Source: Croceitalea dokdonensis DOKDO 023
GTDB lineage: Bacteria; Bacteroidota; Bacteroidia; Flavobacteriales; Flavobacteriaceae
Assembly (NCBI RefSeq): GCF_001306415.1
Contig: NZ_LDJX01000005.1
Span: 124,001 to 188,000 of the forward strand
Reading direction: 5' to 3'
DNA: 64,000 nucleotides
In this document: positions 1 to 64,000 of the stretch, one piece after another
Layout of the letters: each line of letters starts with the position of its first letter
Numbering within the stretch: the first letter of the stretch is position 1
Program-made: the position numbers and the translations under genes
The notes under the pieces: generated by a model
The model's database searches: none
Told to the model about the DNA's origin: nothing
What the model saw: only the letters and a program-made list of their open reading frames with translations

Positions 1-1
1 A

Positions 2-1165
2 GTGGTGATATCCATGATTATTGCAGTGATCTTTATTGCACTGTTTACGGTGGCCTATGGGCGTATTTTTTGTGGATGGATGTGCCCACAGACCATTTTT
101 ATGGAGATGGTCTTTCGTAGGATAGAATATTGGATAGATGGGGACCGTGGCGCACAGATGCGATTGGACAAGGCGCCTTGGAATGCTACCAAGATTAAAA
201 AACGAGCCTTAAAATGGACGGTCTTTTTTATCATCTCCTTCTTTATTTCCAATGTGTTTTTGGCTTACCTGATAGGAAGTGATACGCTTATCCAATATGT
301 GGTTGATGGACCTATGGCACATTTGGGCACCATAGTGCCACTATTGATTTTTACGGCAGTGTTTTATTTTGTATTTGCCTGGTTTAGGGAACAGGTATGC
401 ATCATTGCCTGTCCTTACGGTAGGATGCAGGGAGTGCTGTTGGATGATAAATCCATTGTGGTAAGCTATGACCATAAAAGGGGTGAAGGGGACAGTGGTA
501 GAAAGAAATTCCGAAAGAATGAAGATCGGGACGCCTTGGGGCATGGTGACTGTATTGACTGTTTTCAGTGCGTGAATGTTTGCCCTACGGGCATAGATAT
601 CAGAAATGGGACCCAATTGGAGTGCGTGAACTGTACGGCCTGTATAGATGAGTGTGATGACATCATGGAAAAGATTGACAAGCCCAAGGGGTTGATCAGG
701 TATGCCAGTGAGGATGAAATCAACAATAAATCAAAATTTACCTTTACTGCTCGTATGAAGGGCTATACGGCCGTTTTAATCATACTTACAGGAGTTTTGG
801 TGGCGATGCTCTTCATGAGGAATGAAATTGAAGCCAATATATTTAGGTTGCCGGGGCAGCTGTATGAAAGAAAGGCCGATAACATATTGAGCAATGTATA
901 CACCTATAAACTGGTCAACAAAACTTTTGAGGACATCAATGAAGTCAGTTTTAAACTATTGTCCCACAAAGGGGAAATAAAAATGGTTTCCCAAGATACC
1001 TTTGTGGTACCGGCAGAAGCATTGGCAGAAGGTACGCTGTTCATTGAGATAAACGCATCCGCATTAAACGGTGATAAGGATAAACTGGAAATAGGAGTGT
1101 ATAGTAAAGGTAAGCTTATAGAGAAAACGGTGACCCAGTTTTTGGCACCACGGAGTTATCATTAA
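2..1165 (+). CDS. ccoG: cbb3-type cytochrome c oxidase accessory protein CcoG (partial, N-terminus missing)
   Basis: Membrane iron-sulfur protein of the FixG/RdxA/CcoG family, which assists copper delivery during assembly of the cbb3 high-affinity terminal oxidase. Only 387 residues are visible. The family is usually about 470, and the frame is open to the window edge, so the GTG at base 2 is probably not the start. Seen: CGWMCPQ at about residues 24-30, a second membrane Cys pair (C133...C137P), and two ferredoxin-type 4Fe-4S motifs (C184xxC187xxC190xxxCP and C208xxC211xxC214xxxC218). A last membrane segment at about 255-272 is followed by the periplasmic Ig-like FixG C-terminal domain. The FixH-like gene follows 79 bp downstream on the same strand, as in cco operons. 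The ccoN/O/P genes are expected upstream, outside the window. Confidence 0.93.
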   Translation: MVISMIIAVIFIALFTVAYGRIFCGWMCPQTIFMEMVFRRIEYWIDGDRGAQMRLDKAPWNATKIKKRALKWTVFFIISFFISNVFLAYLIGSDTLIQYVVDGPMAHLGTIVPLLIFTAVFYFVFAWFREQVCIIACPYGRMQGVLLDDKSIVVSYDHKRGEGDSGRKKFRKNEDRDALGHGDCIDCFQCVNVCPTGIDIRNGTQLECVNCTACIDECDDIMEKIDKPKGLIRYASEDEINNKSKFTFTARMKGYTAVLIILTGVLVAMLFMRNEIEANIFRLPGQLYERKADNILSNVYTYKLVNKTFEDINEVSFKLLSHKGEIKMVSQDTFVVPAEALAEGTLFIEINASALNGDKDKLEIGVYSKGKLIEKTVTQFLAPRSYH

Positions 1166-1244
1166 AATAAATTAGAAAAAGCCATAGGACAGGTGTCCAG
1201 TTTTGTATTGGAACTTAAAATAAACAAGGTTAAAAAGCTATAAA

Positions 1245-1691
1245 ATGAAAGTAAATTGGGGAACAGGAATTGTGTTGGCATTTATAGGATTTATCTCCTT
1301 CATTCTTTATTTCGTAGTCCGCATGGGTATGGACGATCGTGCCAACCATGATTTGGTTACGGACAGCTATTACAAAAAAGAGCTTGCCTATCAAGATGAA
1401 ATAGATGCAGAGGCAAATGCCGCGGCCAATAATGCCCAATTAACAATTAAAAAAATGGAGGAGGGCGTTAAGGTCTTTTTTCCAAAGGAATTTAATACAG
1501 ATAAAATCACTGGTAAAGTGTCCCTTTATAGACCGTCGAACAGGCATTTGGATTTTAACTTTCCTATAAGTTTGTCCAAAACACATTTGCTCATACCTGA
1601 CAATCGCCTGCTAGACGGTCGGTGGGACATTACCATTGAATGGAAATACAAGGGTAAAACCTTTCTTCATAAAGAGAAGATAAGTTACTGA
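1245..1691 (+). CDS. ccoH: FixH/CcoH family protein
   Basis: Small single-pass membrane protein (148 aa) of the FixH/CcoH family, needed for cbb3 oxidase assembly or stability. One N-terminal transmembrane helix spans about residues 8-25, followed by a periplasmic domain of beta-strand character. The stretch DSYYKKELAYQDEID at about 41-55 is the typical conserved segment of Bacteroidota FixH proteins, and RWDITIEW lies near the end. The ATG is preceded by an A-rich region and sits 79 bp after ccoG. The position between ccoG and the SafE/UreH-like gene supports the call. Family assignment is by recognition of sequence and context. Confidence 0.85.
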   Translation: MKVNWGTGIVLAFIGFISFILYFVVRMGMDDRANHDLVTDSYYKKELAYQDEIDAEANAAANNAQLTIKKMEEGVKVFFPKEFNTDKITGKVSLYRPSNRHLDFNFPISLSKTHLLIPDNRLLDGRWDITIEWKYKGKTFLHKEKISY

Positions 1692-1817
1692 TTAGGGCTT
1701 GTGCAAAGCAAGATTTTAAACAACTAAATTAGTTTTGTTTGATCTTATGTTGCGTTTGTATCCTTTTTGTGGGAAAACATAAAACAATTTATAAATATTT
1801 AGGATCTGCTTATTCAT

Positions 1818-2540
1818 ATGTTACTATCCGCTCTGGTTTTGGGTACTTTAGGTTCACTGCATTGTTTGGGAATGTGCGGTCCCATTGCTTTTATGTTACC
1901 ATTGGATAGGGAACGCAAGTCCAAAAAGCTATTGCAGTTGGGGATGTACCATGCCGGCCGTTTAGTTTCTTACAGTGTATTGGGTCTTTTGTTTGGCAGT
2001 ATTGGTAAAGGTCTTTACCTCTTTGGTTTTCAGCAAAAGCTATCTATTGTCATGGGACTTCTTATGATTGTGCTGGTATTGGTGCCCGCCGCCCATCTTA
2101 AAAAAATCAATTTGGCAAAACCCATCTATCAACTGATATCAAAAGTGAAATCCAGACTTGGCCAGGCTCTAAAAAAACGAACCCCGGACACGTTTTTGAC
2201 CATAGGTTTCTTGAACGGGTTTTTGCCCTGTGGCCTTGTTTATATGGCCTTGGTTGGGGCCATAGCCTTTGGGACTCCACTAGGGGGTGCACTTTACATG
2301 CTGTTATTTGGATTGGGTACCATACCTTTAATGACTGGTGCCGTAGTTTTTGGTTCCCTTTTTAGGGGGCAGATATCTACCAGGGTAAAAAAGGCCATAC
2401 CGGTTTTCGTGGTCTTGATCGGGGTGCTTTTTATTGTACGCGGATTGGGATTGGGGATTCCCTATGTATCTCCCAAGGCACCGAATGCAACGGAAATAGT
2501 TGCTGCGGATATGGAGTGTCATCAACTGCCAAAGCATTAG
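1818..2540 (+). CDS. sulfite exporter TauE/SafE-type (UreH/DsbD-like) membrane protein
   Basis: Polytopic membrane protein (240 aa, about six helices) of the UreH_2/DsbD-like transmembrane group. It is often annotated as sulfite exporter TauE/SafE family and commonly sits behind ccoG-ccoH in Bacteroidota. Seen: H15-C-x-x-x-C20-G-P in helix 1, and a second repeat with NGFLPCGLVY at about residues 134-143. This is an internal two-fold pattern like DsbD/CcdA/UreH proteins and suggests redox or copper handling. A TAGTTTTG octamer at 1730-1737 could be its own -7 box, though the gene is co-oriented with ccoG-ccoH. The substrate cannot be read from sequence. Copper supply to the cbb3 oxidase is an inference from the neighbours. 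Confidence 0.8.
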   Translation: MLLSALVLGTLGSLHCLGMCGPIAFMLPLDRERKSKKLLQLGMYHAGRLVSYSVLGLLFGSIGKGLYLFGFQQKLSIVMGLLMIVLVLVPAAHLKKINLAKPIYQLISKVKSRLGQALKKRTPDTFLTIGFLNGFLPCGLVYMALVGAIAFGTPLGGALYMLLFGLGTIPLMTGAVVFGSLFRGQISTRVKKAIPVFVVLIGVLFIVRGLGLGIPYVSPKAPNATEIVAADMECHQLPKH

Positions 2541-2668
2541 CCTTGTCTTAATGGATGGGCTGTTTTGTGGGTACAAAAGGAAGGAATGAGCATAAAAGGT
2601 TGCCACTTAAGAAATAAAGATTTTGATAACAGAAATTCTAATCGTAACGAAGGAAATACCATTTTAGA

Positions 2669-4084
2669 ATGAGGATTCAACAAATTTATACCGGTTGTTT
2701 GGCGCATGCCGCCTACTACATTAGTAATAAAGGGGAAGCGGCTATTTTTGACCCCTTACGTGAGGTACAGTCCTATATAGACAGGGCAGAACATGACCAA
2801 TGCAAGATAAAATACGTCTTTGAGACCCATTTCCATGCAGATTTTGTGAGTGGCCATCTAAACCTACAAGAAGAAACCGGTGCCACTATAGTTTTTGGTC
2901 CAACGGCAACTCCGGATTATGACGCCCTTATAGCAAAAGACGGTCAGGAATTTAAGGTTGGGGATTATACCATTAGGGCCATACATACCCCTGGGCATAC
3001 CATGGAAAGTACTACCTATTTATTGATTGATGAAAACGGCAAGGAACATGGTTTAATCACGGGAGATACCTTGTTTATTGGTGATGTGGGCAGACCGGAT
3101 TTGGCGCAACATGTCGCTTCAGAACTTACAGAGGAAAAGTTGGCTGGGCATTTATATGATTCCCTAAGAAATAAGATCATGCCCTTATCAGACCACCTGG
3201 TGATCTATCCCAATCACGGGGCAGGTTCTGCCTGCGGTAAAAAAATGAGTCAAGAAACTACGGACACCCTGGGCAACCAAAAACGTACCAATTATGCGCT
3301 AAGGGCAGATATGACCAAAGAAGAGTTCAAAAAGGAAGTCTTGGACGGACTTACGACGCCACCCTTGTATTTTCCCCAAAATGTAATGATGAACATAAAG
3401 GGGTATGACAGTGCAGAGGTGGTAATGCAACGCGCTATGACCCCCTTGAACACAGAAAATTTTGAGGCCGTGGTAGAAGGGATACATGCCTTGGTGCTGG
3501 ATACCAGAAACCCAGAGGATTTTGCCAAGGGCTTTATTCCCAATAGCATCAATATTGGACTAAACGGAAGCTTTGCCCAGTGGGTAGGGGAGCTCATACC
3601 GGATGTAAAACAAGAAATGGTTTTGGTTTGTGAGCCAGGGACAGAGATAGAGGCCGTAACCCGCTTGTCCCGCGTAGGCTATGATTATGCCCTAGGCTTT
3701 CTGCTCGGTGGATTTCAAAGTTGGAAAGATAGTGGTAAAGACTACGACTCCTTGGTGCGAATATCCAGTGAGGAATTTGAAAAAGCCTATAAAGATGAAG
3801 GTCCATTGATCATTGATGTTCGCAAGAAAAGTGAATTTGATGCCCAACATGTCATAGGTGCCCTGAACATTCCTTTAAACTCCATAAATAACCGCTTGGA
3901 TGCCTTTCCAGAAAACAGGTCCTTTGTGCTACATTGCGTGAGTGGTTATCGCTCAATGATTGCGGCATCCATCCTAAAACAAAGGGGTTGGCACAATTTT
4001 GTTGATGTCAGTGAAGGATTTAACGGAATAAAAAAACGAAAAGTAGCCCTTTCCCCATTTAAAGAACCCCAATCCTTGTTGTAG
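2669..4084 (+). CDS. MBL-fold persulfide dioxygenase fused to two rhodanese domains
   Basis: Metallo-beta-lactamase-fold hydrolase of the ETHE1/BLH type (471 aa). The N-terminal domain (about 1-240) holds the metal motif H54-F-H56-A-D58...H63, then HTPGH110 and TGD133. Two rhodanese-like domains follow at about 260-360 and 365-465. The second keeps the classical active-site loop (C423-V-S-G-Y-R). The first has C321-E-P-G-T-E instead, so it may be catalytically altered. ETHE1-type enzymes oxidise glutathione or other low-molecular-weight persulfides to sulfite, and rhodaneses transfer sulfane sulfur, so a sulfide-detoxification role fits. The stop codon touches the ATG of the HMA gene downstream. 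The substrate persulfide is not known. Confidence 0.9.
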   Translation: MRIQQIYTGCLAHAAYYISNKGEAAIFDPLREVQSYIDRAEHDQCKIKYVFETHFHADFVSGHLNLQEETGATIVFGPTATPDYDALIAKDGQEFKVGDYTIRAIHTPGHTMESTTYLLIDENGKEHGLITGDTLFIGDVGRPDLAQHVASELTEEKLAGHLYDSLRNKIMPLSDHLVIYPNHGAGSACGKKMSQETTDTLGNQKRTNYALRADMTKEEFKKEVLDGLTTPPLYFPQNVMMNIKGYDSAEVVMQRAMTPLNTENFEAVVEGIHALVLDTRNPEDFAKGFIPNSINIGLNGSFAQWVGELIPDVKQEMVLVCEPGTEIEAVTRLSRVGYDYALGFLLGGFQSWKDSGKDYDSLVRISSEEFEKAYKDEGPLIIDVRKKSEFDAQHVIGALNIPLNSINNRLDAFPENRSFVLHCVSGYRSMIAASILKQRGWHNFVDVSEGFNGIKKRKVALSPFKEPQSLL

Positions 4085-4354
4085 ATGGAACACCAAATTA
4101 CGGTACAGAACTTAAAATGTGGAGGGTGCGCCACTACCATTATCAAAAGATTAAATGGTATGGTGGGGATTTCCAATGCAACGGTCTACGTCGCGGATTC
4201 CTTGGTCAGTTTTGATTGTCAAAATAAGGCAGATATCCCGCAGGTAGAAAAAGCTTTGCAGTCCTTGGGCTATCCTAAAATGGATGCCCACAATCCCTTT
4301 ACGACCAAGGCAAAATCTTTTTTAAGTTGCGGAATTGGGAGGATGACCCATTAA
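4085..4354 (+). CDS. HMA-domain heavy-metal-binding protein
   Basis: Small cytosolic ferredoxin-like-fold HMA protein (89 aa). The metal-binding loop is KCGGCATT (C12-x-x-C15), in the GxxCxxC-type position after the first strand, and HMA-like secondary structure runs to about residue 66. HMA proteins bind Cu(I) or other soft metals and hand them to transporters. The last ~20 residues, with one further Cys (LSCG), are outside the domain. The ATG directly follows the stop of the persulfide dioxygenase with no gap, so translation is probably coupled. This links thiol/persulfide chemistry with a soft-metal carrier. A copper role would also suit the nearby cbb3 assembly genes. Confidence 0.85.
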   Translation: MEHQITVQNLKCGGCATTIIKRLNGMVGISNATVYVADSLVSFDCQNKADIPQVEKALQSLGYPKMDAHNPFTTKAKSFLSCGIGRMTH

Positions 4355-4402
4355 AACATCAAAAAAATAAGAAAATCAAATTCAAATTCAAAAGAAATAG
4401 TA

Positions 4403-5671
4403 GTGAAAATAGTAGCCATAGATGAAGCCGTAAAAATTGTGAAATCTGGTGACAGGGTCTTCTTTCAAGGAGCGGCCATGACCCCCAATGAATTGATAGA
4501 TGGTTTATGTGACAGATACAAAGAATTAAAGGATATAGAGATTGTTTCCATACACACAGAGGGAGATGCAAAATATACGCAAAGGCCTTACAGCGGCACC
4601 TTCCATCTTAACTCCTGCTTTGTGGGCGGTAACGTGCGCAAGTTTGTGAATACCCCGGAGGGGGATTACATTCCTATCTTTTTAAGTGAAATACCGCGAC
4701 TGTTCTATCAGAATATTTTGCCCTTGGATGTGGCTTTTGTTCAGGTGTCGCCGCCGGACAAACACGGCTATTGTTCATTGGGGGTTTCTGTGGATGTTGC
4801 CTTACCGGCGGTAAGAACGGCCAAGAGGATTATTGCCCAAATTAATCCCTCAGTACCCAGGACGCACGGCACTGGAATGGTACATATTGATGAAATTTCG
4901 TTTGGCGTAGAGGTAGACAGGCCCATACATGAGCACCTGCCAACGGTTGTTGGTGATATTGAGGGTAAGATAGGTGAAAATGTTGCCTCTCTGGTTGAGG
5001 ATGGAGCCACCCTGCAAATGGGAATTGGTAGTATACCAGATGCTGTTTTGGCCAATTTAGGGAACCATAAGGATTTGGGCATCCATACGGAAATGTTTTC
5101 GGACGGTGTATTGCCGTTGTTGGCCAAAGGCGTAATCAACGGTAAACAGAAAGCCGTAAAACGTGGCAAAATCGTAAGTTGTTTTGCCGTTGGTTCACGC
5201 GCGTTGTACGATTTTATAGATGACAACCCCATTTGTGATTTTAGGGATTCTGCCTACACCAACGATACGGCCAGAATAAGGCGTAATCCCAAGGTCACCG
5301 CCATTAATAGTGCCATAGAAATAGACCTTACCGGGCAGATATGCGCGGACACTTTGGGTACTTTTCAGTTTTCTGGGGTAGGTGGCCAAATGGACTTTAT
5401 ACGCGGTGCATCCCTTTCCCAAGGCGGGAAACCCATTTTTGCCATGCCATCGGTCACTAAAAAAGGGGTGTCAAAAATAACTCCGGTGCTCAACACGGGA
5501 GCGGGAGTTACCACCACTAGGGCACATGTACACCATGTGGTGACAGAATTTGGTGAGGTAAACCTGTTTGGGAAGAGCCTGCAACAACGGGCCAAAGCAC
5601 TCATTTCCATTGCACATCCAGACCACCAAGAAATGCTGGAGAAGGCAGCCTTTAAGCGGTTTAAGGGTTAG
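4403..5671 (+). CDS. acetyl-CoA hydrolase/transferase family (4-hydroxybutyrate CoA-transferase-like)
   Basis: Family I CoA-transferase (422 aa) of the Cat1/AbfT type, moving CoA between acyl-CoA and carboxylic acids such as acetate. Seen: HGYCSLGVSVD near 131-141, the glycine loop MGIGSIPDAV at about 206-215, GIHTEM with E230 at the place where AbfT has its catalytic Glu, SAIEIDLTGQ, and GVGGQMDFIRGA near the C-terminus. The start is a GTG (GTG AAA ATA GTA), 48 nt after the HMA gene. A downstream ATG would remove the first beta strand, so the GTG is preferred. The physiological acyl group is not determined. It probably works in acetate or short acyl-CoA exchange. Confidence 0.88.
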   Translation: MKIVAIDEAVKIVKSGDRVFFQGAAMTPNELIDGLCDRYKELKDIEIVSIHTEGDAKYTQRPYSGTFHLNSCFVGGNVRKFVNTPEGDYIPIFLSEIPRLFYQNILPLDVAFVQVSPPDKHGYCSLGVSVDVALPAVRTAKRIIAQINPSVPRTHGTGMVHIDEISFGVEVDRPIHEHLPTVVGDIEGKIGENVASLVEDGATLQMGIGSIPDAVLANLGNHKDLGIHTEMFSDGVLPLLAKGVINGKQKAVKRGKIVSCFAVGSRALYDFIDDNPICDFRDSAYTNDTARIRRNPKVTAINSAIEIDLTGQICADTLGTFQFSGVGGQMDFIRGASLSQGGKPIFAMPSVTKKGVSKITPVLNTGAGVTTTRAHVHHVVTEFGEVNLFGKSLQQRAKALISIAHPDHQEMLEKAAFKRFKG

Positions 5672-6178
5672 GTTAAAGAGATGGTTAACCCAAAATTCAA
5701 AAAAGTTGTAGCAGTGTTGCCTCAAAATATATGATAAGCTCATTTATGGGTAAATCTTTTCTGATGGGCAGCATACCTTGGCGTTTTTTAAGCGAACCTT
5801 TAACTTGAATATTCTTGATATTTTTGGGCATACCCAACATTGGTATTTTGATGATGTTGTCCTGGCAGGGCCTCTGTTAAGAATGGACCGGAACCCGCAA
5901 TCGAAGTCTTTCTATCTAAATGGCTGACAGTTCCGGCCCTCAGCATACAGATTCAAGTAACATATACCACTTTGATTGGGTGATAAAAACCAAAAAAGGG
6001 AAAACCTCCTAAGAAGCTTCCCCTTAATGGAACTCAGCTAATCCCCCGAATAGCCGAGGTCTGTTTTATAAATCATTTGGTTCCTGAAGAAGTACCAGTA
6101 TTGCTTCATTAAGCGAGGGGTATAACGACAACATTGTAATAAATTAGTAAGGTGTATTTTGGCAAGTATTAGATTTTC
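5672..6178. other. gene-poor interval with a short orphan reading frame
   Basis: About 500 bp lie between the CoA-transferase stop and the end of a minus-strand lipoprotein gene. The right part holds copy 1 of the 64-bp repeat/terminator (5984-6047, described separately). On the minus strand 5831-5697 is an ATG-started frame of 44 codons (begins MPKNIKNIQV, ends LLQLF) with ordinary-looking codons and no recognised relative. An in-frame stop lies just upstream. It may be a small gene, a decayed remnant or chance. Nothing else in the interval is recognisable. Confidence 0.4.
5984..6058 (-). repeat. structured 64-bp repeat, copy 1 (hairpin plus intrinsic terminator)
   Basis: Bases 5984-6047 match 16276-16339 at 63 of 64 positions in the same orientation. 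Read on the minus strand, a first hairpin is formed by CTCGGCTA (6058-6051) and TAGCTGAG, with a G-rich loop and one G-U pair. It is followed by a second hairpin (GGGGAAGC / GGTTTTCCC around TTC-TTAG-GAG) and then TTTTTT, a classic rho-independent terminator. It lies about 120 bp behind the stop of the minus-strand lipoprotein gene. The upstream arm differs from copy 2 but still pairs, which points to a selected RNA structure. Confidence 0.75.
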
Positions 6179-6679
6179 TTATTCAAGTTTGATAGAAGTT
6201 ACTATTGTTTCTGCCGAGCCAATTTTTAAGCTAGTTATTGGTGAGTCTACTTCAATTTCCAAGAGGTTTGATCCAGAATCTAAAGCTGTTCCTTTTACTT
6301 CGGTTACTATTTGATTTTCGTTAAAAACTTGGATATCTAAACAATTGCTACAATTATTGAATAAAGAAATTGTCATCTTCGAAATCCCTGTTGTATCTGT
6401 TAAATCCAGTTCTAATGTGCTAAAATCGCCGTTTTCACTGGGAAAAGCTAGTAGTATACCAGCTATACCGCTGCTAGATTCCGCTCGTTCAACGCGGAAC
6501 ATAAAACCCTGGAGCATAAACATTGTGTCTTCCCTAGTCACATTGGCCTCTGCTAAGTTTAGTGTAACCGGTTCAAAAATCTCAACAGTTGTGTCGTCAT
6601 TATCATCCGAACAAAGCGATAAAGTCAAAGCTAATATGCAAGTGAGTAAAAGTTTCACACCATGTGTAAAGTATTTCAT
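6179..6679 (-). CDS. putative lipoprotein of unknown function
   Basis: 166-aa secreted protein with a basic, hydrophobic N-terminus ending at a Cys at about residue 23 (LTLSLC), followed by the acidic stretch SDDNDD. The -1 residue is Leu rather than Gly/Ala/Ser, so the lipobox is imperfect. The acidic residues after the Cys resemble the surface-export signal described for Bacteroidota lipoproteins. The mature part is predicted to be beta-rich (VTLNLAEANVTRE, LEIEVDSPITSLKIG), with a Cys pair in NNCSNCLDIQ. No family recognised. It stands last in the minus-strand accessory block, 43 bp after the next lipoprotein gene, with a repeat/terminator downstream. Confidence 0.7.
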   Translation of the reverse strand: MKYFTHGVKLLLTCILALTLSLCSDDNDDTTVEIFEPVTLNLAEANVTREDTMFMLQGFMFRVERAESSSGIAGILLAFPSENGDFSTLELDLTDTTGISKMTISLFNNCSNCLDIQVFNENQIVTEVKGTALDSGSNLLEIEVDSPITSLKIGSAETIVTSIKLE

Positions 6680-6722
6680 AGTTTTAATTTTTAAAAAATT
6701 TTAGGTTCTATAAATTCTGACT

Positions 6723-7280
6723 TTAAAAATTATCGCAGTATTTCCAACCGTTGCTGGTTTTGGAAAACTGTAGTTTTTTGACCCAAAACTCGGTAGGGTC
6801 CTTTTTTGAGAAGATGGCGAAAGGGGTAATGTCCACTGCCTTAAAATTGACTTTAACCTCTGCCGTGTTGGTTGCTGGGGTTTCGTGAACCTCAAGCACT
6901 TCGCCCACCTCGTATTGAAAGGTTTTGGCTGTGGCATTCCCTTCTTTTTCAGGTACTTCCTCCATAAACTCCAATGATTTCTCGGTAAGTTTTATAGCAT
7001 ACTCCTTACTGCCTTTTTGCCAACCTTTGGTAATTTCTCTAACCAGCTCCATTTCTAAATAGTCTTCGTCGGCGAGTTTTAAGTACTTCTGCAACAGTTC
7101 TTGGTCATAATCTTGTTTGGTAAAGGTTGCCTTACCGATTCTAAACCTTGCTGTTCTTTGTTCTGGGTTGGCAGCTAGACAGTCTGTAACAATATCTTCC
7201 GCCTTGGAATTGCTTAAATTGTCTGATCCGCAGGAAGTTAAAAAAGAGATTACCAGGAAGAGTAGAAGGTACTTTTTCAT
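6723..7280 (-). CDS. lipoprotein of unknown function
   Basis: 185-aa protein with a clear lipoprotein signal peptide (MKKYLLLFLV...FLTSC, Cys 17). The mature part is mostly helical at about 25-120 and strand-rich at the end, finishing with NGWKYCDNF. Two further Cys (CLAANPEQ near 33, and C183) could pair. No known domain recognised. The gene is 19 bp behind the next upstream minus-strand gene (7300-8334), so the two are probably co-transcribed. An envelope role is inferred only from the signal peptide and lipoprotein neighbours. Confidence 0.75.
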   Translation of the reverse strand: MKKYLLLFLVISFLTSCGSDNLSNSKAEDIVTDCLAANPEQRTARFRIGKATFTKQDYDQELLQKYLKLADEDYLEMELVREITKGWQKGSKEYAIKLTEKSLEFMEEVPEKEGNATAKTFQYEVGEVLEVHETPATNTAEVKVNFKAVDITPFAIFSKKDPTEFWVKKLQFSKTSNGWKYCDNF

Positions 7281-7299
7281 AATAGCTTGGTTTAAAGGT

Positions 7300-8334
7300 T
7301 TATGCGCTTGGCTTTTCTATAAATTGTATTTCACCTATTTTGTCCTCCGGCTCTGGATATGCTTTGCTGGACCTAAAAAATTCTATTTTTTTTAAGGCTA
7401 TTTCAAAATTGTAGGGCCTTTTTTCCACAGCAGGGATGCCCATGGAATAGGTGGTTTTGGTAATCAATTGAAATGGTGGATTCTTGTTGTATTCGTTTAA
7501 GGACCCATAGTGTTCATAAATGGCCTTGGCCTTTTTTGGGGACATTGGTATAAAGTGTGTGACTGACCTGCGCAACCTATTACCCGTAGCCTGTACCCTT
7601 GCATTGCCGCTACCCACTTTCTTGGTATTGGAGATGTAATATCTAATTTCTAGTTGCTCTGTGTCAAAGTTATAGTTTTGTATGGTTGAGGTGCTTATAC
7701 TGTAAGACTCAAGGTTATCCGTTTTGGCTTCCGCTATCATATTTTTAAAGGATTCAAAGTTTTCGGAAACTAAGTTTTCCCGTATTTCTTTTAGCTTAAA
7801 AACATTGTTTTTGTAGGTTTTGATATCCGTGTTGCCATGGTACAGGCTATAATAATATTCAAACGGTGAGAGGAACGGACTAGGTATAAAAGAAGCGCAG
7901 CAGCTGGCGATGTTGATGCGTTCCCCACCGTTCTTGTAATTTCCCTTTCTGGTTTCGCCAAACGTTTCTTTATAATCAAACGACCAGCACAATTTGGTGG
8001 CGGCCAAAAAGCGCTCATGCTCTTCCACATTGTAGCCTGTAGAAAGATTGTACATGGGTATACCGCTGATAAACTGCACGTCCATGTCTAAATTGTCCCT
8101 AGTGGTCCCTTTAGGGGCTTTGTTTTCCGTTTGGGGTTCTGCTTCTAAACTGTTTTTTTCCTCCAATACAATATCGGCCTTGTTCATCAACTTATCATAT
8201 TCAGACGCTCCGGTATTGCTTTTTTTGCTGTCTTTGCAGGATATCACAAATCCTAAGAGTAGGAGTGTTAAACTTAATGAATTGATCAAAATGTGGTTGT
8301 ATCTGGAGAAAATATCTTTCAAGAATGCCATCAT
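7300..8334 (-). CDS. lipoprotein of unknown function (344 aa)
   Basis: Secreted protein with an N-terminal extension, one hydrophobic segment at about residues 17-31 and a lipobox FVISC (Cys 33), then a charged Ser/Lys linker. The middle contains INIASCCAS with adjacent cysteines. The C-terminal third includes RLRRSVTHFIPMSP and YSMGIPAVEKRPYNFEIALKK. No family recognised. The start ATG overlaps the stop of the membrane-protein gene upstream by four bases (ATGA at 8331-8334), which indicates translational coupling. It is likely one operon with the 135-aa membrane protein and the 185-aa lipoprotein. Confidence 0.72.
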   Translation of the reverse strand: MMAFLKDIFSRYNHILINSLSLTLLLLGFVISCKDSKKSNTGASEYDKLMNKADIVLEEKNSLEAEPQTENKAPKGTTRDNLDMDVQFISGIPMYNLSTGYNVEEHERFLAATKLCWSFDYKETFGETRKGNYKNGGERINIASCCASFIPSPFLSPFEYYYSLYHGNTDIKTYKNNVFKLKEIRENLVSENFESFKNMIAEAKTDNLESYSISTSTIQNYNFDTEQLEIRYYISNTKKVGSGNARVQATGNRLRRSVTHFIPMSPKKAKAIYEHYGSLNEYNKNPPFQLITKTTYSMGIPAVEKRPYNFEIALKKIEFFRSSKAYPEPEDKIGEIQFIEKPSA

Positions 8335-8738
8335 GATGTGCTGTTTTTGGAGATAATCTTTAAATACAGCAGTACCTTTAAGGCTATTTGGGCAAGTTCC
8401 CTAAATAAGCCAAATAATAAAGGGTAGAAATAGGTAGCTACCAGAATACCAATAAATATTTGAAAACTTTTGTACGGTGCTTGGATAGCCGCGAAAAAGG
8501 CTGCTAGAATGCCAATAGGATAGGAGATGACTATGATAGCGTCAAAGATGCTAACATACCAAATGTATAGGGGAAACTCCCCGGAAAGGTTGCTCTCCTC
8601 TGAATCAGCTGACCGGGAATTAGATAATGCAAAGAGCGCATTTTTATAAATGTTAAACGGTATGGTTAAAGGCTTCAGAATAAGTAGCTCCAATATTCTG
8701 AGCAGGACTTTTGTAAAGTCTAGGTTCTTGAAGTTCAT
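8331..8738 (-). CDS. small membrane protein of unknown function
   Basis: 135-aa protein with two strong hydrophobic segments (about 58-85 and 90-125), separated by a short polar turn (IQAPYKSF), and a soluble acidic stretch (SADSEESNLSG) before the first. This gives a probable two- to three-helix inner-membrane protein. The stop codon overlaps the ATG of the next gene (ATGA), so expression is coupled to the 344-aa lipoprotein. No family recognised. The 86 bp upstream of the start, before the CsgG-like gene's stop, show no clear terminator. Confidence 0.65.
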   Translation of the reverse strand: MNFKNLDFTKVLLRILELLILKPLTIPFNIYKNALFALSNSRSADSEESNLSGEFPLYIWYVSIFDAIIVISYPIGILAAFFAAIQAPYKSFQIFIGILVATYFYPLLFGLFRELAQIALKVLLYLKIISKNSTS

Positions 8739-8824
8739 ATTTAGTTCAATGAAAATATTGGCATATATTATCTACTTTCGCTTTAAATTCTAAGGGTTTT
8801 GTGACTGCTTATAAGAGCCGGTGG

Positions 8825-9799
8825 TTATTTTAATTCATTAATAATCTCCAAACAAGCGTCGTTTTTTGGGTTTAGCAAATACGCGTCTTTGGCATTTTGT
8901 AGACTGGCATCATATTCTCCATTAAAAAGTTGCATTTTAGCTAAGTTGTAAAGTGCAAAAGACTTGGCTTTTTCGTCACGTGTTTCTTTTGCAATCTCCT
9001 TGATTTTTGCATAGCCTCCATCAAAATCGTCAATTTCCAAAAGGGTAATTGCCTTTTTGAGGTCTTCGTTGAATTTTCTGTGGGTCTGAAAATCAATTTC
9101 ATATTCTTTTTGGTGAACGGTAAATAGCTCCCTGAACTGTTGTCCAATTTCTTCTTTTGCAAATTGAAAAAATTCAACAGAATTTAGGCTTGGTGGGGTC
9201 TGACAATCGTATTTGGGTCCTTCTCTATTGATTTTGGATTTTAACGTTCTTGAGAAAAGTACCTCTGCCGTTTGCAGATCTATTATTTTGAGATTTACAT
9301 CTAAACGATAAACCCCAAGTCTTTTTTGAACGGGACATCCATTTCTAATGAGTGAGCGGTTTCTATCGATGCTCTGGGCAAAATTATCGGTCTGGATTCT
9401 GCCAAAAATGATTAGGCCAGAACCATAAAATTTACCTATTTTTCTTATTTGGTTTTCGTCTACATACCCACTACGTTGAAAATCTAATTCTTTCAACAAG
9501 GATTTAGTTTTAGCCCTATCTATTAATTTTAGGCCATTAATTTCCGTGACCTGGGTTACAAATTCATCATAAATGTCAATAGTGTGATTATCCTCCCTTT
9601 TGATATCGTTGACGATTTCTGAGATAATAACACTTTTTGTTTTTGAGATGTCAAATACGGGCTGCTTGTCCACCATATAGGTGATGCTGCTCCAGCTTTG
9701 GTTGAAGATGCCCCCAATGGAATTATTTTGCGCATACCCTTGTTGATAGATAAAAACTGATAAAACAAGAAATGTTGTTATGTGATAGTTAATCGCCAT
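8825..9799 (-). CDS. CsgG/LpoB-like secreted protein with C-terminal TPR-like region
   Basis: Secreted protein related to CsgG/FlgO/LpoB-type penicillin-binding-protein-activator folds. Seen: KLIDRAKTKSLLKEL followed by GYVDENQIRKIGKFYGSGLIIFG (residues about 113-165 of the long frame), the family's DR...LLxE...GxVD...GK signature. A helical C-terminal region (about 265-350) has the look of tetratricopeptide repeats. I place the start at the ATG at 9799, where a signal peptide follows (MAINYHITTFLVLSVFIYQQ) and AAAGGAATACC precedes. The frame extends to 9901 but would spoil the signal sequence. The gene has a TACGG-type operator at 9928-9943. It is a paralogue of the gene at 15241-16164 in this region. 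Confidence 0.75.
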   Translation of the reverse strand: MAINYHITTFLVLSVFIYQQGYAQNNSIGGIFNQSWSSITYMVDKQPVFDISKTKSVIISEIVNDIKREDNHTIDIYDEFVTQVTEINGLKLIDRAKTKSLLKELDFQRSGYVDENQIRKIGKFYGSGLIIFGRIQTDNFAQSIDRNRSLIRNGCPVQKRLGVYRLDVNLKIIDLQTAEVLFSRTLKSKINREGPKYDCQTPPSLNSVEFFQFAKEEIGQQFRELFTVHQKEYEIDFQTHRKFNEDLKKAITLLEIDDFDGGYAKIKEIAKETRDEKAKSFALYNLAKMQLFNGEYDASLQNAKDAYLLNPKNDACLEIINELK

Positions 9800-9898
9800 T
9801 GGTATTCCTTTTGATTTCTGCCAGCGTTTACCTTTAGTATAGGTTAGGGGATTTTGGAAATTAGGTCTCATTATTCTTAAAGTCTTTCGTTCTAAAAA

Positions 9899-9943
9899 CA
9901 AACCTATACCCTACTAAACACTATTCCTTACGGGTATCCGTAA
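9899..9943 (-). promoter_or_regulatory. TACGG-palindrome promoter of the CsgG/LpoB-like gene
   Basis: Perfect inverted repeat TTACGG-GTAT-CCGTAA at 9928-9943. Reading on the minus strand, 22 nt separate the proximal CCGTA from TAGGTTTG (9906-9899), an exact match to the Bacteroidota -7 box TAnnTTTG. The palindrome is therefore centred near -41, the usual place of a class II activator. The same palindrome occurs at 10593-10606 and 16227-16242. Confidence 0.7.
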
Positions 9944-10077
9944 TGCCCTCTGAGAGGACCTAAAATTTGTTTAAGTGCAAAAGAATTGGGTCAAAATGCA
10001 CCATTTGACCATTATTGTACATGGCGTGAGCGTAACACTTAGGTTGCAACCCTATAGACTAGCAAAAAGCAGTCTCA

Positions 10078-10536
10078 CTAATTAACGATCAAGTCTACGG
10101 CTCCATTGGTCAATAGATTGGCCTCCAGAATAAATTCATTGACATTTACGCCATCATCGATGGACATGGATGCCGTATTGGGAGATATACTACCCTCATT
10201 ATGTGCATACAGCAAGATGTAGTTGTAGCCATCAAATTCAAGCGTGGTGCTTACGGTAAACTTATCACCGGGGCCCTCCAAAAGACGCTCTGCGATCAAT
10301 GCCTCGCCGTTCACATAGATGGTCACAATATCTCCGTCAATTCTTCCGTGGTCCCAAACGGAGATGGCAATTTCACGGTTGGCTACATTAATTTCTCCTA
10401 AAACCTCATTTTCTCGGTCTAGAAAGGTGTTTGGTACAATGCTAATGTCATTTCTGGTAGGTCCATCATCGGTACTACAACTTGTGATTAGAATTAAGAA
10501 AAATACAAGTACGGAACTTCTTATGTTTTTTTTCAT
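10078..10536 (-). CDS. small lipoprotein of unknown function
   Basis: 152-aa lipoprotein starting at the ATG at 10536 (MKKNIRSSVL...LITSC, lipobox Cys 20), followed by STDDG. The frame can be extended to 10665, but the extension has no signal-peptide logic and runs through the promoter. The mature domain is beta-rich (EIAISVWDHGRIDGDIVTIYVNG; YNYILLYAHNEGS), resembling small Ig-like or jelly-roll lipoprotein domains, and ends VDLIVN. No named family recognised. A TACGG-type operator and TAGGTTTG promoter precede it (10563-10606), grouping it with the two-component genes just upstream. Confidence 0.78.
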   Translation of the reverse strand: MKKNIRSSVLVFFLILITSCSTDDGPTRNDISIVPNTFLDRENEVLGEINVANREIAISVWDHGRIDGDIVTIYVNGEALIAERLLEGPGDKFTVSTTLEFDGYNYILLYAHNEGSISPNTASMSIDDGVNVNEFILEANLLTNGAVDLIVN

Positions 10537-10562
10537 TTTAATAGTGGTTTTTGTGTGTGAGG

Positions 10563-10606
10563 CAAACCTAATACCGTCAAACATGTGTTCCATACGGCTT
10601 TCCGTA
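10563..10606 (-). promoter_or_regulatory. TACGG-palindrome promoter of the lipoprotein gene at 10078-10536
   Basis: Inverted repeat TACGG-CTTT-CCGTA at 10593-10606. On the minus strand exactly 22 nt separate it from TAGGTTTG (10570-10563), the same octamer and spacing as at 9899-9943. The -7 box lies 26 bp before the ATG at 10536. Confidence 0.7.
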
Positions 10607-10668
10607 GCGGGGTGGCTTAAGCCTATATTTTTGTTAAACTGCCAAAAATAAACGTTGAAATACACTGG

Positions 10669-11337
10669 TTATACCCACCCAAAGTCCTTACCCATGGCCA
10701 CTAATTGTGTAACGGTTTTGGCATTGAGTTCCAGCTTTAGCCTGTTGAGCTTTTTTTCAATGGAGCTGATACCGCTGGGTTGGATGTTTTTTTTCTGAAA
10801 AAACGCTGAGATTTCTCTCTGGTTTAACCCAAGGGAGAGTTGGCGTAGAAGTTCAATATCATATTCGTCAAGCTCAAACACCGTTTTTCGGTCTATGAAA
10901 CTGGATACTTCAGGAGCTAGATATTTTTGGTTATTGGCAATGGCATCCATGGCTTTTATCAAGTGTTTTAAACCTTCCCTTCCCTTGACCACATACCCGT
11001 CTATATTATATTTTTTTATTAGGGATTTCACTTTCATGGAACGGTCTTCCACAGAATATACGATGGCTTTTAGATCCGGTTGCTTTGCTTTTAGGGTTTT
11101 CACCAGTTCATTTCCTGAGTTAATCTGGCTTTTTCGGTGGTCTCTCTTAAAAGAAAGGTCTGTGATGACCAAATCAAAAGGTTGTTGGGTTTGTTGGGCT
11201 CTAAGAAATTTTAAGTAGGCTTCATCGCAGTACAGGGCCTGTTCCACTTCCCTTGCCGCAGTTTTTTGTTTGAGCATCTGTACAATGCCAAAGCCAATGC
11301 TATCCAAATCTTCGACCACCAAAATTTTCTCAAACAT
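10669..11337 (-). CDS. NarL/LuxR-family response regulator
   Basis: Two-component response regulator (222 aa). The receiver domain is at about 1-130, with acidic pocket E9/D10, phosphoacceptor D60 (LVITDLSF), switch S95 and conserved K119. The C-terminal helix-turn-helix is at about 150-215 (LSLGLNQREISAFF...GISSIEKKLNRLK), a diverged GerE/LuxR-type DNA-binding domain. The start is nine bases behind the kinase gene's stop, so the pair forms an operon. NarL-type regulators bind short palindromes as dimers. The TACGG-N4-CCGTA palindromes upstream of the lipoprotein and CsgG-like genes are the natural candidate targets (inference from proximity). Confidence 0.9.
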   Translation of the reverse strand: MFEKILVVEDLDSIGFGIVQMLKQKTAAREVEQALYCDEAYLKFLRAQQTQQPFDLVITDLSFKRDHRKSQINSGNELVKTLKAKQPDLKAIVYSVEDRSMKVKSLIKKYNIDGYVVKGREGLKHLIKAMDAIANNQKYLAPEVSSFIDRKTVFELDEYDIELLRQLSLGLNQREISAFFQKKNIQPSGISSIEKKLNRLKLELNAKTVTQLVAMGKDFGWV

Positions 11338-11346
11338 TTTCCCTTG

Positions 11347-13260
11347 TTATATGGGTAAGGTACATTGTACCTTAAAACCCTTGTTGGGTGCAGAATCAAA
11401 GCTAATTGTTCCTCCATGATTTTTGGTACGGGTTTCCGTATTGTAAATTCCCTCACCTCTGTTTAGGGGCAGTTGCACACCCCTGCCATTGTCTGTATAC
11501 CAGAAATTAAGGTTGTTTCCCAATTGTTGAAAACGGAGGGATACCGCAGTGGCCCCGCTATGCTTTTTCATGTTCACCATAAGTTCGTTCAGTACTCGGT
11601 ACAAGGTGATTTTTGTTTCACTGGGGATGCTGCCCCATTTCACCTTGTCCATGCCCAGCACGGCCATCGTCATATCGTCGCTCCTGAATTGGGACAACAG
11701 GTTCCGTAATTCTTCCAAGAAGTTCTCTGTGTCTATATGTCCGGTGGCATGGGATATATTTCTGGTACGCTTATAAATATCATCTAGGCCTTGTAATGCA
11801 GCTTCTTTAGGAAAAGGATTTTTATGTTCCATTAGGGTCATGACGCCATAAATATCGTTGGCCAATTCGTCATGAACCTTTTTGGAAATTCGTTTTTCGG
11901 TAGCATAAACTTCTTGTAACTTTTCTTTTTTGTGGCGTTGTTTCAAAAAGAAAACTAAAAAAGTACCGATGAGCAATAAAATTACACTTAGTGCCAGAAG
12001 AAGGATTTTTTGAAGTTGTTCTCTCGCCAAATCTGTATTCTTCCGTTCTTGTTCGGCTTCAAGCCTGAGTATGGATAGTTGTTTTTGTTCATCATCGTAT
12101 TTCATTTTGGCGAATTGGGTCTTTACCGTTAATCCTACTTGATACAAACTGTCTTGTAGAAAAACATAGCGGTTTCTAATCTTAACGTTATTGGGCTGCA
12201 GGTGCATTAGGTTTTTTAAGGCATCTTGTTCTGCTTTTGGAATTTTCAATTGTCTTGAGAGGTGGATGACGGTATCAAAATATTTTTCCGCTTGCTTGGG
12301 GTAATCCTTTGAATGGTATTTTCCCAAATGCGAGTAGCTTGCTATTTGTCCGCGCTTGTCGTTTTTCTCTTTTCTAATCTTTAGCGCTTCAAAAAGTTTT
12401 GGTCTTTGCTGTTCTTTACCATTTTTCCATTCCGCAAAAGCTAAATTATCTAGAACCCGTGCGTAAAACCCGGTTTTTTGTTCTACCAAGGTATCTGCCA
12501 ACAAGGGTTTTAATAAACTAATGGCAGAAGCGTACCGTCCCTGATTGATTAAAGTGGATGCTAAATTATTTTTATAAGCGAGAATGTCAACGGAGTCTTT
12601 AGTGGTAGCTATGGCAAATTTATAGTAAGAAATGGCATCTTCATGATTGGAAAGTTTGTTGTTATTGGCTGCCAATTCGCCATAAATGAGCCCTAAATCT
12701 TTGTTGGTTATGCTGTTTTTAGGGTAGCGAAGTGCCTCGGTCAATGTTTCCTTAGCACCAAAAAAATCGTTGCTTATATTTTGCAAAACTGCCTGTCGTA
12801 GTAGTCTCTTTAAAGCTCTACTGCTATCCGGAACTTGTAGATAATAGTTTTTCGATACATTATTGTAATAATACGCGCTATCCATATGGTGGGCTACATT
12901 CTCATAATAATAGGCCATTAAATGGTAATACTTGCCCAAACTCAAAAAGTCTGAGCTAGCTGTAGCATACTCGGTGAGTTTTTTGCCTTCATAGAACAGA
13001 CTGTCATACTCTTTTAAAGAAAAATGAAGGTTACATTTAGAATAGCGCATAACAACCTTTAAAGAGTCATTTTTGGTATGGGTTCTTAAGGCCTTATGGA
13101 GATATTCTTTTCTTTCCATGGGTGAATAGGCCATGTCTTTTGCCTTATCGTATAAATGTAAGATCGCTTTTTCAGAAGAAGTGCGTTCATCATGCGCGGT
13201 ACCCATCTTTTTACAGGAAACAAGAATGATAAAAAAAAGTAAGAGATATGAAATACGCAC
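11347..13260 (-). CDS. TPR-containing sensor histidine kinase (HisKA_3 type)
   Basis: Membrane sensor kinase (637 aa from the GTG at 13260). Order of parts: lipoprotein-like signal (FFIILVSC, Cys about 16), a tetratricopeptide-repeat sensor region at about 40-370, a coiled segment (EQKQLSILRLEAEQERKN), one transmembrane helix at about 418-440, the dimerisation/phosphoacceptor motif KVHDELANDIYG (His about 463), and a GHKL ATPase domain with LNELMVNMKKHSG (N box) and DNGRG (G1). The frame can open at a TTG at 13296, but that codon lies inside a terminator stem, so the GTG is preferred. This NarX/ComP-like architecture with periplasmic TPRs is common in Flavobacteriaceae. The partner is the adjacent response regulator. 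Confidence 0.88.
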   Translation of the reverse strand: MRISYLLLFFIILVSCKKMGTAHDERTSSEKAILHLYDKAKDMAYSPMERKEYLHKALRTHTKNDSLKVVMRYSKCNLHFSLKEYDSLFYEGKKLTEYATASSDFLSLGKYYHLMAYYYENVAHHMDSAYYYNNVSKNYYLQVPDSSRALKRLLRQAVLQNISNDFFGAKETLTEALRYPKNSITNKDLGLIYGELAANNNKLSNHEDAISYYKFAIATTKDSVDILAYKNNLASTLINQGRYASAISLLKPLLADTLVEQKTGFYARVLDNLAFAEWKNGKEQQRPKLFEALKIRKEKNDKRGQIASYSHLGKYHSKDYPKQAEKYFDTVIHLSRQLKIPKAEQDALKNLMHLQPNNVKIRNRYVFLQDSLYQVGLTVKTQFAKMKYDDEQKQLSILRLEAEQERKNTDLAREQLQKILLLALSVILLLIGTFLVFFLKQRHKKEKLQEVYATEKRISKKVHDELANDIYGVMTLMEHKNPFPKEAALQGLDDIYKRTRNISHATGHIDTENFLEELRNLLSQFRSDDMTMAVLGMDKVKWGSIPSETKITLYRVLNELMVNMKKHSGATAVSLRFQQLGNNLNFWYTDNGRGVQLPLNRGEGIYNTETRTKNHGGTISFDSAPNKGFKVQCTLPI

Positions 13261-13284
13261 AGAAACCTTTATGGTAAATGTATT

Positions 13285-13320
13285 TAAAAAAATCAAATCG
13301 CACCTAAGGGGTGCGATTTG
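13285..13320 (-). terminator. intrinsic terminator behind the 48-aa lipoprotein gene
   Basis: Perfect 11-bp stem CAAATCGCACC / GGTGCGATTTG (13294-13320) with a 5-nt loop. Read on the minus strand it is followed by ATTTTTTT. It separates the small lipoprotein gene from the histidine kinase gene, whose start lies only 34 bp further on. Confidence 0.85.
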
Positions 13321-13332
13321 ACCTATTCTTAA

Positions 13333-13479
13333 CTAATTCTCGGGTTTATCATCTGGCTTTTCCTCTTCTCCCTCGGTTGCTATTTCAAAAAGTGATTCTT
13401 CGTCCGCAACTTCGGTTGTTTCACATGAAGCCAAAATCAAAATGGCAAGCAAACCGATACTTCCTAAAAACTTGTTCAT
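13333..13479 (-). CDS. 48-aa lipoprotein
   Basis: A short gene reading MNKFLGSIGLLAILILASC, then an acidic tail of 29 residues ending KPDDKPEN. The lipobox LASC is canonical (Cys 19). The mature peptide is extremely acidic (Glu/Asp-rich) with no domain. It has ATG, stop and its own terminator (13285-13320), so it is probably a real single-gene unit. It lies directly upstream of the sensor kinase operon on the same strand. A partner or ligand of the kinase's lipid-anchored sensor region is possible but speculative. I do not recognise a family. Confidence 0.7.
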   Translation of the reverse strand: MNKFLGSIGLLAILILASCETTEVADEESLFEIATEGEEEKPDDKPEN

Positions 13480-13794
13480 AAGTAACAGGTTTTAAAGATT
13501 AATACTCGGTAGTGTTCGAGCCATCCCTACCGCTATAAATGGCTCTTCTTTATTCATGAATAGATAGGCAAGCGACCGTAGTGCTAAATAAAGTCTTAAA
13601 CCAAGTTTTTGTTTCAAGCAGTTTATTGTCATCCTTTTCGTTATTGCCTTTTATGGAAAGTTTGACTATGTTCGCTATGCGCTATGGAAATATTTCTTGT
13701 GTAAAAGAACCAAAATCATAGGTGGGCACAAATTTTTAGTCACTTTTGGATAGAAATGGACAGGTATGTACAAAGTTGAAATAACAATTAACGC
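13480..13794. other. divergent intergenic region
   Basis: About 315 bp between the 48-aa lipoprotein gene (minus) and the unknown plus-strand gene. Two overlapping short inverted repeats are visible near 13507-13547 (CGGTAG...CTACCG and GAGCCAT...ATGGCTC). No TACGG-N4-CCGTA operator, FNR-like site or clear TAnnTTTG box was found. It presumably contains promoters in both directions. Confidence 0.35.
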
Positions 13795-14607
13795 TTGAAA
13801 GTAGATAAGCATCTTGCTTACAGAGAGGGAATTTTGACTAAATACCATACAGATAGTGGCGGTATGATCGCTGGGTATCCCAATCCTACATTGTCTAAAA
13901 TTAGGGAAGCGGTTAAAGCTTTGTTCTATCAAGGTATTTCCAAAGAAGATAGTAGATTTTTAAAACGGTTTTTGCGGATCAACACCCATGAAATTACGGA
14001 TGCTGATTTTCATAATTTAAGCCGGTATAAAGTCATTAGAAGGTTTTTAGTGGGAAAAAGCCTGAAACCTCAGGAAAGCGAGGCAATTGAGGTACTTGCT
14101 TGGTTGGTGAATTTTAGGCCAAGGCCTTTTTCCAACTATATTGGTTTGGATGCTGGTCAAGCAGGGTTGGATGGAACAGATACCAAACTATCTAACGAAA
14201 TAGAGAAGGTGCTTCTTTTTTTAAAGGAACTGGATGCACTATCAAATTCGATTGATACCAAGGCTTTTGCAACTATGTTTGACCAACGTATTGCAAAAGC
14301 CTTTGAGGCGTCTTTTAATAAATGGGGAGAAACGCAATTGGAGCCCTTAATCACCTCAGTGATAGATGATAAGTTCGTAGAAATGGAGGTTAGGCTTAAA
14401 AAGCTTATTCGCATCAACAAAAAAATGGGGCTATTTGGTTTGGTTTTTTTGCCAACAATGACCCTTGAAAAATTGAAGGAGGAACTTGCTTTTGATATTT
14501 TGGATGCCATTGGGGACTTTTTTAACGCAGCCTTTGTTGCCGATGACAATGGTGATATTCATATAGAAGATGAAGACCTTGATGGGATTTTAGAAGATTT
14601 ACTGTAA
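13795..14607 (+). CDS. hypothetical protein, 270 aa
   Basis: Soluble, largely helical protein without signal peptide or membrane segment. It starts at a TTG (13795), with an in-frame stop six bases upstream. The next in-frame ATG (13864) would drop a well-formed N-terminal stretch (KHLAYREGILTKYHT), so the TTG is preferred. Features: a basic helical region RFLKRFLRINTHEITDADFHNL, a hydrophobic helix GLFGLVFLPTMTLEKLKEEL at about 217-236, and a very acidic C-terminus (DDNGDIHIEDEDLDGILEDLL). No family recognised. The gene is 13 bp ahead of the next plus-strand gene and is probably co-transcribed with it. The two may form a module with the convergent CsgG-like gene. Confidence 0.7.
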   Translation: MKVDKHLAYREGILTKYHTDSGGMIAGYPNPTLSKIREAVKALFYQGISKEDSRFLKRFLRINTHEITDADFHNLSRYKVIRRFLVGKSLKPQESEAIEVLAWLVNFRPRPFSNYIGLDAGQAGLDGTDTKLSNEIEKVLLFLKELDALSNSIDTKAFATMFDQRIAKAFEASFNKWGETQLEPLITSVIDDKFVEMEVRLKKLIRINKKMGLFGLVFLPTMTLEKLKEELAFDILDAIGDFFNAAFVADDNGDIHIEDEDLDGILEDLL

Positions 14608-14620
14608 ACAAAATAAAATC

Positions 14621-15238
14621 ATGTTTCAAAGCCGTAGGCAAAGAAAGTTAAAGAATTCCTTAAGCTTGTTGTTGAAGGTGTTATTGGTAGTAGCTGTGTT
14701 GGTGAAACTGTTTGATTGGGACATCAAGGAATTTTTTTCGGGCGCGGCAGAGGACAAGACAGAGATAAAAACCTTGATCGAAGAAAAGGATACCTTGACT
14801 ATACCTTTAGTTAAGGCAGATTCCCCTTTAATAGAAGCACAAAAAAGTGAAGTGGCAGTAAATCCAACTCCCAATTCAGCTAGCATCTATATTTTTAATA
14901 AAACAGGATTAGATAAAATTGTAGTCAGTCACGTTGAAAATACCTTTTTCACCAACTATAAGGTTAAAGCAGGTGGCTCTGTGAATAAGAGCCGATTACT
15001 GAACGGAGATTTAAGTTCATCTGCTTCTACGGAAGTAGTCTGTGTTGGTTCTACGGATTACAGCTTTTACACCAATAGTCAACAATTGATTACCTGTAAG
15101 TTACATCTGTTTTTTGATACTTACAATAAAAATACGGGTACTAAGCTCCAAGCGCTGTCACAATCCTACTCCGTAAGTGGTGTCGGTTTTACCGATGCAG
15201 AAGCGTTAAAAGTTGCCTTAAGAAAAATACACCTCTGA
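14621..15238 (+). CDS. hypothetical membrane-anchored periplasmic protein
   Basis: 205-aa protein with a basic N-terminus (MFQSRRQRKLKN), one transmembrane helix at about 13-29 (SLLLKVLLVVAVLVKLF), an acidic linker and a periplasmic domain from about 85. The end, SQSYSVSGVGFTDAEALKVALRKI, resembles the closing segment seen in several envelope proteins of the CsgG/LPP20 kind, but no domain can be named with confidence. Its stop is two bases from the stop of the convergent CsgG-like gene. It is likely in one operon with the 270-aa gene. Confidence 0.68.
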   Translation: MFQSRRQRKLKNSLSLLLKVLLVVAVLVKLFDWDIKEFFSGAAEDKTEIKTLIEEKDTLTIPLVKADSPLIEAQKSEVAVNPTPNSASIYIFNKTGLDKIVVSHVENTFFTNYKVKAGGSVNKSRLLNGDLSSSASTEVVCVGSTDYSFYTNSQQLITCKLHLFFDTYNKNTGTKLQALSQSYSVSGVGFTDAEALKVALRKIHL

Positions 15239-15240
15239 AA

Positions 15241-16164
15241 TTATTTAATGGTGTAGGTTTTGGATTTACAGGTCTCCACCTTGAGTTCACCTTTGTCTTT
15301 TAAATATTGTGCATATCTAGTACTATATAAATTTCTTTCACTTCCATTGAATTTCTCTTCGTCCACAAAAACATTCCAATTAGATATAAAAAAAGTTAAA
15401 GGTTCGTTTCCTACTTGATAAATGCATTTTGTTTCTTTGGATTCTAAAATAACTGTTTTTCGTCTTCTCGAGTATAATTGAACATTTTTACTTGGGAAGT
15501 AATAAATCCCAATAATAATCTTTTGAGATGAACTATTTGCAAAGCAAACATCACCTGTAGAAGTTTTTTTGCAGTTTTCATCAACGGTTTCTGGATTATT
15601 TACAGTTTCATTGGAGCTTAATTGGCTATTGAATCCTCTATTGGTTGAGTTACCACCATTAACACTGACCCCTAAATAGGATGCAATATTTTCGTTCAGG
15701 GCAAGATTGCCCATAGAGGCCGCAAACTGAAGGGCAGTTTCGGTATCCAATGCTTTGGCCCTAACCTTAACCACAGAATTTAATACAGTGTATGTTCCTG
15801 TAATAATCACATCTACTGCTACAATTTTTCCAAGTTCTTTAGCGGTGTTTTCATCAATATACCCTTCTGAATTTAATTGGTGCTCTTTTAAAAGAACGTT
15901 CAAATGGTTGCGGTCTATAACCTCAAACTTGTTGCCAAAATTGGTAAGATAAACGGAAAAGTCTTCGGTTATATAGTTGCCCAATGCCGTTTTTTCTCCG
16001 TTTTCGGTGAAGAATCCCCAAACGGCAACTTTTGTTTTTCCCTTACTTTCTATTTTTTTAGAAAGCCCAGCCGCGAGCTGTTCCAGTTGGCTATCAAAAT
16101 CTTGCCCTAAGCTGTGGGAAGCAATAAAAAGTAAAGAAAGGATACATACATTGGAGAATTTCAT
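15241..16164 (-). CDS. CsgG/LpoB-like secreted protein
   Basis: 307-aa exported protein with signal peptide (MKFSNVCILSLLFIASHSLG). A CsgG/FlgO/LpoB-type domain is at about 40-165, with TKVAVWGFFTENG, VIDRNHLNVLLKEH, GYIDENTAKELGK and VDVIITGTYTV, the usual nucleotide-binding-like envelope fold of this superfamily. The rest (about 195-307) is a separate Cys-containing domain that I do not recognise (CKKTSTGDVCFANSSSQ; YQVGNEPLTFFISNW). It shares the DR...LLKE...GY(I/V)DEN...GK signature with the gene at 8825-9799. A TACGG operator stands 63-78 bp upstream of the ATG, so it is likely under the same control. Role: envelope assembly or cell-wall regulation, by family only. Confidence 0.76.
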   Translation of the reverse strand: MKFSNVCILSLLFIASHSLGQDFDSQLEQLAAGLSKKIESKGKTKVAVWGFFTENGEKTALGNYITEDFSVYLTNFGNKFEVIDRNHLNVLLKEHQLNSEGYIDENTAKELGKIVAVDVIITGTYTVLNSVVKVRAKALDTETALQFAASMGNLALNENIASYLGVSVNGGNSTNRGFNSQLSSNETVNNPETVDENCKKTSTGDVCFANSSSQKIIIGIYYFPSKNVQLYSRRRKTVILESKETKCIYQVGNEPLTFFISNWNVFVDEEKFNGSERNLYSTRYAQYLKDKGELKVETCKSKTYTIK

Positions 16165-16197
16165 GTTTGGTTGGTTTTATGGTATATCTCGCAAAGT

Positions 16198-16242
16198 CAA
16201 TAATTTCTTTGGAAAAAACAAATACCTTACGGAAACCCGTAA
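16198..16242 (-). promoter_or_regulatory. TACGG-palindrome upstream of the second CsgG/LpoB-like gene
   Basis: Perfect inverted repeat TTACGG-AAAC-CCGTAA at 16227-16242. At the 22-nt spacing used by the other two sites the minus strand reads AATTATTG (16205-16198), a weak fit to TAnnTTTG. TGACTTTG a few bases on is an alternative -7 box. The palindrome itself is as good as the other two copies. Confidence 0.6.
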
Positions 16243-16275
16243 CGATTGATTCTCCAATGTAGAGGCCTGGTGTTT

Positions 16276-16347
16276 TAAAAACCAAAAAAGGGAAAACTTC
16301 CTAAGAAGCTTCCCCTTAATGGAACTCAGCTAATCCCCCTTAGCTGA
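16276..16347 (-). repeat. structured 64-bp repeat, copy 2 (hairpin plus intrinsic terminator)
   Basis: Bases 16276-16339 repeat 5984-6047 with one substitution, in direct orientation about 10.3 kb away. On the minus strand TCAGCTAA pairs perfectly with TTAGCTGA around a GGGGGA loop. Then comes the terminator hairpin (GGGGAAGC / GTTTTCCC) and TTTTTT. It lies 25-96 bp behind the CBS-domain gene's stop, so at least one function is to end that transcript. Conservation of the whole block, not only the stem, is more than a terminator needs. Confidence 0.78.
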
Positions 16348-16371
16348 TGTTTAACGTAAATCAATCAACAA

Positions 16372-16791
16372 TTAATATTGCGCCAATAAGTAGTTGATGA
16401 GGTCTGTAGTGGTAACAATGCCCACCAAAGTCTCGCCATCCACCACGGGCAGCGCATGAAATTCCTTTTGCGCCAAGAAAGCAGCCACTTCCTGGATGGT
16501 GGCCTGTGGAGCTACGCATATCACATCTTTGACCATCACCTGCTCAATGGTGAACATATTGTAAACCATGGTGTCTACATCTTGTTCGTGTTCATCAATG
16601 GCATCGGCAAAGCTGATGCGCATTAAATCCGTATAACTGAGCATGCCCAATATCTGGTCGCCAGCCGTTACGGGAATATGCCTGATCCTGTTTTTTTTGA
16701 AGAGCTCTTCGGCGGTTACTAAATCATCTTTTGTACTTAGGGTGACCACATTTTTGGTCATTATCTGGGATACTGGAACACGCTTTTTCAT
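16372..16791 (-). CDS. CBS-domain-pair protein
   Basis: 139-aa cytosolic protein consisting of one Bateman module: CBS1 at about 1-62 (VSQIMTKNVVTLSTKDDLVTAEELF...IRHIPVTAGDQILGMLSYTDLM) and CBS2 at about 80-139 (VMVKDVICVAPQATIQEVAAFL...FHALPVVDGETLVGIVTTTDLI). CBS pairs bind adenine nucleotides and report energy or redox state. No effector domain is attached, so it may act on a partner. It has its own promoter with an FNR-like site (16847-16860) and ends at the repeat/terminator. A paralogous CBS pair is fused to the GCS2-like protein at 19690-21531 in the same predicted regulon. Confidence 0.9.
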   Translation of the reverse strand: MKKRVPVSQIMTKNVVTLSTKDDLVTAEELFKKNRIRHIPVTAGDQILGMLSYTDLMRISFADAIDEHEQDVDTMVYNMFTIEQVMVKDVICVAPQATIQEVAAFLAQKEFHALPVVDGETLVGIVTTTDLINYLLAQY

Positions 16792-16816
16792 GAGGAGTTG
16801 TTTTAAATTTCTTACT

Positions 16817-16860
16817 TAAAGATAACTAGCCATACCTGCAATAAACATGATAAAAATCAT
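16817..16860 (-). promoter_or_regulatory. FNR/CRP-like operator and promoter of the CBS gene
   Basis: Minus strand: ATGAT-TTTT-ATCAT (16860-16847), a perfect 5-4-5 palindrome close to the FNR consensus TTGAT-N4-ATCAA. It is followed after exactly 22 nt by TATCTTTA (16824-16817), one base off TAnnTTTG. The -7 box is 26 bp from the ATG. Confidence 0.65.
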
Positions 16861-16892
16861 ATCATCACTAAAAGTTTGTTGGCTTGCTTAAG

Positions 16893-16926
16893 GAAAAAAG
16901 GAGGTGTTTTTAACACCTCCTTTTTT
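16893..16926 (-). terminator. terminator behind the hemN-uspA unit
   Basis: Palindrome AAAAAAGGAGGTGTT / AACACCTCCTTTTTT with a 2-4 nt loop, T-tracts readable in both directions. It is placed about 180 bp after the uspA stop on the minus strand and before the CBS gene's promoter, so it isolates the two units. Confidence 0.8.
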
Positions 16927-17104
16927 AGTATTCAAAACGGGATATCATCCGTACGGCATATCAGTTTGGTAATCATGGATACAGATTTCTAGGGTCACGT
17001 AGCGGGCGGTTTGTATAAAATAGTTTATGTTGCTACTCCATACCCCTAAAACAGTATACCAATGCCCTTTAAGTTTATGACCCTGAAAAGGCCATTATTT
17101 TTCC

Positions 17105-17926
17105 TTATATCTTAAAGGTGATTACCGGTATTTTACTGTGGTTGGCAATGTCTTCACCAATACTTCCCATAAAAAAATGGGCAAGGCCGGTACGGCCATG
17201 TGTTGGTATGCCTATCAAATCCGCACCATTGGTTTCGGCATAGTTTAAAATGCCTTTTTCCACAGTGTAGTCATTATATATGTCCACATCTAGGCTCAAT
17301 CTACCTACATTCATAAACTTGGAGATACGTTTCTGTACGTCTTCCGTGCTTAAGAAGTTATCTGCTGGGGTATTGATAAAGACCATTCTTAGTTTCGCCC
17401 CCAAACGGTCCGCAAATGCGATGGCCTTCTTGGCCGCAGCTATACTTTCTTGTTTAAAATCACAAGCAAAGACAAAGCGTTCTACTTTAAATTGGGCCGT
17501 TTCACCTTTGATGACCAATACGGGAATCACAGAATCACGCACTACGCGTTCCGTATTGGAACCAATAAAGATTTCCTCCAGCCCATCCGCACCGTTGGAA
17601 CCCATGACGATAAGGTCTGCATCGTGTTTTTTGGCCACATCATCCACTTCGCTAAAGACCCTGTAATGTTTGATGATGGGTGTTACCTTAATATCCTTTA
17701 AATAAGGTTTGCTTAGAAAATCGTTAAAGCGTTTTTCGGTAATTTTCATCAGGTGAACAATATGGGCCTGCGGCAGATATTCCGTGTTTCCGGAAATGGC
17801 GGGTGAGAGTTCCAACATATGTAGGACCAACAGTTCTGCCTTGCTCTGTTTGGCTAGTTTTGCCGCTACTTTAAGGGCTATTTCTGATTTAGGGGAAAAG
17901 TCGATAGGTACAATGATATTTTTCAT
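17105..17926 (-). CDS. tandem universal stress protein
   Basis: 273-aa cytosolic protein with two USP domains (about 1-142 and 148-273). The first carries the ATP-binding pattern G-2x-G-9x-G-S (MGSNGADGLEEIFIGSN). The second ends in GRTGLAHFFMGSIGE, also G-9x-G-S. It starts with the typical MKNIIVPIDFSPKSEIAL. The start codon is 18 bp behind hemN's stop, so it is co-transcribed with hemN and falls under the same FNR-like promoter. USPs of this type accumulate on oxygen limitation, energy stress and stationary phase. A second USP gene with an FNR-like promoter is at 24756. Confidence 0.92.
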   Translation of the reverse strand: MKNIIVPIDFSPKSEIALKVAAKLAKQSKAELLVLHMLELSPAISGNTEYLPQAHIVHLMKITEKRFNDFLSKPYLKDIKVTPIIKHYRVFSEVDDVAKKHDADLIVMGSNGADGLEEIFIGSNTERVVRDSVIPVLVIKGETAQFKVERFVFACDFKQESIAAAKKAIAFADRLGAKLRMVFINTPADNFLSTEDVQKRISKFMNVGRLSLDVDIYNDYTVEKGILNYAETNGADLIGIPTHGRTGLAHFFMGSIGEDIANHSKIPVITFKI

Positions 17927-17944
17927 GTTGTTTGGGATTTAATG

Positions 17945-19303
17945 TTATACGGTCATTGAAAAAAGTCTTGTTTCTGGTCGTTTTCGTTGTAATTTTAAGT
18001 CAAACGCCATACTTATATTTCTGATAAAGGGTCTCCCTTTTGGGGTGACCTTAATGCCGTGGGGATTAACGGTCACCAAACCATCCTTTTCCAGTTCGGT
18101 TACCTTGTCCAAGATGTGCTGTGTGTCCAGTCCATTGGTAGGGGTTAACTGCCAATTGGTTTCAAACCTGCACATGAGGTTTAAAATATGCTGGCGGATA
18201 ATTTTGTCCTCTTCATCTAATACATGGCCCCGGTATACGGGAATGATATCATGGGCCACCAAATGTTGGTACTCTTCAATGTTTTTCACATTTTGTGCAA
18301 ATGCGTGCCAACTATCACTGATGCTAGATGCGCCCAAACCAATCATTAGCTTGGTTTTGGAAGCGGTATAGCCCATAAAGTTTCTATGGAGATTGCCGTT
18401 ATTGCTAGCGGTATAAAGACTATCTGTAACCAAGGCAAAATGATCCATGCCAATGTCTATATAACCTAAAGCAGTCAATTGTTGTTTGCCAATTTCATAC
18501 TGTAGTTTTTTGTCCTCTGTCGTTGGTAGATCGGCATCTTTATATCCCCTTTGGCCATTTCCCTTTAACCACGGAACATGGGCGTAACTGTAAAATGCCA
18601 ATCGGTCTGGGCGTAGTTGGTTGGTTCTAGCTATGGTATGCTTTACGTCATCAATGTTTTGAAAAGGTAGTCCGTAAATAATATCGTGCCCCACAGAAGT
18701 ATAGCCAATTTCCCTGGCCCATTTGGTCACGTTTTCCACATTTTTAAAAGGTTGTATGCGGTTAATGGCGCGCTGCACATTTTCATTATAATCTTGTACA
18801 CCAAAGCAGACACGCCTAAATCCAACATCGAACAGGGATTGCAAGTGGTCTTTGGTCGTATTATTAGGGTGGCCCTCAAAGCTAAGTTCCGCATTTTTGG
18901 CCTTATCCGCCAGTTTAAATATCCCATGGATCAGCAGCTGTAGGTTCTTAGGCGAAAAAAAGGTGGGCGTACCACCTCCAAGATGTAGTTCTTTGATGAT
19001 TGGTCTTGTCCCCAATAGGTCTCGGTATAGGGACCATTCTTTTAAAACGGATTTTATATACGGCAGTTCTACCTCGTGTCTTTTGGTAATGCGTTTATGG
19101 CAGCCGCAAAAGGTGCACATGTTCTCACAAAAAGGGAGATGGATGTAAATGCTAATGCCCTCCTCTTTGCTTTCCTGATAACTTTGTTTTACGCTGAGCT
19201 TCCATTTTTTATTGCTAAAACCATCGGTTTCCCAGTAGGGCACCGTTGGATAACTGGTATACCTTGGACCAGGGATATTGTATTTATGGGTTAAACTGCA
19301 CAT
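17945..19303 (-). CDS. hemN: oxygen-independent coproporphyrinogen III oxidase
   Basis: Radical-SAM enzyme (452 aa from the ATG at 19303) that decarboxylates coproporphyrinogen III to protoporphyrinogen IX without O2 in haem synthesis. Seen: substrate segment YNIPGPRYTSYPTVPYW at 9-25, the radical-SAM motif with its extra Cys (HLPFC59-ENMC63-TFC66-GC68), GGGTPTFF, and EGHPNNTT. The C-terminal HemN domain has GLGASSISD. The HemN-specific CxxxCxxCxC separates it from HemW. I chose ATG 19303 (AGAAGG before it) over an earlier in-frame start at 19324, because the family begins MCxLxxKYNxPGPRYTSYP. An FNR-like site is upstream, as expected for an anaerobic haem gene. Confidence 0.95.
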   Translation of the reverse strand: MCSLTHKYNIPGPRYTSYPTVPYWETDGFSNKKWKLSVKQSYQESKEEGISIYIHLPFCENMCTFCGCHKRITKRHEVELPYIKSVLKEWSLYRDLLGTRPIIKELHLGGGTPTFFSPKNLQLLIHGIFKLADKAKNAELSFEGHPNNTTKDHLQSLFDVGFRRVCFGVQDYNENVQRAINRIQPFKNVENVTKWAREIGYTSVGHDIIYGLPFQNIDDVKHTIARTNQLRPDRLAFYSYAHVPWLKGNGQRGYKDADLPTTEDKKLQYEIGKQQLTALGYIDIGMDHFALVTDSLYTASNNGNLHRNFMGYTASKTKLMIGLGASSISDSWHAFAQNVKNIEEYQHLVAHDIIPVYRGHVLDEEDKIIRQHILNLMCRFETNWQLTPTNGLDTQHILDKVTELEKDGLVTVNPHGIKVTPKGRPFIRNISMAFDLKLQRKRPETRLFSMTV

Positions 19304-19321
19304 ACCTTCTAATTGAAGGAA

Positions 19322-19365
19322 CAAAGCTAAAAGATACCGTCCGGTTGAAATATGACAATTGTCAG
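19322..19365 (-). promoter_or_regulatory. FNR/CRP-like operator and promoter of hemN
   Basis: Minus strand: CTGAC-AATT-GTCAT (19365-19352; core TGACAATTGTCA is a perfect 12-bp palindrome), then exactly 22 nt, then TAGCTTTG (19329-19322), a perfect TAnnTTTG -7 box. The ATG of hemN follows 18 bp later. Centre of the palindrome about -41, as for class II FNR activation. Confidence 0.75.
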
Positions 19366-19390
19366 GTATTGGTAATCAATAGGTTTGTGA

Positions 19391-19435
19391 TATGACAATT
19401 GTCATAAAATAAGAGCAGCTTAGCTGCTACATTTG
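19391..19435 (+). promoter_or_regulatory. FNR/CRP-like operator and promoter of the GCS2/CBS gene
   Basis: TATGACAATTGTCATA (19391-19406) is a perfect 16-bp palindrome. On the plus strand its GTCAT (19401-19405) is followed after exactly 22 nt by TACATTTG (19428-19435), a perfect -7 box. The core is identical to the hemN site 40 bp away but faces the other way, so the intergenic region holds two back-to-back activator-dependent promoters. Confidence 0.72.
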
Positions 19436-19689
19436 GGTACATGGCATAAGGTATGCACGACGAGGAATATTCTTGGCAGTTGACCTATGGGATGGGGTTT
19501 GGATTTTTTGTCCTAAACCAATAACATTGATAAAGGCCTTGGCCAATACTGCGGTCTTGGCTCAACACTTTTATGGGGTTGTGCGCAAGATTTCAAGGAC
19601 AAGCTTAACCTACTTTGTCTTAAGGTTAAAACTCAAGTTAATTATAAAACCGGCAAAGGTTGCCTACCCTTGCCCAAAAAGACAACAAA
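19436..19689 (+). other. long 5' leader of the GCS2/CBS-aspA unit
   Basis: About 240 nt lie between the predicted transcription start and the ATG at 19690. A 23-codon frame (19453-19524, MHDEEYSWQL...) with ATG and stop sits in it. No riboswitch class is recognised and no terminator-like stem with a T-run is visible. It may be a leader peptide or simply untranslated. Confidence 0.3.
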
Positions 19690-21531
19690 ATGGGTGAAAT
19701 GATTTTAAACACGGAAACCAATCGGGCGGAGCAACAGCTTTTTATAAAACACTTGGTTGATGATGTAAGGGCATTGGAGTTGCTTTTACAGAACTATACT
19801 TTTGAAGATGATGTCATCCGCATTGGTGCGGAGCAAGAGTTGTGTTTGGTAGATAACAACTATAATCCTGCCGGCGTCAACCTAGAACTGTTAAAGGCCA
19901 TTGACCATAAGCAGTTTACCACGGAATTGGCTAGGTACAATATTGAAATTAACCTAGATCCTTTTGAGTTAACTGGGGATTGTTTTACAAGGGTAGAAAG
20001 TCAGCTACGGGAATTATTGAAAATTGCAGGCAACAAGGCAAAAGAATTGGATATTCATTTGTTGTTAGCTGGTATTCTTCCCACGATATCAAAAAATGAG
20101 GTTTCTTTGGATTATCTCACACCAATACCGCGATACTATGCATTGAATGATGCCTTAGTGGCCAGCAAGGGCGGTGATTTTAAGTTAAAGATACGTGGGG
20201 TGGACGAGCTGTACATAAAGCACAATTCCGTGCTTTTTGAAGCCTGTAACACCAGTTTTCAAATGCATCTGCAAATCCCCTCCCATGACTTTATTTCCAG
20301 CTATAATTGGTCACAGGCCATTGCGGGCCCCGTCCTTTCTGTATGCTGTAACTCGCCCATGTTAATGGGAAGGGAGCTTTGGAAAGAAACTAGGATTGCG
20401 TTGTTTCAACAGAGTTTGGATACCAGAAAATCTGGTTACGTTCTTCATGATCAAGCACCACGCGTGGGATTTGGCACGCGTTGGGAAGAAGGTTCCGTGG
20501 CAGAAATATTTAAAAAAGATATTTCCAAACATCGGGTGTTGCTCACCAAATCCATCAAGGAAGGTTCCATGGACCAGATTAAAAAGGGCCTAGCGCCACA
20601 GCTAGAGGCACTGCGCTTACACAATGGTACCGTGTACCGTTGGAACAGGCCCTGTTATGGCATAGGAGGTGGCAAACCCCATCTAAGGATTGAGAACAGG
20701 TATATTCCTTCCGGGCCTTCCGTCATTGATGAAATGGCCAATTTTGCTTTTTGGGTCGGGTTAATGAAAGGTAGGCCAAAACACTTTGATCATGTGCCGT
20801 CCCAGATGGATTTTAAGGCGGTAAAGACCAATTTTATCAAAGCGGCACGCACCGGCAAGGAAACCATCTTTCAATGGAAAAATGAATTTCTAAGTGCCAA
20901 AAAACTGGTGCTAAAGGAATTATTGCCCATAGCCTACCAGGGTTTGGAAAAGATGCATATTGATTCTGCGGATATAAAAAGACTATTGGGCGTTATTGAA
21001 GCAAGGACAAAGGGTACCTCCGGTGACCAGTGGCAGGTACGCAACTACCGGAAATTGCATAAGGAGTTTAAAACCAATGAATCCCTGCAGCTATTGACCA
21101 AGGCCATCTGCAACAACCAAAAGGATGCAATGCCCATACACCGGTGGGCAGATGTTAAGGTATCAAAGATCAAAGAGCCGGCCAACATAACGGTAAGTGA
21201 CCGGATGACCACCCATTTATTTAAAATGAACGAGAAGGACTATGCAAGCTTGGCATTGGCCATAATGGAATGGAACAACATTAACCATATTCCAATAGAA
21301 AATGACCAGGGACAGTTTACAGGTCTGTTAACATCAAGCTATCTTAAAACCTTGGATATTCCGCTAGAGTCCAGTTTGGTTGGTGCTATTATGGTCAAAG
21401 ATGTACTTACGTTGGGCCCAAATGCAAAATTATCCGAGGCAGCGGCCATAATGCAGTCCAAAGGTATTGGATGCCTACCTATATGTGACCACGGCTCTAT
21501 TATAGGCATTCTCAGTAAAAAAGATCTCTAA
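19690..21531 (+). CDS. glutamate-cysteine-ligase-like (GCS2) protein fused to a CBS pair
   Basis: 613-aa cytosolic protein. Residues about 1-380 form a carboxylate-amine/glutamate-cysteine ligase (GCS2) type domain: IRIGAEQELCLVDNNYNP near 40, INLDPFELTGDCF, HLLLAGILPT, FQMHLQIPSHDF, and GGKPHLRIENRYIPSGPSV near 325-345. A helical region follows, then two CBS motifs at about 500-613 (VSDRMTTHLFKMNEKDYAS; IMVKDVLTLGPNAKLSEAAAIM). Substrates are not evident; GCS2 relatives form gamma-glutamyl-type bonds. A longer frame begins at a TTG (19660), but ATG 19690 is preferred. The aspA-like gene starts three bases after the stop, so the two probably work on one metabolite, with an FNR-like promoter and CBS nucleotide sensing as control. 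Confidence 0.82.
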   Translation: MGEMILNTETNRAEQQLFIKHLVDDVRALELLLQNYTFEDDVIRIGAEQELCLVDNNYNPAGVNLELLKAIDHKQFTTELARYNIEINLDPFELTGDCFTRVESQLRELLKIAGNKAKELDIHLLLAGILPTISKNEVSLDYLTPIPRYYALNDALVASKGGDFKLKIRGVDELYIKHNSVLFEACNTSFQMHLQIPSHDFISSYNWSQAIAGPVLSVCCNSPMLMGRELWKETRIALFQQSLDTRKSGYVLHDQAPRVGFGTRWEEGSVAEIFKKDISKHRVLLTKSIKEGSMDQIKKGLAPQLEALRLHNGTVYRWNRPCYGIGGGKPHLRIENRYIPSGPSVIDEMANFAFWVGLMKGRPKHFDHVPSQMDFKAVKTNFIKAARTGKETIFQWKNEFLSAKKLVLKELLPIAYQGLEKMHIDSADIKRLLGVIEARTKGTSGDQWQVRNYRKLHKEFKTNESLQLLTKAICNNQKDAMPIHRWADVKVSKIKEPANITVSDRMTTHLFKMNEKDYASLALAIMEWNNINHIPIENDQGQFTGLLTSSYLKTLDIPLESSLVGAIMVKDVLTLGPNAKLSEAAAIMQSKGIGCLPICDHGSIIGILSKKDL

Positions 21532-21533
21532 GT

Positions 21534-22727
21534 ATGATAAAAACCCAAGGTTCCATTATAGCGCCTAAGGTACGGCCAAATAGGCTTATCAAGGTCCTAA
21601 AAGGAGCAAAGGATGGACCAACCGTGGTGTTTTTTGGAGGGGTTCATGGAAATGAACCTGCAGGGGTGCAAGCCATTGAAAAGGTTTTAGGAGGGCTACA
21701 ACAAGAACAGGGCAATATCTTTGGCACCGTATATGGCATTGCCGGAAATTTAGCTGCCTTGGAGTTGGGTGTGCGCTATAGGACAGAAGATCTAAACCGT
21801 ATCTGGCAGCAGGAAAGAATTGAGGAAATTAAAAGTCAGGATGCTAGCAAACCACATCATGAAGCGCAAGAACTACGGGAAATTTACGGGCAATTACAGT
21901 TGATTTTAAACACCCATCAACCCCCATTTTACTTTATTGATATCCATACGACCTCCAGTCCTACCAGCCCATTTATTGTGATGAACGATAGTCTGTTGAA
22001 CAGGCGGTTCACAAACCATTACCCCCTGCCAAAGGTGTTGGGGATAGAAGAGTACCTGCATGGCGCCCTTTTGAGTTACATCAATGAATTGGGGTATGTC
22101 TCCTTTGGTTTTGAGAGTGGGCAGCACAATGATCCAAAAGCGGTGGAACATACGGTTCATTTTATGAAGTTCTCCTTGGGACTCGTAGGTTCCCTGCAGG
22201 TAGACAAGGTATGGTTGGCAAAGGAGCGGATGGCTCTGCAAAAAACGTCTGCCATACCAACAACATTTTTTGAAATTACCTACGAGCACCATATCAACCA
22301 GGCAGATAAATTTAAAATGTTACCAGGTTACGTAAATTTTCAAACCGTGGTGCGGGGAGATGAAATTGCGATATATAACGGCAGCACCATCAAGGCAAAA
22401 AAAAGAAATCGTTTATTTATGCCGCTGTACCAAAAGCAGGGTAGTGAGGGCTTTTATTTTATACGACCAATACCCCCATTTTTTCTTTGGCTGTCCAAGC
22501 AGCTTCGGAAGTATAATTTTGACCATATGTTAACCTGGCTCCCGGGCATATCTTGGAAAGACCGGACCAAACGGGGATTGCTCATCAATACCAAAGTGGC
22601 CCGCTTTATGGCCAAGTCCTTTTTTCACCTTTTGGGATACCGGGTACGCAGCAAAGGAAAGCACCAGCTATTACTAAGAAGTAGGGAGGCTGCCTCCAAA
22701 GATGCGCAATACCCCAATAGATGGTAG
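21534..22727 (+). CDS. succinylglutamate desuccinylase/aspartoacylase family protein
   Basis: Zinc carboxypeptidase-like deacylase (397 aa) of the AstE/AspA family. Seen: GGVHGNEPAG at about 35-44 (Zn ligands His and Glu), GNLAALELGVRYRTEDLNR with the DLNR signature near 83-86, and FIDIHTTSSPTSPF near 138 (third ligand His). Members hydrolyse N-acyl amino acids. The C-terminal ~120 residues are a beta-barrel-like extension with a helical end rich in basic residues. The gene starts two bases after the GCS2/CBS stop (TAA GT ATG), implying translational coupling. The combination ligase plus deacylase suggests making and breaking one amide-linked metabolite (inference). Confidence 0.85.
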   Translation: MIKTQGSIIAPKVRPNRLIKVLKGAKDGPTVVFFGGVHGNEPAGVQAIEKVLGGLQQEQGNIFGTVYGIAGNLAALELGVRYRTEDLNRIWQQERIEEIKSQDASKPHHEAQELREIYGQLQLILNTHQPPFYFIDIHTTSSPTSPFIVMNDSLLNRRFTNHYPLPKVLGIEEYLHGALLSYINELGYVSFGFESGQHNDPKAVEHTVHFMKFSLGLVGSLQVDKVWLAKERMALQKTSAIPTTFFEITYEHHINQADKFKMLPGYVNFQTVVRGDEIAIYNGSTIKAKKRNRLFMPLYQKQGSEGFYFIRPIPPFFLWLSKQLRKYNFDHMLTWLPGISWKDRTKRGLLINTKVARFMAKSFFHLLGYRVRSKGKHQLLLRSREAASKDAQYPNRW

Positions 22728-22941
22728 CTGTTGATTCATGGATAACACTGTTACCAGCATTTTAATTAGGTGTTTTGTCGCGATGCAAAGGCAATCACAC
22801 CAGCCGTGGCTATGTAGATATGGCTGGGTGCTAGGCACCTTCTTTTCGCTTTTTTTTGTTTCTCAGTACCGGAATACCAATATGGCAGCTTAGGTTTAAT
22901 CCATCTTATTGCTGATATTCCACAGAATATAAAGGATACAT

Positions 22942-22980
22942 AAAAAAGGACCTGTAGTTTCCTACAAATCCTTTTTTTTT
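22942..22980. terminator. bidirectional terminator between aspA-like gene and tonB
   Basis: Stem AAAAAAGGA-cc-TGTAG / CTACA-aa-TCCTTTTTTTTT with a 4-nt loop. The T9 tract serves the plus-strand aspA unit and the A-tract serves the minus-strand tonB gene. The remaining 22728-22941 holds no recognisable gene; a short stem CAGCC...GGCTG lies near 22800-22830. Confidence 0.8.
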
Positions 22981-22999
22981 GGTCGGGTTGATGTTAGGT

Positions 23000-23728
23000 T
23001 TATGATTGAATGATAAAGTTAATGGGCACACTGTACGCTATCCTTGCTGGTTTACCACGCTGCATGGCGGGCTTCATAGTAGGTAATTTTGATATGATGC
23101 GTTCCGCCTCGCTTTCCAACATTCTATCTGGTCCCCGTTTTTTTATACCGGTAACCTGGCCTTTGGAGTTAATTTCGAACTGGACAAAAACCCTGCCCGT
23201 AATCTGCATTTCAAGCGCAGCTTCCGGATAGTTGAAGTTGGCGCGGATATGCTCTTGGATTTTACTGTTAAAGCAAGCTTTGCGCTCCGCTTCGCTGGAT
23301 AGGCCCTCGCAACCTGGAAATACCGGAGCATTTTCAATAATGGCAAAGGGTACGATGATATCTTCTTCGGCTTCGTCCATGTCCACGCCATCAAGACTAA
23401 TGATATTATCCTCTATATAGGTGTCTTGGCTACTTTCCGTGCTTTCTATGATAGTTTCCTCTACATCTTCTACATCTTCAATGATTTCTATGACCTCCGG
23501 TGCAGATGGCGGTGGTGGAGGAGGTGCGGTGCGTAACATTTCCGTGATGGGCACTTCTTCGTCCATATCGTCCTGCACGTCCAAAACCTGTGCAAAGTCT
23601 TCATTGCTTTCGTAAGATTTATATTCCAACATGGTGTATGTGGTAAAGAGCACTACAGTCAACCCGATAACAAAATACAGGCCACTATTTCGATTTAGAT
23701 CTGCTTTGGGATTTTTTTTGAGTTCCAT
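23000..23728 (-). CDS. energy transducer TonB
   Basis: 242-aa TonB protein that couples the inner-membrane proton motive force to outer-membrane TonB-dependent transporters. Layout: cytoplasmic start MELKKNPKADLNRNSG, one transmembrane helix at about 17-34, a proline-rich stretch PPPPPPSAPEV at about 70-80, acidic periplasmic spacer 80-140, and a C-terminal TonB domain from about 155 (IRANFNYPEAALEMQITGRVFVQFEINSKGQV...SVPINF). A Cys pair (FPGCEGL...KACF) precedes the domain, as often in Bacteroidota. No exbB/exbD adjoins it. An FNR-like promoter is upstream, so this TonB may be an oxygen-limitation-specific copy. Confidence 0.92.
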   Translation of the reverse strand: MELKKNPKADLNRNSGLYFVIGLTVVLFTTYTMLEYKSYESNEDFAQVLDVQDDMDEEVPITEMLRTAPPPPPPSAPEVIEIIEDVEDVEETIIESTESSQDTYIEDNIISLDGVDMDEAEEDIIVPFAIIENAPVFPGCEGLSSEAERKACFNSKIQEHIRANFNYPEAALEMQITGRVFVQFEINSKGQVTGIKKRGPDRMLESEAERIISKLPTMKPAMQRGKPARIAYSVPINFIIQS

Positions 23729-23748
23729 GACGTTTAATTTATTTTGAA

Positions 23749-23792
23749 TAAAATTAGGTGGGAACCTTGATTTAAAACATGATATTTATCAA
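23749..23792 (-). promoter_or_regulatory. FNR/CRP-like operator and promoter of tonB
   Basis: Minus strand: TTGAT-AAAT-ATCAT (23792-23779), only one base from the E. coli FNR consensus TTGAT-N4-ATCAA. Exactly 22 nt later comes TAATTTTA (23756-23749), one mismatch to TAnnTTTG, 20 bp before the ATG. Confidence 0.65.
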
Positions 23793-23831
23793 GTTTTGAA
23801 TTTTAACACTATTTCTTTATCAATTCGATAA

Positions 23832-24563
23832 TTAATCCACTGAGGTCATATCACTGTTTTTGTCCTTGTACAGCTTGGCCTTAAAGAGAAATACCATACG
23901 GATACGGTCAAAGTTATTTTTACCCACATGGTTTTTCATATACCCCAATTCCATTTGGATACTTGGGGATATCTTTCTACCGATACCTGCATAAAACCTA
24001 TTCTGGTTTATTTTGGATTGGTTAAAATCAAAGAAGGGTTCATCAAATACTTTTATATAGAGGTTTTTGGAAACAGGGTAGGTAGCCTGTAGCCGATACC
24101 TAAATCTCATATTGAAAATTTCCGTATGTGGTTTTGTGATCCATCGCTTTTCCAAACGACCCCGGTGTGCCAGTTTTACGCCTAAAAGTTTTTGGTTACG
24201 GCAATATTCCTCATATAACCAAAACTGGGTGGTCAGGCTTTCAAACTCAAAATGGTCAAACGGTTGGGTATCCAAGAAAGCCACCCCCAAGGTAAGTTTG
24301 TTTTTTTTGTTGGGGGCATAGGTGATACCGGTCCTGAAAAAACCAAACTCCGTCTGCTCCGCCAAGTTATAGTAGCGCACAATACCTACGGTTGGCACCT
24401 TCCAATGCTCCCTAAGTTCAAGGTTGCCCGCTATCACTAGCCAAGTGCCGGTAGCATCCCTTAGGTCTTCCTGGGCAACGGCATTTTTTGGTAGTCCGAT
24501 GTATACTAAATGGATAATAACGATTTTGAGGAAGGTGTTCCGTACTAGCGTAATCTGCGTCAT
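23832..24563 (-). CDS. DUF2490-type outer membrane protein
   Basis: 243-aa exported protein (signal peptide to about residue 30, ...KNAVAQ) with the alternating pattern of a small outer-membrane beta-barrel. It fits the DUF2490 family by WLVIAGNLEL near the start, the block LAHRGRLEKRW followed by FNMRFRYRLQATYPV, FDEPFFDF, and NRFYAGIGRKISPSIQMELGYM. Function of the family is unknown. It is often found with oxygen- or stress-controlled genes in Bacteroidota. An FNR-like site is 57-70 bp upstream, and a 6-4-6 inverted repeat (24565-24580) sits immediately before the start codon. Confidence 0.8.
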   Translation of the reverse strand: MTQITLVRNTFLKIVIIHLVYIGLPKNAVAQEDLRDATGTWLVIAGNLELREHWKVPTVGIVRYYNLAEQTEFGFFRTGITYAPNKKNKLTLGVAFLDTQPFDHFEFESLTTQFWLYEEYCRNQKLLGVKLAHRGRLEKRWITKPHTEIFNMRFRYRLQATYPVSKNLYIKVFDEPFFDFNQSKINQNRFYAGIGRKISPSIQMELGYMKNHVGKNNFDRIRMVFLFKAKLYKDKNSDMTSVD

Positions 24564-24564
24564 A

Positions 24565-24580
24565 ACCTAAGATATTAGGT
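24565..24580 (-). promoter_or_regulatory. inverted repeat at the DUF2490 gene start
   Basis: ACCTAA-GATA-TTAGGT, a perfect 6-4-6 palindrome ending one base before the ATG (24563). In RNA it could form a small stem over the ribosome entry site; as DNA it could be a repressor site. No second copy was noticed in the window. Confidence 0.35.
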
Positions 24581-24589
24581 ATTCTTTGG

Positions 24590-24633
24590 CAAAGATCTTC
24601 CAATAACCAAACAGAAAGTATGATAAAAGTCAG
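24590..24633 (-). promoter_or_regulatory. FNR/CRP-like operator and promoter of the DUF2490 gene
   Basis: Minus strand: CTGAC-TTTT-ATCAT (24633-24620), 22 nt, then GATCTTTG (24597-24590), one mismatch to TAnnTTTG. Its half-sites and spacing match the other five sites of the set. Confidence 0.58.
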
Positions 24634-24675
24634 GATAAAGAAAATACTGGTTTTAGCATACTAAAAATCCATTTC

Positions 24676-24719
24676 CTGATATCTGTCATGTTTTTCCTAC
24701 CCAATGCGGTATAATTTTG
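24676..24719 (+). promoter_or_regulatory. FNR/CRP-like operator and promoter of uspA-SLC13
   Basis: Plus strand: CTGAT-ATCT-GTCAT (24676-24689), exactly 22 nt, then TAATTTTG (24712-24719), a perfect -7 box, 37 bp before the ATG at 24756. The half-sites are imperfect relative to each other but each fits TGA(C/T). Confidence 0.62.
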
Positions 24720-24755
24720 GTTTTCAATTAAGTCAGGTATTAAATTCTATTAGAT

Positions 24756-25544
24756 ATGAGCAACATTAAAAAAATAGTAGTTCCCTTCGATTTTTCTGAA
24801 GCCGGTATAAAGGCGCTGGAATACACCATGAATTTTGTGGGTTATCAGAGGCCAATTAAGATTTTTGCCGTAGAGGTAACCGTGGCTCCCGTTTCTGCGA
24901 AAAGAGAACAGGAATCCCAGCAAGCGTTTACCAAGTTGCTTGCCAAACTGGACAAGCGCACCAAACATAGGCCAGAGTTGATTTTTGCTTCTGGTAACTT
25001 AATAGAAACGGTTTTGTCCTTGCAAATCAACCAACAGTTTGATTTGATCATAATGGGCACCATGGGAGACTCGGAAGAGGATACCATTACCAATACGTCC
25101 CACCTGGTATTGCAGGCAAACTGCCCTGTGATAACCGTTCCATTTAGCACCAAGGCAGAGGTGCCAAAAGAAATTGCACTGGTTCTTGGTAAAGAGGAGA
25201 TAGAATATCCCAACGTATTGTCCACGTTGTTGGATGTTGCGCGGATGTTCAATGCCCGTGTCCACGTATTAACCATATACAAGGAATCCGTTTACAAAGA
25301 AAAAGCCATTGTAGAGTCTAATGAAAATACCTTGGAATATTATCTGGAGCATTTTTATACGGCGCATGATTTTCAAAAGAATGAGGATGTGGAAAAAGGG
25401 ATATTTGATTATATCAAAGAAAAAGAGATTGATATGTTGGCCATTTTACCTAGGAACCATGCAAAAAAAACACAGGCCTCAGATGGCCGTTTGACCAAAC
25501 TTTTAACCCTACATTCCACAGTGCCAGTGCTTACATTGGATTAA
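24756..25544 (+). CDS. universal stress protein (degenerate second domain)
   Basis: 262-aa protein with two USP-like halves. The first (about 1-135) starts KIVVPFDFSEAGIKALEY and has MGTMGDSEEDTITNTS, close to the G-2x-G-9x-G/S-S ATP-binding pattern. The second (about 140-262) has lost the glycine pattern (LPRNHAKKTQASDGRLTKLL), so only one ATP site may remain. The SLC13 permease gene starts 18 bp after its stop, so the USP may regulate that transporter, as other USPs do with channels and transporters. FNR-like promoter upstream. Confidence 0.88.
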   Translation: MSNIKKIVVPFDFSEAGIKALEYTMNFVGYQRPIKIFAVEVTVAPVSAKREQESQQAFTKLLAKLDKRTKHRPELIFASGNLIETVLSLQINQQFDLIIMGTMGDSEEDTITNTSHLVLQANCPVITVPFSTKAEVPKEIALVLGKEEIEYPNVLSTLLDVARMFNARVHVLTIYKESVYKEKAIVESNENTLEYYLEHFYTAHDFQKNEDVEKGIFDYIKEKEIDMLAILPRNHAKKTQASDGRLTKLLTLHSTVPVLTLD

Positions 25545-25562
25545 TGATATAGCTGTCCAAAA

Positions 25563-27401
25563 ATGACCATATTACTAAGTATCCTAACCATCACCATCAT
25601 CCTTTTTGTTTGGGGGAAATTACCGCCAGATGTGGTAGCGCTTATGTCCATGATCACCCTATACCTCACCGGAATTTTGGATGTCCAGGAAACCTTAAGT
25701 GGTTTTAGCAATACCACCGTAATTATGATTGCTGCCTTGTTTATTATAGGGGAAGGTTTGGCCAGAACGGGTTGGACGGCGCTGGCAGGGCAGAAATTTG
25801 TGGGCTGGGCAGGTAAGAGCATTCCAAAATTACTGGTGATCGTAACATTGGGCGCCAGTGTGCTTTCCGGTTTTGTGAGCAATACGGGTACTGTGGCGGC
25901 ATTATTGCCCGTGACCGTTTCGGCGGCATGGACGGCCGGTACCTTACCGTCAAAATTGCTTATGCCCGTGGCCTTTGGTTCCAATACCGGTGGCCTCTTA
26001 ACCCTGACCGGTACACCTCCCAACATTATTGCCAGCAATACCTTGGTGGAAAATAATTTTGAAGGGTTTTCCTTCTTTGAATTTGGACTGATTGGCCTAC
26101 CGTTGCTCATCATAGCCATCCTATATTTTAGGTACGTTGGGTACCGTCTGCTCCCCAAAAGGCATACTAATGAACGTCCAGCGGATATTGATGCGGAAAT
26201 GCACAAATGGATAGAAAATTATAGTGTGGGTGACAATATGTATCGCCTTAGGATAAGATCCATGTCTCCATTGCAAAATACCAAGATGGGCCACTGGAAT
26301 TTTGAAAAAGACCACCAAATTTCGGTAATGCGGCTAAAACGCCGCCACCCTAGCATGTTAAAACAGTCTACCCCAGAATTTGTGGAACTGCCAGATAGTG
26401 CTACGGAAATGCGCTATCATGATATCCTTACGGTTAAGGGATCCCCGGAAGCGGTAGATAAATTATCCATGAAATTCAGATTGGGGGTAATCCCTACGCC
26501 CACTGAAAAGGACACCTTAAAAGACGAGTTAATTTCACAAGAAGTGGGTATGGCAGAAATGTTGATTACCCCAAATAGTGCCCTAGTGGGCAAAACCATA
26601 AATCTTGGTAATTACCTGAGGAAAATTGGGGTGCAATTGCTGGCGGCTTCCAGAAAAAACAAGCCCTTGTCCGGTAGAATTCGTATTGAAGCGGGAGATG
26701 CCTTTATCATACGGGGGCCTTGGGATAACATTAGTAACCTAAAGACCCTTTATGAAAACGTACTGATTTCCGGTAGTCCTGAGGCCATGGCAAAGAACGT
26801 GGCCAAATTAAACACCCGAAGCTACATTGCCATGGCAACTTTGGTCTTGATGATAGCCTTGTTGGTCTTTAAGTTATTGCCGGGAGCCATTGCCGCTTTG
26901 GTCTGTGGGGGAATCATGTTGCTCAGTGGTTGTGTGCCCATTTCAAAAGCCTATAAGGGAATTAGTTGGACCAGCGTAGTAATGATCGCGGCCATGATTC
27001 CCATGGGGACGGCCTTGCAAAAAACAGGTGTGGCAGAATTGGCGGCCAACGGACTGGTAGATATGTTGGGCAGTATTAATCCTACAGTTTTGTTGGCAGG
27101 CATTTTTTTACTGACCACCGCTTTTAGCCAAACGATAAATAATTCCGCAACCGCAGTGCTCATGGCACCAATAGCATTGTTGGCAGCTACCACTCTGGGG
27201 GTATCTCCCAAACCATTTTTGATTACCGTGGCCATAAGTGCTTCAACTGCGTTTTTAACCCCTGTTGGCACCACCACCAATGCCATGGTAATGTCTGCCG
27301 GGGGGTATAAATTTTTGGATTATGTAAAAGTGGGAGGCCCATTATTGGTGTTGTTTTTTATTACGACCGTAGCATTGGTACCGCTGATATGGAAATTTTA
27401 G
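25563..27401 (+). CDS. SLC13/DASS-type permease with two TrkA-C (RCK_C) domains
   Basis: 612-aa inner-membrane transporter of the divalent-anion:Na+ symporter (SLC13/CitM/ArsB) superfamily. N-terminal helices carry SNTGTVAALLPVTV and GSNTGGLLTLTGTPPNII (first SNT-type substrate motif). A cytosolic loop at about 210-395 holds two TrkA-C domains (LPDSATEMRYHDILTVKGSPEAVDKL; RIRIEAGDAFIIRGPWDNI). The C-terminal repeat has NNSATAVLMAPIALL and FLTPVGTTTNAMV. The family moves sulfate, phosphate, di- or tricarboxylates, and the substrate is not readable here. It is coupled to uspA (18-bp gap). Confidence 0.9.
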   Translation: MTILLSILTITIILFVWGKLPPDVVALMSMITLYLTGILDVQETLSGFSNTTVIMIAALFIIGEGLARTGWTALAGQKFVGWAGKSIPKLLVIVTLGASVLSGFVSNTGTVAALLPVTVSAAWTAGTLPSKLLMPVAFGSNTGGLLTLTGTPPNIIASNTLVENNFEGFSFFEFGLIGLPLLIIAILYFRYVGYRLLPKRHTNERPADIDAEMHKWIENYSVGDNMYRLRIRSMSPLQNTKMGHWNFEKDHQISVMRLKRRHPSMLKQSTPEFVELPDSATEMRYHDILTVKGSPEAVDKLSMKFRLGVIPTPTEKDTLKDELISQEVGMAEMLITPNSALVGKTINLGNYLRKIGVQLLAASRKNKPLSGRIRIEAGDAFIIRGPWDNISNLKTLYENVLISGSPEAMAKNVAKLNTRSYIAMATLVLMIALLVFKLLPGAIAALVCGGIMLLSGCVPISKAYKGISWTSVVMIAAMIPMGTALQKTGVAELAANGLVDMLGSINPTVLLAGIFLLTTAFSQTINNSATAVLMAPIALLAATTLGVSPKPFLITVAISASTAFLTPVGTTTNAMVMSAGGYKFLDYVKVGGPLLVLFFITTVALVPLIWKF

Positions 27402-27472
27402 GGATTTGTGCTTGATTAAAAGAAGATAATATGGTAACCAATTAAATAGATAAAACCATTAAAATAAACATT

Positions 27473-29350
27473 ATGGAACAGATTAAAAAGAAATTACCCG
27501 TTGGTAATAATGTTGAATTACAAGAATTATTGGCCGTGGCGCCCAGCGTAACCGTGGCAAAAAACGTAGAAGAATTAGTTGATTTAGCCGTAGGTGGCAA
27601 AGGTAAGGATGCGCACCAAGTACGTTTTAATTTGCCAGATGGCCGCAATTACTTGGAAGCAGACGTTTTGAGGGCCAAAAATGGAATAGTGGCCAACTAT
27701 CCTGAAGTGTACATGCGCAGACGGGATCCAGATTGTATGGTCATAGCAGATAACCTTCCCACGGACAAAACCAGGTTTAAAGATAGGTTTGGTAAAGAAT
27801 TTGACGGGCTACGAAAAGAGACTTTTGATTGGTTGAAGACACAAGACTTGGCCATGTTCTTTTTTGACGCTGGTAAACCCGGTATGGGTTATAGTGCTGT
27901 TGCCGTGGTGCCTGCAAACTGTGGTTTTTTTGGATTGGGTCTTGCCTTGTTACAAGGTATTCTTGATCCAGATGACTTGGCAGATGATTTTGTGCCGGAG
28001 GCCGTTATTTATGCTGCTCCACCCTTTAGGCATACCCATTTTCAAGGAAAACAGGTAGTTGTCCATAATAGACTTCCTGGCCAATACGAACTTTTTTCCT
28101 ATAACCTTTATCCTGGACCCAGCGCAAAAAAAGGAGTCTACGGTATGTTGATCGGAAAAGGGGAAGAAGAAGGCTGGGTTACGGCACACTGTTCCGCAGT
28201 ACGCGTGATAACCCCTTATGACAATGTGGTGACCGTAATGCACGAAGGAGCTAGTGGAGGTGGTAAGAGTGAAATGTTACAACATCCACATAGACAATCT
28301 GACGGTAGTATTTTATTGGGGAAAAATATTTTGACCAATGAAAAAAGGACACTGGAAATTCCAAGGACATGTGATCTGCAGCCCGTAACGGATGATATGG
28401 CGCTATGTCACCCAAATTTGCAAAAAGATGCTAAAAAATTATGGTTAGAAGATGCGGAAGATGCTTGGTTTGTTCGGGTAGACCATATCAAGGACTATGG
28501 GACTGACCCCATGCTGGAAAAAGTCACTGCCCAGCCAGAAAAGCCGTTACTGTTTTTAAACATCAACGGAGTGGCCGGTGGTCACGCGATGATTTGGGAT
28601 CACATTGAAGACAAGCCAGGCGTAGCGTGCCCAAACCCTAGGGTGGTGGTTCCTAGAGATGCCTTTCCAGGAGTGTATTCAGAGCCAGTAAGGGTAGATA
28701 TCAGAAGTATTGGTCTAAGAACCCCACCCTGTACAAAACAGAACCCGGATTATGGCATCGTGGGCATGATGCACATGTTGCCACCTGCATTGGCTTGGTT
28801 ATGGCGTTTGGTAGCCCCAAGGGGTTATGCCAATCCTAGTATCATAAATACGAAAGGGATTAGCAGTGAAGGCGTCGGCAGTTATTGGCCTTTTGCCACA
28901 GGGAAAAAAGTAAAACAAGCCAATTTGTTATTGGAACAGATTAGGGCGACACCTGACGTGAAATATGTATTGACCCCCAACCAACATATTGGTGCATGGA
29001 AAACCAGTTTTATGCCGCAGTGGGTAAGCAGGGAGTTTTTGGCCAGAAGGGGCAATGCCAAGTTTACGGAAGAGCAGTTGAGCGAATCAAGATGTAGCTT
29101 ATTGGGCTATGCTTTGAACTCAATGAAGGTTGAAGGCCTACAAATTCCAAAATGGTTACTTAAAGTGGAGCATCAAGAAGAGGTAGGTAAAAAAGCCTAT
29201 GATAAAGGAGCACGGATTCTTCATGATTTTTTTGTAACCACCTTGGCACAGTTCCAAGATAACAACTTAGACCCATTGGGCCAACGCATCATTGAATGTT
29301 GTTTGGACAATGGCTCGGTAGCCGATTACGAGAAAATTTATAAAGGATAA
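27473..29350 (+). CDS. DUF4914-type protein with PEPCK-like P-loop
   Basis: 625-aa soluble protein recognised as the DUF4914 type found in Bacteroidota and other bacteria; function unknown to me. A nucleotide-binding-like loop GASGGGKSEM (259-268) is similar in style to the kinase loop of phosphoenolpyruvate carboxykinases (GxSGxGK), yet the GTP-PEPCK signature and length pattern are absent, so I do not call pckG. Other conserved-looking parts: FFDAGKPGMGYSAVAVVP (130-147), VAGGHAMIWDHIED near 365, GISSEGVGSYWPFATGKK near 462, and a Cys pair in the last 20 residues. It precedes a phosphofructokinase gene. A role in central carbon metabolism is an inference from the loop and neighbour. Confidence 0.72.
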   Translation: MEQIKKKLPVGNNVELQELLAVAPSVTVAKNVEELVDLAVGGKGKDAHQVRFNLPDGRNYLEADVLRAKNGIVANYPEVYMRRRDPDCMVIADNLPTDKTRFKDRFGKEFDGLRKETFDWLKTQDLAMFFFDAGKPGMGYSAVAVVPANCGFFGLGLALLQGILDPDDLADDFVPEAVIYAAPPFRHTHFQGKQVVVHNRLPGQYELFSYNLYPGPSAKKGVYGMLIGKGEEEGWVTAHCSAVRVITPYDNVVTVMHEGASGGGKSEMLQHPHRQSDGSILLGKNILTNEKRTLEIPRTCDLQPVTDDMALCHPNLQKDAKKLWLEDAEDAWFVRVDHIKDYGTDPMLEKVTAQPEKPLLFLNINGVAGGHAMIWDHIEDKPGVACPNPRVVVPRDAFPGVYSEPVRVDIRSIGLRTPPCTKQNPDYGIVGMMHMLPPALAWLWRLVAPRGYANPSIINTKGISSEGVGSYWPFATGKKVKQANLLLEQIRATPDVKYVLTPNQHIGAWKTSFMPQWVSREFLARRGNAKFTEEQLSESRCSLLGYALNSMKVEGLQIPKWLLKVEHQEEVGKKAYDKGARILHDFFVTTLAQFQDNNLDPLGQRIIECCLDNGSVADYEKIYKG

Positions 29351-29370
29351 GTAGATAAATGAATCAAAAT

Positions 29371-29412
29371 AAAGCAAATACCTGCCCGACATGTACCGGG
29401 CAGGGTTGCTTT
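29371..29412 (+). terminator. strong hairpin behind the DUF4914 gene
   Basis: Nested stems AAAGCAA / TTGCTTT and CCTGCCCG / CGGGCAGG around ACATGTAC, starting 20 bp after the stop. Only three T residues follow, so termination may be weak or factor-assisted; it may also act as an mRNA 3'-end stabiliser or attenuator ahead of pfkA. The rest of 29413-29566 shows no recognised feature. Confidence 0.5.
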
Positions 29413-29566
29413 AACCTACAAAAGGGTATGGAAATACGGAAAAGTAGGACAGGGGAAAATTTAGGCATAAATTTGCGGAACAAGCCTCCGAGGAAATCAT
29501 GGAACGGTGCACTGCTTATCGATTTCCATCACCGCTTGGATGACCATGTTTAAAATGCATTGACAC

Positions 29567-30874
29567 GTGAGTAAATTTGAAATACAAAATCTGGGTAAAG
29601 CCAGTATAAAATCTCCCCTTCAGTTAAGTACGGTAAGGGGAGATAATATTTTTAATTTTATCAAAGAGGACCATAAGGTGGTCTACAATCTTTCTTTGGA
29701 AGCATACAAAAGCTGCCTGGACAAGGGGCAAGATCCGGTATGTTTGGAAAAAGCGGGACCAAGACAAAATGTTTTCTTTGATTCAAAAACCACAAAGGCG
29801 GCAATCGTTACCTGCGGCGGCCTTTGCCCCGGTATCAATAATGTTATACGGGGCATCGTCATGGCACTCCATTATTTTTATGATGTAAAAAGGATATTGG
29901 GAGTACCGTACGGATATGAGGGCCTAAACCCAAAAATGGGATATGGTTTTCAAGAGCTTACCCCGGATAAGGTAAAGGATATCCATCAGTTTGGCGGTAC
30001 TATTTTGGGATCTTCACGAGGTGGACAGGACGTTGGCGTCATGGTAGACACCTTGGTGCATCAAAAAATTGACATCCTCTTTGCCATAGGTGGAGACGGT
30101 ACCCTAAAAGGTGCGGATGCCATTGGAGAGGAAATCCAAAAAAGGGGATTGGACATTAGCGTTGTAGGAATTCCAAAGACCATTGACAACGACATTGATA
30201 TCATTGATAAATCCTTTGGCTTTGAAACCTCTTTTGATATCGCCAGTTCCATACTTAGGGATGCGCACAATGAAGCGGCAGGTGCTTATAACGGCATTTC
30301 CATAATAAAATTAATGGGGCGTGATAGCGGCTTTATTGCGGCATGCGCATCATTGTCCATGCCGGTGGTGAATTTTGTGTTGGTGCCGGAGATGAATTTT
30401 AAGTTGTACGGTGATACCGGGTTTTTGGCAATGCTCAAAAAGCGTCTAGAGGATAAAAAGCATGCCGTTATCGTGGTAGCGGAAGGCGCTGGGCAGCACT
30501 TGTTCAATAAGGATAAGGTGAGGACCGATGCCTCTGGGAATATACAGCATGATGATATTGGCACCTTTTTAAAAAATGAGATTTCCGCTTATTTTAAGGA
30601 TGTGATGCCAACGACCATTAAATACATAGACCCAAGTTATATTGTACGCAGCGCAGCGGCCAATTCTGGAGACAGTGTCTTTTGCAGTGGCTTGGCGTAT
30701 CATGCGGTACACGGGGCAATGAGCGGTAAAACCAGGTTTGTGGTAGGTAGGGTGAACAATAAGTATGTCTACTTGCCCATCAAAGCAGTTACCAGTAAGC
30801 GCAAAAAAATAGACTTGGAAAGTGAATTCTGGTTTTCCGTACTGCAAAGTACGGGACAGCCCTTATCCATGTAA
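29567..30874 (+). CDS. pfkA: ATP-dependent 6-phosphofructokinase (long-clade type)
   Basis: 435-aa enzyme that phosphorylates fructose 6-phosphate. Seen: CGGLCPGINNVIRG at 83-96, GTILGSSRGGQDVG, GGDGT at 175-179 and PKTIDNDI at 203-210. GGDGT (not GGDDT) favours ATP over pyrophosphate as donor, while PKTIDNDI and the ~70-residue N-terminal extension put it with the plant/protist-like long PFK clade rather than the 320-aa E. coli type. The start is a GTG (29567, MSKFEIQNL). Transcribed away from the hairpin behind the DUF4914 gene and closed by a terminator at 30917. Confidence 0.9.
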   Translation: MSKFEIQNLGKASIKSPLQLSTVRGDNIFNFIKEDHKVVYNLSLEAYKSCLDKGQDPVCLEKAGPRQNVFFDSKTTKAAIVTCGGLCPGINNVIRGIVMALHYFYDVKRILGVPYGYEGLNPKMGYGFQELTPDKVKDIHQFGGTILGSSRGGQDVGVMVDTLVHQKIDILFAIGGDGTLKGADAIGEEIQKRGLDISVVGIPKTIDNDIDIIDKSFGFETSFDIASSILRDAHNEAAGAYNGISIIKLMGRDSGFIAACASLSMPVVNFVLVPEMNFKLYGDTGFLAMLKKRLEDKKHAVIVVAEGAGQHLFNKDKVRTDASGNIQHDDIGTFLKNEISAYFKDVMPTTIKYIDPSYIVRSAAANSGDSVFCSGLAYHAVHGAMSGKTRFVVGRVNNKYVYLPIKAVTSKRKKIDLESEFWFSVLQSTGQPLSM

Positions 30875-30916
30875 ACCAGGTTTAGGTCTAAGTCGCAATG
30901 GTGTTTGCCAAAAAAA

Positions 30917-30948
30917 AACCTCCCGACATTCGGGAGGTTTTCTTTTTT
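30917..30948. terminator. terminator behind pfkA
   Basis: Stem AACCTCCCG / CGGGAGGTT with a 5-nt loop, an A-run on the left and TTTTCTTTTTT on the right. Works for the plus-strand pfkA and, by its A-run, probably for the small minus-strand gene at 30962-31093. Confidence 0.85.
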
Positions 30949-30961
30949 CTCATGGTTTTTA

Positions 30962-31093
30962 TTAGCCTATAAGCCCTAACTGGTCCAAAAGAATACAAAC
31001 GGGTATGGCAATTAAAATGGCTACCAGCGCAAATACCATAACACGTAAAAACGCAACGAGTAGCTTACTTCCAAAAGATATATTATGTTCCAT
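30962..31093 (-). CDS. 43-aa single-pass membrane protein
   Basis: Short gene: MEHNISFGSKLLVAFLRV, then a strongly hydrophobic stretch (about 15-36, VMVFALVAILIAIPVCILL) and DQLGLIG. One transmembrane helix with a basic cytosolic side. It has an ATG, a stop, a terminator behind it and about 200 bp of free DNA on the 5' side. Flavobacterial genomes hold many such small membrane proteins, and I do not know this one's role. Confidence 0.55.
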   Translation of the reverse strand: MEHNISFGSKLLVAFLRVMVFALVAILIAIPVCILLDQLGLIG

Positions 31094-31296
31094 GATAGTG
31101 TAATTTCTTTCAATGTACATAAAACCAATGAGATACCTATTTGCCCCCGTGTTATTATTCGACTAAATACGTAGAATTGGGTTATTCGTTTATTGAGCCA
31201 GAAAAAAACCAAAGAAGGGAATGCCCTTGGCGTATTTTGTTCCTCCCTAATGTATCTAGGGTGGGATTTGCAAAATTCCCTCTTTGGGAACGACCG

Positions 31297-32673
31297 CTAA
31301 TTAGATTGTAGGCGTTCTTCTATTTCCTCTAACGAGCTTCCCTTGGTTTCCGGCATAAAAAAGAACGCCCAAAGCAATTGCAGCACCATCATACCTGCGA
31401 AGAAAACAAATATTGGCCACGGATTGTCCTTAAAAATGCCTATTTCGGCATCCAAGAAGGTAGGGGTCAATAAGGTAATTAGCGCGGCAAAGACCCAATG
31501 GGTACTTGTACCCCAAGACTGGCCGTAGGCCCGGACACTGTTGGGAAAAATCTCTGATATAAATACCCAAATTACGGCACCCTGCCCCACTGCATGGGAG
31601 GCTATGAAAAGCAATACAAAACTGAGCAGCACCAAGGCACTGGCACCGCTGTAAAAACACCATCCCACCATAAGAAGGCTAACAATGTATCCAACGGAAC
31701 CCATGTACATGAGTTGCTTCCTTCCTAATTTATCTATCAGGGCGATACCCACAAAGGTGAAAATAAGGTTGATGACCCCAATGGATATGGAGCTGAACAA
31801 TGAGGCTTCGGTGGCTAAACCCGCACGTTCTAAAATTTCCGGAGCATAGTAAAGGACAAAATTAATTCCGGAAAGTTGGTTAAAGAAGGCAATTAAAAAT
31901 GCCAAAACAAGGGGCTTCCGATAATTACCTGAAAATAGTTTTCCCTTGGAGGTCTTAAGATTCGTGGAAAAGGTCGCTTTTAAAGTTTGGAGTTCCTTGG
32001 GCGCACTTTCCGTGGTGTTGCCAATGGCAATAAGGGCGGACAAAATTTGGGAATCCTCCCTTTTTTTTATGAGCAACCACCTTGGGCTATTGGGGATTCT
32101 AAGGACCATAATGGTGTAAATGAGTGCAGGTAGCCCCTCCGCGGCAAGCATCCATCGCCATGAGATATCAGAAGTAAGGAAAATACCAATGAAATAGTTA
32201 GATATAAATGCAATTAAAATACCAAAGACAATATTAAATTGATAGAGCGCCGTAAGCCGTCCCCTATTGTCCGCGGTGGAAATCTCTGAGATATAAATGG
32301 GAGCTGCCACAGAAGAAGCACCTACCCCAATACCACCAATAAATCTAAAGAAAGAAAAACTATAGGCCTCCGGCGCCATGGCGGAACCTACGGCCGAAAT
32401 GAAGTAAAGTGCACCAATCCAAAATAACGTTTTTTTACGCCCAAGTTTGTCCGTAGGAATGCCACCAAAAAGTGCCCCCAAAACTGTCCCCCACAAGGCC
32501 ATGGACATAATAAAAATGCCATGGAACGTAAATATGGAGTCCCCTAGGAACCAATTGGTACCCCAAAGCTCTTTAATGGGTTGGTTGGCACCACTGATGA
32601 CAACGGTGTCAAAACCAAATAAAAAGCCGGCTAGCGCGGCGGTAAGGGAGATTTTTAAGATTCTTTTGTCCAT
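31297..32673 (-). CDS. sugar porter family MFS transporter
   Basis: 458-aa, 12-helix major facilitator of the sugar porter family (xylose/glucose:H+ symporter type). Seen: GFLFGFDTVVISGA at about 16-29, the loop 2-3 motif DKLGRKKTLFW at about 77-87, RFIGGIGVGASSVAAPIYISE at about 111-131, PNSPRWLL with the PESPRWL-type motif, QLSGINFVLYYAP, and the end signature FMPETKGSSLEEIEE. The ATG is seven bases behind the waaA stop, so it is transcribed with waaA, an unusual partner. Substrate not determined. Confidence 0.92.
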   Translation of the reverse strand: MDKRILKISLTAALAGFLFGFDTVVISGANQPIKELWGTNWFLGDSIFTFHGIFIMSMALWGTVLGALFGGIPTDKLGRKKTLFWIGALYFISAVGSAMAPEAYSFSFFRFIGGIGVGASSVAAPIYISEISTADNRGRLTALYQFNIVFGILIAFISNYFIGIFLTSDISWRWMLAAEGLPALIYTIMVLRIPNSPRWLLIKKREDSQILSALIAIGNTTESAPKELQTLKATFSTNLKTSKGKLFSGNYRKPLVLAFLIAFFNQLSGINFVLYYAPEILERAGLATEASLFSSISIGVINLIFTFVGIALIDKLGRKQLMYMGSVGYIVSLLMVGWCFYSGASALVLLSFVLLFIASHAVGQGAVIWVFISEIFPNSVRAYGQSWGTSTHWVFAALITLLTPTFLDAEIGIFKDNPWPIFVFFAGMMVLQLLWAFFFMPETKGSSLEEIEERLQSN

Positions 32674-32680
32674 GGTAGTT

Positions 32681-33925
32681 TTATTCTTGGTTGATAACCG
32701 TTTTAATATAGTCCATTATGGTTGTGGTAGCACCTAATTGGTCCTGAATGTATTTTTTATTGATACCTCCTGTCTCTTGGGCAAAAACAGGGTCTTGCTG
32801 CAATTCCTGCATCATGCCTTCAAAATCATGTTGGTCCTGAATGGGTAAAATACCACCTAGGGCCACCAAATCCTCTGCTTCTTTAAAGCCATGGTAATTG
32901 GGCCCAATAATCACAGCTTTGCCAAATACGGCCGGTTCCAGGGTATTGTGGAGCCCTGTTTCAAAGCCACCGCCCACATAAGAAATATCGGCATAGCTAT
33001 ATATTTTGGTGAGTAGGCCTATAGTGTCAATAATGAGCACCTGTGTCTCTTTTAGGTTGCTGCCCTTTATACTGGAGAAACAAACAGTTTTTTTGGTAAT
33101 GGACTTTTGTAATTTCTGTATTGTTTTGCTTTTAATGGTATGGGGCGCTATCACGTATTTTAGCTGGGTTTCTGCCGAGTTGATGTAGTCAATAATGATG
33201 TCTTCATCCGGCCTCCAAGTGCTCCCAGCCACAAAGCATTTATTATTATCTTTAAATTCCGTCATAAAATCCAAACTGTTGTCTTGTTGGAGTATCCGGG
33301 TTACGCGATCAAATCGGGTATCACCACCTACACTTATTTGTTCCAACCCCAGCGATTGTAAAAGCGATTTTGATTGTTGGTCCTGGGCAAAAATATGGGT
33401 AAAACACCCAAGTGCCTTTCTTAGGAATCTACCATAGAATTTAAAATAGGCTTGCCGCTCATTAAAAATGGCAGACACTAAAAGGGTGGGGATATTTCTG
33501 GTTTGGAGTTCACTCAAATAATTGGGCCATACCTCATATTTAATGAAAATAGCCAGTTCTGGCCGTATCAGTTGTACTAGTTTCTTGGCATTGCCCAAAG
33601 TGTCCATGGGTAAATAGGTCACCACATCCACGGGACTGGAATCCTTTTTTACCTCATAGCCCGATGGAGAGAAAAAGGTGAGTACCATTTTATGCTCAGG
33701 GTAGGTATCTTTTAGCTGTTCTATAATGGGCAATCCTTGTTCATACTCTCCCAAAGATGCTGCGTGTATCCAAATGGTGCGATCTTGTTTTTGGATTTTG
33801 TCCGAAAGTACTTTAAAAACGGTTTTTCTACCCTTGACGAACAAGCGAATCTTAGAATTAATAAGGGCGATGATTCTTAAAAAGAACCATGAAATATTGG
33901 TAAGTAGGTGATAGCTGAATCTCAA
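32681..33925 (-). CDS. waaA: 3-deoxy-D-manno-octulosonic acid (Kdo) transferase
   Basis: 414-aa GT-B glycosyltransferase of the WaaA/KdtA family, adding Kdo to lipid A precursors at the inner membrane. Seen: N-terminal membrane anchor, WIHAASLGEYEQGLPII at about 52-68 (acceptor-side Glu), LTFFSPSGYEV, YLPMDT, FIKYEVWPNYL, GSTWRPDEDIII, and YVGGGFETGLHNTLEPAVFGKAVIIGP in the nucleotide-sugar domain. The start is a TTG at 33925; homologues begin with the same hydrophobic segment, and no better start exists without cutting it. Divergent from the DegT-type gene. Confidence 0.9.
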   Translation of the reverse strand: MRFSYHLLTNISWFFLRIIALINSKIRLFVKGRKTVFKVLSDKIQKQDRTIWIHAASLGEYEQGLPIIEQLKDTYPEHKMVLTFFSPSGYEVKKDSSPVDVVTYLPMDTLGNAKKLVQLIRPELAIFIKYEVWPNYLSELQTRNIPTLLVSAIFNERQAYFKFYGRFLRKALGCFTHIFAQDQQSKSLLQSLGLEQISVGGDTRFDRVTRILQQDNSLDFMTEFKDNNKCFVAGSTWRPDEDIIIDYINSAETQLKYVIAPHTIKSKTIQKLQKSITKKTVCFSSIKGSNLKETQVLIIDTIGLLTKIYSYADISYVGGGFETGLHNTLEPAVFGKAVIIGPNYHGFKEAEDLVALGGILPIQDQHDFEGMMQELQQDPVFAQETGGINKKYIQDQLGATTTIMDYIKTVINQE

Positions 33926-33990
33926 TGCAAACGCTTTGTGCTAAAATACATTTCTTTATGGCAAAAGCCGACGGCCCAACCTTATTTTGT

Positions 33991-33998
33991 TAATTTTG
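33991..33998 (+). promoter_or_regulatory. -7 box of the DegT-type aminotransferase gene
   Basis: TAATTTTG matches TAnnTTTG and lies 19 bp before the ATG at 34017. It overlaps the longer open frame beginning at 33987, which supports the later start. A clear -33 TTG is not seen. Confidence 0.5.
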
Positions 33999-34016
33999 TA
34001 CCCTAAAATAGGGCAG

Positions 34017-35171
34017 ATGAGAAAAATACAGATGGTAGACCTTAAAGGGCAATACCAAGGCATAAAAGAACAAATCGATAATTCTTTTAGTGAAATATTG
34101 GAATCATCTGCTTTTATCAATGGGCCAGAAGTACACGGTTTTCAAAAGGATTTGGAAGACTATTTGGATGTAAAGCATGTAATTCCTTGTGCCAATGGCA
34201 CGGATGCGCTCCAGATTTGTATGATGGGACTTGGCTTGGTTCCCGGTGATGAGGTCATCACGGCAGATTTTACCTTTGCCGCCACCGTAGAGGTCATTGC
34301 CTTATTACAACTTACCCCGGTTTTGGTAGATGTGGATAAGGAGACTTTTAATATTGATGTGGCCGCCATAGAAAAGGCCATTACGCCAAAGACCAAAGCA
34401 ATTGTGCCGGTACACTTGTTTGGGCAATGTGCGGATATGGATGCCATCATGGCCCTGGCGCACAAACACGATTTATATGTGATAGAGGATAATGCCCAAG
34501 GGATTGGGGCCATGCATACCTTCAAGGATGGTTCAAAAAAGAAATCGGGAACTATAGGCCACGTGGCATCAACCTCGTTTTTTCCATCTAAAAATTTAGG
34601 CTGTTATGGGGATGGTGGCGCAATTTTCACCAATGATGATGAACTTGCCCATACCATACGTGGTATCGTGAACCATGGGATGTACAAAAGGTACCATCAT
34701 GATGTGGTTGGGGTCAACTCAAGACTAGATTCGCTCCAAGCGGCTGTTTTAAGGGCCAAACTACCCCATTTAGATGCTTATAACGCCAAGCGGAGGGAAG
34801 CTGCAAGGCGCTACAACCAGGCATTTTTGGGCCACCCTGATATTATTCTTCCAAAAACGGTGAATGGTTGTCAGGGTATCTGTGATTCTTGTGATTGTCA
34901 CGTGTTCCACCAATATACATTGCGTGTAAAGAAGGAAAAAAGAGACAATTTGGTGCAACATTTAAATGAGAATGGCGTTCCATGTGGTGTATACTATCCA
35001 ATACCATTGCATTTACAGAAGGCATATGTAGATGAGCGGTACAAGGAAGATGATTTTAAGATTACCAACCAACTGGTGAATGAAGTCATTTCCCTACCTA
35101 TGCATACGGAGTTGGATGAAGAACAGATAACGTACATAACCACATTGGTCATAGACTATTTAAATGCATAA
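34017..35171 (+). CDS. DegT/DnrJ/EryC1/StrS-family PLP aminotransferase
   Basis: 384-aa sugar aminotransferase of the VioA/WecE/StrS type, which aminates nucleotide-linked keto-sugars for LPS or capsule. Seen: MVDLKGQYQGI, CANGTDALQICM (57-68), EDNAQGIGA (156-165, with the cofactor Asp), and STSFFPSKNLGCYGDGG with the Schiff-base K192. An unusual Cys-rich segment CQGICDSCDCHVFHQY lies near 280. I use ATG 34017 rather than an earlier in-frame start at 33987, because the family starts here and a -7 box precedes it. galE starts three bases after its stop, so the two form a sugar-nucleotide operon. Confidence 0.9.
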   Translation: MRKIQMVDLKGQYQGIKEQIDNSFSEILESSAFINGPEVHGFQKDLEDYLDVKHVIPCANGTDALQICMMGLGLVPGDEVITADFTFAATVEVIALLQLTPVLVDVDKETFNIDVAAIEKAITPKTKAIVPVHLFGQCADMDAIMALAHKHDLYVIEDNAQGIGAMHTFKDGSKKKSGTIGHVASTSFFPSKNLGCYGDGGAIFTNDDELAHTIRGIVNHGMYKRYHHDVVGVNSRLDSLQAAVLRAKLPHLDAYNAKRREAARRYNQAFLGHPDIILPKTVNGCQGICDSCDCHVFHQYTLRVKKEKRDNLVQHLNENGVPCGVYYPIPLHLQKAYVDERYKEDDFKITNQLVNEVISLPMHTELDEEQITYITTLVIDYLNA

Positions 35172-35174
35172 CAG

Positions 35175-36215
35175 ATGAAAAAAGTTTTGGTAACCGGCGG
35201 ACTTGGGTTTATAGGTTCACATACCGTAGTAGAATTGCAGAATGAAGGCTTTGAGGTTGTGATTGTAGATAACCTTTCCAATTCTTCTGAAAATGTGCTG
35301 GATGGGATTATTGCCATTACGGGAAAGAAACCGGTCTTTGAAAATTTTGATCTCAGGGATAAGCCTAAAGTAGTGGAATTTTTTGCAAAACACCATGATA
35401 TAGCAGGTGTCATCCATTTTGCAGCTTCAAAAGCCGTAGGTGAAAGTGTGGAAAATCCCTTGCTTTATTACGAGAATAATTTAGGTGTACTGGTCTATAT
35501 TTTACAAGAGCTACAGAAAAAAGGGGAGTCCAATTTTATTTTTAGCTCCTCCTGCACCGTATATGGACAGGCAGATACCATGCCCATTACCGAGGATGCC
35601 CCGGTAAAACCTGCGGAATCGCCTTATGGCAATACCAAACAGGTGGGTGAGGAGATTATAAGGGACACCTGTAAGGTGAATCCTGGGTTGGCTGCCATCG
35701 CCTTGCGTTATTTTAACCCTATTGGAGCGCACCCTACTGTTGAAATAGGGGAATTGCCCATTGGCGTACCACAAAATTTATTGCCTTTTATTACGCAAAC
35801 CGGTATTGGGATGCGGGAGCAACTTTCCGTTTTTGGAGATGACTATCCAACCCCAGATGGTACCTGCATCAGGGATTACATCCATGTGGTGGATTTGGCA
35901 AAAGCCCATGTTGCCGCACTCCAACGCTTATTAACCGCCAAAAATGACACCAATTTTGAAGTGTTTAATTTAGGCACGGGTACGGGCAGCTCCGTACTGG
36001 AGGTCATTCAAAGTTTTGAGCGCGTTTCTGGAGAAAAATTAAATTACCGTATTGCCCCAAGAAGGGAGGGCGATGTCATCCAGGCATATGCGGATACGGC
36101 AAAGGCAAATGAGGTTTTAGGGTGGAAAGCTGCCTCAACCCTGGACGACGCCATGGAATCTGCTTGGAATTGGGAAAAGAAGATTAGAAAGGGTAAAGAG
36201 AAAACAATGGCGTAA
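35175..36215 (+). CDS. galE: UDP-glucose 4-epimerase
   Basis: 346-aa NAD-dependent SDR-family epimerase interconverting UDP-glucose and UDP-galactose for polysaccharide synthesis. Seen: GGLGFIGSHTVVEL (NAD-binding glycine motif, about 8-21), HFAASKAVGESV, SSSCTVYG, the catalytic SPYGNTK (Tyr and Lys of YxxxK), RYFNPIGAH, and DGTCIRDYIHVVDLA. Length is standard. Directly behind the aminotransferase; a terminator follows at 36230. Confidence 0.94.
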   Translation: MKKVLVTGGLGFIGSHTVVELQNEGFEVVIVDNLSNSSENVLDGIIAITGKKPVFENFDLRDKPKVVEFFAKHHDIAGVIHFAASKAVGESVENPLLYYENNLGVLVYILQELQKKGESNFIFSSSCTVYGQADTMPITEDAPVKPAESPYGNTKQVGEEIIRDTCKVNPGLAAIALRYFNPIGAHPTVEIGELPIGVPQNLLPFITQTGIGMREQLSVFGDDYPTPDGTCIRDYIHVVDLAKAHVAALQRLLTAKNDTNFEVFNLGTGTGSSVLEVIQSFERVSGEKLNYRIAPRREGDVIQAYADTAKANEVLGWKAASTLDDAMESAWNWEKKIRKGKEKTMA

Positions 36216-36229
36216 CATACCATGGTAAA

Positions 36230-36266
36230 CAAAAAAAGGAGGTCTAGGTAAGACCTCCTTTTTTTG
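36230..36266. terminator. terminator behind galE
   Basis: Stem AAGGAGGTCT / AGACCTCCTT with a 5-nt loop, A-run before and T7 after. Confidence 0.85.
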
Positions 36267-36306
36267 TTTACCTTATCCCCAAATAACAATCCTAAAACCA
36301 CTTTTT

Positions 36307-37578
36307 ATGAGAACAATTGTTTTTTTTCTTTTTGTAATGGGCAGTTGGTGCCTCCAAGCCCAAGACACCTATCTGCACTGCGGACAACTGTTAGATGTGG
36401 CTTCGGGCAAGTTCCTAAAAGAGCGGACCATCATCGTAACCGATAAAAAAATAAAGGCCGTCCAAGTGGGCTATGTCCCCGCGGGAGATGGCAATATCGC
36501 CATTGATTTAAAAGATAAAGCGGTTTTGCCTGGGTTTATTGATATGCATGTCCATATTGAAAGTGAATTTGGGCCAGGGGTGTACATGAAACGCTTTTCG
36601 GACAATGATGCGGACACCGCCTATGAGGCCGCCCAATATGCAAAACGGACCCTCTTGGCTGGATTCACCACCGTTCGCGACCTTGGTGGTAATGGGGTAA
36701 ATATTGCGTTAAGGAATGCCATTAATAAAGGGATAGCAGATGGGCCAAGAATTTTTACCGCGGGCAAGGCGCTGGCCAGTACCGGGGGACATGCCGATCC
36801 CACAAACGGGGTGCGGAATGAGCTTAAGGGTGATCCAGGACCTAAAGAAGGTGTGGTAAATTCTGTTGAAGATGCAAAAAAGGCTGTAAGACAGCGGTAT
36901 AAGAACGGTGCGGACGTCATAAAAATTACGGCTACCGGAGGTGTGCTCAGTGTGGCAAAAAGTGGCGAAAACCCACAATTTACGCTAGAGGAGGTAAAGG
37001 CAATTGTAGCAACTGCCAAAGACTACGGTTTTTCGGTAGCGGCGCACGCCCATGGGGATGAGGGTATGAAACGCGCTGTTTTGGGTGGGGTGACCACCAT
37101 AGAACATGGAACCCTAATGAGTTATGAGACCATGGTTCTGATGCGGGAGAACAACTGTTATCTGATTCCTACCATCAGTGCGGGCAAACAGGTTGCGGAA
37201 AAGGCGAAAATGCCAGGTTTTTTTCCACCCGTTGTAGCCAAAAAGGCCCTTGAAATTGGACCACTTCATCAAAACACCATAGCCAAGGCATTTAAAGCAG
37301 GTGTGCCCATGGGGTTTGGAACGGATGCCGGTGTTTTTCCCCATGGCAAGAACGCCATTGAGTTCGGATATCTGTTGGAAGCAGGAATTCCAGTGATGGA
37401 ATCCCTTAGGGCCGCTACCATGGTCAATGCCAAATTACTGGGTATGGAAGGCGAATTGGGGCAGCTCAAAGCGGGCTTTTTAGCGGATATTATTGCGGTA
37501 AACAACAATCCTGTTGAAAGTGTGGAAACATTGGAAGATGTAGTCTTTGTAATGAAAGACGGAAAAATATACAAATAA
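36307..37578 (+). CDS. exported amidohydrolase (prolidase/imidazolonepropionase-like)
   Basis: 423-aa metal-dependent hydrolase of the amidohydrolase superfamily with a signal peptide (MRTIVFFLFVMGSWCLQAQ), so periplasmic. Seen: DMHVHIE at about 79-85 (metal HxH), DVIKITATGG near 199-208 with the Lys that is carbamylated in this family, AAHAHGDEG and TIEHGT (further His ligands), and FGTDAGV (catalytic Asp). Such enzymes cleave X-Pro dipeptides or cyclic amides; the exact substrate is not readable. Single gene after the galE terminator. Confidence 0.88.
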   Translation: MRTIVFFLFVMGSWCLQAQDTYLHCGQLLDVASGKFLKERTIIVTDKKIKAVQVGYVPAGDGNIAIDLKDKAVLPGFIDMHVHIESEFGPGVYMKRFSDNDADTAYEAAQYAKRTLLAGFTTVRDLGGNGVNIALRNAINKGIADGPRIFTAGKALASTGGHADPTNGVRNELKGDPGPKEGVVNSVEDAKKAVRQRYKNGADVIKITATGGVLSVAKSGENPQFTLEEVKAIVATAKDYGFSVAAHAHGDEGMKRAVLGGVTTIEHGTLMSYETMVLMRENNCYLIPTISAGKQVAEKAKMPGFFPPVVAKKALEIGPLHQNTIAKAFKAGVPMGFGTDAGVFPHGKNAIEFGYLLEAGIPVMESLRAATMVNAKLLGMEGELGQLKAGFLADIIAVNNNPVESVETLEDVVFVMKDGKIYK

Positions 37579-37604
37579 CAGTAACCCTTTAGGCGTTTAA
37601 TGGA

Positions 37605-37970
37605 ATGAATGGGCAGGAAGAACCGATATTTAAGGATAGCGCAGCCGTGCTTAAAGATGTGTCCCTAAGAAATTGGGAAGATGAATTTAGGGGACAATTG
37701 CAAAAAGAATTTCTACTGGCCAATGTACCGTTGGCCTTTAAAGAGAAAGAGTCGTTATCCCATGTACATGAGGTGGTAGTTGAAAAAATATACCAATTGC
37801 TCATGGAAGATTTTGATACCTATCTTAACCTTCTGTATGTCATTGATGTTCGTGAAATGGACCTTAAGGCGGTAGATGGTCCGGATATAGTTACAGCGGC
37901 AAAGCAGGTGGGTTTTCTTATATTACAAAGAACGTATCAGAAGCTATGGTATAAAAAACGATACGCTTAG
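37605..37970 (+). CDS. hypothetical protein, 121 aa
   Basis: Small, helical, soluble protein without signal peptide or membrane segment (MNGQEEPIFKDSAAVLKDVS...). Its centre LMEDFDTYLNLLYVIDVREMDLKA and end QVGFLILQRTYQKLWYKKRYA look like a conserved cytosolic family of Bacteroidota, but I cannot name it. It is 26 bp behind the amidohydrolase and may be co-transcribed. Its stop is two bases from that of the convergent beta-barrel gene. Confidence 0.68.
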   Translation: MNGQEEPIFKDSAAVLKDVSLRNWEDEFRGQLQKEFLLANVPLAFKEKESLSHVHEVVVEKIYQLLMEDFDTYLNLLYVIDVREMDLKAVDGPDIVTAAKQVGFLILQRTYQKLWYKKRYA

Positions 37971-37971
37971 T

Positions 37972-38496
37972 TTAAAAATAGACCCTAAAAAATGGCATAA
38001 GTGGGTCAATGTAAATACTACGATTTTCGTCAAAAAGAACATCGTACCGTAAGCCCATGGTGACATTTCTGGTCGTAAAACCAATACCAAGGAACAGTGC
38101 CGTAGACCAATAATTATCCTCCAGCGTGCTTCCGGCAAAGTTTTGGCTCGCATTTACCCGCCATTGCTCCAGTTCCGCACTAAGCTGTATGCTGGGAATG
38201 GGATTGTAAAAATTCATAAAACTGGCGCCATACGCCAAAAACTTACTTTCATTGAATTTGGTGTAGTTAAGGTTAAGCCCAACGCCGCTGGCCAGCTCAG
38301 GGCTTACTTGATAAATGGCACTGGGTGCCAATGCCAGGTTAAAACCACCATTGGTGAACCCAAGGCCCAGGCCTCCTCCATACCTCACATTTTCCCAAAA
38401 GGCACTTTTTGCAAGCTGTTGTGCCTTTGCTTTAAAACTGGTTAACGAAAAAAAACCTATGGTTAGGGTAATTAAGATTTTAGCTTGTCCGCTCAT
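37972..38496 (-). CDS. small outer-membrane beta-barrel protein
   Basis: 174-aa exported protein (signal peptide MSGQAKILITLTIGFFSLTSFKAKAQ, start at ATG 38496) with short alternating beta strands ending in an aromatic residue (MPFFRVYF), typical of a small outer-membrane barrel. Relatives next to sucA are often labelled alpha-ketoglutarate decarboxylase in databases. That name comes only from the neighbour and does not fit this sequence. It is divergent from sucA. Function unknown. Confidence 0.75.
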   Translation of the reverse strand: MSGQAKILITLTIGFFSLTSFKAKAQQLAKSAFWENVRYGGGLGLGFTNGGFNLALAPSAIYQVSPELASGVGLNLNYTKFNESKFLAYGASFMNFYNPIPSIQLSAELEQWRVNASQNFAGSTLEDNYWSTALFLGIGFTTRNVTMGLRYDVLFDENRSIYIDPLMPFFRVYF

Positions 38497-38595
38497 GTTA
38501 AAAGTTTGTTGGTTTTCCCAAAGGTGCTCATGTGGTGTTTCTGATTTGTTGTATTTTTGATGAAATTTTGTCACTTCTTTTGGTAAAGAAATACA

Positions 38596-41403
38596 ATGGA
38601 TAAATACTCGTTTTTAAACGCCGCACACACCGCTTTCTTTGGTGAAATGTACGAAAAATATACAAAGAGTCCTGATAGTGTTGAGCCCAGTTGGCGCGCA
38701 TTCTTTCAAGGTTTTGATTTTGGATTGGAAAGTTCGCTGGACGATTTGGACATTGAGGCCAGTAACGAAAAGGTAAGCGCTTCTGTCAATGGACAGATGG
38801 TGAAGATGCCAGAATCCTTGCAGAAGGAGTTTCAAGTAGTACGGCTTATTGATGGCTACCGGTCACGGGGACATCTCTTCACCAAAACAAATCCCGTGAG
38901 GGAAAGAAGACAATATGAGCCTACCCTCGCCATTGAGAATTTTGGACTATCGGAGGCAGATTTGGATACCGTTTTTGATGCGGGTAGCATATTGGGCATA
39001 GGTTCCAGTACCCTAAGGCAGATCATTACGCATTTAGAGAGTATTTATTGCGATGCCATTGGGGTGGAATACATGTATATAAGGACCCCGGAACGTATCC
39101 AATGGATTCAGAATTGGTTAAACGTTAATGATAACCATCCCAATTTTTCCCCAGAGGAAAAGAAAAACATCCTTAGAAAACTAAATGAGGCAGTATCCTT
39201 TGAAAGTTTCTTGCACACTAAATATGTAGGGCAAAAACGCTTCTCTTTGGAGGGTGGGGAATCCTTGATTCCGGCTTTGGACGTAATTATAGAAAAGGCA
39301 GCGGATGCTGGGGTAAAACAGTTTGTGATGGGTATGGCCCATAGGGGGCGCTTATCTGTGCTCACCAACATTTTTGGAAAATCACCCAAAGATATTTTTA
39401 GTGAGTTTGATGGTAAGGATTATGAGGAAACCATTTTTGACGGTGATGTAAAATACCACTTGGGCTGGACCTCCATGCGCGAGACGGACTCAGGGAAAAT
39501 GGTAAACATGAACATTGCTCCAAACCCATCACATTTAGAGACCGTAAACGGCATTGTAGAAGGAATAGCCAGGGCTAAGCAAGATAAGGACCATGAAGAG
39601 AATAGCTCAGAAGTCCTACCTATTTTGGTACACGGTGATGCTGCCTTTGCAGGACAGGGCGTGGTCTATGAAATTATTCAAATGGCCCGTTTGGACGGTT
39701 ACCGCACGGGCGGTACCATTCACATCGTGGTAAACAATCAAATTGGTTTTACCACCAATTATCTGGATGCCCGCTCATCTACCTACTGCACGGATGTGGG
39801 GAAAGTGACCTTGTCCCCGGTTCTGCACGTAAACGCTGATGATGCGGAGGCCGTAGTCCATGCAGCAACCTTTGCGTTGGAATATCGCATGCGGTACAAA
39901 AGGGATGTGTTTTTAGATTTATTGGGGTATCGGAAGTACGGTCATAATGAAGGGGATGAGCCAAAGTTTACCCAGCCCTTGCTGTACAAATCTATTTCCA
40001 AGCACCCTAACCCAAGGGACATTTACGCGGAAAAATTAATTGCGGAGGGCATCATAGAACGCGAGTATGTCAAAAAATTGGAGCTGGATTATAAGAAGAG
40101 TTTGGAAGAAGACCTCATTGATTCCAGAAAAATAGAGAAAACAAGGATAACCCCCTTCATGCAGGACGAATGGGAAGGCTTTAAGCTTAAAACGGAAAAT
40201 GCGATGTTAAAGCCCATTGACACATCGTATGACCTTAAGAAGCTAGATGTTTTGGCCAAAAAAATTACGGTGCTTCCCAAGGACCAAAAATTCCTTAGAA
40301 AGATTGAACGTTTGATCGCGGCCCGCGGTAAAATGTATTTTGAGGACAATCAGTTAGATTGGGCAATGGGAGAATTATTGGCCTATGGCAGTTTATTGCA
40401 AGAAGGTTTTGATGTTCGTATGACAGGACAAGATGTGGAGCGGGGAACGTTTTCCCATAGACATGCTGTGGTGAAAACAGAAAACCATGAAAAAGAAGTG
40501 GTGCTGTTAAATGAATTGGGTAACGATCAAAACGGAAAATTCCATATCTACAATTCGTTGCTTTCAGAATATGCTGTTATGGCGTTTGATTATGGCTACG
40601 CCATGGCAAGTCCAAAAACGCTAACCATATGGGAGGCGCAATTTGGTGATTTTAGTAACGGAGCCCAAATTGTAATTGACCAATACCTGTCTTCCGCAGA
40701 GGATAAATGGAAACTCCAGAACGGTTTGGTCCTTTTGTTGCCGCACGGTTACGAGGGACAGGGAGCAGAACACTCCTCGGCCCGCATGGAGCGGTATTTA
40801 CAATTATGTGCCAAGGACAACATGTACATGGCAAATGTAACTACCCCAGCAAATCTCTTTCACTTGTTGAGAAGGCAGATGAAGGCGGAATTTAGGAAGC
40901 CTTTGGTGGTATTCACCCCAAAGAGTTTATTGCGCCATCCAAAAGTGGTTTCCACCAAAGAAGAAATGGCCAATGGTGCTTTTCAGGAATTGATGGATGA
41001 TCAAAATGCCGTGCCAGGAAAAGTAAAGACCTTGGTCTTTTGTATGGGCAAATTTTATTATGACCTGCTTGCCAAACAAGAAGAGCTGGGTAGGGATGAT
41101 GTGGCCTTAGTGAGATTAGAGCAGTTATTTCCGCTTCCGTTGACCCAGATGAGAAATATCTTGAAGAAATATGATAAGGTTGATGAAGTGGTTTGGGCAC
41201 AAGAGGAGCCAAGAAACATGGGGGCTTGGGGTCATTTATTGATGCATTTTGATGAGGCCAAGAATTTTAGGGTAGCGTCCCGTCGTTTTTACGGGGCACC
41301 CGCTGCGGGAAGTGCCGTGCGTTCGCAACGCAGGCACCAAGAGGTTATCGAGTATGTTTTTGATAAATTCAAAGATAATTTTGTAAGGCCTAGCAAATCC
41401 TAA
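38596..41403 (+). CDS. sucA: 2-oxoglutarate dehydrogenase E1 component
   Basis: 935-aa thiamine-diphosphate-dependent E1 of the 2-oxoglutarate dehydrogenase complex (TCA cycle). Seen: N-terminal E1 motif FLNAAHTAFFGEMYEKY, EFQVVRLIDGYRSRGH, GMAHRGRLSVLTNIFGK, HGDAAFAGQGVVYE with the ThDP-binding continuation NNQIGFTT, YRKYGHNEGDEP, and in the C-terminal half GQDVERGTFSHRHAV and EAQFGDFSNGAQI. Full length. TATTTTTG at 38552-38559 is a plausible -7 box. Its stop is directly followed by the M23 peptidase ATG (TAAATG), with sucB after that. Confidence 0.97.
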   Translation: MDKYSFLNAAHTAFFGEMYEKYTKSPDSVEPSWRAFFQGFDFGLESSLDDLDIEASNEKVSASVNGQMVKMPESLQKEFQVVRLIDGYRSRGHLFTKTNPVRERRQYEPTLAIENFGLSEADLDTVFDAGSILGIGSSTLRQIITHLESIYCDAIGVEYMYIRTPERIQWIQNWLNVNDNHPNFSPEEKKNILRKLNEAVSFESFLHTKYVGQKRFSLEGGESLIPALDVIIEKAADAGVKQFVMGMAHRGRLSVLTNIFGKSPKDIFSEFDGKDYEETIFDGDVKYHLGWTSMRETDSGKMVNMNIAPNPSHLETVNGIVEGIARAKQDKDHEENSSEVLPILVHGDAAFAGQGVVYEIIQMARLDGYRTGGTIHIVVNNQIGFTTNYLDARSSTYCTDVGKVTLSPVLHVNADDAEAVVHAATFALEYRMRYKRDVFLDLLGYRKYGHNEGDEPKFTQPLLYKSISKHPNPRDIYAEKLIAEGIIEREYVKKLELDYKKSLEEDLIDSRKIEKTRITPFMQDEWEGFKLKTENAMLKPIDTSYDLKKLDVLAKKITVLPKDQKFLRKIERLIAARGKMYFEDNQLDWAMGELLAYGSLLQEGFDVRMTGQDVERGTFSHRHAVVKTENHEKEVVLLNELGNDQNGKFHIYNSLLSEYAVMAFDYGYAMASPKTLTIWEAQFGDFSNGAQIVIDQYLSSAEDKWKLQNGLVLLLPHGYEGQGAEHSSARMERYLQLCAKDNMYMANVTTPANLFHLLRRQMKAEFRKPLVVFTPKSLLRHPKVVSTKEEMANGAFQELMDDQNAVPGKVKTLVFCMGKFYYDLLAKQEELGRDDVALVRLEQLFPLPLTQMRNILKKYDKVDEVVWAQEEPRNMGAWGHLLMHFDEAKNFRVASRRFYGAPAAGSAVRSQRRHQEVIEYVFDKFKDNFVRPSKS

Positions 41404-42372
41404 ATGAGAAATAAAGTTCCAATCTTGTTGTTCTTTGTGGGTGTGATGTTTGGTCAAGAAGATCCAAATTATGCCAAGGTGGCCAAGGCCTTCATGCAGG
41501 ACTACAATGCCGGGGATTACCATAAAATATTTGATCGTTTTGACGATGCCATGCAAAAGGCCATGCCCAAAGACCAGTGCCAGATGTTCTTTGAGCAGCA
41601 GCTCAAGCGACCCATGGGGCAGCTATTGTCCATGAATTATAACAAACGTCAAAACGGAGCACATGTTTACAGCTCCAAATTTGAAAAAGCAGCCACCCAA
41701 GTACTGCTTTCATTGGACGACGCCAACCAAATCAATGGACTGTACATCATGCCGCCCGCATCCCAAAATACGGCACCCCAATTAGAGCGGAATACCACAA
41801 AAATCATTTTACCTTTTAAAGAAGAGTGGTTTGTGTTTTGGGGAGGTACAACAGTTAAAGAAAATTACCATGTGGCAGAAGTGACCCAAAAATACGCGTA
41901 TGATTTATTAATGGTAAAATACGGGAAGTCCTACAAGGGGGACCCAACCAAAAATGAAAGTTATTTTGCCTTTGGCAAAGACATTATTGCTCCCTGCGAT
42001 GCAACGGTTGTTATGGCCATCGATGGTGTTTATGATAATATTCCTGGGGAATTAAACCCCAATCAGGTAACTGGAAATACCGTGGTCTTGGAAACCGCTG
42101 CTAACGAGTACTTGTTGTTTGCCCACCTAAAAGAGGCCTCCGTGACCGTTTCCAAAGGCCAAAAGGTAAAGCAAGGGCAAAAAATAGGGGAGTGCGGCAA
42201 TTCTGGCAATAGTACGGAGCCACATTTACACTTAAGTTTACAAAACCATCCTAAGATGGAAAAATCCACTGGTGCAAAATTGTATTTTAGTCAAATTTTG
42301 GTCAATGGAAAACTTGAAACAGAGCATTTGCCCGTAAAAGAAAGTTTTGTAAAGAACAGCACAACAAAGTAG
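41404..42372 (+). CDS. exported M23-type peptidase-like protein
   Basis: 322-aa secreted protein: signal peptide to about residue 17, an N-terminal DUF3887-like domain (about 20-115, VAKAFMQDYNAGDYHKIFDRF) and a LytM/M23 domain at about 150-300. The zinc pocket is of the variant type: NYHV (H156), QKYAYD (D167), H241, and EPHLHLSLQ (H274/H276). The usual HxGxD is replaced by FGKD. M23 enzymes cut peptidoglycan cross-links. The gene sits between sucA and sucB with no gap to sucA, so it is made with the TCA enzymes. A functional link is not obvious. Confidence 0.82.
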   Translation: MRNKVPILLFFVGVMFGQEDPNYAKVAKAFMQDYNAGDYHKIFDRFDDAMQKAMPKDQCQMFFEQQLKRPMGQLLSMNYNKRQNGAHVYSSKFEKAATQVLLSLDDANQINGLYIMPPASQNTAPQLERNTTKIILPFKEEWFVFWGGTTVKENYHVAEVTQKYAYDLLMVKYGKSYKGDPTKNESYFAFGKDIIAPCDATVVMAIDGVYDNIPGELNPNQVTGNTVVLETAANEYLLFAHLKEASVTVSKGQKVKQGQKIGECGNSGNSTEPHLHLSLQNHPKMEKSTGAKLYFSQILVNGKLETEHLPVKESFVKNSTTK

Positions 42373-42397
42373 TTTTATAATATCAAATAGAAACAGA

Positions 42398-43633
42398 ATG
42401 ATTCTAGAAATGAAAGTCCCGTCGCCGGGTGAATCCATAACCGAAGTAGAGATTGCCGAGTGGTTGGTCCAGGATGGTGATTATGTAGAGAAAGACCAGG
42501 CCATTGCTGAGGTTGATTCCGATAAGGCCACCTTAGAACTACCTGCGGAACAAAGTGGTATCATAACCCTTAAAGCAGAAGAAGGTGACGCTGTTGCCGT
42601 TGGTGATGTGGTTTGTTTGATTGATACCAGTGCCAAGAAACCTGACGGTGCTTCTGCGGACAAACCAAAAGAACCAGCAAAACCTGAGGCTGCCGAGTTA
42701 GAGCCTGCCAACAAGGATGCTTCGCCTTCGGAAAAATCGGGAGGGACTACAACGTATGCTTCCGGAACGCCATCTCCGGCCGCCAAGAAAATTCTGGATG
42801 AAAAAGGGGTTGCGGCCTCTGCGGTTTCCGGTACGGGCCGTGATGGACGCATAACCAAAGAAGATGCCATCAAGGCAGTTCCTTCCATGGGAACACCTAC
42901 GGGCGGCAGTAGGGGTGAATCCCGTTCCAAATTGTCCATGTTGCGCAGAAAGGTAGCGGAGCGTTTGGTGTCTGCCAAAAATGAAACAGCAATGCTCACC
43001 ACGTTCAACGAGGTGGATATGTCTCCCATTTTTGAACTGCGCAAACAGTACAAAGAATCATTTAAGGAAAAGCATGGGGTAAGTCTTGGATTTATGTCCT
43101 TCTTTACCAAGGCCGTGGTGCGCGCGTTGGAACTGTACCCAGCGGTGAATTCCATGATAGATGGAAAAGAAATGATATCCTACGATTTTTGTGATATCAG
43201 CATTGCCGTATCTGGCCCTAAAGGACTTATGGTGCCGGTGATCAGAAATGCAGAAAACCTAACCTTTAGGGGTGTGGAGGCAGAGGTAAAAAGACTGGCC
43301 ATTAGGGCACGGGAGGGAGAGATTACCGTTGATGAAATGACGGGCGGTACCTTTACCATTACCAATGGTGGTGTTTTTGGCTCCATGTTGTCCACCCCAA
43401 TTATAAACCCACCGCAGAGTGCCATTCTGGGCATGCATAATATTGTGGAGCGCCCTATAGCTAAGGATGGCGCCATTGCCATTGCCCCAATCATGTATGT
43501 AGCTCTTTCTTATGATCATAGGATCATTGATGGGAAAGAATCCGTTGGTTTTTTGGTAGCCGTAAAGGAAGCTTTGGAAAACCCAGAGGAATTGTTGATG
43601 GAGGGCAACGTAAAAAAGGCCTTGGAGTTATAA
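42398..43633 (+). CDS. sucB: 2-oxoglutarate dehydrogenase E2 (dihydrolipoyl succinyltransferase)
   Basis: 411-aa E2 core enzyme. N-terminal lipoyl domain (about 1-76) with the lipoylated K43 in DSDKATLE, an Ala/Pro/Lys-rich linker, a peripheral-subunit-binding domain at about 122-160 (PAAKKILDEKGVAASAVSGTGRDGRITKED), then the catalytic acyltransferase domain ending in SYDHRIIDGKE (H374, D378). Works with SucA and a lipoamide dehydrogenase encoded elsewhere. Terminator follows at 43652. Confidence 0.96.
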   Translation: MILEMKVPSPGESITEVEIAEWLVQDGDYVEKDQAIAEVDSDKATLELPAEQSGIITLKAEEGDAVAVGDVVCLIDTSAKKPDGASADKPKEPAKPEAAELEPANKDASPSEKSGGTTTYASGTPSPAAKKILDEKGVAASAVSGTGRDGRITKEDAIKAVPSMGTPTGGSRGESRSKLSMLRRKVAERLVSAKNETAMLTTFNEVDMSPIFELRKQYKESFKEKHGVSLGFMSFFTKAVVRALELYPAVNSMIDGKEMISYDFCDISIAVSGPKGLMVPVIRNAENLTFRGVEAEVKRLAIRAREGEITVDEMTGGTFTITNGGVFGSMLSTPIINPPQSAILGMHNIVERPIAKDGAIAIAPIMYVALSYDHRIIDGKESVGFLVAVKEALENPEELLMEGNVKKALEL

Positions 43634-43651
43634 GGTAATATCTCACCAAAC

Positions 43652-43683
43652 AAAAAGGGCCAATATGTGTATTGGCCCTTTTT
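43652..43683. terminator. terminator behind sucB
   Basis: Stem GGGCCAATA / TATTGGCCC with a 4-nt loop, A5 before and T5 after; can serve both sucB (+) and the peroxidase gene (-). Confidence 0.88.
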
Positions 43684-43702
43684 GTGTTTTTAACATCAGT
43701 GT

Positions 43703-45064
43703 TTAATTACAGTCCAAATCTTCCAAGGACCTAATATCCGCATTAGGAAAGCAAGTGGTCCCCATGGGTGTGCTGTCCGGTACATATCGATCTAGGTTGC
43801 CGTCATAAAGGGAATGTTCAACAAAAACGGTCAATGACGCTACTTCATCCTCGGTAAGGTTTAAAGGAACAAAAAGCGGGTCTAATTGATTGGTAGAAAC
43901 TTGGTTGTTCTCCGGGATAGCCTCGTTTTTGTAATCGATAATTTCCTTAACGGATTCAAAACTTCCACCATGGCCCAAAAAGGCAACATCTTTTAAATTG
44001 TAAAGGGTAGGGGTCTTAAATTTATAATCGTCTTCGGGATTTTTGGTAAACCCGCCCCTTCCTTTGGCCGTTGCCTCATCAACATTACCGATGATATCGC
44101 CAGAAAGATCATTCATACCCAAGGCATGAAAATCCATACCGTTTAAGCCAGGACCGGAATGGCATTGGTAACACTGCCCTTTCCCAAAAAATAGCCGTGC
44201 ACCTTTAAGTTCTGTATCGGTCATAGCGTTTGTATCGCCCTTTAAAAATTTTTGAAATGGGGCTTCATTGGCAAGTACCGTGCGTTCAAAGGTGGCAATG
44301 GCCAAACCTGCATTTATAAGGGAGTACCTATTTTCTTGGGCTATATTTGGGAATGCTTCGTCAAAAAGATTTTTGTAGGGACCATTCTCTATTAAATCTG
44401 GACTAACACTGAGCCTGTGTACCCCTAAGCCAGCTATGGCCTGCGTTTCAACACCTTGGAATCCAAGCTTGTTTTTTTCTTTTGGGGTTCCAGGGGTCCA
44501 TTGTGCCTCTGTACCGCTATTTTCCCCAGAGCTACCAAACTGTCCGTTCCAGAGCATAACATCCTGGTAGGCCACATTCAATATCGTTGGTGTCCGTATG
44601 GGTTGCACATCTATGGAGTCTGTATCGTATAAGGGATGCGGAATGCGCCGTTCTCCAGAGAGGCCAAAGCCCCATCCGCCTTCACCAATTCCTTGCTTTA
44701 TACCGCTTTGAAATCCTGCTTTGGCATGGTGGCAGCTTGCACAGGAATATGTTCTCCTTCCCGTGTCGGATTTTGGGGCGATACCCAATTCTGTTTCGTG
44801 GAACAATAGCTTGCCAAGGGTAACCTTTGCTTGGGTAATTTCATTTTCAGGGTCGTTTGGAATGGCGGTATATTCTTCACTGTTAGGGAGTATAAGGGCA
44901 TCCAAAGACCCGTAGAGTTCCAAGAGCTTTGCCCTTAGGGTGCTTTGCAAATTTGCTGTGGATTCTGCGTTATCTGGGACTTCTACAAAGGATTCATCTG
45001 TTTGGCAACTAGAAACAAGCACCAAAATGATTAGGCTAAGTATCCTGTTCTTTAGGGAATTCAT
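43703..45064 (-). CDS. di-haem cytochrome c peroxidase/MauG-like lipoprotein
   Basis: 453-aa exported protein with a lipobox LVSSC (Cys 20). Two c-type haem sites are present: CASCH at 108-112 and CYQCH at 298-302. The order and spacing fit the CcpA/MauG family, periplasmic enzymes that reduce H2O2 or carry out protein oxidation. Other family marks: LGKLLFHETELG, LFFGKGQCYQCHSGPGL, and the C-terminal KTPTLYNLKDVAFLGHGGSF. Divergent from nothing close; the neighbour upstream (45146) is on the same strand 81 bp away. Confidence 0.9.
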   Translation of the reverse strand: MNSLKNRILSLIILVLVSSCQTDESFVEVPDNAESTANLQSTLRAKLLELYGSLDALILPNSEEYTAIPNDPENEITQAKVTLGKLLFHETELGIAPKSDTGRRTYSCASCHHAKAGFQSGIKQGIGEGGWGFGLSGERRIPHPLYDTDSIDVQPIRTPTILNVAYQDVMLWNGQFGSSGENSGTEAQWTPGTPKEKNKLGFQGVETQAIAGLGVHRLSVSPDLIENGPYKNLFDEAFPNIAQENRYSLINAGLAIATFERTVLANEAPFQKFLKGDTNAMTDTELKGARLFFGKGQCYQCHSGPGLNGMDFHALGMNDLSGDIIGNVDEATAKGRGGFTKNPEDDYKFKTPTLYNLKDVAFLGHGGSFESVKEIIDYKNEAIPENNQVSTNQLDPLFVPLNLTEDEVASLTVFVEHSLYDGNLDRYVPDSTPMGTTCFPNADIRSLEDLDCN

Positions 45065-45145
45065 AATTTAGATTTGGGACGGTAAAAGAACAAAAATCAA
45101 AATAGCATGCAATAATTAATCGTTGAATGTACAGCTGGTGTCGAT

Positions 45146-45601
45146 TTAGGGCTGGTTTTTGGGCAAGCGCAGGTACAATGCCCTCTTTTTGTAATCAATG
45201 ATGGCTTTTCCTTTTTTAAGTATATCGGCACCAATGATACCGTCAACGGTAGCACTGTGATGGGCCAATAAGGCTTGGTTGACATGCCCCAGATCAAACA
45301 ACACAATTTTTTGTTTCGGATGGAACCATTCCCCAATTTCCAAGCGATTTTTTTTTGAAAGCAAGGTTTTCATGTCAGTAGCTCCGGCCCCCGCAGCTTT
45401 GATCGGAGATTGTTGGGTCTGTAGCTTAAATTGTTCCACCGCTTCTAGGCCTACACAGGTGTTGGAAGCCCCAGTATCCAAAATAAACCGCCCTGGGGTG
45501 CCGTTAAGGGTTGCCGTAAGCTCAAAATGGTTGGTGGTTTTTAATCTCAGGGGAATCCGGCAGTAGTTTTTAGACCGTAAAAACGATTTTAATTTCTTCA
45601 T
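45146..45601 (-). CDS. retropepsin-like aspartyl protease
   Basis: 151-aa single-domain aspartic protease-like protein of clan AA (retroviral/TIGR02281-like type). The catalytic motif is FILDTGASNT (D42-T-G), the flap region follows, and GIIGADILKKGKAIIDY is the second conserved hydrophobic block (I-I-G-x-D). As one domain it must dimerise to be active. No signal peptide, so cytosolic. Divergent from tatD. Physiological substrate unknown. Confidence 0.87.
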   Translation of the reverse strand: MKKLKSFLRSKNYCRIPLRLKTTNHFELTATLNGTPGRFILDTGASNTCVGLEAVEQFKLQTQQSPIKAAGAGATDMKTLLSKKNRLEIGEWFHPKQKIVLFDLGHVNQALLAHHSATVDGIIGADILKKGKAIIDYKKRALYLRLPKNQP

Positions 45602-45690
45602 ACGATAGACTATGGTAGTTTTTTAGGAAAATGTTGGTTTCATTGGACGCCCCTGTTTTATATCAACGAAGATAAACCTATTTTTGACGC

Positions 45691-46458
45691 ATGTTGATAA
45701 CGGATACCCACACCCATTTGTACAGTGAGGAGTTTGATAAAGATAGGCAGGCGGCCATCCTTAGGGCAATGGACCTTGGGGTAAGGCGTTTTTTTGTGCC
45801 CGCCATAGATTCTACCTACACTCAATCCATGCATGACCTTAAAAAAGCTTTCCCAGAGGAAGTGTTTTTAATGATGGGGTTGCATCCAACCCATGTCAAG
45901 GAACAATATAAAGAAGAGTTGGCGCATGTGGCAGAACAGCTGAGCCAGCATCAGTTTGTCGCAGTGGGTGAAATAGGCATCGATTTGTACTGGGATACCA
46001 CCACCTTAGGTATGCAGCAAGATGCATTTCTGCAGCAGATTCGCCTAGCTAAAAAGCACCAACTTCCCATTGTTATCCATTGCAGGGAAGCCTTTGACCA
46101 AATTTTTGAAGTTTTAGAAGAGGAAAAAGGTGCTGATCTTCACGGAATTTTCCATTGTTTTACGGGTACGGAAGAACAGGCAAACACTGCCATAGGATAC
46201 GGTATGAAGTTGGGCATAGGAGGAGTTGCCACATTTAAGAATGGTAAAATTGATCAATTTCTGGGGAATATACCGCTGGAACATATTGTATTGGAAACAG
46301 ATGCCCCTTATTTGGCTCCAGTACCTTACCGGGGTAAGCGCAATGAAAGTGCCTACATTGTGGAGGTGCTTTATAAGCTTGCCACCATTTATCAAAAAGA
46401 TGCAGAAACCGTAGCACAGATCACCACGGACAACTCCAAAAAGGTATTTGGAATATAA
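45691..46458 (+). CDS. tatD: TatD family metal-dependent DNase
   Basis: 255-aa TIM-barrel hydrolase of the TatD/YcfH family. Metal ligands visible: DTHTHLY (H7, H9), AVGEIGIDLYW (Glu), VIHCREAF (His), IFHCFTGT (His), and LETDAPYLAPVPYRGKRN (Asp, with the family's end signature). Members act as 3'-5' exonucleases in DNA repair or as tRNA/DNA hydrolases. Eight bases ahead of ansA, so probably one operon. Confidence 0.92.
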   Translation: MLITDTHTHLYSEEFDKDRQAAILRAMDLGVRRFFVPAIDSTYTQSMHDLKKAFPEEVFLMMGLHPTHVKEQYKEELAHVAEQLSQHQFVAVGEIGIDLYWDTTTLGMQQDAFLQQIRLAKKHQLPIVIHCREAFDQIFEVLEEEKGADLHGIFHCFTGTEEQANTAIGYGMKLGIGGVATFKNGKIDQFLGNIPLEHIVLETDAPYLAPVPYRGKRNESAYIVEVLYKLATIYQKDAETVAQITTDNSKKVFGI

Positions 46459-46465
46459 ATAAGGT

Positions 46466-47497
46466 ATGAGCGCTAGACCAGCTATTTTGTTGATTTATAC
46501 GGGTGGGACCATAGGCATGGTAAAAGATTATGGAACCGGATATCTTAAACCCTTTAATTTTGAAGAGCTTTTGCGGCACATCCCAGAGTTGGAACAATTG
46601 GACTGTGAGGTGAGCAGCATTTCTTTTGAAAAGCCTATCGATTCCTCTAATATGAGTCCACAGTACTGGGTGGAAATCGTCACCATTATTGAGGATAATT
46701 ACAGCCGGTTTGATGGTTTTGTGGTCCTCCATGGAAGTGATACCATGAGCTACTCCGCATCAGCCCTAAGTTTTATGTTAGAGAATTTAGGCAAGCCGGT
46801 AATTTTTACCGGATCGCAACTGCCCATAGGGGACTTAAGGACGGATGCCAAAGAAAACCTGATTACCTCCATACAGATTGCATCCTTACAAAAAAACGGG
46901 ATGCCCTTGGTGCAGGAAGTTTGTTTGTATTTTGAATATAAGCTTTATCGAGGCAATAGGACCACCAAGAAAAATGCTGAGCATTTTGAGGCCTTTGATT
47001 CCCCAAATTATCCACCCTTGGCAGAATCCGGGGTACACCTAAAATTTCAGGAGACTTATTTTTGGAAGATAAGGACGTCTAAAAAAAAGTTTAAGGTACA
47101 CAAAAACATGGATGCGAACGTGGCAGTTTTAAGACTGTTTCCCGGTATCCAAAAACAGGTATTGACGGCCGTATTGGGAACCCATAACCTAAAGGTTTTG
47201 ATTCTGGAAACCTATGGTGCTGGAAACGCACCGGTTGCGGATTGGTTTATAAAAGGCTTGGATCAAGCCATTAAAAAAGGGATTCATGTGGTGAATGTAA
47301 CCCAATGTTTGGGCGGTAGCGTGGCCATGGGGCACTATGAAACCAGTGAAAAACTATTAAATATACAAGTAATTGACGGTAAGGACATTACCGTAGAGGC
47401 AGCAATTACCAAGGCAATGTATCTGCTTGGTAATCAGGTTTCCAATCATCTTTTTAAAACGGTGTTTGAGACCTCCTTAAGAGGGGAAATGCATTAA
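46466..47497 (+). CDS. ansA: type I (cytosolic) L-asparaginase
   Basis: 343-aa enzyme hydrolysing L-asparagine to aspartate and ammonia. Seen: YTGGTIGM at about 11-18 (first catalytic Thr), VLHGSDTMSYSASAL near 89-103 (second Thr with Asp), TGSQLPIGDLRTDAKENL (catalytic Lys neighbourhood), and LETYGAGNAP. No signal peptide, in line with type I. The start is seven bases after the tatD stop. Confidence 0.93.
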   Translation: MSARPAILLIYTGGTIGMVKDYGTGYLKPFNFEELLRHIPELEQLDCEVSSISFEKPIDSSNMSPQYWVEIVTIIEDNYSRFDGFVVLHGSDTMSYSASALSFMLENLGKPVIFTGSQLPIGDLRTDAKENLITSIQIASLQKNGMPLVQEVCLYFEYKLYRGNRTTKKNAEHFEAFDSPNYPPLAESGVHLKFQETYFWKIRTSKKKFKVHKNMDANVAVLRLFPGIQKQVLTAVLGTHNLKVLILETYGAGNAPVADWFIKGLDQAIKKGIHVVNVTQCLGGSVAMGHYETSEKLLNIQVIDGKDITVEAAITKAMYLLGNQVSNHLFKTVFETSLRGEMH

Positions 47498-47565
47498 ATT
47501 AACGCCCTAAATTTTAGAAACCAATAATTTTTTTGTTAATTGGGCAACCTAATTATTTAAACCAT

Positions 47566-47656
47566 AGAGAGGTGGCCGAGTGGTCGAAGGCGCACGCCTG
47601 GAAAGTGTGTATACACCAAAAGTGTATCGAGGGTTCGAATCCCTTCCTCTCTGCCA
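47566..47656 (+). tRNA. tRNA-Ser (anticodon GGA)
   Basis: Acceptor stem AGAGAGG / CCTCTCT, discriminator G and an encoded CCA. D arm with TGGCCGAGTGG, anticodon loop CTGGAAA on stem CACGC/GTGTG (one G-U), and a long variable arm (class II, TGTATACACCAAAAGTGTA), then T arm GGGTTCGAATCCC. The anticodon GGA reads UCC and UCU. All arms pair as expected. Located between ansA and exbB. Confidence 0.97.
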
Positions 47657-47731
47657 GTTTTTTTAATTTTTTAATTGCGAAATTTTTATATCTTTAACAT
47701 TATTAACTAACTAATTTTAAGTTTGAACACG

Positions 47732-48463
47732 ATGAAAAAAATATCCGTTTCTCTGGCTACTGCCGGAATGTTTATTTTAGGTACTGGTACAGCTTCTGCT
47801 GCATTACTACAAGAAGAGGGTGCTGAGACGAGCAAAGCTTTTACCCAAGTATTGAAAGAGCAATTTATCCAAGGTGGTCCTGCATTTATGGGTATCGTAT
47901 TGTTATGTTTGATATTGGGGCTTGCCGTTGCCATTGAGCGTATCATCTATTTAAATTTGGCAAGTACCAATTCTTCAAAATTAAAGCAGCAAGTAGAGGA
48001 CGCATTGGCATCTGGCGGTGTTGAAGCTGCAAAAGAAGTTTGTAGAAACACCAAAGGCCCTGTTGCCTCTATATTCTATCAAGGTTTGGATAGGGTAGGT
48101 GAAGGCCTGGAATCTGCAGAAAAAGCTGTGGTGTCCTACGGAGGTGTTCAAATGGGTCAGTTGGAGAAAAACGTTTCTTGGTTGTCTTTATTCATTGCCA
48201 TTGCACCCATGCTTGGGTTCATGGGTACCGTAATTGGTATGATTCAGGCTTTCCAGAAAATTGCTGCAGTTGGTAACTTAAGTGCTTCACTTATTGCTGG
48301 TGATATTCAGGTAGCCCTGTTAACAACGGTATTTGGGTTGATTACGGCTATTATCCTTCAAATTTTTTACAACTATATTATTGCTAAAATCGATGGTATC
48401 GTAAACGATATGGAAGACTCATCAATCTCTTTGATTGATATGTTGGCTGCCCATAAGAAGTAA
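47732..48463 (+). CDS. exbB: ExbB/TolQ/MotA proton channel protein
   Basis: 243-aa inner-membrane subunit of the ExbB-ExbD motor that powers TonB. It has a signal-like N-terminal helix (ATAGMFILGTGTASA), then the MotA/ExbB layout: helix at about 50-68, a long cytosolic part (VEAAKEVCRNTKGPVASIFYQGLDRVGEG), two helices at about 150-215 with IAPMLGFMGTVIGMIQAF and LLTTVFGLITAIILQIF. The Pro/Gly/Thr residues line the proton path. Start at ATG 47732; a TTG three codons earlier is less likely. Heads an operon with a small membrane protein and exbD genes. Confidence 0.93.
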   Translation: MKKISVSLATAGMFILGTGTASAALLQEEGAETSKAFTQVLKEQFIQGGPAFMGIVLLCLILGLAVAIERIIYLNLASTNSSKLKQQVEDALASGGVEAAKEVCRNTKGPVASIFYQGLDRVGEGLESAEKAVVSYGGVQMGQLEKNVSWLSLFIAIAPMLGFMGTVIGMIQAFQKIAAVGNLSASLIAGDIQVALLTTVFGLITAIILQIFYNYIIAKIDGIVNDMEDSSISLIDMLAAHKK

Positions 48464-48488
48464 TTGATAACCTTAAAACTATCGAATC

Positions 48489-48935
48489 ATGCATAAAATA
48501 TTAAAAATTGTTCTCATCGTCATTGGTGTTATAGGGGCTGCGTTAAGTTTCTTTTTCATGCCATCCGGTGATGACCCGGAGGCCATTAACAGTGGTGCTA
48601 TTGATTTAATGTTCATATTAACATGGATATTGTTGATTGCCGCTTCTGCATTTGCCTTGTTTTTTGGTCTTAAAAAGATGATGACTTCACCGGGCGGACT
48701 TAAAAAAGCACTTTTTGCCTTAGGTGGGTTAGCTGTTTTATTTATCGTAGGTTACGCCCTTTCTAGTGGAGATGAGGCAAAAGCTGTGGTAGACACTTTC
48801 AGTGGAAAAGACATACAACCAACGGAAAGTACAGTTAAAACCATAGGGATGATGCTCAATGTGTTCTTTATGATGACCGGGGTTGCCGTGCTTTTAATGG
48901 TATTGCCTGGCGTAAAGAGATTAATCGGTAAATAA
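48489..48935 (+). CDS. small membrane protein of the exbB-exbD operon
   Basis: 148-aa protein with four predicted helices (about 3-24, 37-58, 69-90 and 122-145) and no recognised domain. It sits between exbB and exbD with short gaps (25 and 11 bp), a place occupied by similar unknown membrane proteins in other Flavobacteriaceae. A part in the Exb/Tol motor complex is likely by position only. Confidence 0.75.
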   Translation: MHKILKIVLIVIGVIGAALSFFFMPSGDDPEAINSGAIDLMFILTWILLIAASAFALFFGLKKMMTSPGGLKKALFALGGLAVLFIVGYALSSGDEAKAVVDTFSGKDIQPTESTVKTIGMMLNVFFMMTGVAVLLMVLPGVKRLIGK

Positions 48936-48946
48936 AAAATAAAATT

Positions 48947-49567
48947 ATGCCTAGAAGAAAAGGAGCACCAGAGGTGAACGCCGGTTCCATGGCAGACATT
49001 GCATTCTTGTTACTTATCTTTTTCTTGGTAACCACTACCATTGAAACAGATGCTGGCTTGGATCGTATGTTGCCTCCAATAGAACCACCAACGGAAGACC
49101 CTCCGGTCATTAAGCAGAAAAATATCTTTACCGTAAATATCAATAAGAACGGTCAGCTTTTGGTAGAGGAGAAAATTATGAACATCAAGGATTTAAGAGC
49201 GGCTGCCACTGAGTTTCTTGATAATGGTGGAGCACCCCAAGGACCAGAGTACTGTTCCTATTGTAAGGGGAAAAGAGATCCAAATTCCTCGGATAATCCT
49301 AATAAAGCCATTATTTCGTTAAAAAATGATAGGGAGACCAAATATGCTACCTACATCACTGTACAGAATGAATTGGTAGGTGCATATAATGACTTAAGGA
49401 ACAGGGAGGCACAAAGGCTGTTTAATCGTGACTTTGTGGATATGGAAGCGGAATACCTTAATCCAGAAACCCCTAGCGCGGTCCGGGAAGAATTAAAGGA
49501 TAAGGTAAAAAAGATTCAAGATTTGTTTCCGCAGAAACTATCTGAAGCAGAAACCTCAACAAACTAA
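48947..49567 (+). CDS. ExbD/TolR-type protein, long form (A1)
   Basis: 206-aa ExbD family protein: N-terminal basic segment, a transmembrane helix with MADIAFLLLIFFLVTTT (about 17-33), whose Asp is the proton-carrying residue, then a periplasmic domain longer than usual. The insert contains CSYCKGKRDPNSSDNP (about 101-116), a CxxC with SSD(N/H)P that recurs in the paralogue at 50254. A coiled tail follows. Operates with ExbB and TonB. Confidence 0.9.
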   Translation: MPRRKGAPEVNAGSMADIAFLLLIFFLVTTTIETDAGLDRMLPPIEPPTEDPPVIKQKNIFTVNINKNGQLLVEEKIMNIKDLRAAATEFLDNGGAPQGPEYCSYCKGKRDPNSSDNPNKAIISLKNDRETKYATYITVQNELVGAYNDLRNREAQRLFNRDFVDMEAEYLNPETPSAVREELKDKVKKIQDLFPQKLSEAETSTN

Positions 49568-49578
49568 AATTTAAAAGT

Positions 49579-50061
49579 ATGGCGAAGTTTGCTAAAAAGA
49601 AAGATGGTGATTTACCAGCTGTATCAACAGCGTCCTTGCCTGATATTGTGTTTATGTTACTGTTTTTCTTTATGACTGTAACCACAATGAAGGATAGCTC
49701 CATCATGGTAGAAAATACCTTGCCAAATGCCTCTGAAACTAAAAAGTTGGAAAAGAAGGATAGGATTATTTACATCTTTGCCGGAAAGCCAACCAAAGAG
49801 TACCAGAGCGTTTATGGAACGGAGACAAGAATACAACTTAACGATAAATTTGCCAACGTTAACGAAGTAGGCTCTTATATTCTTGCAGAGCGGGCCAAAA
49901 AGCCACAGGAATTGCAAAATGTATTGACTACAGCTTTAAAGGTAGACAAAGAGGCCAATATGGGTCTTATCTCCGATATAAAGCAGGAGTTACGTAAGGT
50001 AAATGCCTTAAAGGTAAACTACACTACCTTTGAAGGTGATGCCTTCAATAACATCCAATAA
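49579..50061 (+). CDS. ExbD/TolR-type protein, short form (B1)
   Basis: 160-aa ExbD family protein: VSTASLPDIVFMLLFFFMTVT at about 14-34 (transmembrane helix with the essential Asp) and a standard periplasmic domain (RIIYIFAGKPTKEYQSVYG...TALKVDKEANMGLISDIKQEL). Eleven bases behind A1. A terminator follows at 50091, so exbB-unknown-A1-B1 forms one transcription unit. Confidence 0.9.
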   Translation: MAKFAKKKDGDLPAVSTASLPDIVFMLLFFFMTVTTMKDSSIMVENTLPNASETKKLEKKDRIIYIFAGKPTKEYQSVYGTETRIQLNDKFANVNEVGSYILAERAKKPQELQNVLTTALKVDKEANMGLISDIKQELRKVNALKVNYTTFEGDAFNNIQ

Positions 50062-50090
50062 GGATAGTTATAGAATTGACAAGAAGTTAC

Positions 50091-50117
50091 AAGCCCCACT
50101 TTCGTGGGGCTTTTTTT
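50091..50117 (+). terminator. terminator behind the first exbD pair
   Basis: Stem AAGCCCCAC / GTGGGGCTT with loop TTTC, followed by TTTTT. It divides the two exbD pairs into separate units. The 130 bp after it (50118-50253) carry the promoter region of the second pair. Confidence 0.88.
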
Positions 50118-50253
50118 ATGATTTAGGGTATACAAGGAGGTCCAATCGCTCACCCATAGGCGAAGTTCCCTCATTGCAGGTGGATAAGTAGATTAATTTT
50201 TAGGTAATTCAAGGTATAAACAAGGTAGATACTACCTTTTAAACCTTGAAGAT

Positions 50254-50856
50254 ATGGCAACAAGAAAACAAATGCCTGAGGTAAATGCCGGTTCCATGGC
50301 AGATATAGCCTTTTTACTACTTATCTTTTTTTTGGTGACCACCACCATTGAATCCGATGTTGGGCTATCTGTAAAACTCCCAAAAGACAATAATACGGCA
50401 ACCGTTCTGGAACGCAATGTTTTAAGGGTAAGCCTCAACGCGAGCAACGAGGTTTTGGTAGAGGATAGCTTAGTTCCGATTAAGGATTTACGGGAAATTG
50501 CCATAGCTTTTTTGGACAATGGTGGTCTAGTAGGCGGAAAGGGAAAATGCGAGTATTGTCAAGGTGCTAGGGATGGGGCTTCTTCAGATCATCCGCAGAA
50601 AGCTGTCATTTCCATTTCAACCACCCGCGCTACAAAGTATGGCCTTTTTATTGCGGTACAGAATGAGTTGGCAGCTGCGTACAATGTACTGCGTAACCGG
50701 GAAGGGCTATCACGCTATAATGCCAGTTATGTGGATTTGATTCACCTATATGAAAGTACGGCTACCCATATGGAGGAAAAAGCCCTGCTAAAGTCAAAAA
50801 TAGAGCATTTGCGCACTTTGTTCCCAAAACTAATATCAGAAACCAACGTTAACTAA
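50254..50856 (+). CDS. ExbD/TolR-type protein, long form (A2)
   Basis: 200-aa paralogue of A1 (48947): both share EVNAGSMADIAFLLLIFFLV nearly unchanged and the periplasmic CxYC...SSD(N/H)P insert (here CEYCQGARDGASSDHP), followed by KYGLFIAVQNELAAAYNVLRNRE, also alike. The proton-carrying Asp is present. Clearly a tandem duplicate of the pair with its own upstream region. Confidence 0.9.
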   Translation: MATRKQMPEVNAGSMADIAFLLLIFFLVTTTIESDVGLSVKLPKDNNTATVLERNVLRVSLNASNEVLVEDSLVPIKDLREIAIAFLDNGGLVGGKGKCEYCQGARDGASSDHPQKAVISISTTRATKYGLFIAVQNELAAAYNVLRNREGLSRYNASYVDLIHLYESTATHMEEKALLKSKIEHLRTLFPKLISETNVN

Positions 50857-50867
50857 AACATGCTCTT

Positions 50868-51338
50868 ATGAGTTTCAGAAAAACAATGAATAGAGAAAAG
50901 ATTCCCCAAGTTTCTACTGCATCCTTACCAGATATCGTTTTTATTTTATTGTTCTTTTTTATGACGGTTACCGTTGTAAAAAACACGGATTATCTGGTAG
51001 ACTACGCCTTGCCTTATGCGCAGGATGCAGAAGCACTGGCTCCACCGGATAGGGTGATAGAACTTATTGTGGGGCAGCCTAAACAGCAATTCAGGTCCAA
51101 ATGGGGCAAGCAAGCAAGGGTTCAATTAAACGGGAAATTAATGGCGGTAAAGGATGTAGGGAATTTTGTCCTCTCGGAACTGGGTAAAATGCCCGAGTAT
51201 CTCCAAAGGGTGGCGGTTGTTTCTCTAAAGATAGATGAGGCGGTACCTATGGGAATGGTAGCTGACCTAAAGGAGCAATTGAAAAACGTGCAGGTCTATA
51301 AAATACACTATGTTACTCATGAGGTAGAAGAACCATGA
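50868..51338 (+). CDS. ExbD/TolR-type protein, short form (B2)
   Basis: 156-aa paralogue of B1: VSTASLPDIVFILLFFFMTV at about 15-34 and a matching periplasmic domain (VIELIVGQPKQQFRSKWGKQARVQLNGK; VSLKIDEAVPMGMVADLKEQL). Eleven bases behind A2, the same spacing as in the first pair. Confidence 0.9.
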   Translation: MSFRKTMNREKIPQVSTASLPDIVFILLFFFMTVTVVKNTDYLVDYALPYAQDAEALAPPDRVIELIVGQPKQQFRSKWGKQARVQLNGKLMAVKDVGNFVLSELGKMPEYLQRVAVVSLKIDEAVPMGMVADLKEQLKNVQVYKIHYVTHEVEEP

Positions 51339-51438
51339 GTAACCCTTAGAGAGGTCCGTTGGATAAACTAACCTATGGCATACCAGATTTTAAGCTAAAA
51401 TCTAGGTAAAATATTTTAACTTAAGTTACCTTGCATTC

Positions 51439-52140
51439 ATGTTTTTGAGACGCCTCATTATTCCCGTTTGTATATTTTTTCTACTACAGGTAAAGGCCCA
51501 GAACATGGTGGATAGTAGAGCTGTTAAAGGGTTGGACAACACCTACCTGGAGGATCAGTTCTATGCAGGCCTGGCCTATAATTTTATTACGGACTTACCA
51601 GCCAATGTGGTCCTACGAAACTTATCTTATAATTTGCGTTTTGGGTTCGTCAAAGACCTTCCTTTAAACGCACAAAGAAACTTTGGTCTAGGTGTGGGTT
51701 TTGGTTATGACGTAAATTCTTATTATACCAATATGGTTGCGGAGGAGATAAATGGTGATATTGGCTATAGGTTAACGTTACCTACCGAGAATATAAACCG
51801 AACAAAGTTAGAAACCCATGCTGTTGAGTTTCCATTGGAAATACGGTGGCGCACCTCCAACAGCGAAGATTATAAGTTTTGGAGGATATATGGCGGAGTA
51901 AAATCTTCGTATGTATTCTCTAGAAGGTCAAAAACTGTAAGTGATTCTGGTTCTAGCAGTTTTTCTAACACAGATGTGCGTAATTGGCAACATGGGCTCA
52001 CTCTTAGTTTTGGTTACAATACCTGGAACATACAGCTTTTTTATGCCTTAAATCCCCTTTTGGAAGACGGGGTTACCTTAAATACAGAGCCCATAGCACT
52101 TCGCCCTTTGCGGGTTGGGGTGGTTTTCTATATTCTATAA
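51439..52140 (+). CDS. PorT-like outer-membrane beta-barrel protein
   Basis: 233-aa exported protein (signal MFLRRLIIPVCIFFLLQVKAQ) with about eight amphipathic beta strands and a C-terminal aromatic-hydrophobic end (LRVGVVFYIL), matching the PorT-family porin domain. Length and the neighbourhood (exbD genes upstream, rpoN and asnS nearby) fit PorT/SprT of the type IX secretion system, but I cannot prove orthology by eye. Six-base overlap with the convergent gene at 52135. Confidence 0.72.
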   Translation: MFLRRLIIPVCIFFLLQVKAQNMVDSRAVKGLDNTYLEDQFYAGLAYNFITDLPANVVLRNLSYNLRFGFVKDLPLNAQRNFGLGVGFGYDVNSYYTNMVAEEINGDIGYRLTLPTENINRTKLETHAVEFPLEIRWRTSNSEDYKFWRIYGGVKSSYVFSRRSKTVSDSGSSSFSNTDVRNWQHGLTLSFGYNTWNIQLFYALNPLLEDGVTLNTEPIALRPLRVGVVFYIL

Positions 52141-52740
52141 CCAATACTGCAACAATACCAGTTGTGAAATAATGCCAACCATTAAGCCTACCAAAACCTC
52201 GGGTTTGGAGTGTGCATGCATATACAGTCTAGAAGTGGCTACCAAGCCGGTGGTCAGGGTAAAGATAGCAATGGCAAAAGTAATGTTGACCTCAAAGTGG
52301 ATGCTCAACGCAATTAAGAACATTAATAGGTTTCCCATGCCTAAAAGATGCAGGCTTATACGCATTTTAAAAAATAACAGTAGTAGTGCCGTGGAGGTGG
52401 AAACGACTAGTCCAATAAAGAAATAATAGAGTTCATGAACGTAATGCTGGGGAATCACCTTATATAAAATGAGAAAGAAAAGTACAAGGCTAATGTAAAG
52501 TGGATATTTTCGCTCCTTTAAGGTTGGCGCAAAAATAGAGCTGATAAGTCCCAAATTTCTAAGGATAAAAAATGCCAATATCGGAATGATCACGGTTAGG
52601 ATAAAGATGGGTAGTATATTGCCTCCCTGCACAGATAAGGAGGTATATTTTGGTGTTACAAGGAAATAGGAGACAGTACCTGCTATTGGAATAAAAAGTG
52701 GATGAAAAATATAGGAGACGGAAGTAAAGACCTTGTCCAT
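52135..52740 (-). CDS. PAP2-like membrane protein
   Basis: 201-aa, six-helix membrane protein. The sixth-helix segment TSRLYMHAHSKPEVLVGLMVG resembles motif 3 of PAP2 phosphatases (SRxxxxxHxxxDVxxG). The PSGH motif is not obvious (SLHLLGMGN occupies the place), so catalysis is uncertain. The ATG overlaps the rpoN stop by one base (TAATG), indicating coupling. In flavobacteria such a protein typically sits beside rpoN. Function unknown. Confidence 0.65.
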   Translation of the reverse strand: MDKVFTSVSYIFHPLFIPIAGTVSYFLVTPKYTSLSVQGGNILPIFILTVIIPILAFFILRNLGLISSIFAPTLKERKYPLYISLVLFFLILYKVIPQHYVHELYYFFIGLVVSTSTALLLLFFKMRISLHLLGMGNLLMFLIALSIHFEVNITFAIAIFTLTTGLVATSRLYMHAHSKPEVLVGLMVGIISQLVLLQYWL

Positions 52741-54197
52741 TAAATTTCTTTTCTGAGGCGAGCTACCGGAATGCCCAATAATTCCCTATATTTTGCCACC
52801 GTCCGCCGGGCTATTGGATATCCTTTGTCTTTTAATATTTTGGCCAGTTTATCATCCGTCAATGGTTTTTTCTTGGTTTCCTCACCAATAACGGTCTCCA
52901 AAATCTTCTTGATCTCCGTAGTGGACACGTCTTCACCCTGCTCATTTTTCATAGATTCTGAAAATAGGGATTTGATGAGCTTAGTGCCATAGGGTGTATC
53001 TACATATTTGCTATTGGCCACACGGGAAACGGTAGAAACGTCCATTTGTATTTTGTCTGCAATATCTTTTAATATCATGGGCCGCAGTTTGCGCTCGTCA
53101 CCGGTTAAAAAGTATTCCTTCTGATATTCCATGATGGTACTCATGGTCACGAACAACGTCTGTTGGCGCTGCTTGATGGCATCTATGAACCACTTGGCGG
53201 CATCCAATTTCTGCTTGATGAACAGTACCGTATCTTTTTGGGCCTTGGATTTCTTTTTGGTGTCCTTGTACCCTTTTAGCATCTCATTGTAGTTTTTGGA
53301 TACATGCAGCTCTGGAGCGTTCCTACCGTTTAAGGTTAGCTCTAAATCCCCATCTACAATGCGAATGGAAAAATCAGGAATCACATGCTCGATCATTTTG
53401 GTGTTGCCAGAATAAGAACCGCCAGGTTTGGGGTTCAGCCTCTCTATTTCCGCAATGGCAGCTTTGAGTTCTTCTTCCGTGATATTGTGTTTGGCGATGA
53501 GCTTTTGGTAGTGTTTTTTGGTAAACTGGTCAAAAGAACGCTTAAGAATTGTGGTGGCCAGTTCAATAGGGGGTGTAGGTTCCTTTCTGGTTAACTGCAG
53601 TATCAGACATTCGTCCAGGCTTCTGGCACCTACGCCCGGTGGATCCAAGGACTGTACCGTTTTTAATACTTTAAGGATGCTTTCCTCATCCGTATAAATG
53701 TTTTGGGTAAATGCAAGATCATCCATGATATCGGCTATTGGCCTCCGGATATAGCCGCTTTCATCTATACTGCCCACCAAAAATTCCGCAATGGACCACT
53801 CCTCATCACTTAAATAGACCGTATTGAGTTGGTTGACCAAATACTGGTTAAAAGAAATACCCGCTGCATAGGGCACGCTCTTTTCATCCTCATCTGCGCT
53901 GTAATTATTGGCATGGGTTCTATAGTCTGGAATTTCGTCGTCACTTAGATAATCATCAATATTGATGTCTTCCGCGGTAATGGTCTCGCTGTCGTCCAAA
54001 TCATCATAGGTGTCCTCGTAAGGGTCTTCATTGATCTCATTTTCCTCTTTGCCACTCTCCAATGCAGGGTTTTCCTCTAATTCTTGCTTCAATTTTTGTT
54101 CAAAAGCCAGGGTTGGCAATTGTATGAGCTTCATCAACTGTATCTGTTGGGGAGATAGTTTTTGTGAAAGCTTAAATTGAAGGTTTTGTTTTAGCAT
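52740..54197 (-). CDS. rpoN: RNA polymerase sigma-54 factor
   Basis: 485-aa sigma-54. Region I is Gln-rich (LKLSQKLSPQQIQLMKLIQLP, about 8-28), region II acidic (about 45-100), core-binding domain at about 110-300 (DPPGVGARSLDECLILQL), and the C-terminal DNA-binding part with the RpoN box ARRTVAKYRE near 462. It directs transcription at -24/-12 promoters together with AAA+ activators. The PAP2-like gene is coupled behind it, and asnS ends 36 bp upstream on the same strand. Confidence 0.96.
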   Translation of the reverse strand: MLKQNLQFKLSQKLSPQQIQLMKLIQLPTLAFEQKLKQELEENPALESGKEENEINEDPYEDTYDDLDDSETITAEDINIDDYLSDDEIPDYRTHANNYSADEDEKSVPYAAGISFNQYLVNQLNTVYLSDEEWSIAEFLVGSIDESGYIRRPIADIMDDLAFTQNIYTDEESILKVLKTVQSLDPPGVGARSLDECLILQLTRKEPTPPIELATTILKRSFDQFTKKHYQKLIAKHNITEEELKAAIAEIERLNPKPGGSYSGNTKMIEHVIPDFSIRIVDGDLELTLNGRNAPELHVSKNYNEMLKGYKDTKKKSKAQKDTVLFIKQKLDAAKWFIDAIKQRQQTLFVTMSTIMEYQKEYFLTGDERKLRPMILKDIADKIQMDVSTVSRVANSKYVDTPYGTKLIKSLFSESMKNEQGEDVSTTEIKKILETVIGEETKKKPLTDDKLAKILKDKGYPIARRTVAKYRELLGIPVARLRKEI

Positions 54198-54233
54198 GGT
54201 GCTGTTGTCTTTCCTTAAAGTTAAGAAATCAAA

Positions 54234-55667
54234 TTAAAACGATGCGTTTTGAGGAGTCCTGGGAAAGGGAATAACGTCCCTAATGTTGCCCATACCTGTG
54301 GTAAATTGCACTAATCTTTCAAATCCAAGGCCAAAACCACTATGTACGGCCGTGCCAAATTTCCTTAAGTCCAAATACCACCAAAGTTCCTCTTCATCAA
54401 TCTGTAGTTCTGCCATTTTTTGCTTTAGTACATCCAAACGTTCTTCCCGTTGCGAACCACCCACAATTTCACCAATACCGGGAAATAGCACGTCCATGGC
54501 CCTTACGGTTTTACCATCCTCATTTAATCGCATATAAAACGCCTTGATGTCCGCAGGATAATCAAAGAGTATCACGGGACATTTAAAGTGTTTCTCCACC
54601 AAAAATCGCTCGTGTTCACTTTGTAGGTCCGCACCCCATTCTTCAATGATATAGTTGAATTTTTTCTTCTTGTTGGGCTTACTGTTTTTAAGGATTTCTA
54701 TGGCCTCCGTGTAGGATACTCTCTTAAACTTGTTATCCACAACAAACCTAAGTTTCTCTATCAGTGCCATTTCGCTTCGTTGGGCAATTGGTTTTCCTTT
54801 TTCTTCGTCTAGCAATCGTTTTTCCAAGAACGCCAAATCATCCCCACAATGCTCTAGCACGTATTTTAGTACCCATTGGATAAAGTCCTCCGCAAGGTCC
54901 ATATTGTCATTCAAATCATAAAAAGCCATCTCGGGTTCAATCATCCAAAATTCCGCTAAATGCCTAGATGTGTTGGAGTTTTCCGCACGGAATGTAGGGC
55001 CAAAGGTGTACACTTTTCCCAAGCCCATGGCGTAAGACTCTGCCTCTAGCTGTCCAGATACGGTTAGGTTGGTCTCCTTGCCAAAGAAATCTTCCTTGTA
55101 ATCTACTTGGCCGTCCGCAGTCAACGGCGGTTGTTTTGCATCAAGGGTAGTTACCCTAAACATTTCTCCCGCTCCCTCGGCATCGGAGCCTGTGATAATG
55201 GGGGCGTGGAAATAATAGAACCCATTGTTTTGAAAATAGGTATGTACGGCATAAGAAAGTGCCGAGCGTAATCTCATCACCGCAGAAAAGGTATTGGTCC
55301 TTACCCGTAGATGTGCCTTTTCCCGTAAAAACTCAAAAGAGTGTTTTTTAGGTTGAATTGGATATGTTTCCGCATCTGCCTCCCCATGAATATATATAGC
55401 ACTTACTTGGATTTCAACAGATTGCCCCCTTCCTTGGCTTTCTACCAAAATCCCGGTAACCTTAATTGCGGCACCTGTAGATATGGATTTAATTAGAGCC
55501 TCATCAAACTGCTCAAAATCGATGACACACTGGATGTTATGTAGGGTAGAACCATCATTTAGGGCGATAAACCTATTGCTCCTAAAGGTTTTGACCCATC
55601 CATTTACATGTACTTCTTGGTTGTTAGGGGTGGTTTGTAACAAGGTTTTAACCGAAATCTTTCCCAT
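54234..55667 (-). CDS. asnS: asparaginyl-tRNA synthetase
   Basis: 477-aa class II aminoacyl-tRNA synthetase charging tRNA-Asn. N-terminal OB-fold anticodon-binding domain (HVNGWVKTFRSNRFIALNDGS, about 20-40), class II motif 2 FRAENSNTSRHLAEFWMIEPE, and motif 3 GFGLGFERLVQF near the end. Length and the Asn-specific features fit AsnRS rather than AspRS. Its presence suggests direct Asn-tRNA formation. Confidence 0.96.
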   Translation of the reverse strand: MGKISVKTLLQTTPNNQEVHVNGWVKTFRSNRFIALNDGSTLHNIQCVIDFEQFDEALIKSISTGAAIKVTGILVESQGRGQSVEIQVSAIYIHGEADAETYPIQPKKHSFEFLREKAHLRVRTNTFSAVMRLRSALSYAVHTYFQNNGFYYFHAPIITGSDAEGAGEMFRVTTLDAKQPPLTADGQVDYKEDFFGKETNLTVSGQLEAESYAMGLGKVYTFGPTFRAENSNTSRHLAEFWMIEPEMAFYDLNDNMDLAEDFIQWVLKYVLEHCGDDLAFLEKRLLDEEKGKPIAQRSEMALIEKLRFVVDNKFKRVSYTEAIEILKNSKPNKKKKFNYIIEEWGADLQSEHERFLVEKHFKCPVILFDYPADIKAFYMRLNEDGKTVRAMDVLFPGIGEIVGGSQREERLDVLKQKMAELQIDEEELWWYLDLRKFGTAVHSGFGLGFERLVQFTTGMGNIRDVIPFPRTPQNASF

Positions 55668-55844
55668 GGGCTATCTTCAAATTTAGGGTGTAAAGATAAC
55701 TTTTTGGGGGGATAAATTTCATGTAAAACCAAACAACCCTGCGCTGCAATCTGGTATTGTTTAAAGAAATTGGTGTTACATGATTTCAGAACCAATATGG
55801 CGCAATCTTTGGACCAATTGGAACCGTACCACTATGTAGCTTAC

Positions 55845-58241
55845 CTATTTGCCATTTGGTTTCTCCTCGTTGTCCGGCAAAATATCAATCTGTGGTTTTT
55901 TAAGGACCGTTTTATTGGCAATGCTCCGTTCTAAGGACAGTAAGAGTGATGGTAGTAGAATTAAATTGGAGAGCATGGCAAAAAGTAAGGTGGCCGAAAC
56001 CAGGCCGCCAAGCGCTTTGGTTCCTCCAAAGCTGGAAATGATAAAAACGGAGAAGCCAAAGAAAAGGACTATGGAGGTATAGAACATACTCACCCCGGTT
56101 TCCCTTAGGGCGTTGTAGACAGATTTTTTTATTTGCCATTTATTGGCGGTCAACTCTTGGCGGTACTTTGCCAAAAAATGTATGGTATCATCCACGGAAA
56201 TGCCAAATGCGATGCTGAAAACCAAAATTGTTGAAGGTTTTATAGGTACCCCTAAAAATCCCATCAGCCCGGCTGTAATGACCAATGGTAAAAGGTTGGG
56301 AACCAGCGATATGAGAATCATCCGGAAAGATCGAAAGAGGTAGGCCATAAAAAGGGCAATAAGCCCTATGGCAAAAGCCAATGATAATAGGAGGTTTTTG
56401 GTTAGATATTTTGTCCCTTTTAAGAAAAGAAGCGCCTTACCCGTCATATAGACCTCATACCGTTCTTTGGGGAATATTTTATTGATGGAGGCCAAAAGAT
56501 CTTCTTCTATCTCTTCCATTCTTGGGGTTTTAACATCCCGCATAAAGGTGGTCATGCGAGCCGTTTGGCCGGTACTGTCCGCAAAGCTTTCCAAAAGGTT
56601 ACTGTTTCCCGAAGATTTTCTTGCCACATCCATAATGAAATTGTTCTCTTGTGATGTGGGCAGTTGGTAATACTTGGGATTCCCATTGTAGAAGGCTTGT
56701 TTAGAGTACTTGACCAAGTTAACAATGGATACGGGTTTGGAGAGTTCCGGGGTTTCATCTATAATTTGGGCAAGTTCATCCATGCGCCTTAAGGTTGCAG
56801 GCTTGAGCACCCCGTTTTTCTTTTTGGTGTTTACTACCACCTCAACGGGCATGATACCATCAAATTCTTTTTCGAAGAAACGTATATCTTTAAAAAATTG
56901 GGTGTTTTTGGGCAAGTCCTCTATCCTGCTTCCGGTAATCTGAATTTGATAAATACCAATAACACTGGTTACCAAAATAACAACGGTGGTCATATAGACG
57001 GCAATTCTGTGGTTGCGGACCACATGTTCCATCCAACTAACAAAACGGTCTATCCATTTTTTTCTTAAATGCTTTAAATGCTTGTCCTTAGGGATGGACA
57101 TAAAGCTGTAAACAATGGGTATGATCAAAAGGGATAATAGGAAAATACAAAGAATGTTGATGGAGGCCACGATACCAAACTCGCGCAGTAAATCACTATC
57201 CAATGCAATAAATGTGGCAAACCCCAATGCCGTGGTACAATTGGTCATTAAAGTGGCATTGCCAACTTTTGAGATTACCCGTTGTAGGGATAAGGCTTGG
57301 TTCCCGTGTTTTTTGACCTCATTTTGATATTTGTTGATTAAAAAAATACAATTGGGAATCCCAATTACAATGATAAGGGGTGGTATCAGTGCGGTTAAGA
57401 TGGTGATTTCATATTCCAATAGGCCCAAAACACCCAAGGCCCACATGACCCCAATGATCACTACGCACATAGATATCAAGGTAGCCCTGATACTTCTAAA
57501 AAAGAAAAAGAAGATAAGGGAGGTAACAATGAGTGCCGCCAGTATAAAGGTGCCTACCTCGTCAATAATTATTTTGGAGTTCAGGGTTTTTATGTATGGC
57601 ATCCCTGATACCTTAACATCTATTTGAGTCTCTTTTTCAAAATTAGTGATTAATGTTTTTAGGTCATTCAACACAAATTCATTCCTAACGGAGGTATTTA
57701 GGATGTCCTTATCCAAATAAAGGACGCTTCTCACCGTTTGGCTTTTTGGGTTAAAGAGGAGGTTCTCGTAAAAAGGCATTTTTTCAAAGAGCTGTTTTTT
57801 TAATGCCTTGGTTTCCTCGTCAGAGCTGAGCTGCCCTAGTATAACAGGACGCATTGCAAACTCCTGCTTTTCCTCATCCTTGTATAGCTCTTGGAGATTT
57901 TCCATGGAGACCACAAAATCAATTTCTGGCGTGGCTTGAAATTGCTTACTGAGTTTGTTCCAGCGATTCAGGATTTTTGGGGTGAAAAGGGCTGGGTCGC
58001 TTATGGCGATGACTATGGCATTGTCCTCCTCACCAAAAAGGGATACAAATTTTTGATATTGTACGGTTTCTGGATGATCGTCCGGAAGTACGTTGGCCTC
58101 TGTGTTGGAAAAGCGCATGTTTTCCCATTGAAATCCAAGGAAAACGGTTACCGCGGAGATGATTAACAGGATGATGATTCTGTTCCGAAGAATTAGTCTA
58201 GCCACCCCATCCCAAAAACCATGGAAAACCCCTTTTAGCAT
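55845..58241 (-). CDS. RND/MMPL superfamily exporter
   Basis: 798-aa membrane protein with the two-fold RND layout: helix 1 at about 22-40, a periplasmic domain, helices at about 230-390, a second periplasmic domain (about 445-620), and helices at about 640-790. Sterol-sensing-like segments IPPLIIVIGIPNCIFLINKY and FSIAFGISVDDTIHFLAKYR carry the proton-relay-type Asp pair (SVDD). No adaptor or outer-membrane partner adjoins. Homologues export lipids, hopanoids or hydrophobic compounds; the substrate here is unknown. Confidence 0.88.
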   Translation of the reverse strand: MLKGVFHGFWDGVARLILRNRIIILLIISAVTVFLGFQWENMRFSNTEANVLPDDHPETVQYQKFVSLFGEEDNAIVIAISDPALFTPKILNRWNKLSKQFQATPEIDFVVSMENLQELYKDEEKQEFAMRPVILGQLSSDEETKALKKQLFEKMPFYENLLFNPKSQTVRSVLYLDKDILNTSVRNEFVLNDLKTLITNFEKETQIDVKVSGMPYIKTLNSKIIIDEVGTFILAALIVTSLIFFFFFRSIRATLISMCVVIIGVMWALGVLGLLEYEITILTALIPPLIIVIGIPNCIFLINKYQNEVKKHGNQALSLQRVISKVGNATLMTNCTTALGFATFIALDSDLLREFGIVASINILCIFLLSLLIIPIVYSFMSIPKDKHLKHLRKKWIDRFVSWMEHVVRNHRIAVYMTTVVILVTSVIGIYQIQITGSRIEDLPKNTQFFKDIRFFEKEFDGIMPVEVVVNTKKKNGVLKPATLRRMDELAQIIDETPELSKPVSIVNLVKYSKQAFYNGNPKYYQLPTSQENNFIMDVARKSSGNSNLLESFADSTGQTARMTTFMRDVKTPRMEEIEEDLLASINKIFPKERYEVYMTGKALLFLKGTKYLTKNLLLSLAFAIGLIALFMAYLFRSFRMILISLVPNLLPLVITAGLMGFLGVPIKPSTILVFSIAFGISVDDTIHFLAKYRQELTANKWQIKKSVYNALRETGVSMFYTSIVLFFGFSVFIISSFGGTKALGGLVSATLLFAMLSNLILLPSLLLSLERSIANKTVLKKPQIDILPDNEEKPNGK

Positions 58242-58612
58242 TTTTTGTCAGTTTGTTGCAAAGGTAGAAGATTAAGATGGTATATAAATGATGCTTATAA
58301 TACAAAAAAGAGGCGAAGGTGCAGCTTTAAAACGGTATTCAAATTTTACGCATTCCCGCTGCTCCTAAGCAAATTAGCTGTGATACTAAGTTGGAATTTT
58401 TTTAGTGTACAGTTAAAAGACGCGGATAACAGGATACATCTTTAAGCAATAATCGGTAAAAGTTTAGAAGATGTTTTAAATGCCCCGAAACGCTAAGGTT
58501 TCTTATTGATAGCTTCCTTTATAAAGGTAATTCATCTAAGCCCTCAAAATCGTTATAAATGTACAGCGGGTATTGTTTAAATAATTTTTAAGTAACTAGC
58601 AACCAAAACATC
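58242..58612. other. intergenic region with no recognised gene
   Basis: 370 bp between the RND exporter (minus) and the unknown plus-strand gene. A 12-bp palindrome CCTTTATAAAGG at 58516-58527 is the only notable motif. It has no FNR-like or TACGG-type site. Confidence 0.35.
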
Positions 58613-59431
58613 ATGGTGTTTCCTAAAATAGGCCCTAAAAGTATCCAACTTAATGCAGTACCGGCAAAAGATATCATCATAAGGGCAAATCGTGATGGAG
58701 ACGTTCTATTTAACGAAAAAAAAGTCTTTCATTGGGGCGGTATATTTCATTGTCTCTATCAAAAATTTTTGGATAACCCGCAATTTCTTTTTAAGGCAAA
58801 AATTTTTCTTGAGGCTGATAAAAAAGTGAGCCTAACCACAGTTGAAAAAATTGTCAATGAATTAGCTAGGTTTCCGTTTAAGATGTTATATGCCAGAGTG
58901 GGTAATGACAAGACTACATTTTACGAGGTAATTCAACTTATGGGCACCTCTAAAAATGATTTTGCAGAAGAAACGATTCATTCAGGCAAAGTTACCGTAG
59001 AACTGTTTGTGGAGGGTTTTTTAATTCAACCGCAAGCTAATGGACTATCGGACTACGAAAAACTGCAACAATTAAAACAAGGCTTATTTGGTCTTGACAC
59101 TGCGTTGGTAAAACAAAACATAAAGCAGTTACAAGTTAGTTTGTTTAGGATCACCAGCACAGATAGTTCCTATAACGGGGGCGATGGTCATCAAAGTTTA
59201 CGGAGTTCAATTAAATCTAAGAACAGTAAAAAGCTTCTTCTGGTGCTATTTGATGACACTATGAGCTTTGAGGACTACATATCCTACCTAAGATACTTTC
59301 GCGATTGTTGGAAACACAGGTATGAATCCCTAAGCATCAAACACAGATTGCTATACATAGAAATACCCACTTTTTTAGAATTTAAATTAAGAAAAGCCGG
59401 TATGGATTTCAATGCATTTAAACCTTCATGA
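58613..59431 (+). CDS. hypothetical protein with an ExbD-periplasmic-like N-terminal half
   Basis: 272-aa protein without a clear signal peptide or membrane helix. Residues about 18-105 (PAKDIIIRANRDGDVLFNEKKV...FKAKIFLEADKKVSLTTVEKIVNEL) follow the strand-helix order of the ExbD/TolR periplasmic domain, but the N-terminal helix with the Asp is missing. The C-terminal half (LQVSLFRITSTDSS...KLLLVLFDDTMSFEDYISYLRYF) is not recognised. The end overlaps the convergent frr gene by 14 bases. Function unknown; the ExbD resemblance is by eye only. Confidence 0.6.
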   Translation: MVFPKIGPKSIQLNAVPAKDIIIRANRDGDVLFNEKKVFHWGGIFHCLYQKFLDNPQFLFKAKIFLEADKKVSLTTVEKIVNELARFPFKMLYARVGNDKTTFYEVIQLMGTSKNDFAEETIHSGKVTVELFVEGFLIQPQANGLSDYEKLQQLKQGLFGLDTALVKQNIKQLQVSLFRITSTDSSYNGGDGHQSLRSSIKSKNSKKLLLVLFDDTMSFEDYISYLRYFRDCWKHRYESLSIKHRLLYIEIPTFLEFKLRKAGMDFNAFKPS

Positions 59432-59972
59432 TTTCCGTTTCTTTCACTTGGAAAATCGCGTCTACCTTTTTGATATAGGTATCGGTAAGCTCTTGCACAT
59501 CAACCTCTGCGTTGGCTAGTGCATCTTCAGAAATATCTAACTTTTTAAGTTCTTTGTTGGCCTCTTGCCGGGCACTTCTAATACTCACTTTAGCATCTTC
59601 TGCCTCGGCTTTGGCCTGTTTTACCAAATCCCTCCTTCTTTCCTCGGTAAGTGGTGGTACATTGATGATGACCAAATCCCCGTTGTTCATGGGATTAAAG
59701 CCAAGATTGGAATTCATGATCGCTTTTTCAATTTCTTGAAGCATATTCTTTTCCCATGGCTGAACGGAAATGGTTCTTGCATCTGGAGTATTGATGTTGG
59801 CCACCTGCGTTAATGGCGTTTGTGAACCATAGTATTCTACCATAACCGTAGAGAGCATGGCAGGGCTGGCCTTCCCTGCACGTATTTTAATAAAAGCCTT
59901 TTCCAGATGGCTCATGGCACCATCCATTCCCTCTTTAGTAGTATCTAAAACAAAAGTGATTTCTTCGTTCAT
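59418..59972 (-). CDS. frr: ribosome recycling factor
   Basis: 184-aa translation factor that splits post-termination ribosomes with EF-G. Seen: helical bundle start MDGAMSHLEKAFIKIRAGKASP, VEYYGSQTPLTQVANINTPD, and LTEERRRDLVKQAKAEAEDAKVSIRSARQEAN in the long helix. Standard length. 44 bp behind pyrH, forming the common pyrH-frr pair. Confidence 0.97.
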   Translation of the reverse strand: MNEEITFVLDTTKEGMDGAMSHLEKAFIKIRAGKASPAMLSTVMVEYYGSQTPLTQVANINTPDARTISVQPWEKNMLQEIEKAIMNSNLGFNPMNNGDLVIINVPPLTEERRRDLVKQAKAEAEDAKVSIRSARQEANKELKKLDISEDALANAEVDVQELTDTYIKKVDAIFQVKETEIMKV

Positions 59973-60016
59973 GTGTATTCCAATTTAATTGAATTGTACC
60001 AATGATTATACCGTAA

Positions 60017-60724
60017 TTAATTTTCTACCACCGTTCCTATTTGCTCCCCAGATATCAACTTCATCAGATTTCCCCTGGTGTTCATGTCAAAGACTACAAT
60101 GGGGAGCTCATTTTCCTGACTTAAGGTAAATGCCGTGGTATCCATTACCTTAAGGCCTTTGGAGAGTACATCGTCAAAAGACAAATTATGGAACTTGGTG
60201 GCCGTTTTGTCTTTTTCCGGGTCAGCTGTATAAATACCATCTACCCGTGTTCCCTTTAAAATAACATCTGCCTTAATTTCAATTGCCCTTAAAACTGCGG
60301 CGGAATCCGTTGTAAAATAGGGATTTCCCGTTCCGCCCCCAAAGATGACCACCCTGCCTTTTTCAAGATGTCTTAGTGCGCGTCTACGAATAAAAGGCTC
60401 TGCAACCTCGTTTATTTTAATGGCTGTTTGTACACGTGTCTGTACACCAGCAATTTCCAAGGCACTCTGCAGCGCCAAGCTATTGATCACCGTGGCCAAC
60501 ATGCCCATATGATCCCCCTGTACGCGGTCCATGCCTTCACTCGCACCTTTTAACCCCCTGAAAATATTACCACCCCCAATAACAATGGCCACCTGCACCC
60601 CTGTCGCTACAACAGCTTTAATATCTTCTGCATATTCCTTGAGCCGGTGGGCGTCAATACCGTATTGTTGATCGCCCATTAAGGCCTCGCCACTAAGTTT
60701 TAAAAGGATTCTTTTGTATTGCAT
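60017..60724 (-). CDS. pyrH: UMP kinase
   Basis: 235-aa amino-acid-kinase-fold enzyme converting UMP to UDP. Seen: [13 protein letters not shown] at 4-16, [11 protein letters not shown] near 46-56, [30 protein letters not shown], and [21 protein letters not shown]. Full length. The tsf terminator separates it from the ribosomal-protein genes upstream. Confidence 0.97.
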
Positions 60725-60891
60725 TGTTGTTGTTTTGCTCGATTACCGAGGTGTAAAAGGATGACATTCTTACGCTGAAATCCATCTAAATGGATCTGCT
60801 TGGTGCCATTCCTCTTTGCGGAAACCATTACCGCGAGCAAAAATAATCAAAAATATGTTTGGGCTGTTATGGTGGCGGGGTGATGAGAAAC

Positions 60892-60922
60892 AAAAAGTCC
60901 CACCGGTAACGTGGGACTTTTT
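60892..60922 (-). terminator. terminator behind tsf
   Basis: Stem AAAAAGTCCCAC / GTGGGACTTTTT with a 7-nt loop, 23 bp after the tsf stop on the minus strand. It closes the rpsB-tsf unit. Confidence 0.88.
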
Positions 60923-60944
60923 AAGCTTATGTCGTTAAAGGGTG

Positions 60945-61769
60945 CTATCCAAGAGCCACCCTGGAAAAACCTGTAACTTCCAGACCTGCATCCACGGACT
61001 TCACGTACTCAGAGACGCTTTGCTTACTGTCTTTTATGAAAGCTTGGTTCACCAACGTATTGTCTTTGAAGAAACGGTTTAATTTGCCTTTGGCAATATT
61101 GTCCAGCATGGCCTCGGGCTTCCCTTCTTGGCGCAGTTGATCTTTGGCTATTTCAATTTCCTTGTCAATGATGGATTGATCTACACCGTCTTCGTTCAAG
61201 GCTACTGGGTTCATGGCGGCAGCTTGCATGGCCACATCTTTGGCAGCGGCTGCAGCACCTTCAACAGCAGCGGATAGTCCTACCAAGGTTGCGATTTTGT
61301 TTCCGGCATGGATGTAAGAACCTACAAAAGGAGCACTAAGGGTTTCAAAACTTCCAATTTCAATTTTTTCACCAATGACACCAGTTTGCTCTGTAAGTTT
61401 TTCGGCAACCGTCATTCCATTGAACGGGGCATCCATAAAGGCATCCTTACTGTCATAGCCAAGGGCCAAATCTGCCAACTCGTTTGCTAGGGTTACAAAA
61501 GATTCGTTTTTAGCAACAAAATCAGTTTCGCAGTTTAGGGATATGACAACACCTTTAGCATTGTCCGCACTTACCTTTGCTATTGCCGCACCTTCCGAAG
61601 AATCGCGGTCTGCTCTTTTTGCTGCTACTTTTTGTCCCTTTTTACGGAGAATTTCAATGGCTTTGTCAAAATCTCCATCGGCCTCTACCAATGCTTTTTT
61701 GCAGTCCATCATTCCAGCACCTGTTACTTTTCTTAATTTATTTACCTCAGCGGCTGTAATTTTTGCCAT
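60945..61769 (-). CDS. tsf: translation elongation factor Ts
   Basis: 274-aa guanine-nucleotide exchange factor of EF-Tu. Seen: ITAAEVNKLRKVTGAGMMDCKKAL (UBA-like start), GVVISLNCETDFVAKNESF with the TDFVA motif, and VAMQAAAMNPVAL. I use ATG 61769 (MAKITAAEV), the usual family start, rather than the ATG two codons earlier. 77 bp behind rpsB. Confidence 0.97.
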   Translation of the reverse strand: MAKITAAEVNKLRKVTGAGMMDCKKALVEADGDFDKAIEILRKKGQKVAAKRADRDSSEGAAIAKVSADNAKGVVISLNCETDFVAKNESFVTLANELADLALGYDSKDAFMDAPFNGMTVAEKLTEQTGVIGEKIEIGSFETLSAPFVGSYIHAGNKIATLVGLSAAVEGAAAAAKDVAMQAAAMNPVALNEDGVDQSIIDKEIEIAKDQLRQEGKPEAMLDNIAKGKLNRFFKDNTLVNQAFIKDSKQSVSEYVKSVDAGLEVTGFSRVALG

Positions 61770-61846
61770 AATCATATATGTTTTAGTTCCGCAAAGCGGA
61801 AAAAGAATTGTACGTTAAAATGTTATCACCAAATAGCAAGAATGGG

Positions 61847-62923
61847 CTATTCCTCAGAATCTTCTATGCCACCCTTGGTGTTGTCCTGCCATTCCTTAAG
61901 CTCATCCCATTTGCCGTCAGCGGCCATTTGGGCTTGCTTTGGCCAAGAGGCTGGCTCTAAATGCGCCAAACGTGGACTGGCATCGGTTAGTATGGTTTTA
62001 ATGTTTGCAGGCTCAGCTTTGGCGAGGTCTGCAAAGGTTGCTACACCGGCGGCCACTAGGGCTTCCGCCGCTTTTGGCCCAATACCTTCTACTTTGGTTA
62101 AATCGTCTGCGGCTGCTGCTTTTTTAGGAGCCGCCTTTTCCTTTTTAACAGGAGCTGCCTTTACCTCAACTTTTTCTGCGGTAACGGTTTGTGTCTTTTC
62201 CTTTTGGGCAGGTTTGTCGCTTTGCTTCTCTGCTTTGCGCTCTGCCAGACCTTCTGCCACCGCTTCCGTAACCGATCCCATGATAATCTCAATGGACTTG
62301 CCTGCATCATCGTTGGAAGGGATGATATAGTCAATGGGTCTTGGATCGGAATTGGTATCTACCATCGCAAAAATGGGAATGTTCAATTTTTGGGCTTCTT
62401 TCACGGCAATGTGCTCGCGCATGGTATCTACAATGAAGATGGCACCTGGCAACCTTGTCATTTCAGAAATGGAACCAAGGTTTTTTTCCAATTTGGCTCT
62501 TAGACGGTCTACCTGTAAGCGTTCCTTTTTAGATAGGGTGTTAAAGGTTCCGTCCTTCTTCATGCGGTCAATGGAGGCCATTTTTTTTACCGCTTTCCTA
62601 ATGGTCACAAAGTTGGTCAGCATACCACCTGGCCACCTTTCTGTAATGTAGGGCATGTTTACATTAGCTACTTTCTCGGCAACAATATCCTTTGCTTGTT
62701 TCTTTGTGGCCACAAAGAGGATTTTACGTCCGGAGGCGGCAATTTTTCTTAGCGCCTCATTGGCCTCATCTAATTTTGCTACAGTTTTGTAGAGATTGAT
62801 AACGTGGATACCGTTGCGCTCCATGTAGATGTATGGGGCCATGTTAGGGTTCCACTTGCGGGTAAGGTGTCCAAAATGCACACCTGCTTCCAATAGATTT
62901 TTTACTTCAACTTTACTTGCCAT
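61847..62923 (-). CDS. rpsB: 30S ribosomal protein S2 with C-terminal HhH extension
   Basis: 358-aa S2; the usual length is about 230-260. Residues 1-232 are canonical (LLEAGVHFGHLTRKWNPNM; ITERWPGGMLTNF; AMVDTNSDPRPIDYIIPSNDDA). Then comes a Lys/Glu/Ala/Pro linker (233-273), and a helix-hairpin-helix domain at 274-358 (LTKVEGIGPKAAEALVAAGV...) ending SWPKQAQMAADGKWDELKEWQ. This tail resembles the one I know from ribosomal protein L21 of flavobacteria. It may bind RNA or DNA on the ribosome surface. tsf follows. Confidence 0.95.
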   Translation of the reverse strand: MASKVEVKNLLEAGVHFGHLTRKWNPNMAPYIYMERNGIHVINLYKTVAKLDEANEALRKIAASGRKILFVATKKQAKDIVAEKVANVNMPYITERWPGGMLTNFVTIRKAVKKMASIDRMKKDGTFNTLSKKERLQVDRLRAKLEKNLGSISEMTRLPGAIFIVDTMREHIAVKEAQKLNIPIFAMVDTNSDPRPIDYIIPSNDDAGKSIEIIMGSVTEAVAEGLAERKAEKQSDKPAQKEKTQTVTAEKVEVKAAPVKKEKAAPKKAAAADDLTKVEGIGPKAAEALVAAGVATFADLAKAEPANIKTILTDASPRLAHLEPASWPKQAQMAADGKWDELKEWQDNTKGGIEDSEE

Positions 62924-63164
62924 TCTTTTGTAATTAGTTTACGTTCCGTTGGGATAGCAATGCTTTGGTGGTCATTGATGGTACAAATCGCCCTAAACAT
63001 TTAGATGCTAAACTAAATTCCAAAAAGTTCGTAATTCACTCCTTGGAACAACGACAACTTTGATTTAAAATGTAATCCTGACCGCAAGGCCAGGATTTTA
63101 TGAACTTTTCCCAAATTACCACTGGGATGTATGGTTGACGTAACTACTTCGTTACGCTAAATTC
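62924..63164 (-). promoter_or_regulatory. rpsB upstream region with hairpin
   Basis: 240 bp between rpsI and rpsB. On the minus strand a stem AATCCTG / CAGGATT (about 63071-63098), with a GC-rich loop and a short T-rich stretch behind it, could be the rplM-rpsI terminator. The rest presumably holds the rpsB promoter and leader; no known leader motif was recognised. Confidence 0.4.
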
Positions 63165-63551
63165 TTAACGTTTAGAGAACTGGAATTTCTTACGGGCTTT
63201 TTTCTGACCGAACTTCTTACGTTCAACCATTCTTGGGTCCCTGGTAAGCAAGCCTTCTGGTTTTAAGGCCAATCTGTGCTCTTCATTTATCTCACACAAA
63301 GCCCTTGAAATTGCCAAACGAACTGCCTCTGCCTGACCCGTAATACCGCCTCCATAGACATTTACCTTAACGTCATAATTGTCATCAGTTTCAGTAAGGC
63401 TAAACGGTTGTTTTACTTTATATTGCAGGGTTGCAGTGGAAAAGTATTCCTCAAGATTCCTTTTGTTCACCGTGATGTTCCCTTTTCCTTCGGAAACATA
63501 AACCCTAGCTACGGCTGTCTTCCTTCTTCCTATTTTATGAACCACTTCCAT
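63165..63551 (-). CDS. rpsI: 30S ribosomal protein S9
   Basis: 128-aa S9: starts MEVVHKIGRRKTAVARVYVSEG, contains VYGGGITGQAEAVRLAISRAL and ends with the basic tail KKARKKFQFSKR that reaches the ribosomal P site. The ATG overlaps the rplM stop by one base (TAATG), the normal rplM-rpsI pair. Confidence 0.97.
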   Translation of the reverse strand: MEVVHKIGRRKTAVARVYVSEGKGNITVNKRNLEEYFSTATLQYKVKQPFSLTETDDNYDVKVNVYGGGITGQAEAVRLAISRALCEINEEHRLALKPEGLLTRDPRMVERKKFGQKKARKKFQFSKR

Positions 63552-64000
63552 TATTTGTAGTCATTTAAATTAATAGCCTTTGGTTTTTGAGCCTCTTGGC
63601 CATGCGCTGCACCAGCATATACCTTTAGGTTGCGAAACAAATCTGCACCCAGTTTGTTTTTTGGCAGCATGCCCTTAACGGACTTCTCAATAATACGTTC
63701 CGGATGTTTGTCCAGTAAACTTAGCGCAGAAGTTGCTCGTTGTCCGCCTGGATATCCTGTGTAGCGCAGATACGTTTTGTCATTCCATTTGTTACCGGTC
63801 ATTTGTATCTTTTCCGCGTTCACAACAATAACGTTGTCACCGCAATCTACATGAGGGGTAAAATTTGGCTTATACTTACCTCTTAAAATTTTAGCCACTT
63901 TTGATGCCAGTCTTCCAAGGGTTTGTCCTTCAGCATCTACAAGTACCCATTCTTTCTGAATGTCGGCAGGTTTGGCTGAAATTGTCTTATAACTTAATGT
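63551..64000 (-). CDS. rplM: 50S ribosomal protein L13 (partial, N-terminal end cut by the window)
   Basis: L13 is read through to the window edge. The frame is open from base 64000 (T-L-S-Y-K-T-I...), and the typical EWVLVDAEGQTLGRLASKVAKILRGKYKP continues into HVDCGDNVIVVNAEKIQ and YTGYPGG. A GTG at 63898 lies inside the protein and is not the start. About 149 residues are visible; only some two residues should be missing. It is followed by rpsI with a one-base overlap. Confidence 0.95.
   Translation of the reverse strand, partial: TLSYKTISAKPADIQKEWVLVDAEGQTLGRLASKVAKILRGKYKPNFTPHVDCGDNVIVVNAEKIQMTGNKWNDKTYLRYTGYPGGQRATSALSLLDKHPERIIEKSVKGMLPKNKLGADLFRNLKVYAGAAHGQEAQKPKAINLNDYK

Follow-up and report, generated by a model that had tools for sequence, protein, structure and literature searches.

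A candidate FNR-type oxygen-limitation regulon with a fixed operator-to-promoter spacing in Croceitalea dokdonensis and other Flavobacteriia

The window analysed here is a 64-kb stretch (64,000 nucleotides) of the Croceitalea dokdonensis DOKDO 023 genome. It opens with the tail of a cbb3 oxidase cluster, and ccoI, ccoS-NO, ccoP, crp1 and crp2 are located shortly ahead of it. Six palindromic operators, each with a promoter octamer and the genes behind it, lie further downstream (Table 1).

Table 1. Operators, octamers and genes at the locus (window positions, except for crp1).
Feature	Position	Strand	Basis or remark
crp1, 229 aa	C12:116039-116725		within the cco cluster, ~7 kb ahead of the window
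cbb3 cluster tail: ccoG, ccoH, DsbD-type gene	2..2540	+	Pfam
CBS-domain protein gene	16372..16791	-	Pfam CBS
Octamer TATCTTTA, 22 nt from operator; CBS gene ATG 25 nt beyond	16817..16824	-	sequence and ORF list
Operator ATGAT-N4-ATCAT, before CBS-domain gene	16847..16860	-	sequence
Universal stress protein (USP) gene behind hemN	17105..17926	-	Pfam Usp
hemN, oxygen-independent coproporphyrinogen III oxidase; start ATG 19303	17945..19303	-	TIGR00538 above cut-off
Octamer TAGCTTTG of hemN, spacer 22	19322..19329	-	sequence
Operator CTGAC-N4-GTCAT, before hemN	19352..19365	-	sequence
Operator ATGAC-N4-GTCAT, before GCS2-CBS and aspA genes	19392..19405	+	sequence
Octamer TACATTTG, spacer 22; next large ORF begins ~225-255 nt beyond	19428..19435	+	sequence and ORF list
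CBS-domain protein gene (first named GCS2-CBS)	19660..21531	+	Pfam CBS
AstE/AspA-type gene	21534..22727	+	Pfam AstE_AspA_cat
tonB-type gene	23000..23728	-	Pfam TonB_C
Octamer TAATTTTA, spacer 22; tonB ATG 20 nt beyond	23749..23756	-	sequence and ORF list
Operator TTGAT-N4-ATCAT, before tonB	23779..23792	-	sequence
DUF2490 gene	23832..24563	-	Pfam DUF2490
Octamer GATCTTTG, spacer 22; DUF2490 ATG 26 nt beyond	24590..24597	-	sequence and ORF list
Operator CTGAC-N4-ATCAT, before DUF2490 gene	24620..24633	-	sequence
Operator CTGAT-N4-GTCAT, before USP-SLC13 genes	24676..24689	+	sequence
Octamer TAATTTTG, spacer 22; USP ATG 36 nt beyond	24712..24719	+	sequence and ORF list
USP gene	24756..25544	+	Pfam Usp
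CitMHS/SLC13-type transporter gene	25563..27401	+	Pfam CitMHS, Na_sulph_symp, TrkA_C

The hemN start was corrected from the sequence and its open reading frames to an ATG 18 nt past the octamer; a TTG-started frame reaching 19324 was rejected, as its start falls inside the octamer. hemN and the USP gene behind it are probably one transcript, judging by the 18-nt gap, and the short gap suggests that the other USP gene and the CitMHS/SLC13-type gene are probably another. In the name GCS2-CBS the GCS2 part comes from the first-pass annotation; the Pfam match covers CBS. A small frame at 19453-19524 was set aside as the first gene of the 19392 operator, having no counterpart among the divergent frames (at most 12 per locus) listed for seven relatives.

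The six operators are all the TGAYN4RTCA matches of the window, and each octamer stands exactly 22 nt after its 14-mer, with the coordinates, strands and octamers that the first-pass annotation had claimed. It had also counted three perfect octamers, and three indeed read TAnnTTTG, the -7 box of the Bacteroidota sigma-A, the other three being one or two letters off. Across 80 named flavobacterial loci the box is exact at 70 of 240 sites. The cbb3 cluster tail has no spacer-22 site of its own within the window.

The motif and the spacer had been taken from the six window sites themselves, so the genome outside the window serves as the independent test. There, nine matches stand at spacer 22, where the average spacer has 2.3 (P ~6e-4); two of the nine use one palindrome. 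At the other spacers of 0-60 in either direction, an NAnnTTTR octamer is found at no more than one of the six window sites. In 100 dinucleotide shuffles of the window, palindromes average 2.76 and spacer-22 sites 0.03, with a maximum of 1. The first-pass view that such a spacing is hard to get by chance is thus borne out, and the genome scan, the named loci and the shuffled windows together rule out a chance origin. That the six sites are a coincidence, or copies of one element, has a practically negligible probability: a 12-base core TGACAATTGTCA is common to the operators at 19352 and 19392, but the bases between operator and octamer differ among the six sites, the shuffles yield few sites and the same spacing recurs in other genomes.

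Over the whole genome there are 15 matches at spacer 22, whereas the other spacers average 2.3. The nine beyond the window include those of crp2, ccoI, ccoS-NO of the cbb3 oxidase, pflB and ppdK, so the scan proposed in the first-pass annotation hits both cco genes and a Crp/Fnr gene. The divergent genes crp2 and ccoI share a single palindrome in the gap between them, flanked on each side by a spacer-22 octamer. The idea was to fall if matches lay as often inside genes as upstream of them; it survives, since 14 of the 15 are upstream and one is within a gene. Among strict-octamer matches at other spacers, 10 of 16 are inside ORFs. Extending the regulon by a 2-mismatch scan was abandoned as too noisy (60 matches against 39 for the backward pattern); of its 16 matches with at most one mismatch, two are inside genes.

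The layout is widely kept in relatives. In the 80 named loci, 240 sites are at spacer 22 and 32 at the runner-up spacer. The site is in front of ccoI in 72 of 77 loci, of ccoS in 72-73 of 74, and of the USP gene found with the 24756..25544 query in 34 of 36, a count open to cross-matching between USP genes. The hemN site is present in 15 and absent in 7 of 22 genomes; among 17 named loci with hemN, 12 have its promoter outside the stretch and the remaining five all lack the site. Sites are likewise missing before ccoS-NO in 8 of 28 genomes and within 1.5 kb of crp1 in 7 of 26 loci. These absences count against the regulon reading. The spacing tally in relatives holds 149 rows among the matches listed, from 17 genomes including this one, with one spacer-22 row (G022) omitted. 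At locus L074 the start codon is uncertain.

At the class level, 99 genomes give 350 matches against 9 for the backward pattern. Genomes average 5.09 sites when their Crp1 match is strong, 2.97 when it is middling and 0.79 when it is weak or lacking, the classes being set by E-value exponents so that 6.2e-60 counts as strong. One genome carries the sites without Crp1, which likewise counts against the regulon reading. Crp1 itself is found in 26 of 28 cbb3-containing genomes and in none of 11 cbb3-free ones.

Crp1 matches PF00027 (cNMP-binding) and PF13545 (Crp-type helix-turn-helix) above cut-off, and the fold matches agree. Its best PDB sequence matches after 2gau are the FNR proteins of E. 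coli and Aliivibrio fischeri. The FNR cluster cysteines are C20, C23, C29 and C122. Crp1 aligns C5, C8 and C107 with three of them and has N14 at the C29 position, and the NCBIfam FNR model PRK11161 scores it at 112.2 bits, under the cut-off of 228. C5, C8, C54 and C107 are invariant in 81 of 81 Crp1 sequences, as are E192, I195 and R196 of the recognition helix. Conservation, together with the strand topology of the fold, which would place C54 in the beta-roll beside C107, makes C54 a candidate cluster ligand and Crp1 the probable bearer of a variant iron-sulphur ligand set. At the class level, 20 of 28 homologues (L178, which lacked a central match, and L163, the copy from this genome, are left out) have an extra N-terminal cysteine as a potential substitute for FNR C29, and in these the ligand may be another residue than C54.

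We consider it very likely that the six sites are operators of Crp1 acting as an FNR-type class II activator, in a regulon for scarce oxygen. A palindrome centre of -41.5 is the class II activator position. The promoter box of Flavobacterium psychrophilum is at -12 to -5 (PMC9723704), and with the spacer of 22 this would put the palindromes at that position. When oxygen is scarce, Crp1 would bind ATGAY-N4-RTCAT and, so centred, aid the sigma-A polymerase at the TAnnTTTG promoter. The predicted regulon would comprise the cbb3 oxidase with its copper ATPase, hemN for oxygen-independent haem synthesis, the fermentative pflB and ppdK, the genes of stress and CBS proteins, and crp2. The sequences themselves show the operators, their constant spacing, the targets, the conservation and the joint occurrence of regulator and oxidase; we infer Crp1 as the binder, its activating role, its response to oxygen and an iron-sulphur cluster held by C5, C8, C54 and C107. 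To the window targets, which the first-pass annotation read as fitting micro-oxic life beside a cbb3 assembly cluster, the genome scan adds cbb3, pflB and ppdK. With the cco and crp matches, their upstream location, the layout kept in relatives and an FNR-like Crp1 within the cco cluster all in its favour, we read the FNR-type class II regulon as real and widespread in the class.

The main binder could instead be another Crp-family protein, Crp2 or the third of the genome's HTH_Crp_2 matches (on C10), with Crp1 secondary. Crp2 is the direct neighbour of Crp1, is 32% identical to it, and its gene carries a spacer-22 site, which makes a two-step cascade possible. Nevertheless, the recognition helices of Crp2 (PEYIIN) and the third protein (RVVISR) lack the arginine and the glutamate, respectively, while Crp1 has both. 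Moreover, 75 of the 80 named loci have no second crp gene within the stretch, and 72 of these 75 retain a cco operator; the apparent crp2 presence in the 80 loci is cross-matching to crp1, and that count was left unused. We thus hold another main binder quite improbable. Repressor operators, or ordinary promoter parts, are very improbable. A palindrome overlapping a promoter can repress too and A/T tracts border it, but the single distance shared by 240 sites of the 80 loci points towards contact with the polymerase, -41.5 is where a class II activator sits, and the spacer bases past the T tract are not conserved at these sites.

The operators may be those of Crp1 and yet the protein may respond not to oxygen itself but to NO, redox or the supply of iron-sulphur, which we judge unlikely. 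FNR-type clusters react with NO too, according to PMC4771820. In F. psychrophilum (PMC9723704), hypoxia-induced genes fall within the iron-scarcity response and are up in it, which a simple cluster-dependent activator would not foresee. Against such a signal, the same paper has the cbb3 and haem genes rising under oxygen limitation, and the targets here are the cbb3 oxidase, oxygen-independent haem synthesis and pyruvate formate-lyase.

Flavobacteriia are a major marine and soil bacterial group, and our literature search, of partial coverage, turned up no publication that describes an FNR-type regulon for them. A named site, spacing and regulator make their oxygen control of high-affinity respiration testable and its targets predictable from sequence. 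Should C54 be a ligand of the cluster, then the oxygen switch of FNR can bear the relocation of one. Class II activation with this geometry on a different kind of promoter would mean that the mechanism also works with the sigma factor of Bacteroidota.

Among known systems, HcpR of Bacteroidales is a Crp/Fnr protein of the same phylum, but differs, according to PMC1274295, in its sites (GTAACnnnnGTTAC), its target hcp and the lack of the FNR cysteine motif. An in-silico study of Flavobacteriales Crp/Fnr homologues under changing oxygen (PMC8510549) assigns its protein, which may or may not be a Crp1 orthologue, to carbon sensing as MalR-like. The rhizobial FixK, FnrN and FixL-FixJ systems likewise put cbb3 (fixNOQP) under Crp/Fnr control. 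One genome (G014) has a kinase and a REC-Crp fusion near cco, so that, unlike in FixL-FixJ, REC and Crp are one protein; the three HTH_Crp_2 matches of the present genome, whose reading frames are 216 to 250 aa long, include no such fusion.

The FNR of E. coli and A. fischeri is a further close system. Its site is TTGAT-N4-ATCAA. The TGA..TCA core with N4 is retained over the 240 sites, but the outer half-site base is A (0.51) or C (0.45) and hardly T (0.02), the core having been fixed by the search. Crp1 shares the Crp/Fnr fold, three aligned cysteines, the predicted centre of -41.5 and the cbb3, hemN and pfl targets with the FNR class II promoters; it differs in N14 for C29 with an invariant C54 instead, in the TAnnTTTG promoter type and in falling under the NCBIfam FNR cut-off. 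Tentatively, and with slightly less than even confidence, we propose a Bacteroidota-own FNR variant, an iron-sulphur oxygen sensor in which the fourth ligand would have shifted from the N-terminal loop (C29) to the beta-roll (C54), the class II regulon would use TAnnTTTG promoters over much of the class, and a kinase with a REC-Crp fusion would take over these operators in some lineages.

The six palindromic operators NTGAY-N4-RTCAT and their octamers all lie where the first-pass annotation had placed them, and the fixed spacing that it claimed is exact: at 6 of 6 sites the RTCAT side of the 14-mer is followed, after 22 nt, by an octamer NAnnTTTR, and none of the remaining spacers between 0 and 60 nt yields an octamer at more than one of the six. 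The core TGAYN4RTCA occurs six times in the 64-kb window, always at these sites. One hundred dinucleotide shuffles of the window gave means of 2.76 palindromes and 0.03 spacer-22 sites (maximum 1). The six-site arrangement is real and far beyond chance.

A start codon follows the octamer by 18 to 36 nt at five of the six sites. Unlike these, the operator at 19392 has a large ORF some 225 to 255 nt past its octamer. A 23-codon ORF (window 19453-19524) starts 17 nt past the same octamer; no counterpart of it was found among the ORFs listed for relatives. Elsewhere in the window, two genes with weak CsgG-type matches (8825-9901 and 15241-16164) flank kinase-like and response-regulator-like genes (10669-13296).

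The TAnnTTTG box is placed at -12 to -5 in Flavobacterium psychrophilum in the available text of PMC9723704. With the box there, the 22-nt spacer would put the 14-mer at -48 to -35 and its centre at -41.5. CRP and FNR sit at this distance from the start at class II promoters.

The genome (3.88 Mb, 16 contigs) was scanned for TGAYN4RTCA followed by NANNTTTR at 7 to 37 nt. Fifteen of the 84 matches are at spacer 22, and the other spacers hold a mean of 2.3 each and 6 at the highest; the nine spacer-22 matches outside the window are by themselves improbable (P ~6e-4). They include cco genes and a Crp/Fnr gene (here crp2), the two kinds of target that the first-pass annotation had proposed to seek by such a scan, and its regulon withstands the comparison of upstream with intragenic positions: 14 of the 15 are upstream of genes and one is intragenic (C1:516662). 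With the strict octamer, 10 of 16 matches at other spacers lie within ORFs of at least 120 aa versus 1 of 5 at spacer 22, and that one would not count as intragenic but for the upstream start chosen for the crp2 ORF.

Predicted targets outside the window (contigs of the same genome; C12 carries the window at 124001-188000)
Target	Position	Site
crp2	C12:117484	spacer 22
ccoI	C12:117515	spacer 22
ccoS-ccoNO	C12:119970	spacer 22
USP gene adjoining crp1	C12:115845	spacer 22
pyruvate phosphate dikinase	C13:8986	spacer 22
pyruvate formate-lyase	C1:74210	spacer 22
DoxX-type gene	C11:78290	spacer 22
DUF3857 gene	C9:38082	spacer 22
phosphofructokinase gene	C2:56903	one mismatch

The genes crp2 and ccoI diverge from a single palindrome, which has a spacer-22 octamer to either side. 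Upstream of crp2, the octamer TATCTTTG is followed by the four bases TGAC and then by ATG (C12:117479-117491, L026:13479-13491). For a box at -12 to -5 the first transcribed base would be the A of this ATG, so crp2 may, judging by its sequence, be leaderless.

The layout is conserved. Among the matches listed for 39 genomes including this one (149 rows from 17 genomes), 89 are at spacer 22, and the remaining spacers between 17 and 27 hold 2 to 11 apiece. Around crp1, the 80 named loci (1.51 Mb in all) hold 282 palindromes and 240 spacer-22 sites, with at least one site in 79 loci; over the other spacers of 5 to 44 nt, spacer 8 makes a minor peak of 32 octamer sites and the rest have at most 12 each. 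The site precedes ccoI in 72 of the 77 named loci having the gene and ccoS in 72 of 74 (73 by best match). In a second set, outside the named loci, 20 of 28 genomes have it at ccoS-NO and 15 of 22 at hemN, both with none at eight control spacers; counting against conservation, it is found at 0 of the 5 hemN promoters in the named loci. A sample of 99 genomes of the class has 350 matches to the exact pattern and 9 to the same pattern reversed. The consensus of the 240 sites is AAAA-n-[AC]TGA[CT]-AWWT-[AG]TCAT-n-TTTT, 17 bases of little preference and the octamer.

The genome encodes three HTH_Crp_2 proteins, and the genes of two, Crp1 and Crp2, adjoin between a USP gene and ccoI. In the PDB, Crp1, the probable regulator, is closest in sequence to 2gau (P. 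gingivalis) and to FNR of A. fischeri; for a structure model of a close relative (L083), 2gau ranks first and FNR entries come within the first ten. The recognition helix of Crp1 reads TESAIR, with E192, I195 and R196 kept in 81 of 81 close relatives, and FNR has E, S and R at the matching positions. In Crp2 the arginine is missing, in the third protein the glutamate.

Crp1 is present in 26 of 28 genomes with cbb3 versus 0 of 11 without it (39 genomes, of which G005 is 54% complete; Fisher P 5e-8, uncorrected for kinship). Over the class, the mean number of sites per genome is 5.09 with a strong Crp1 match (n=46), 2.97 with a middling one (n=34) and 0.79 with a weak one or none (n=19). The tiny genome G038 (0.3 Mb) has a cbb3 NO gene 60% identical to the one here and no Crp1 match. 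In G014, cbb3 and hemN both have spacer-22 sites (L234, L206) and no close Crp1 was found. The same contig carries, at L082, genes for a kinase, for a USP and for a REC-cNMP-HTH_Crp fusion with SETLIR as its helix; the reader of these sites could be the fusion or another protein, since a second Crp-type match is also nearby (C24:155436).

Aligned with A. fischeri FNR, C5, C8 and C107 of Crp1 match three cluster cysteines and N14 falls at the fourth. C54 and these three are invariant, all 81 close relatives keeping them, and none of the 81 has a further cysteine at positions 9 to 25. All four are kept in 24 of 26 proteins of a wider set (L078, from the cbb3- and Crp1-bearing genome G027, has none; the start of L074 is uncertain) and in 25 of 29 of the class set, where L166, which is the gene L078 again, keeps none, L187 is without C54, L188 is short of three and L189 of one. 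The L083 model, poor over its N-terminal 20 residues (block means 55 and 68), has C54 in strand 51-57 and C107 in strand 104-110, and these strands are neighbours in the Crp jelly-roll. Counting against C54, a further N-terminal cysteine that could stand for C29 of FNR occurs in 20 of the 28 relatives from the class, and in 15 it is part of an FC pair. Relative to FNR, one ligand of the putative cluster has probably changed.

Under O2 limitation, F. psychrophilum strongly raises its cbb3 oxidase and also haem enzymes, and its iron-scarcity response takes in hypoxia-induced genes, according to the available text of PMC9723704, in whose main text neither 'Crp' nor 'Fnr' occurs. A Flavobacteriales Crp/Fnr protein is assigned a role in carbon sensing in the accessible part of PMC8510549, and HcpR is described in that of PMC1274295. 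No publication that describes an FNR regulon for Flavobacteriia came up in a literature search of partial coverage. The arrangement would be of a known kind, a predicted FNR-type class II regulon, and appears to be undescribed in this group.
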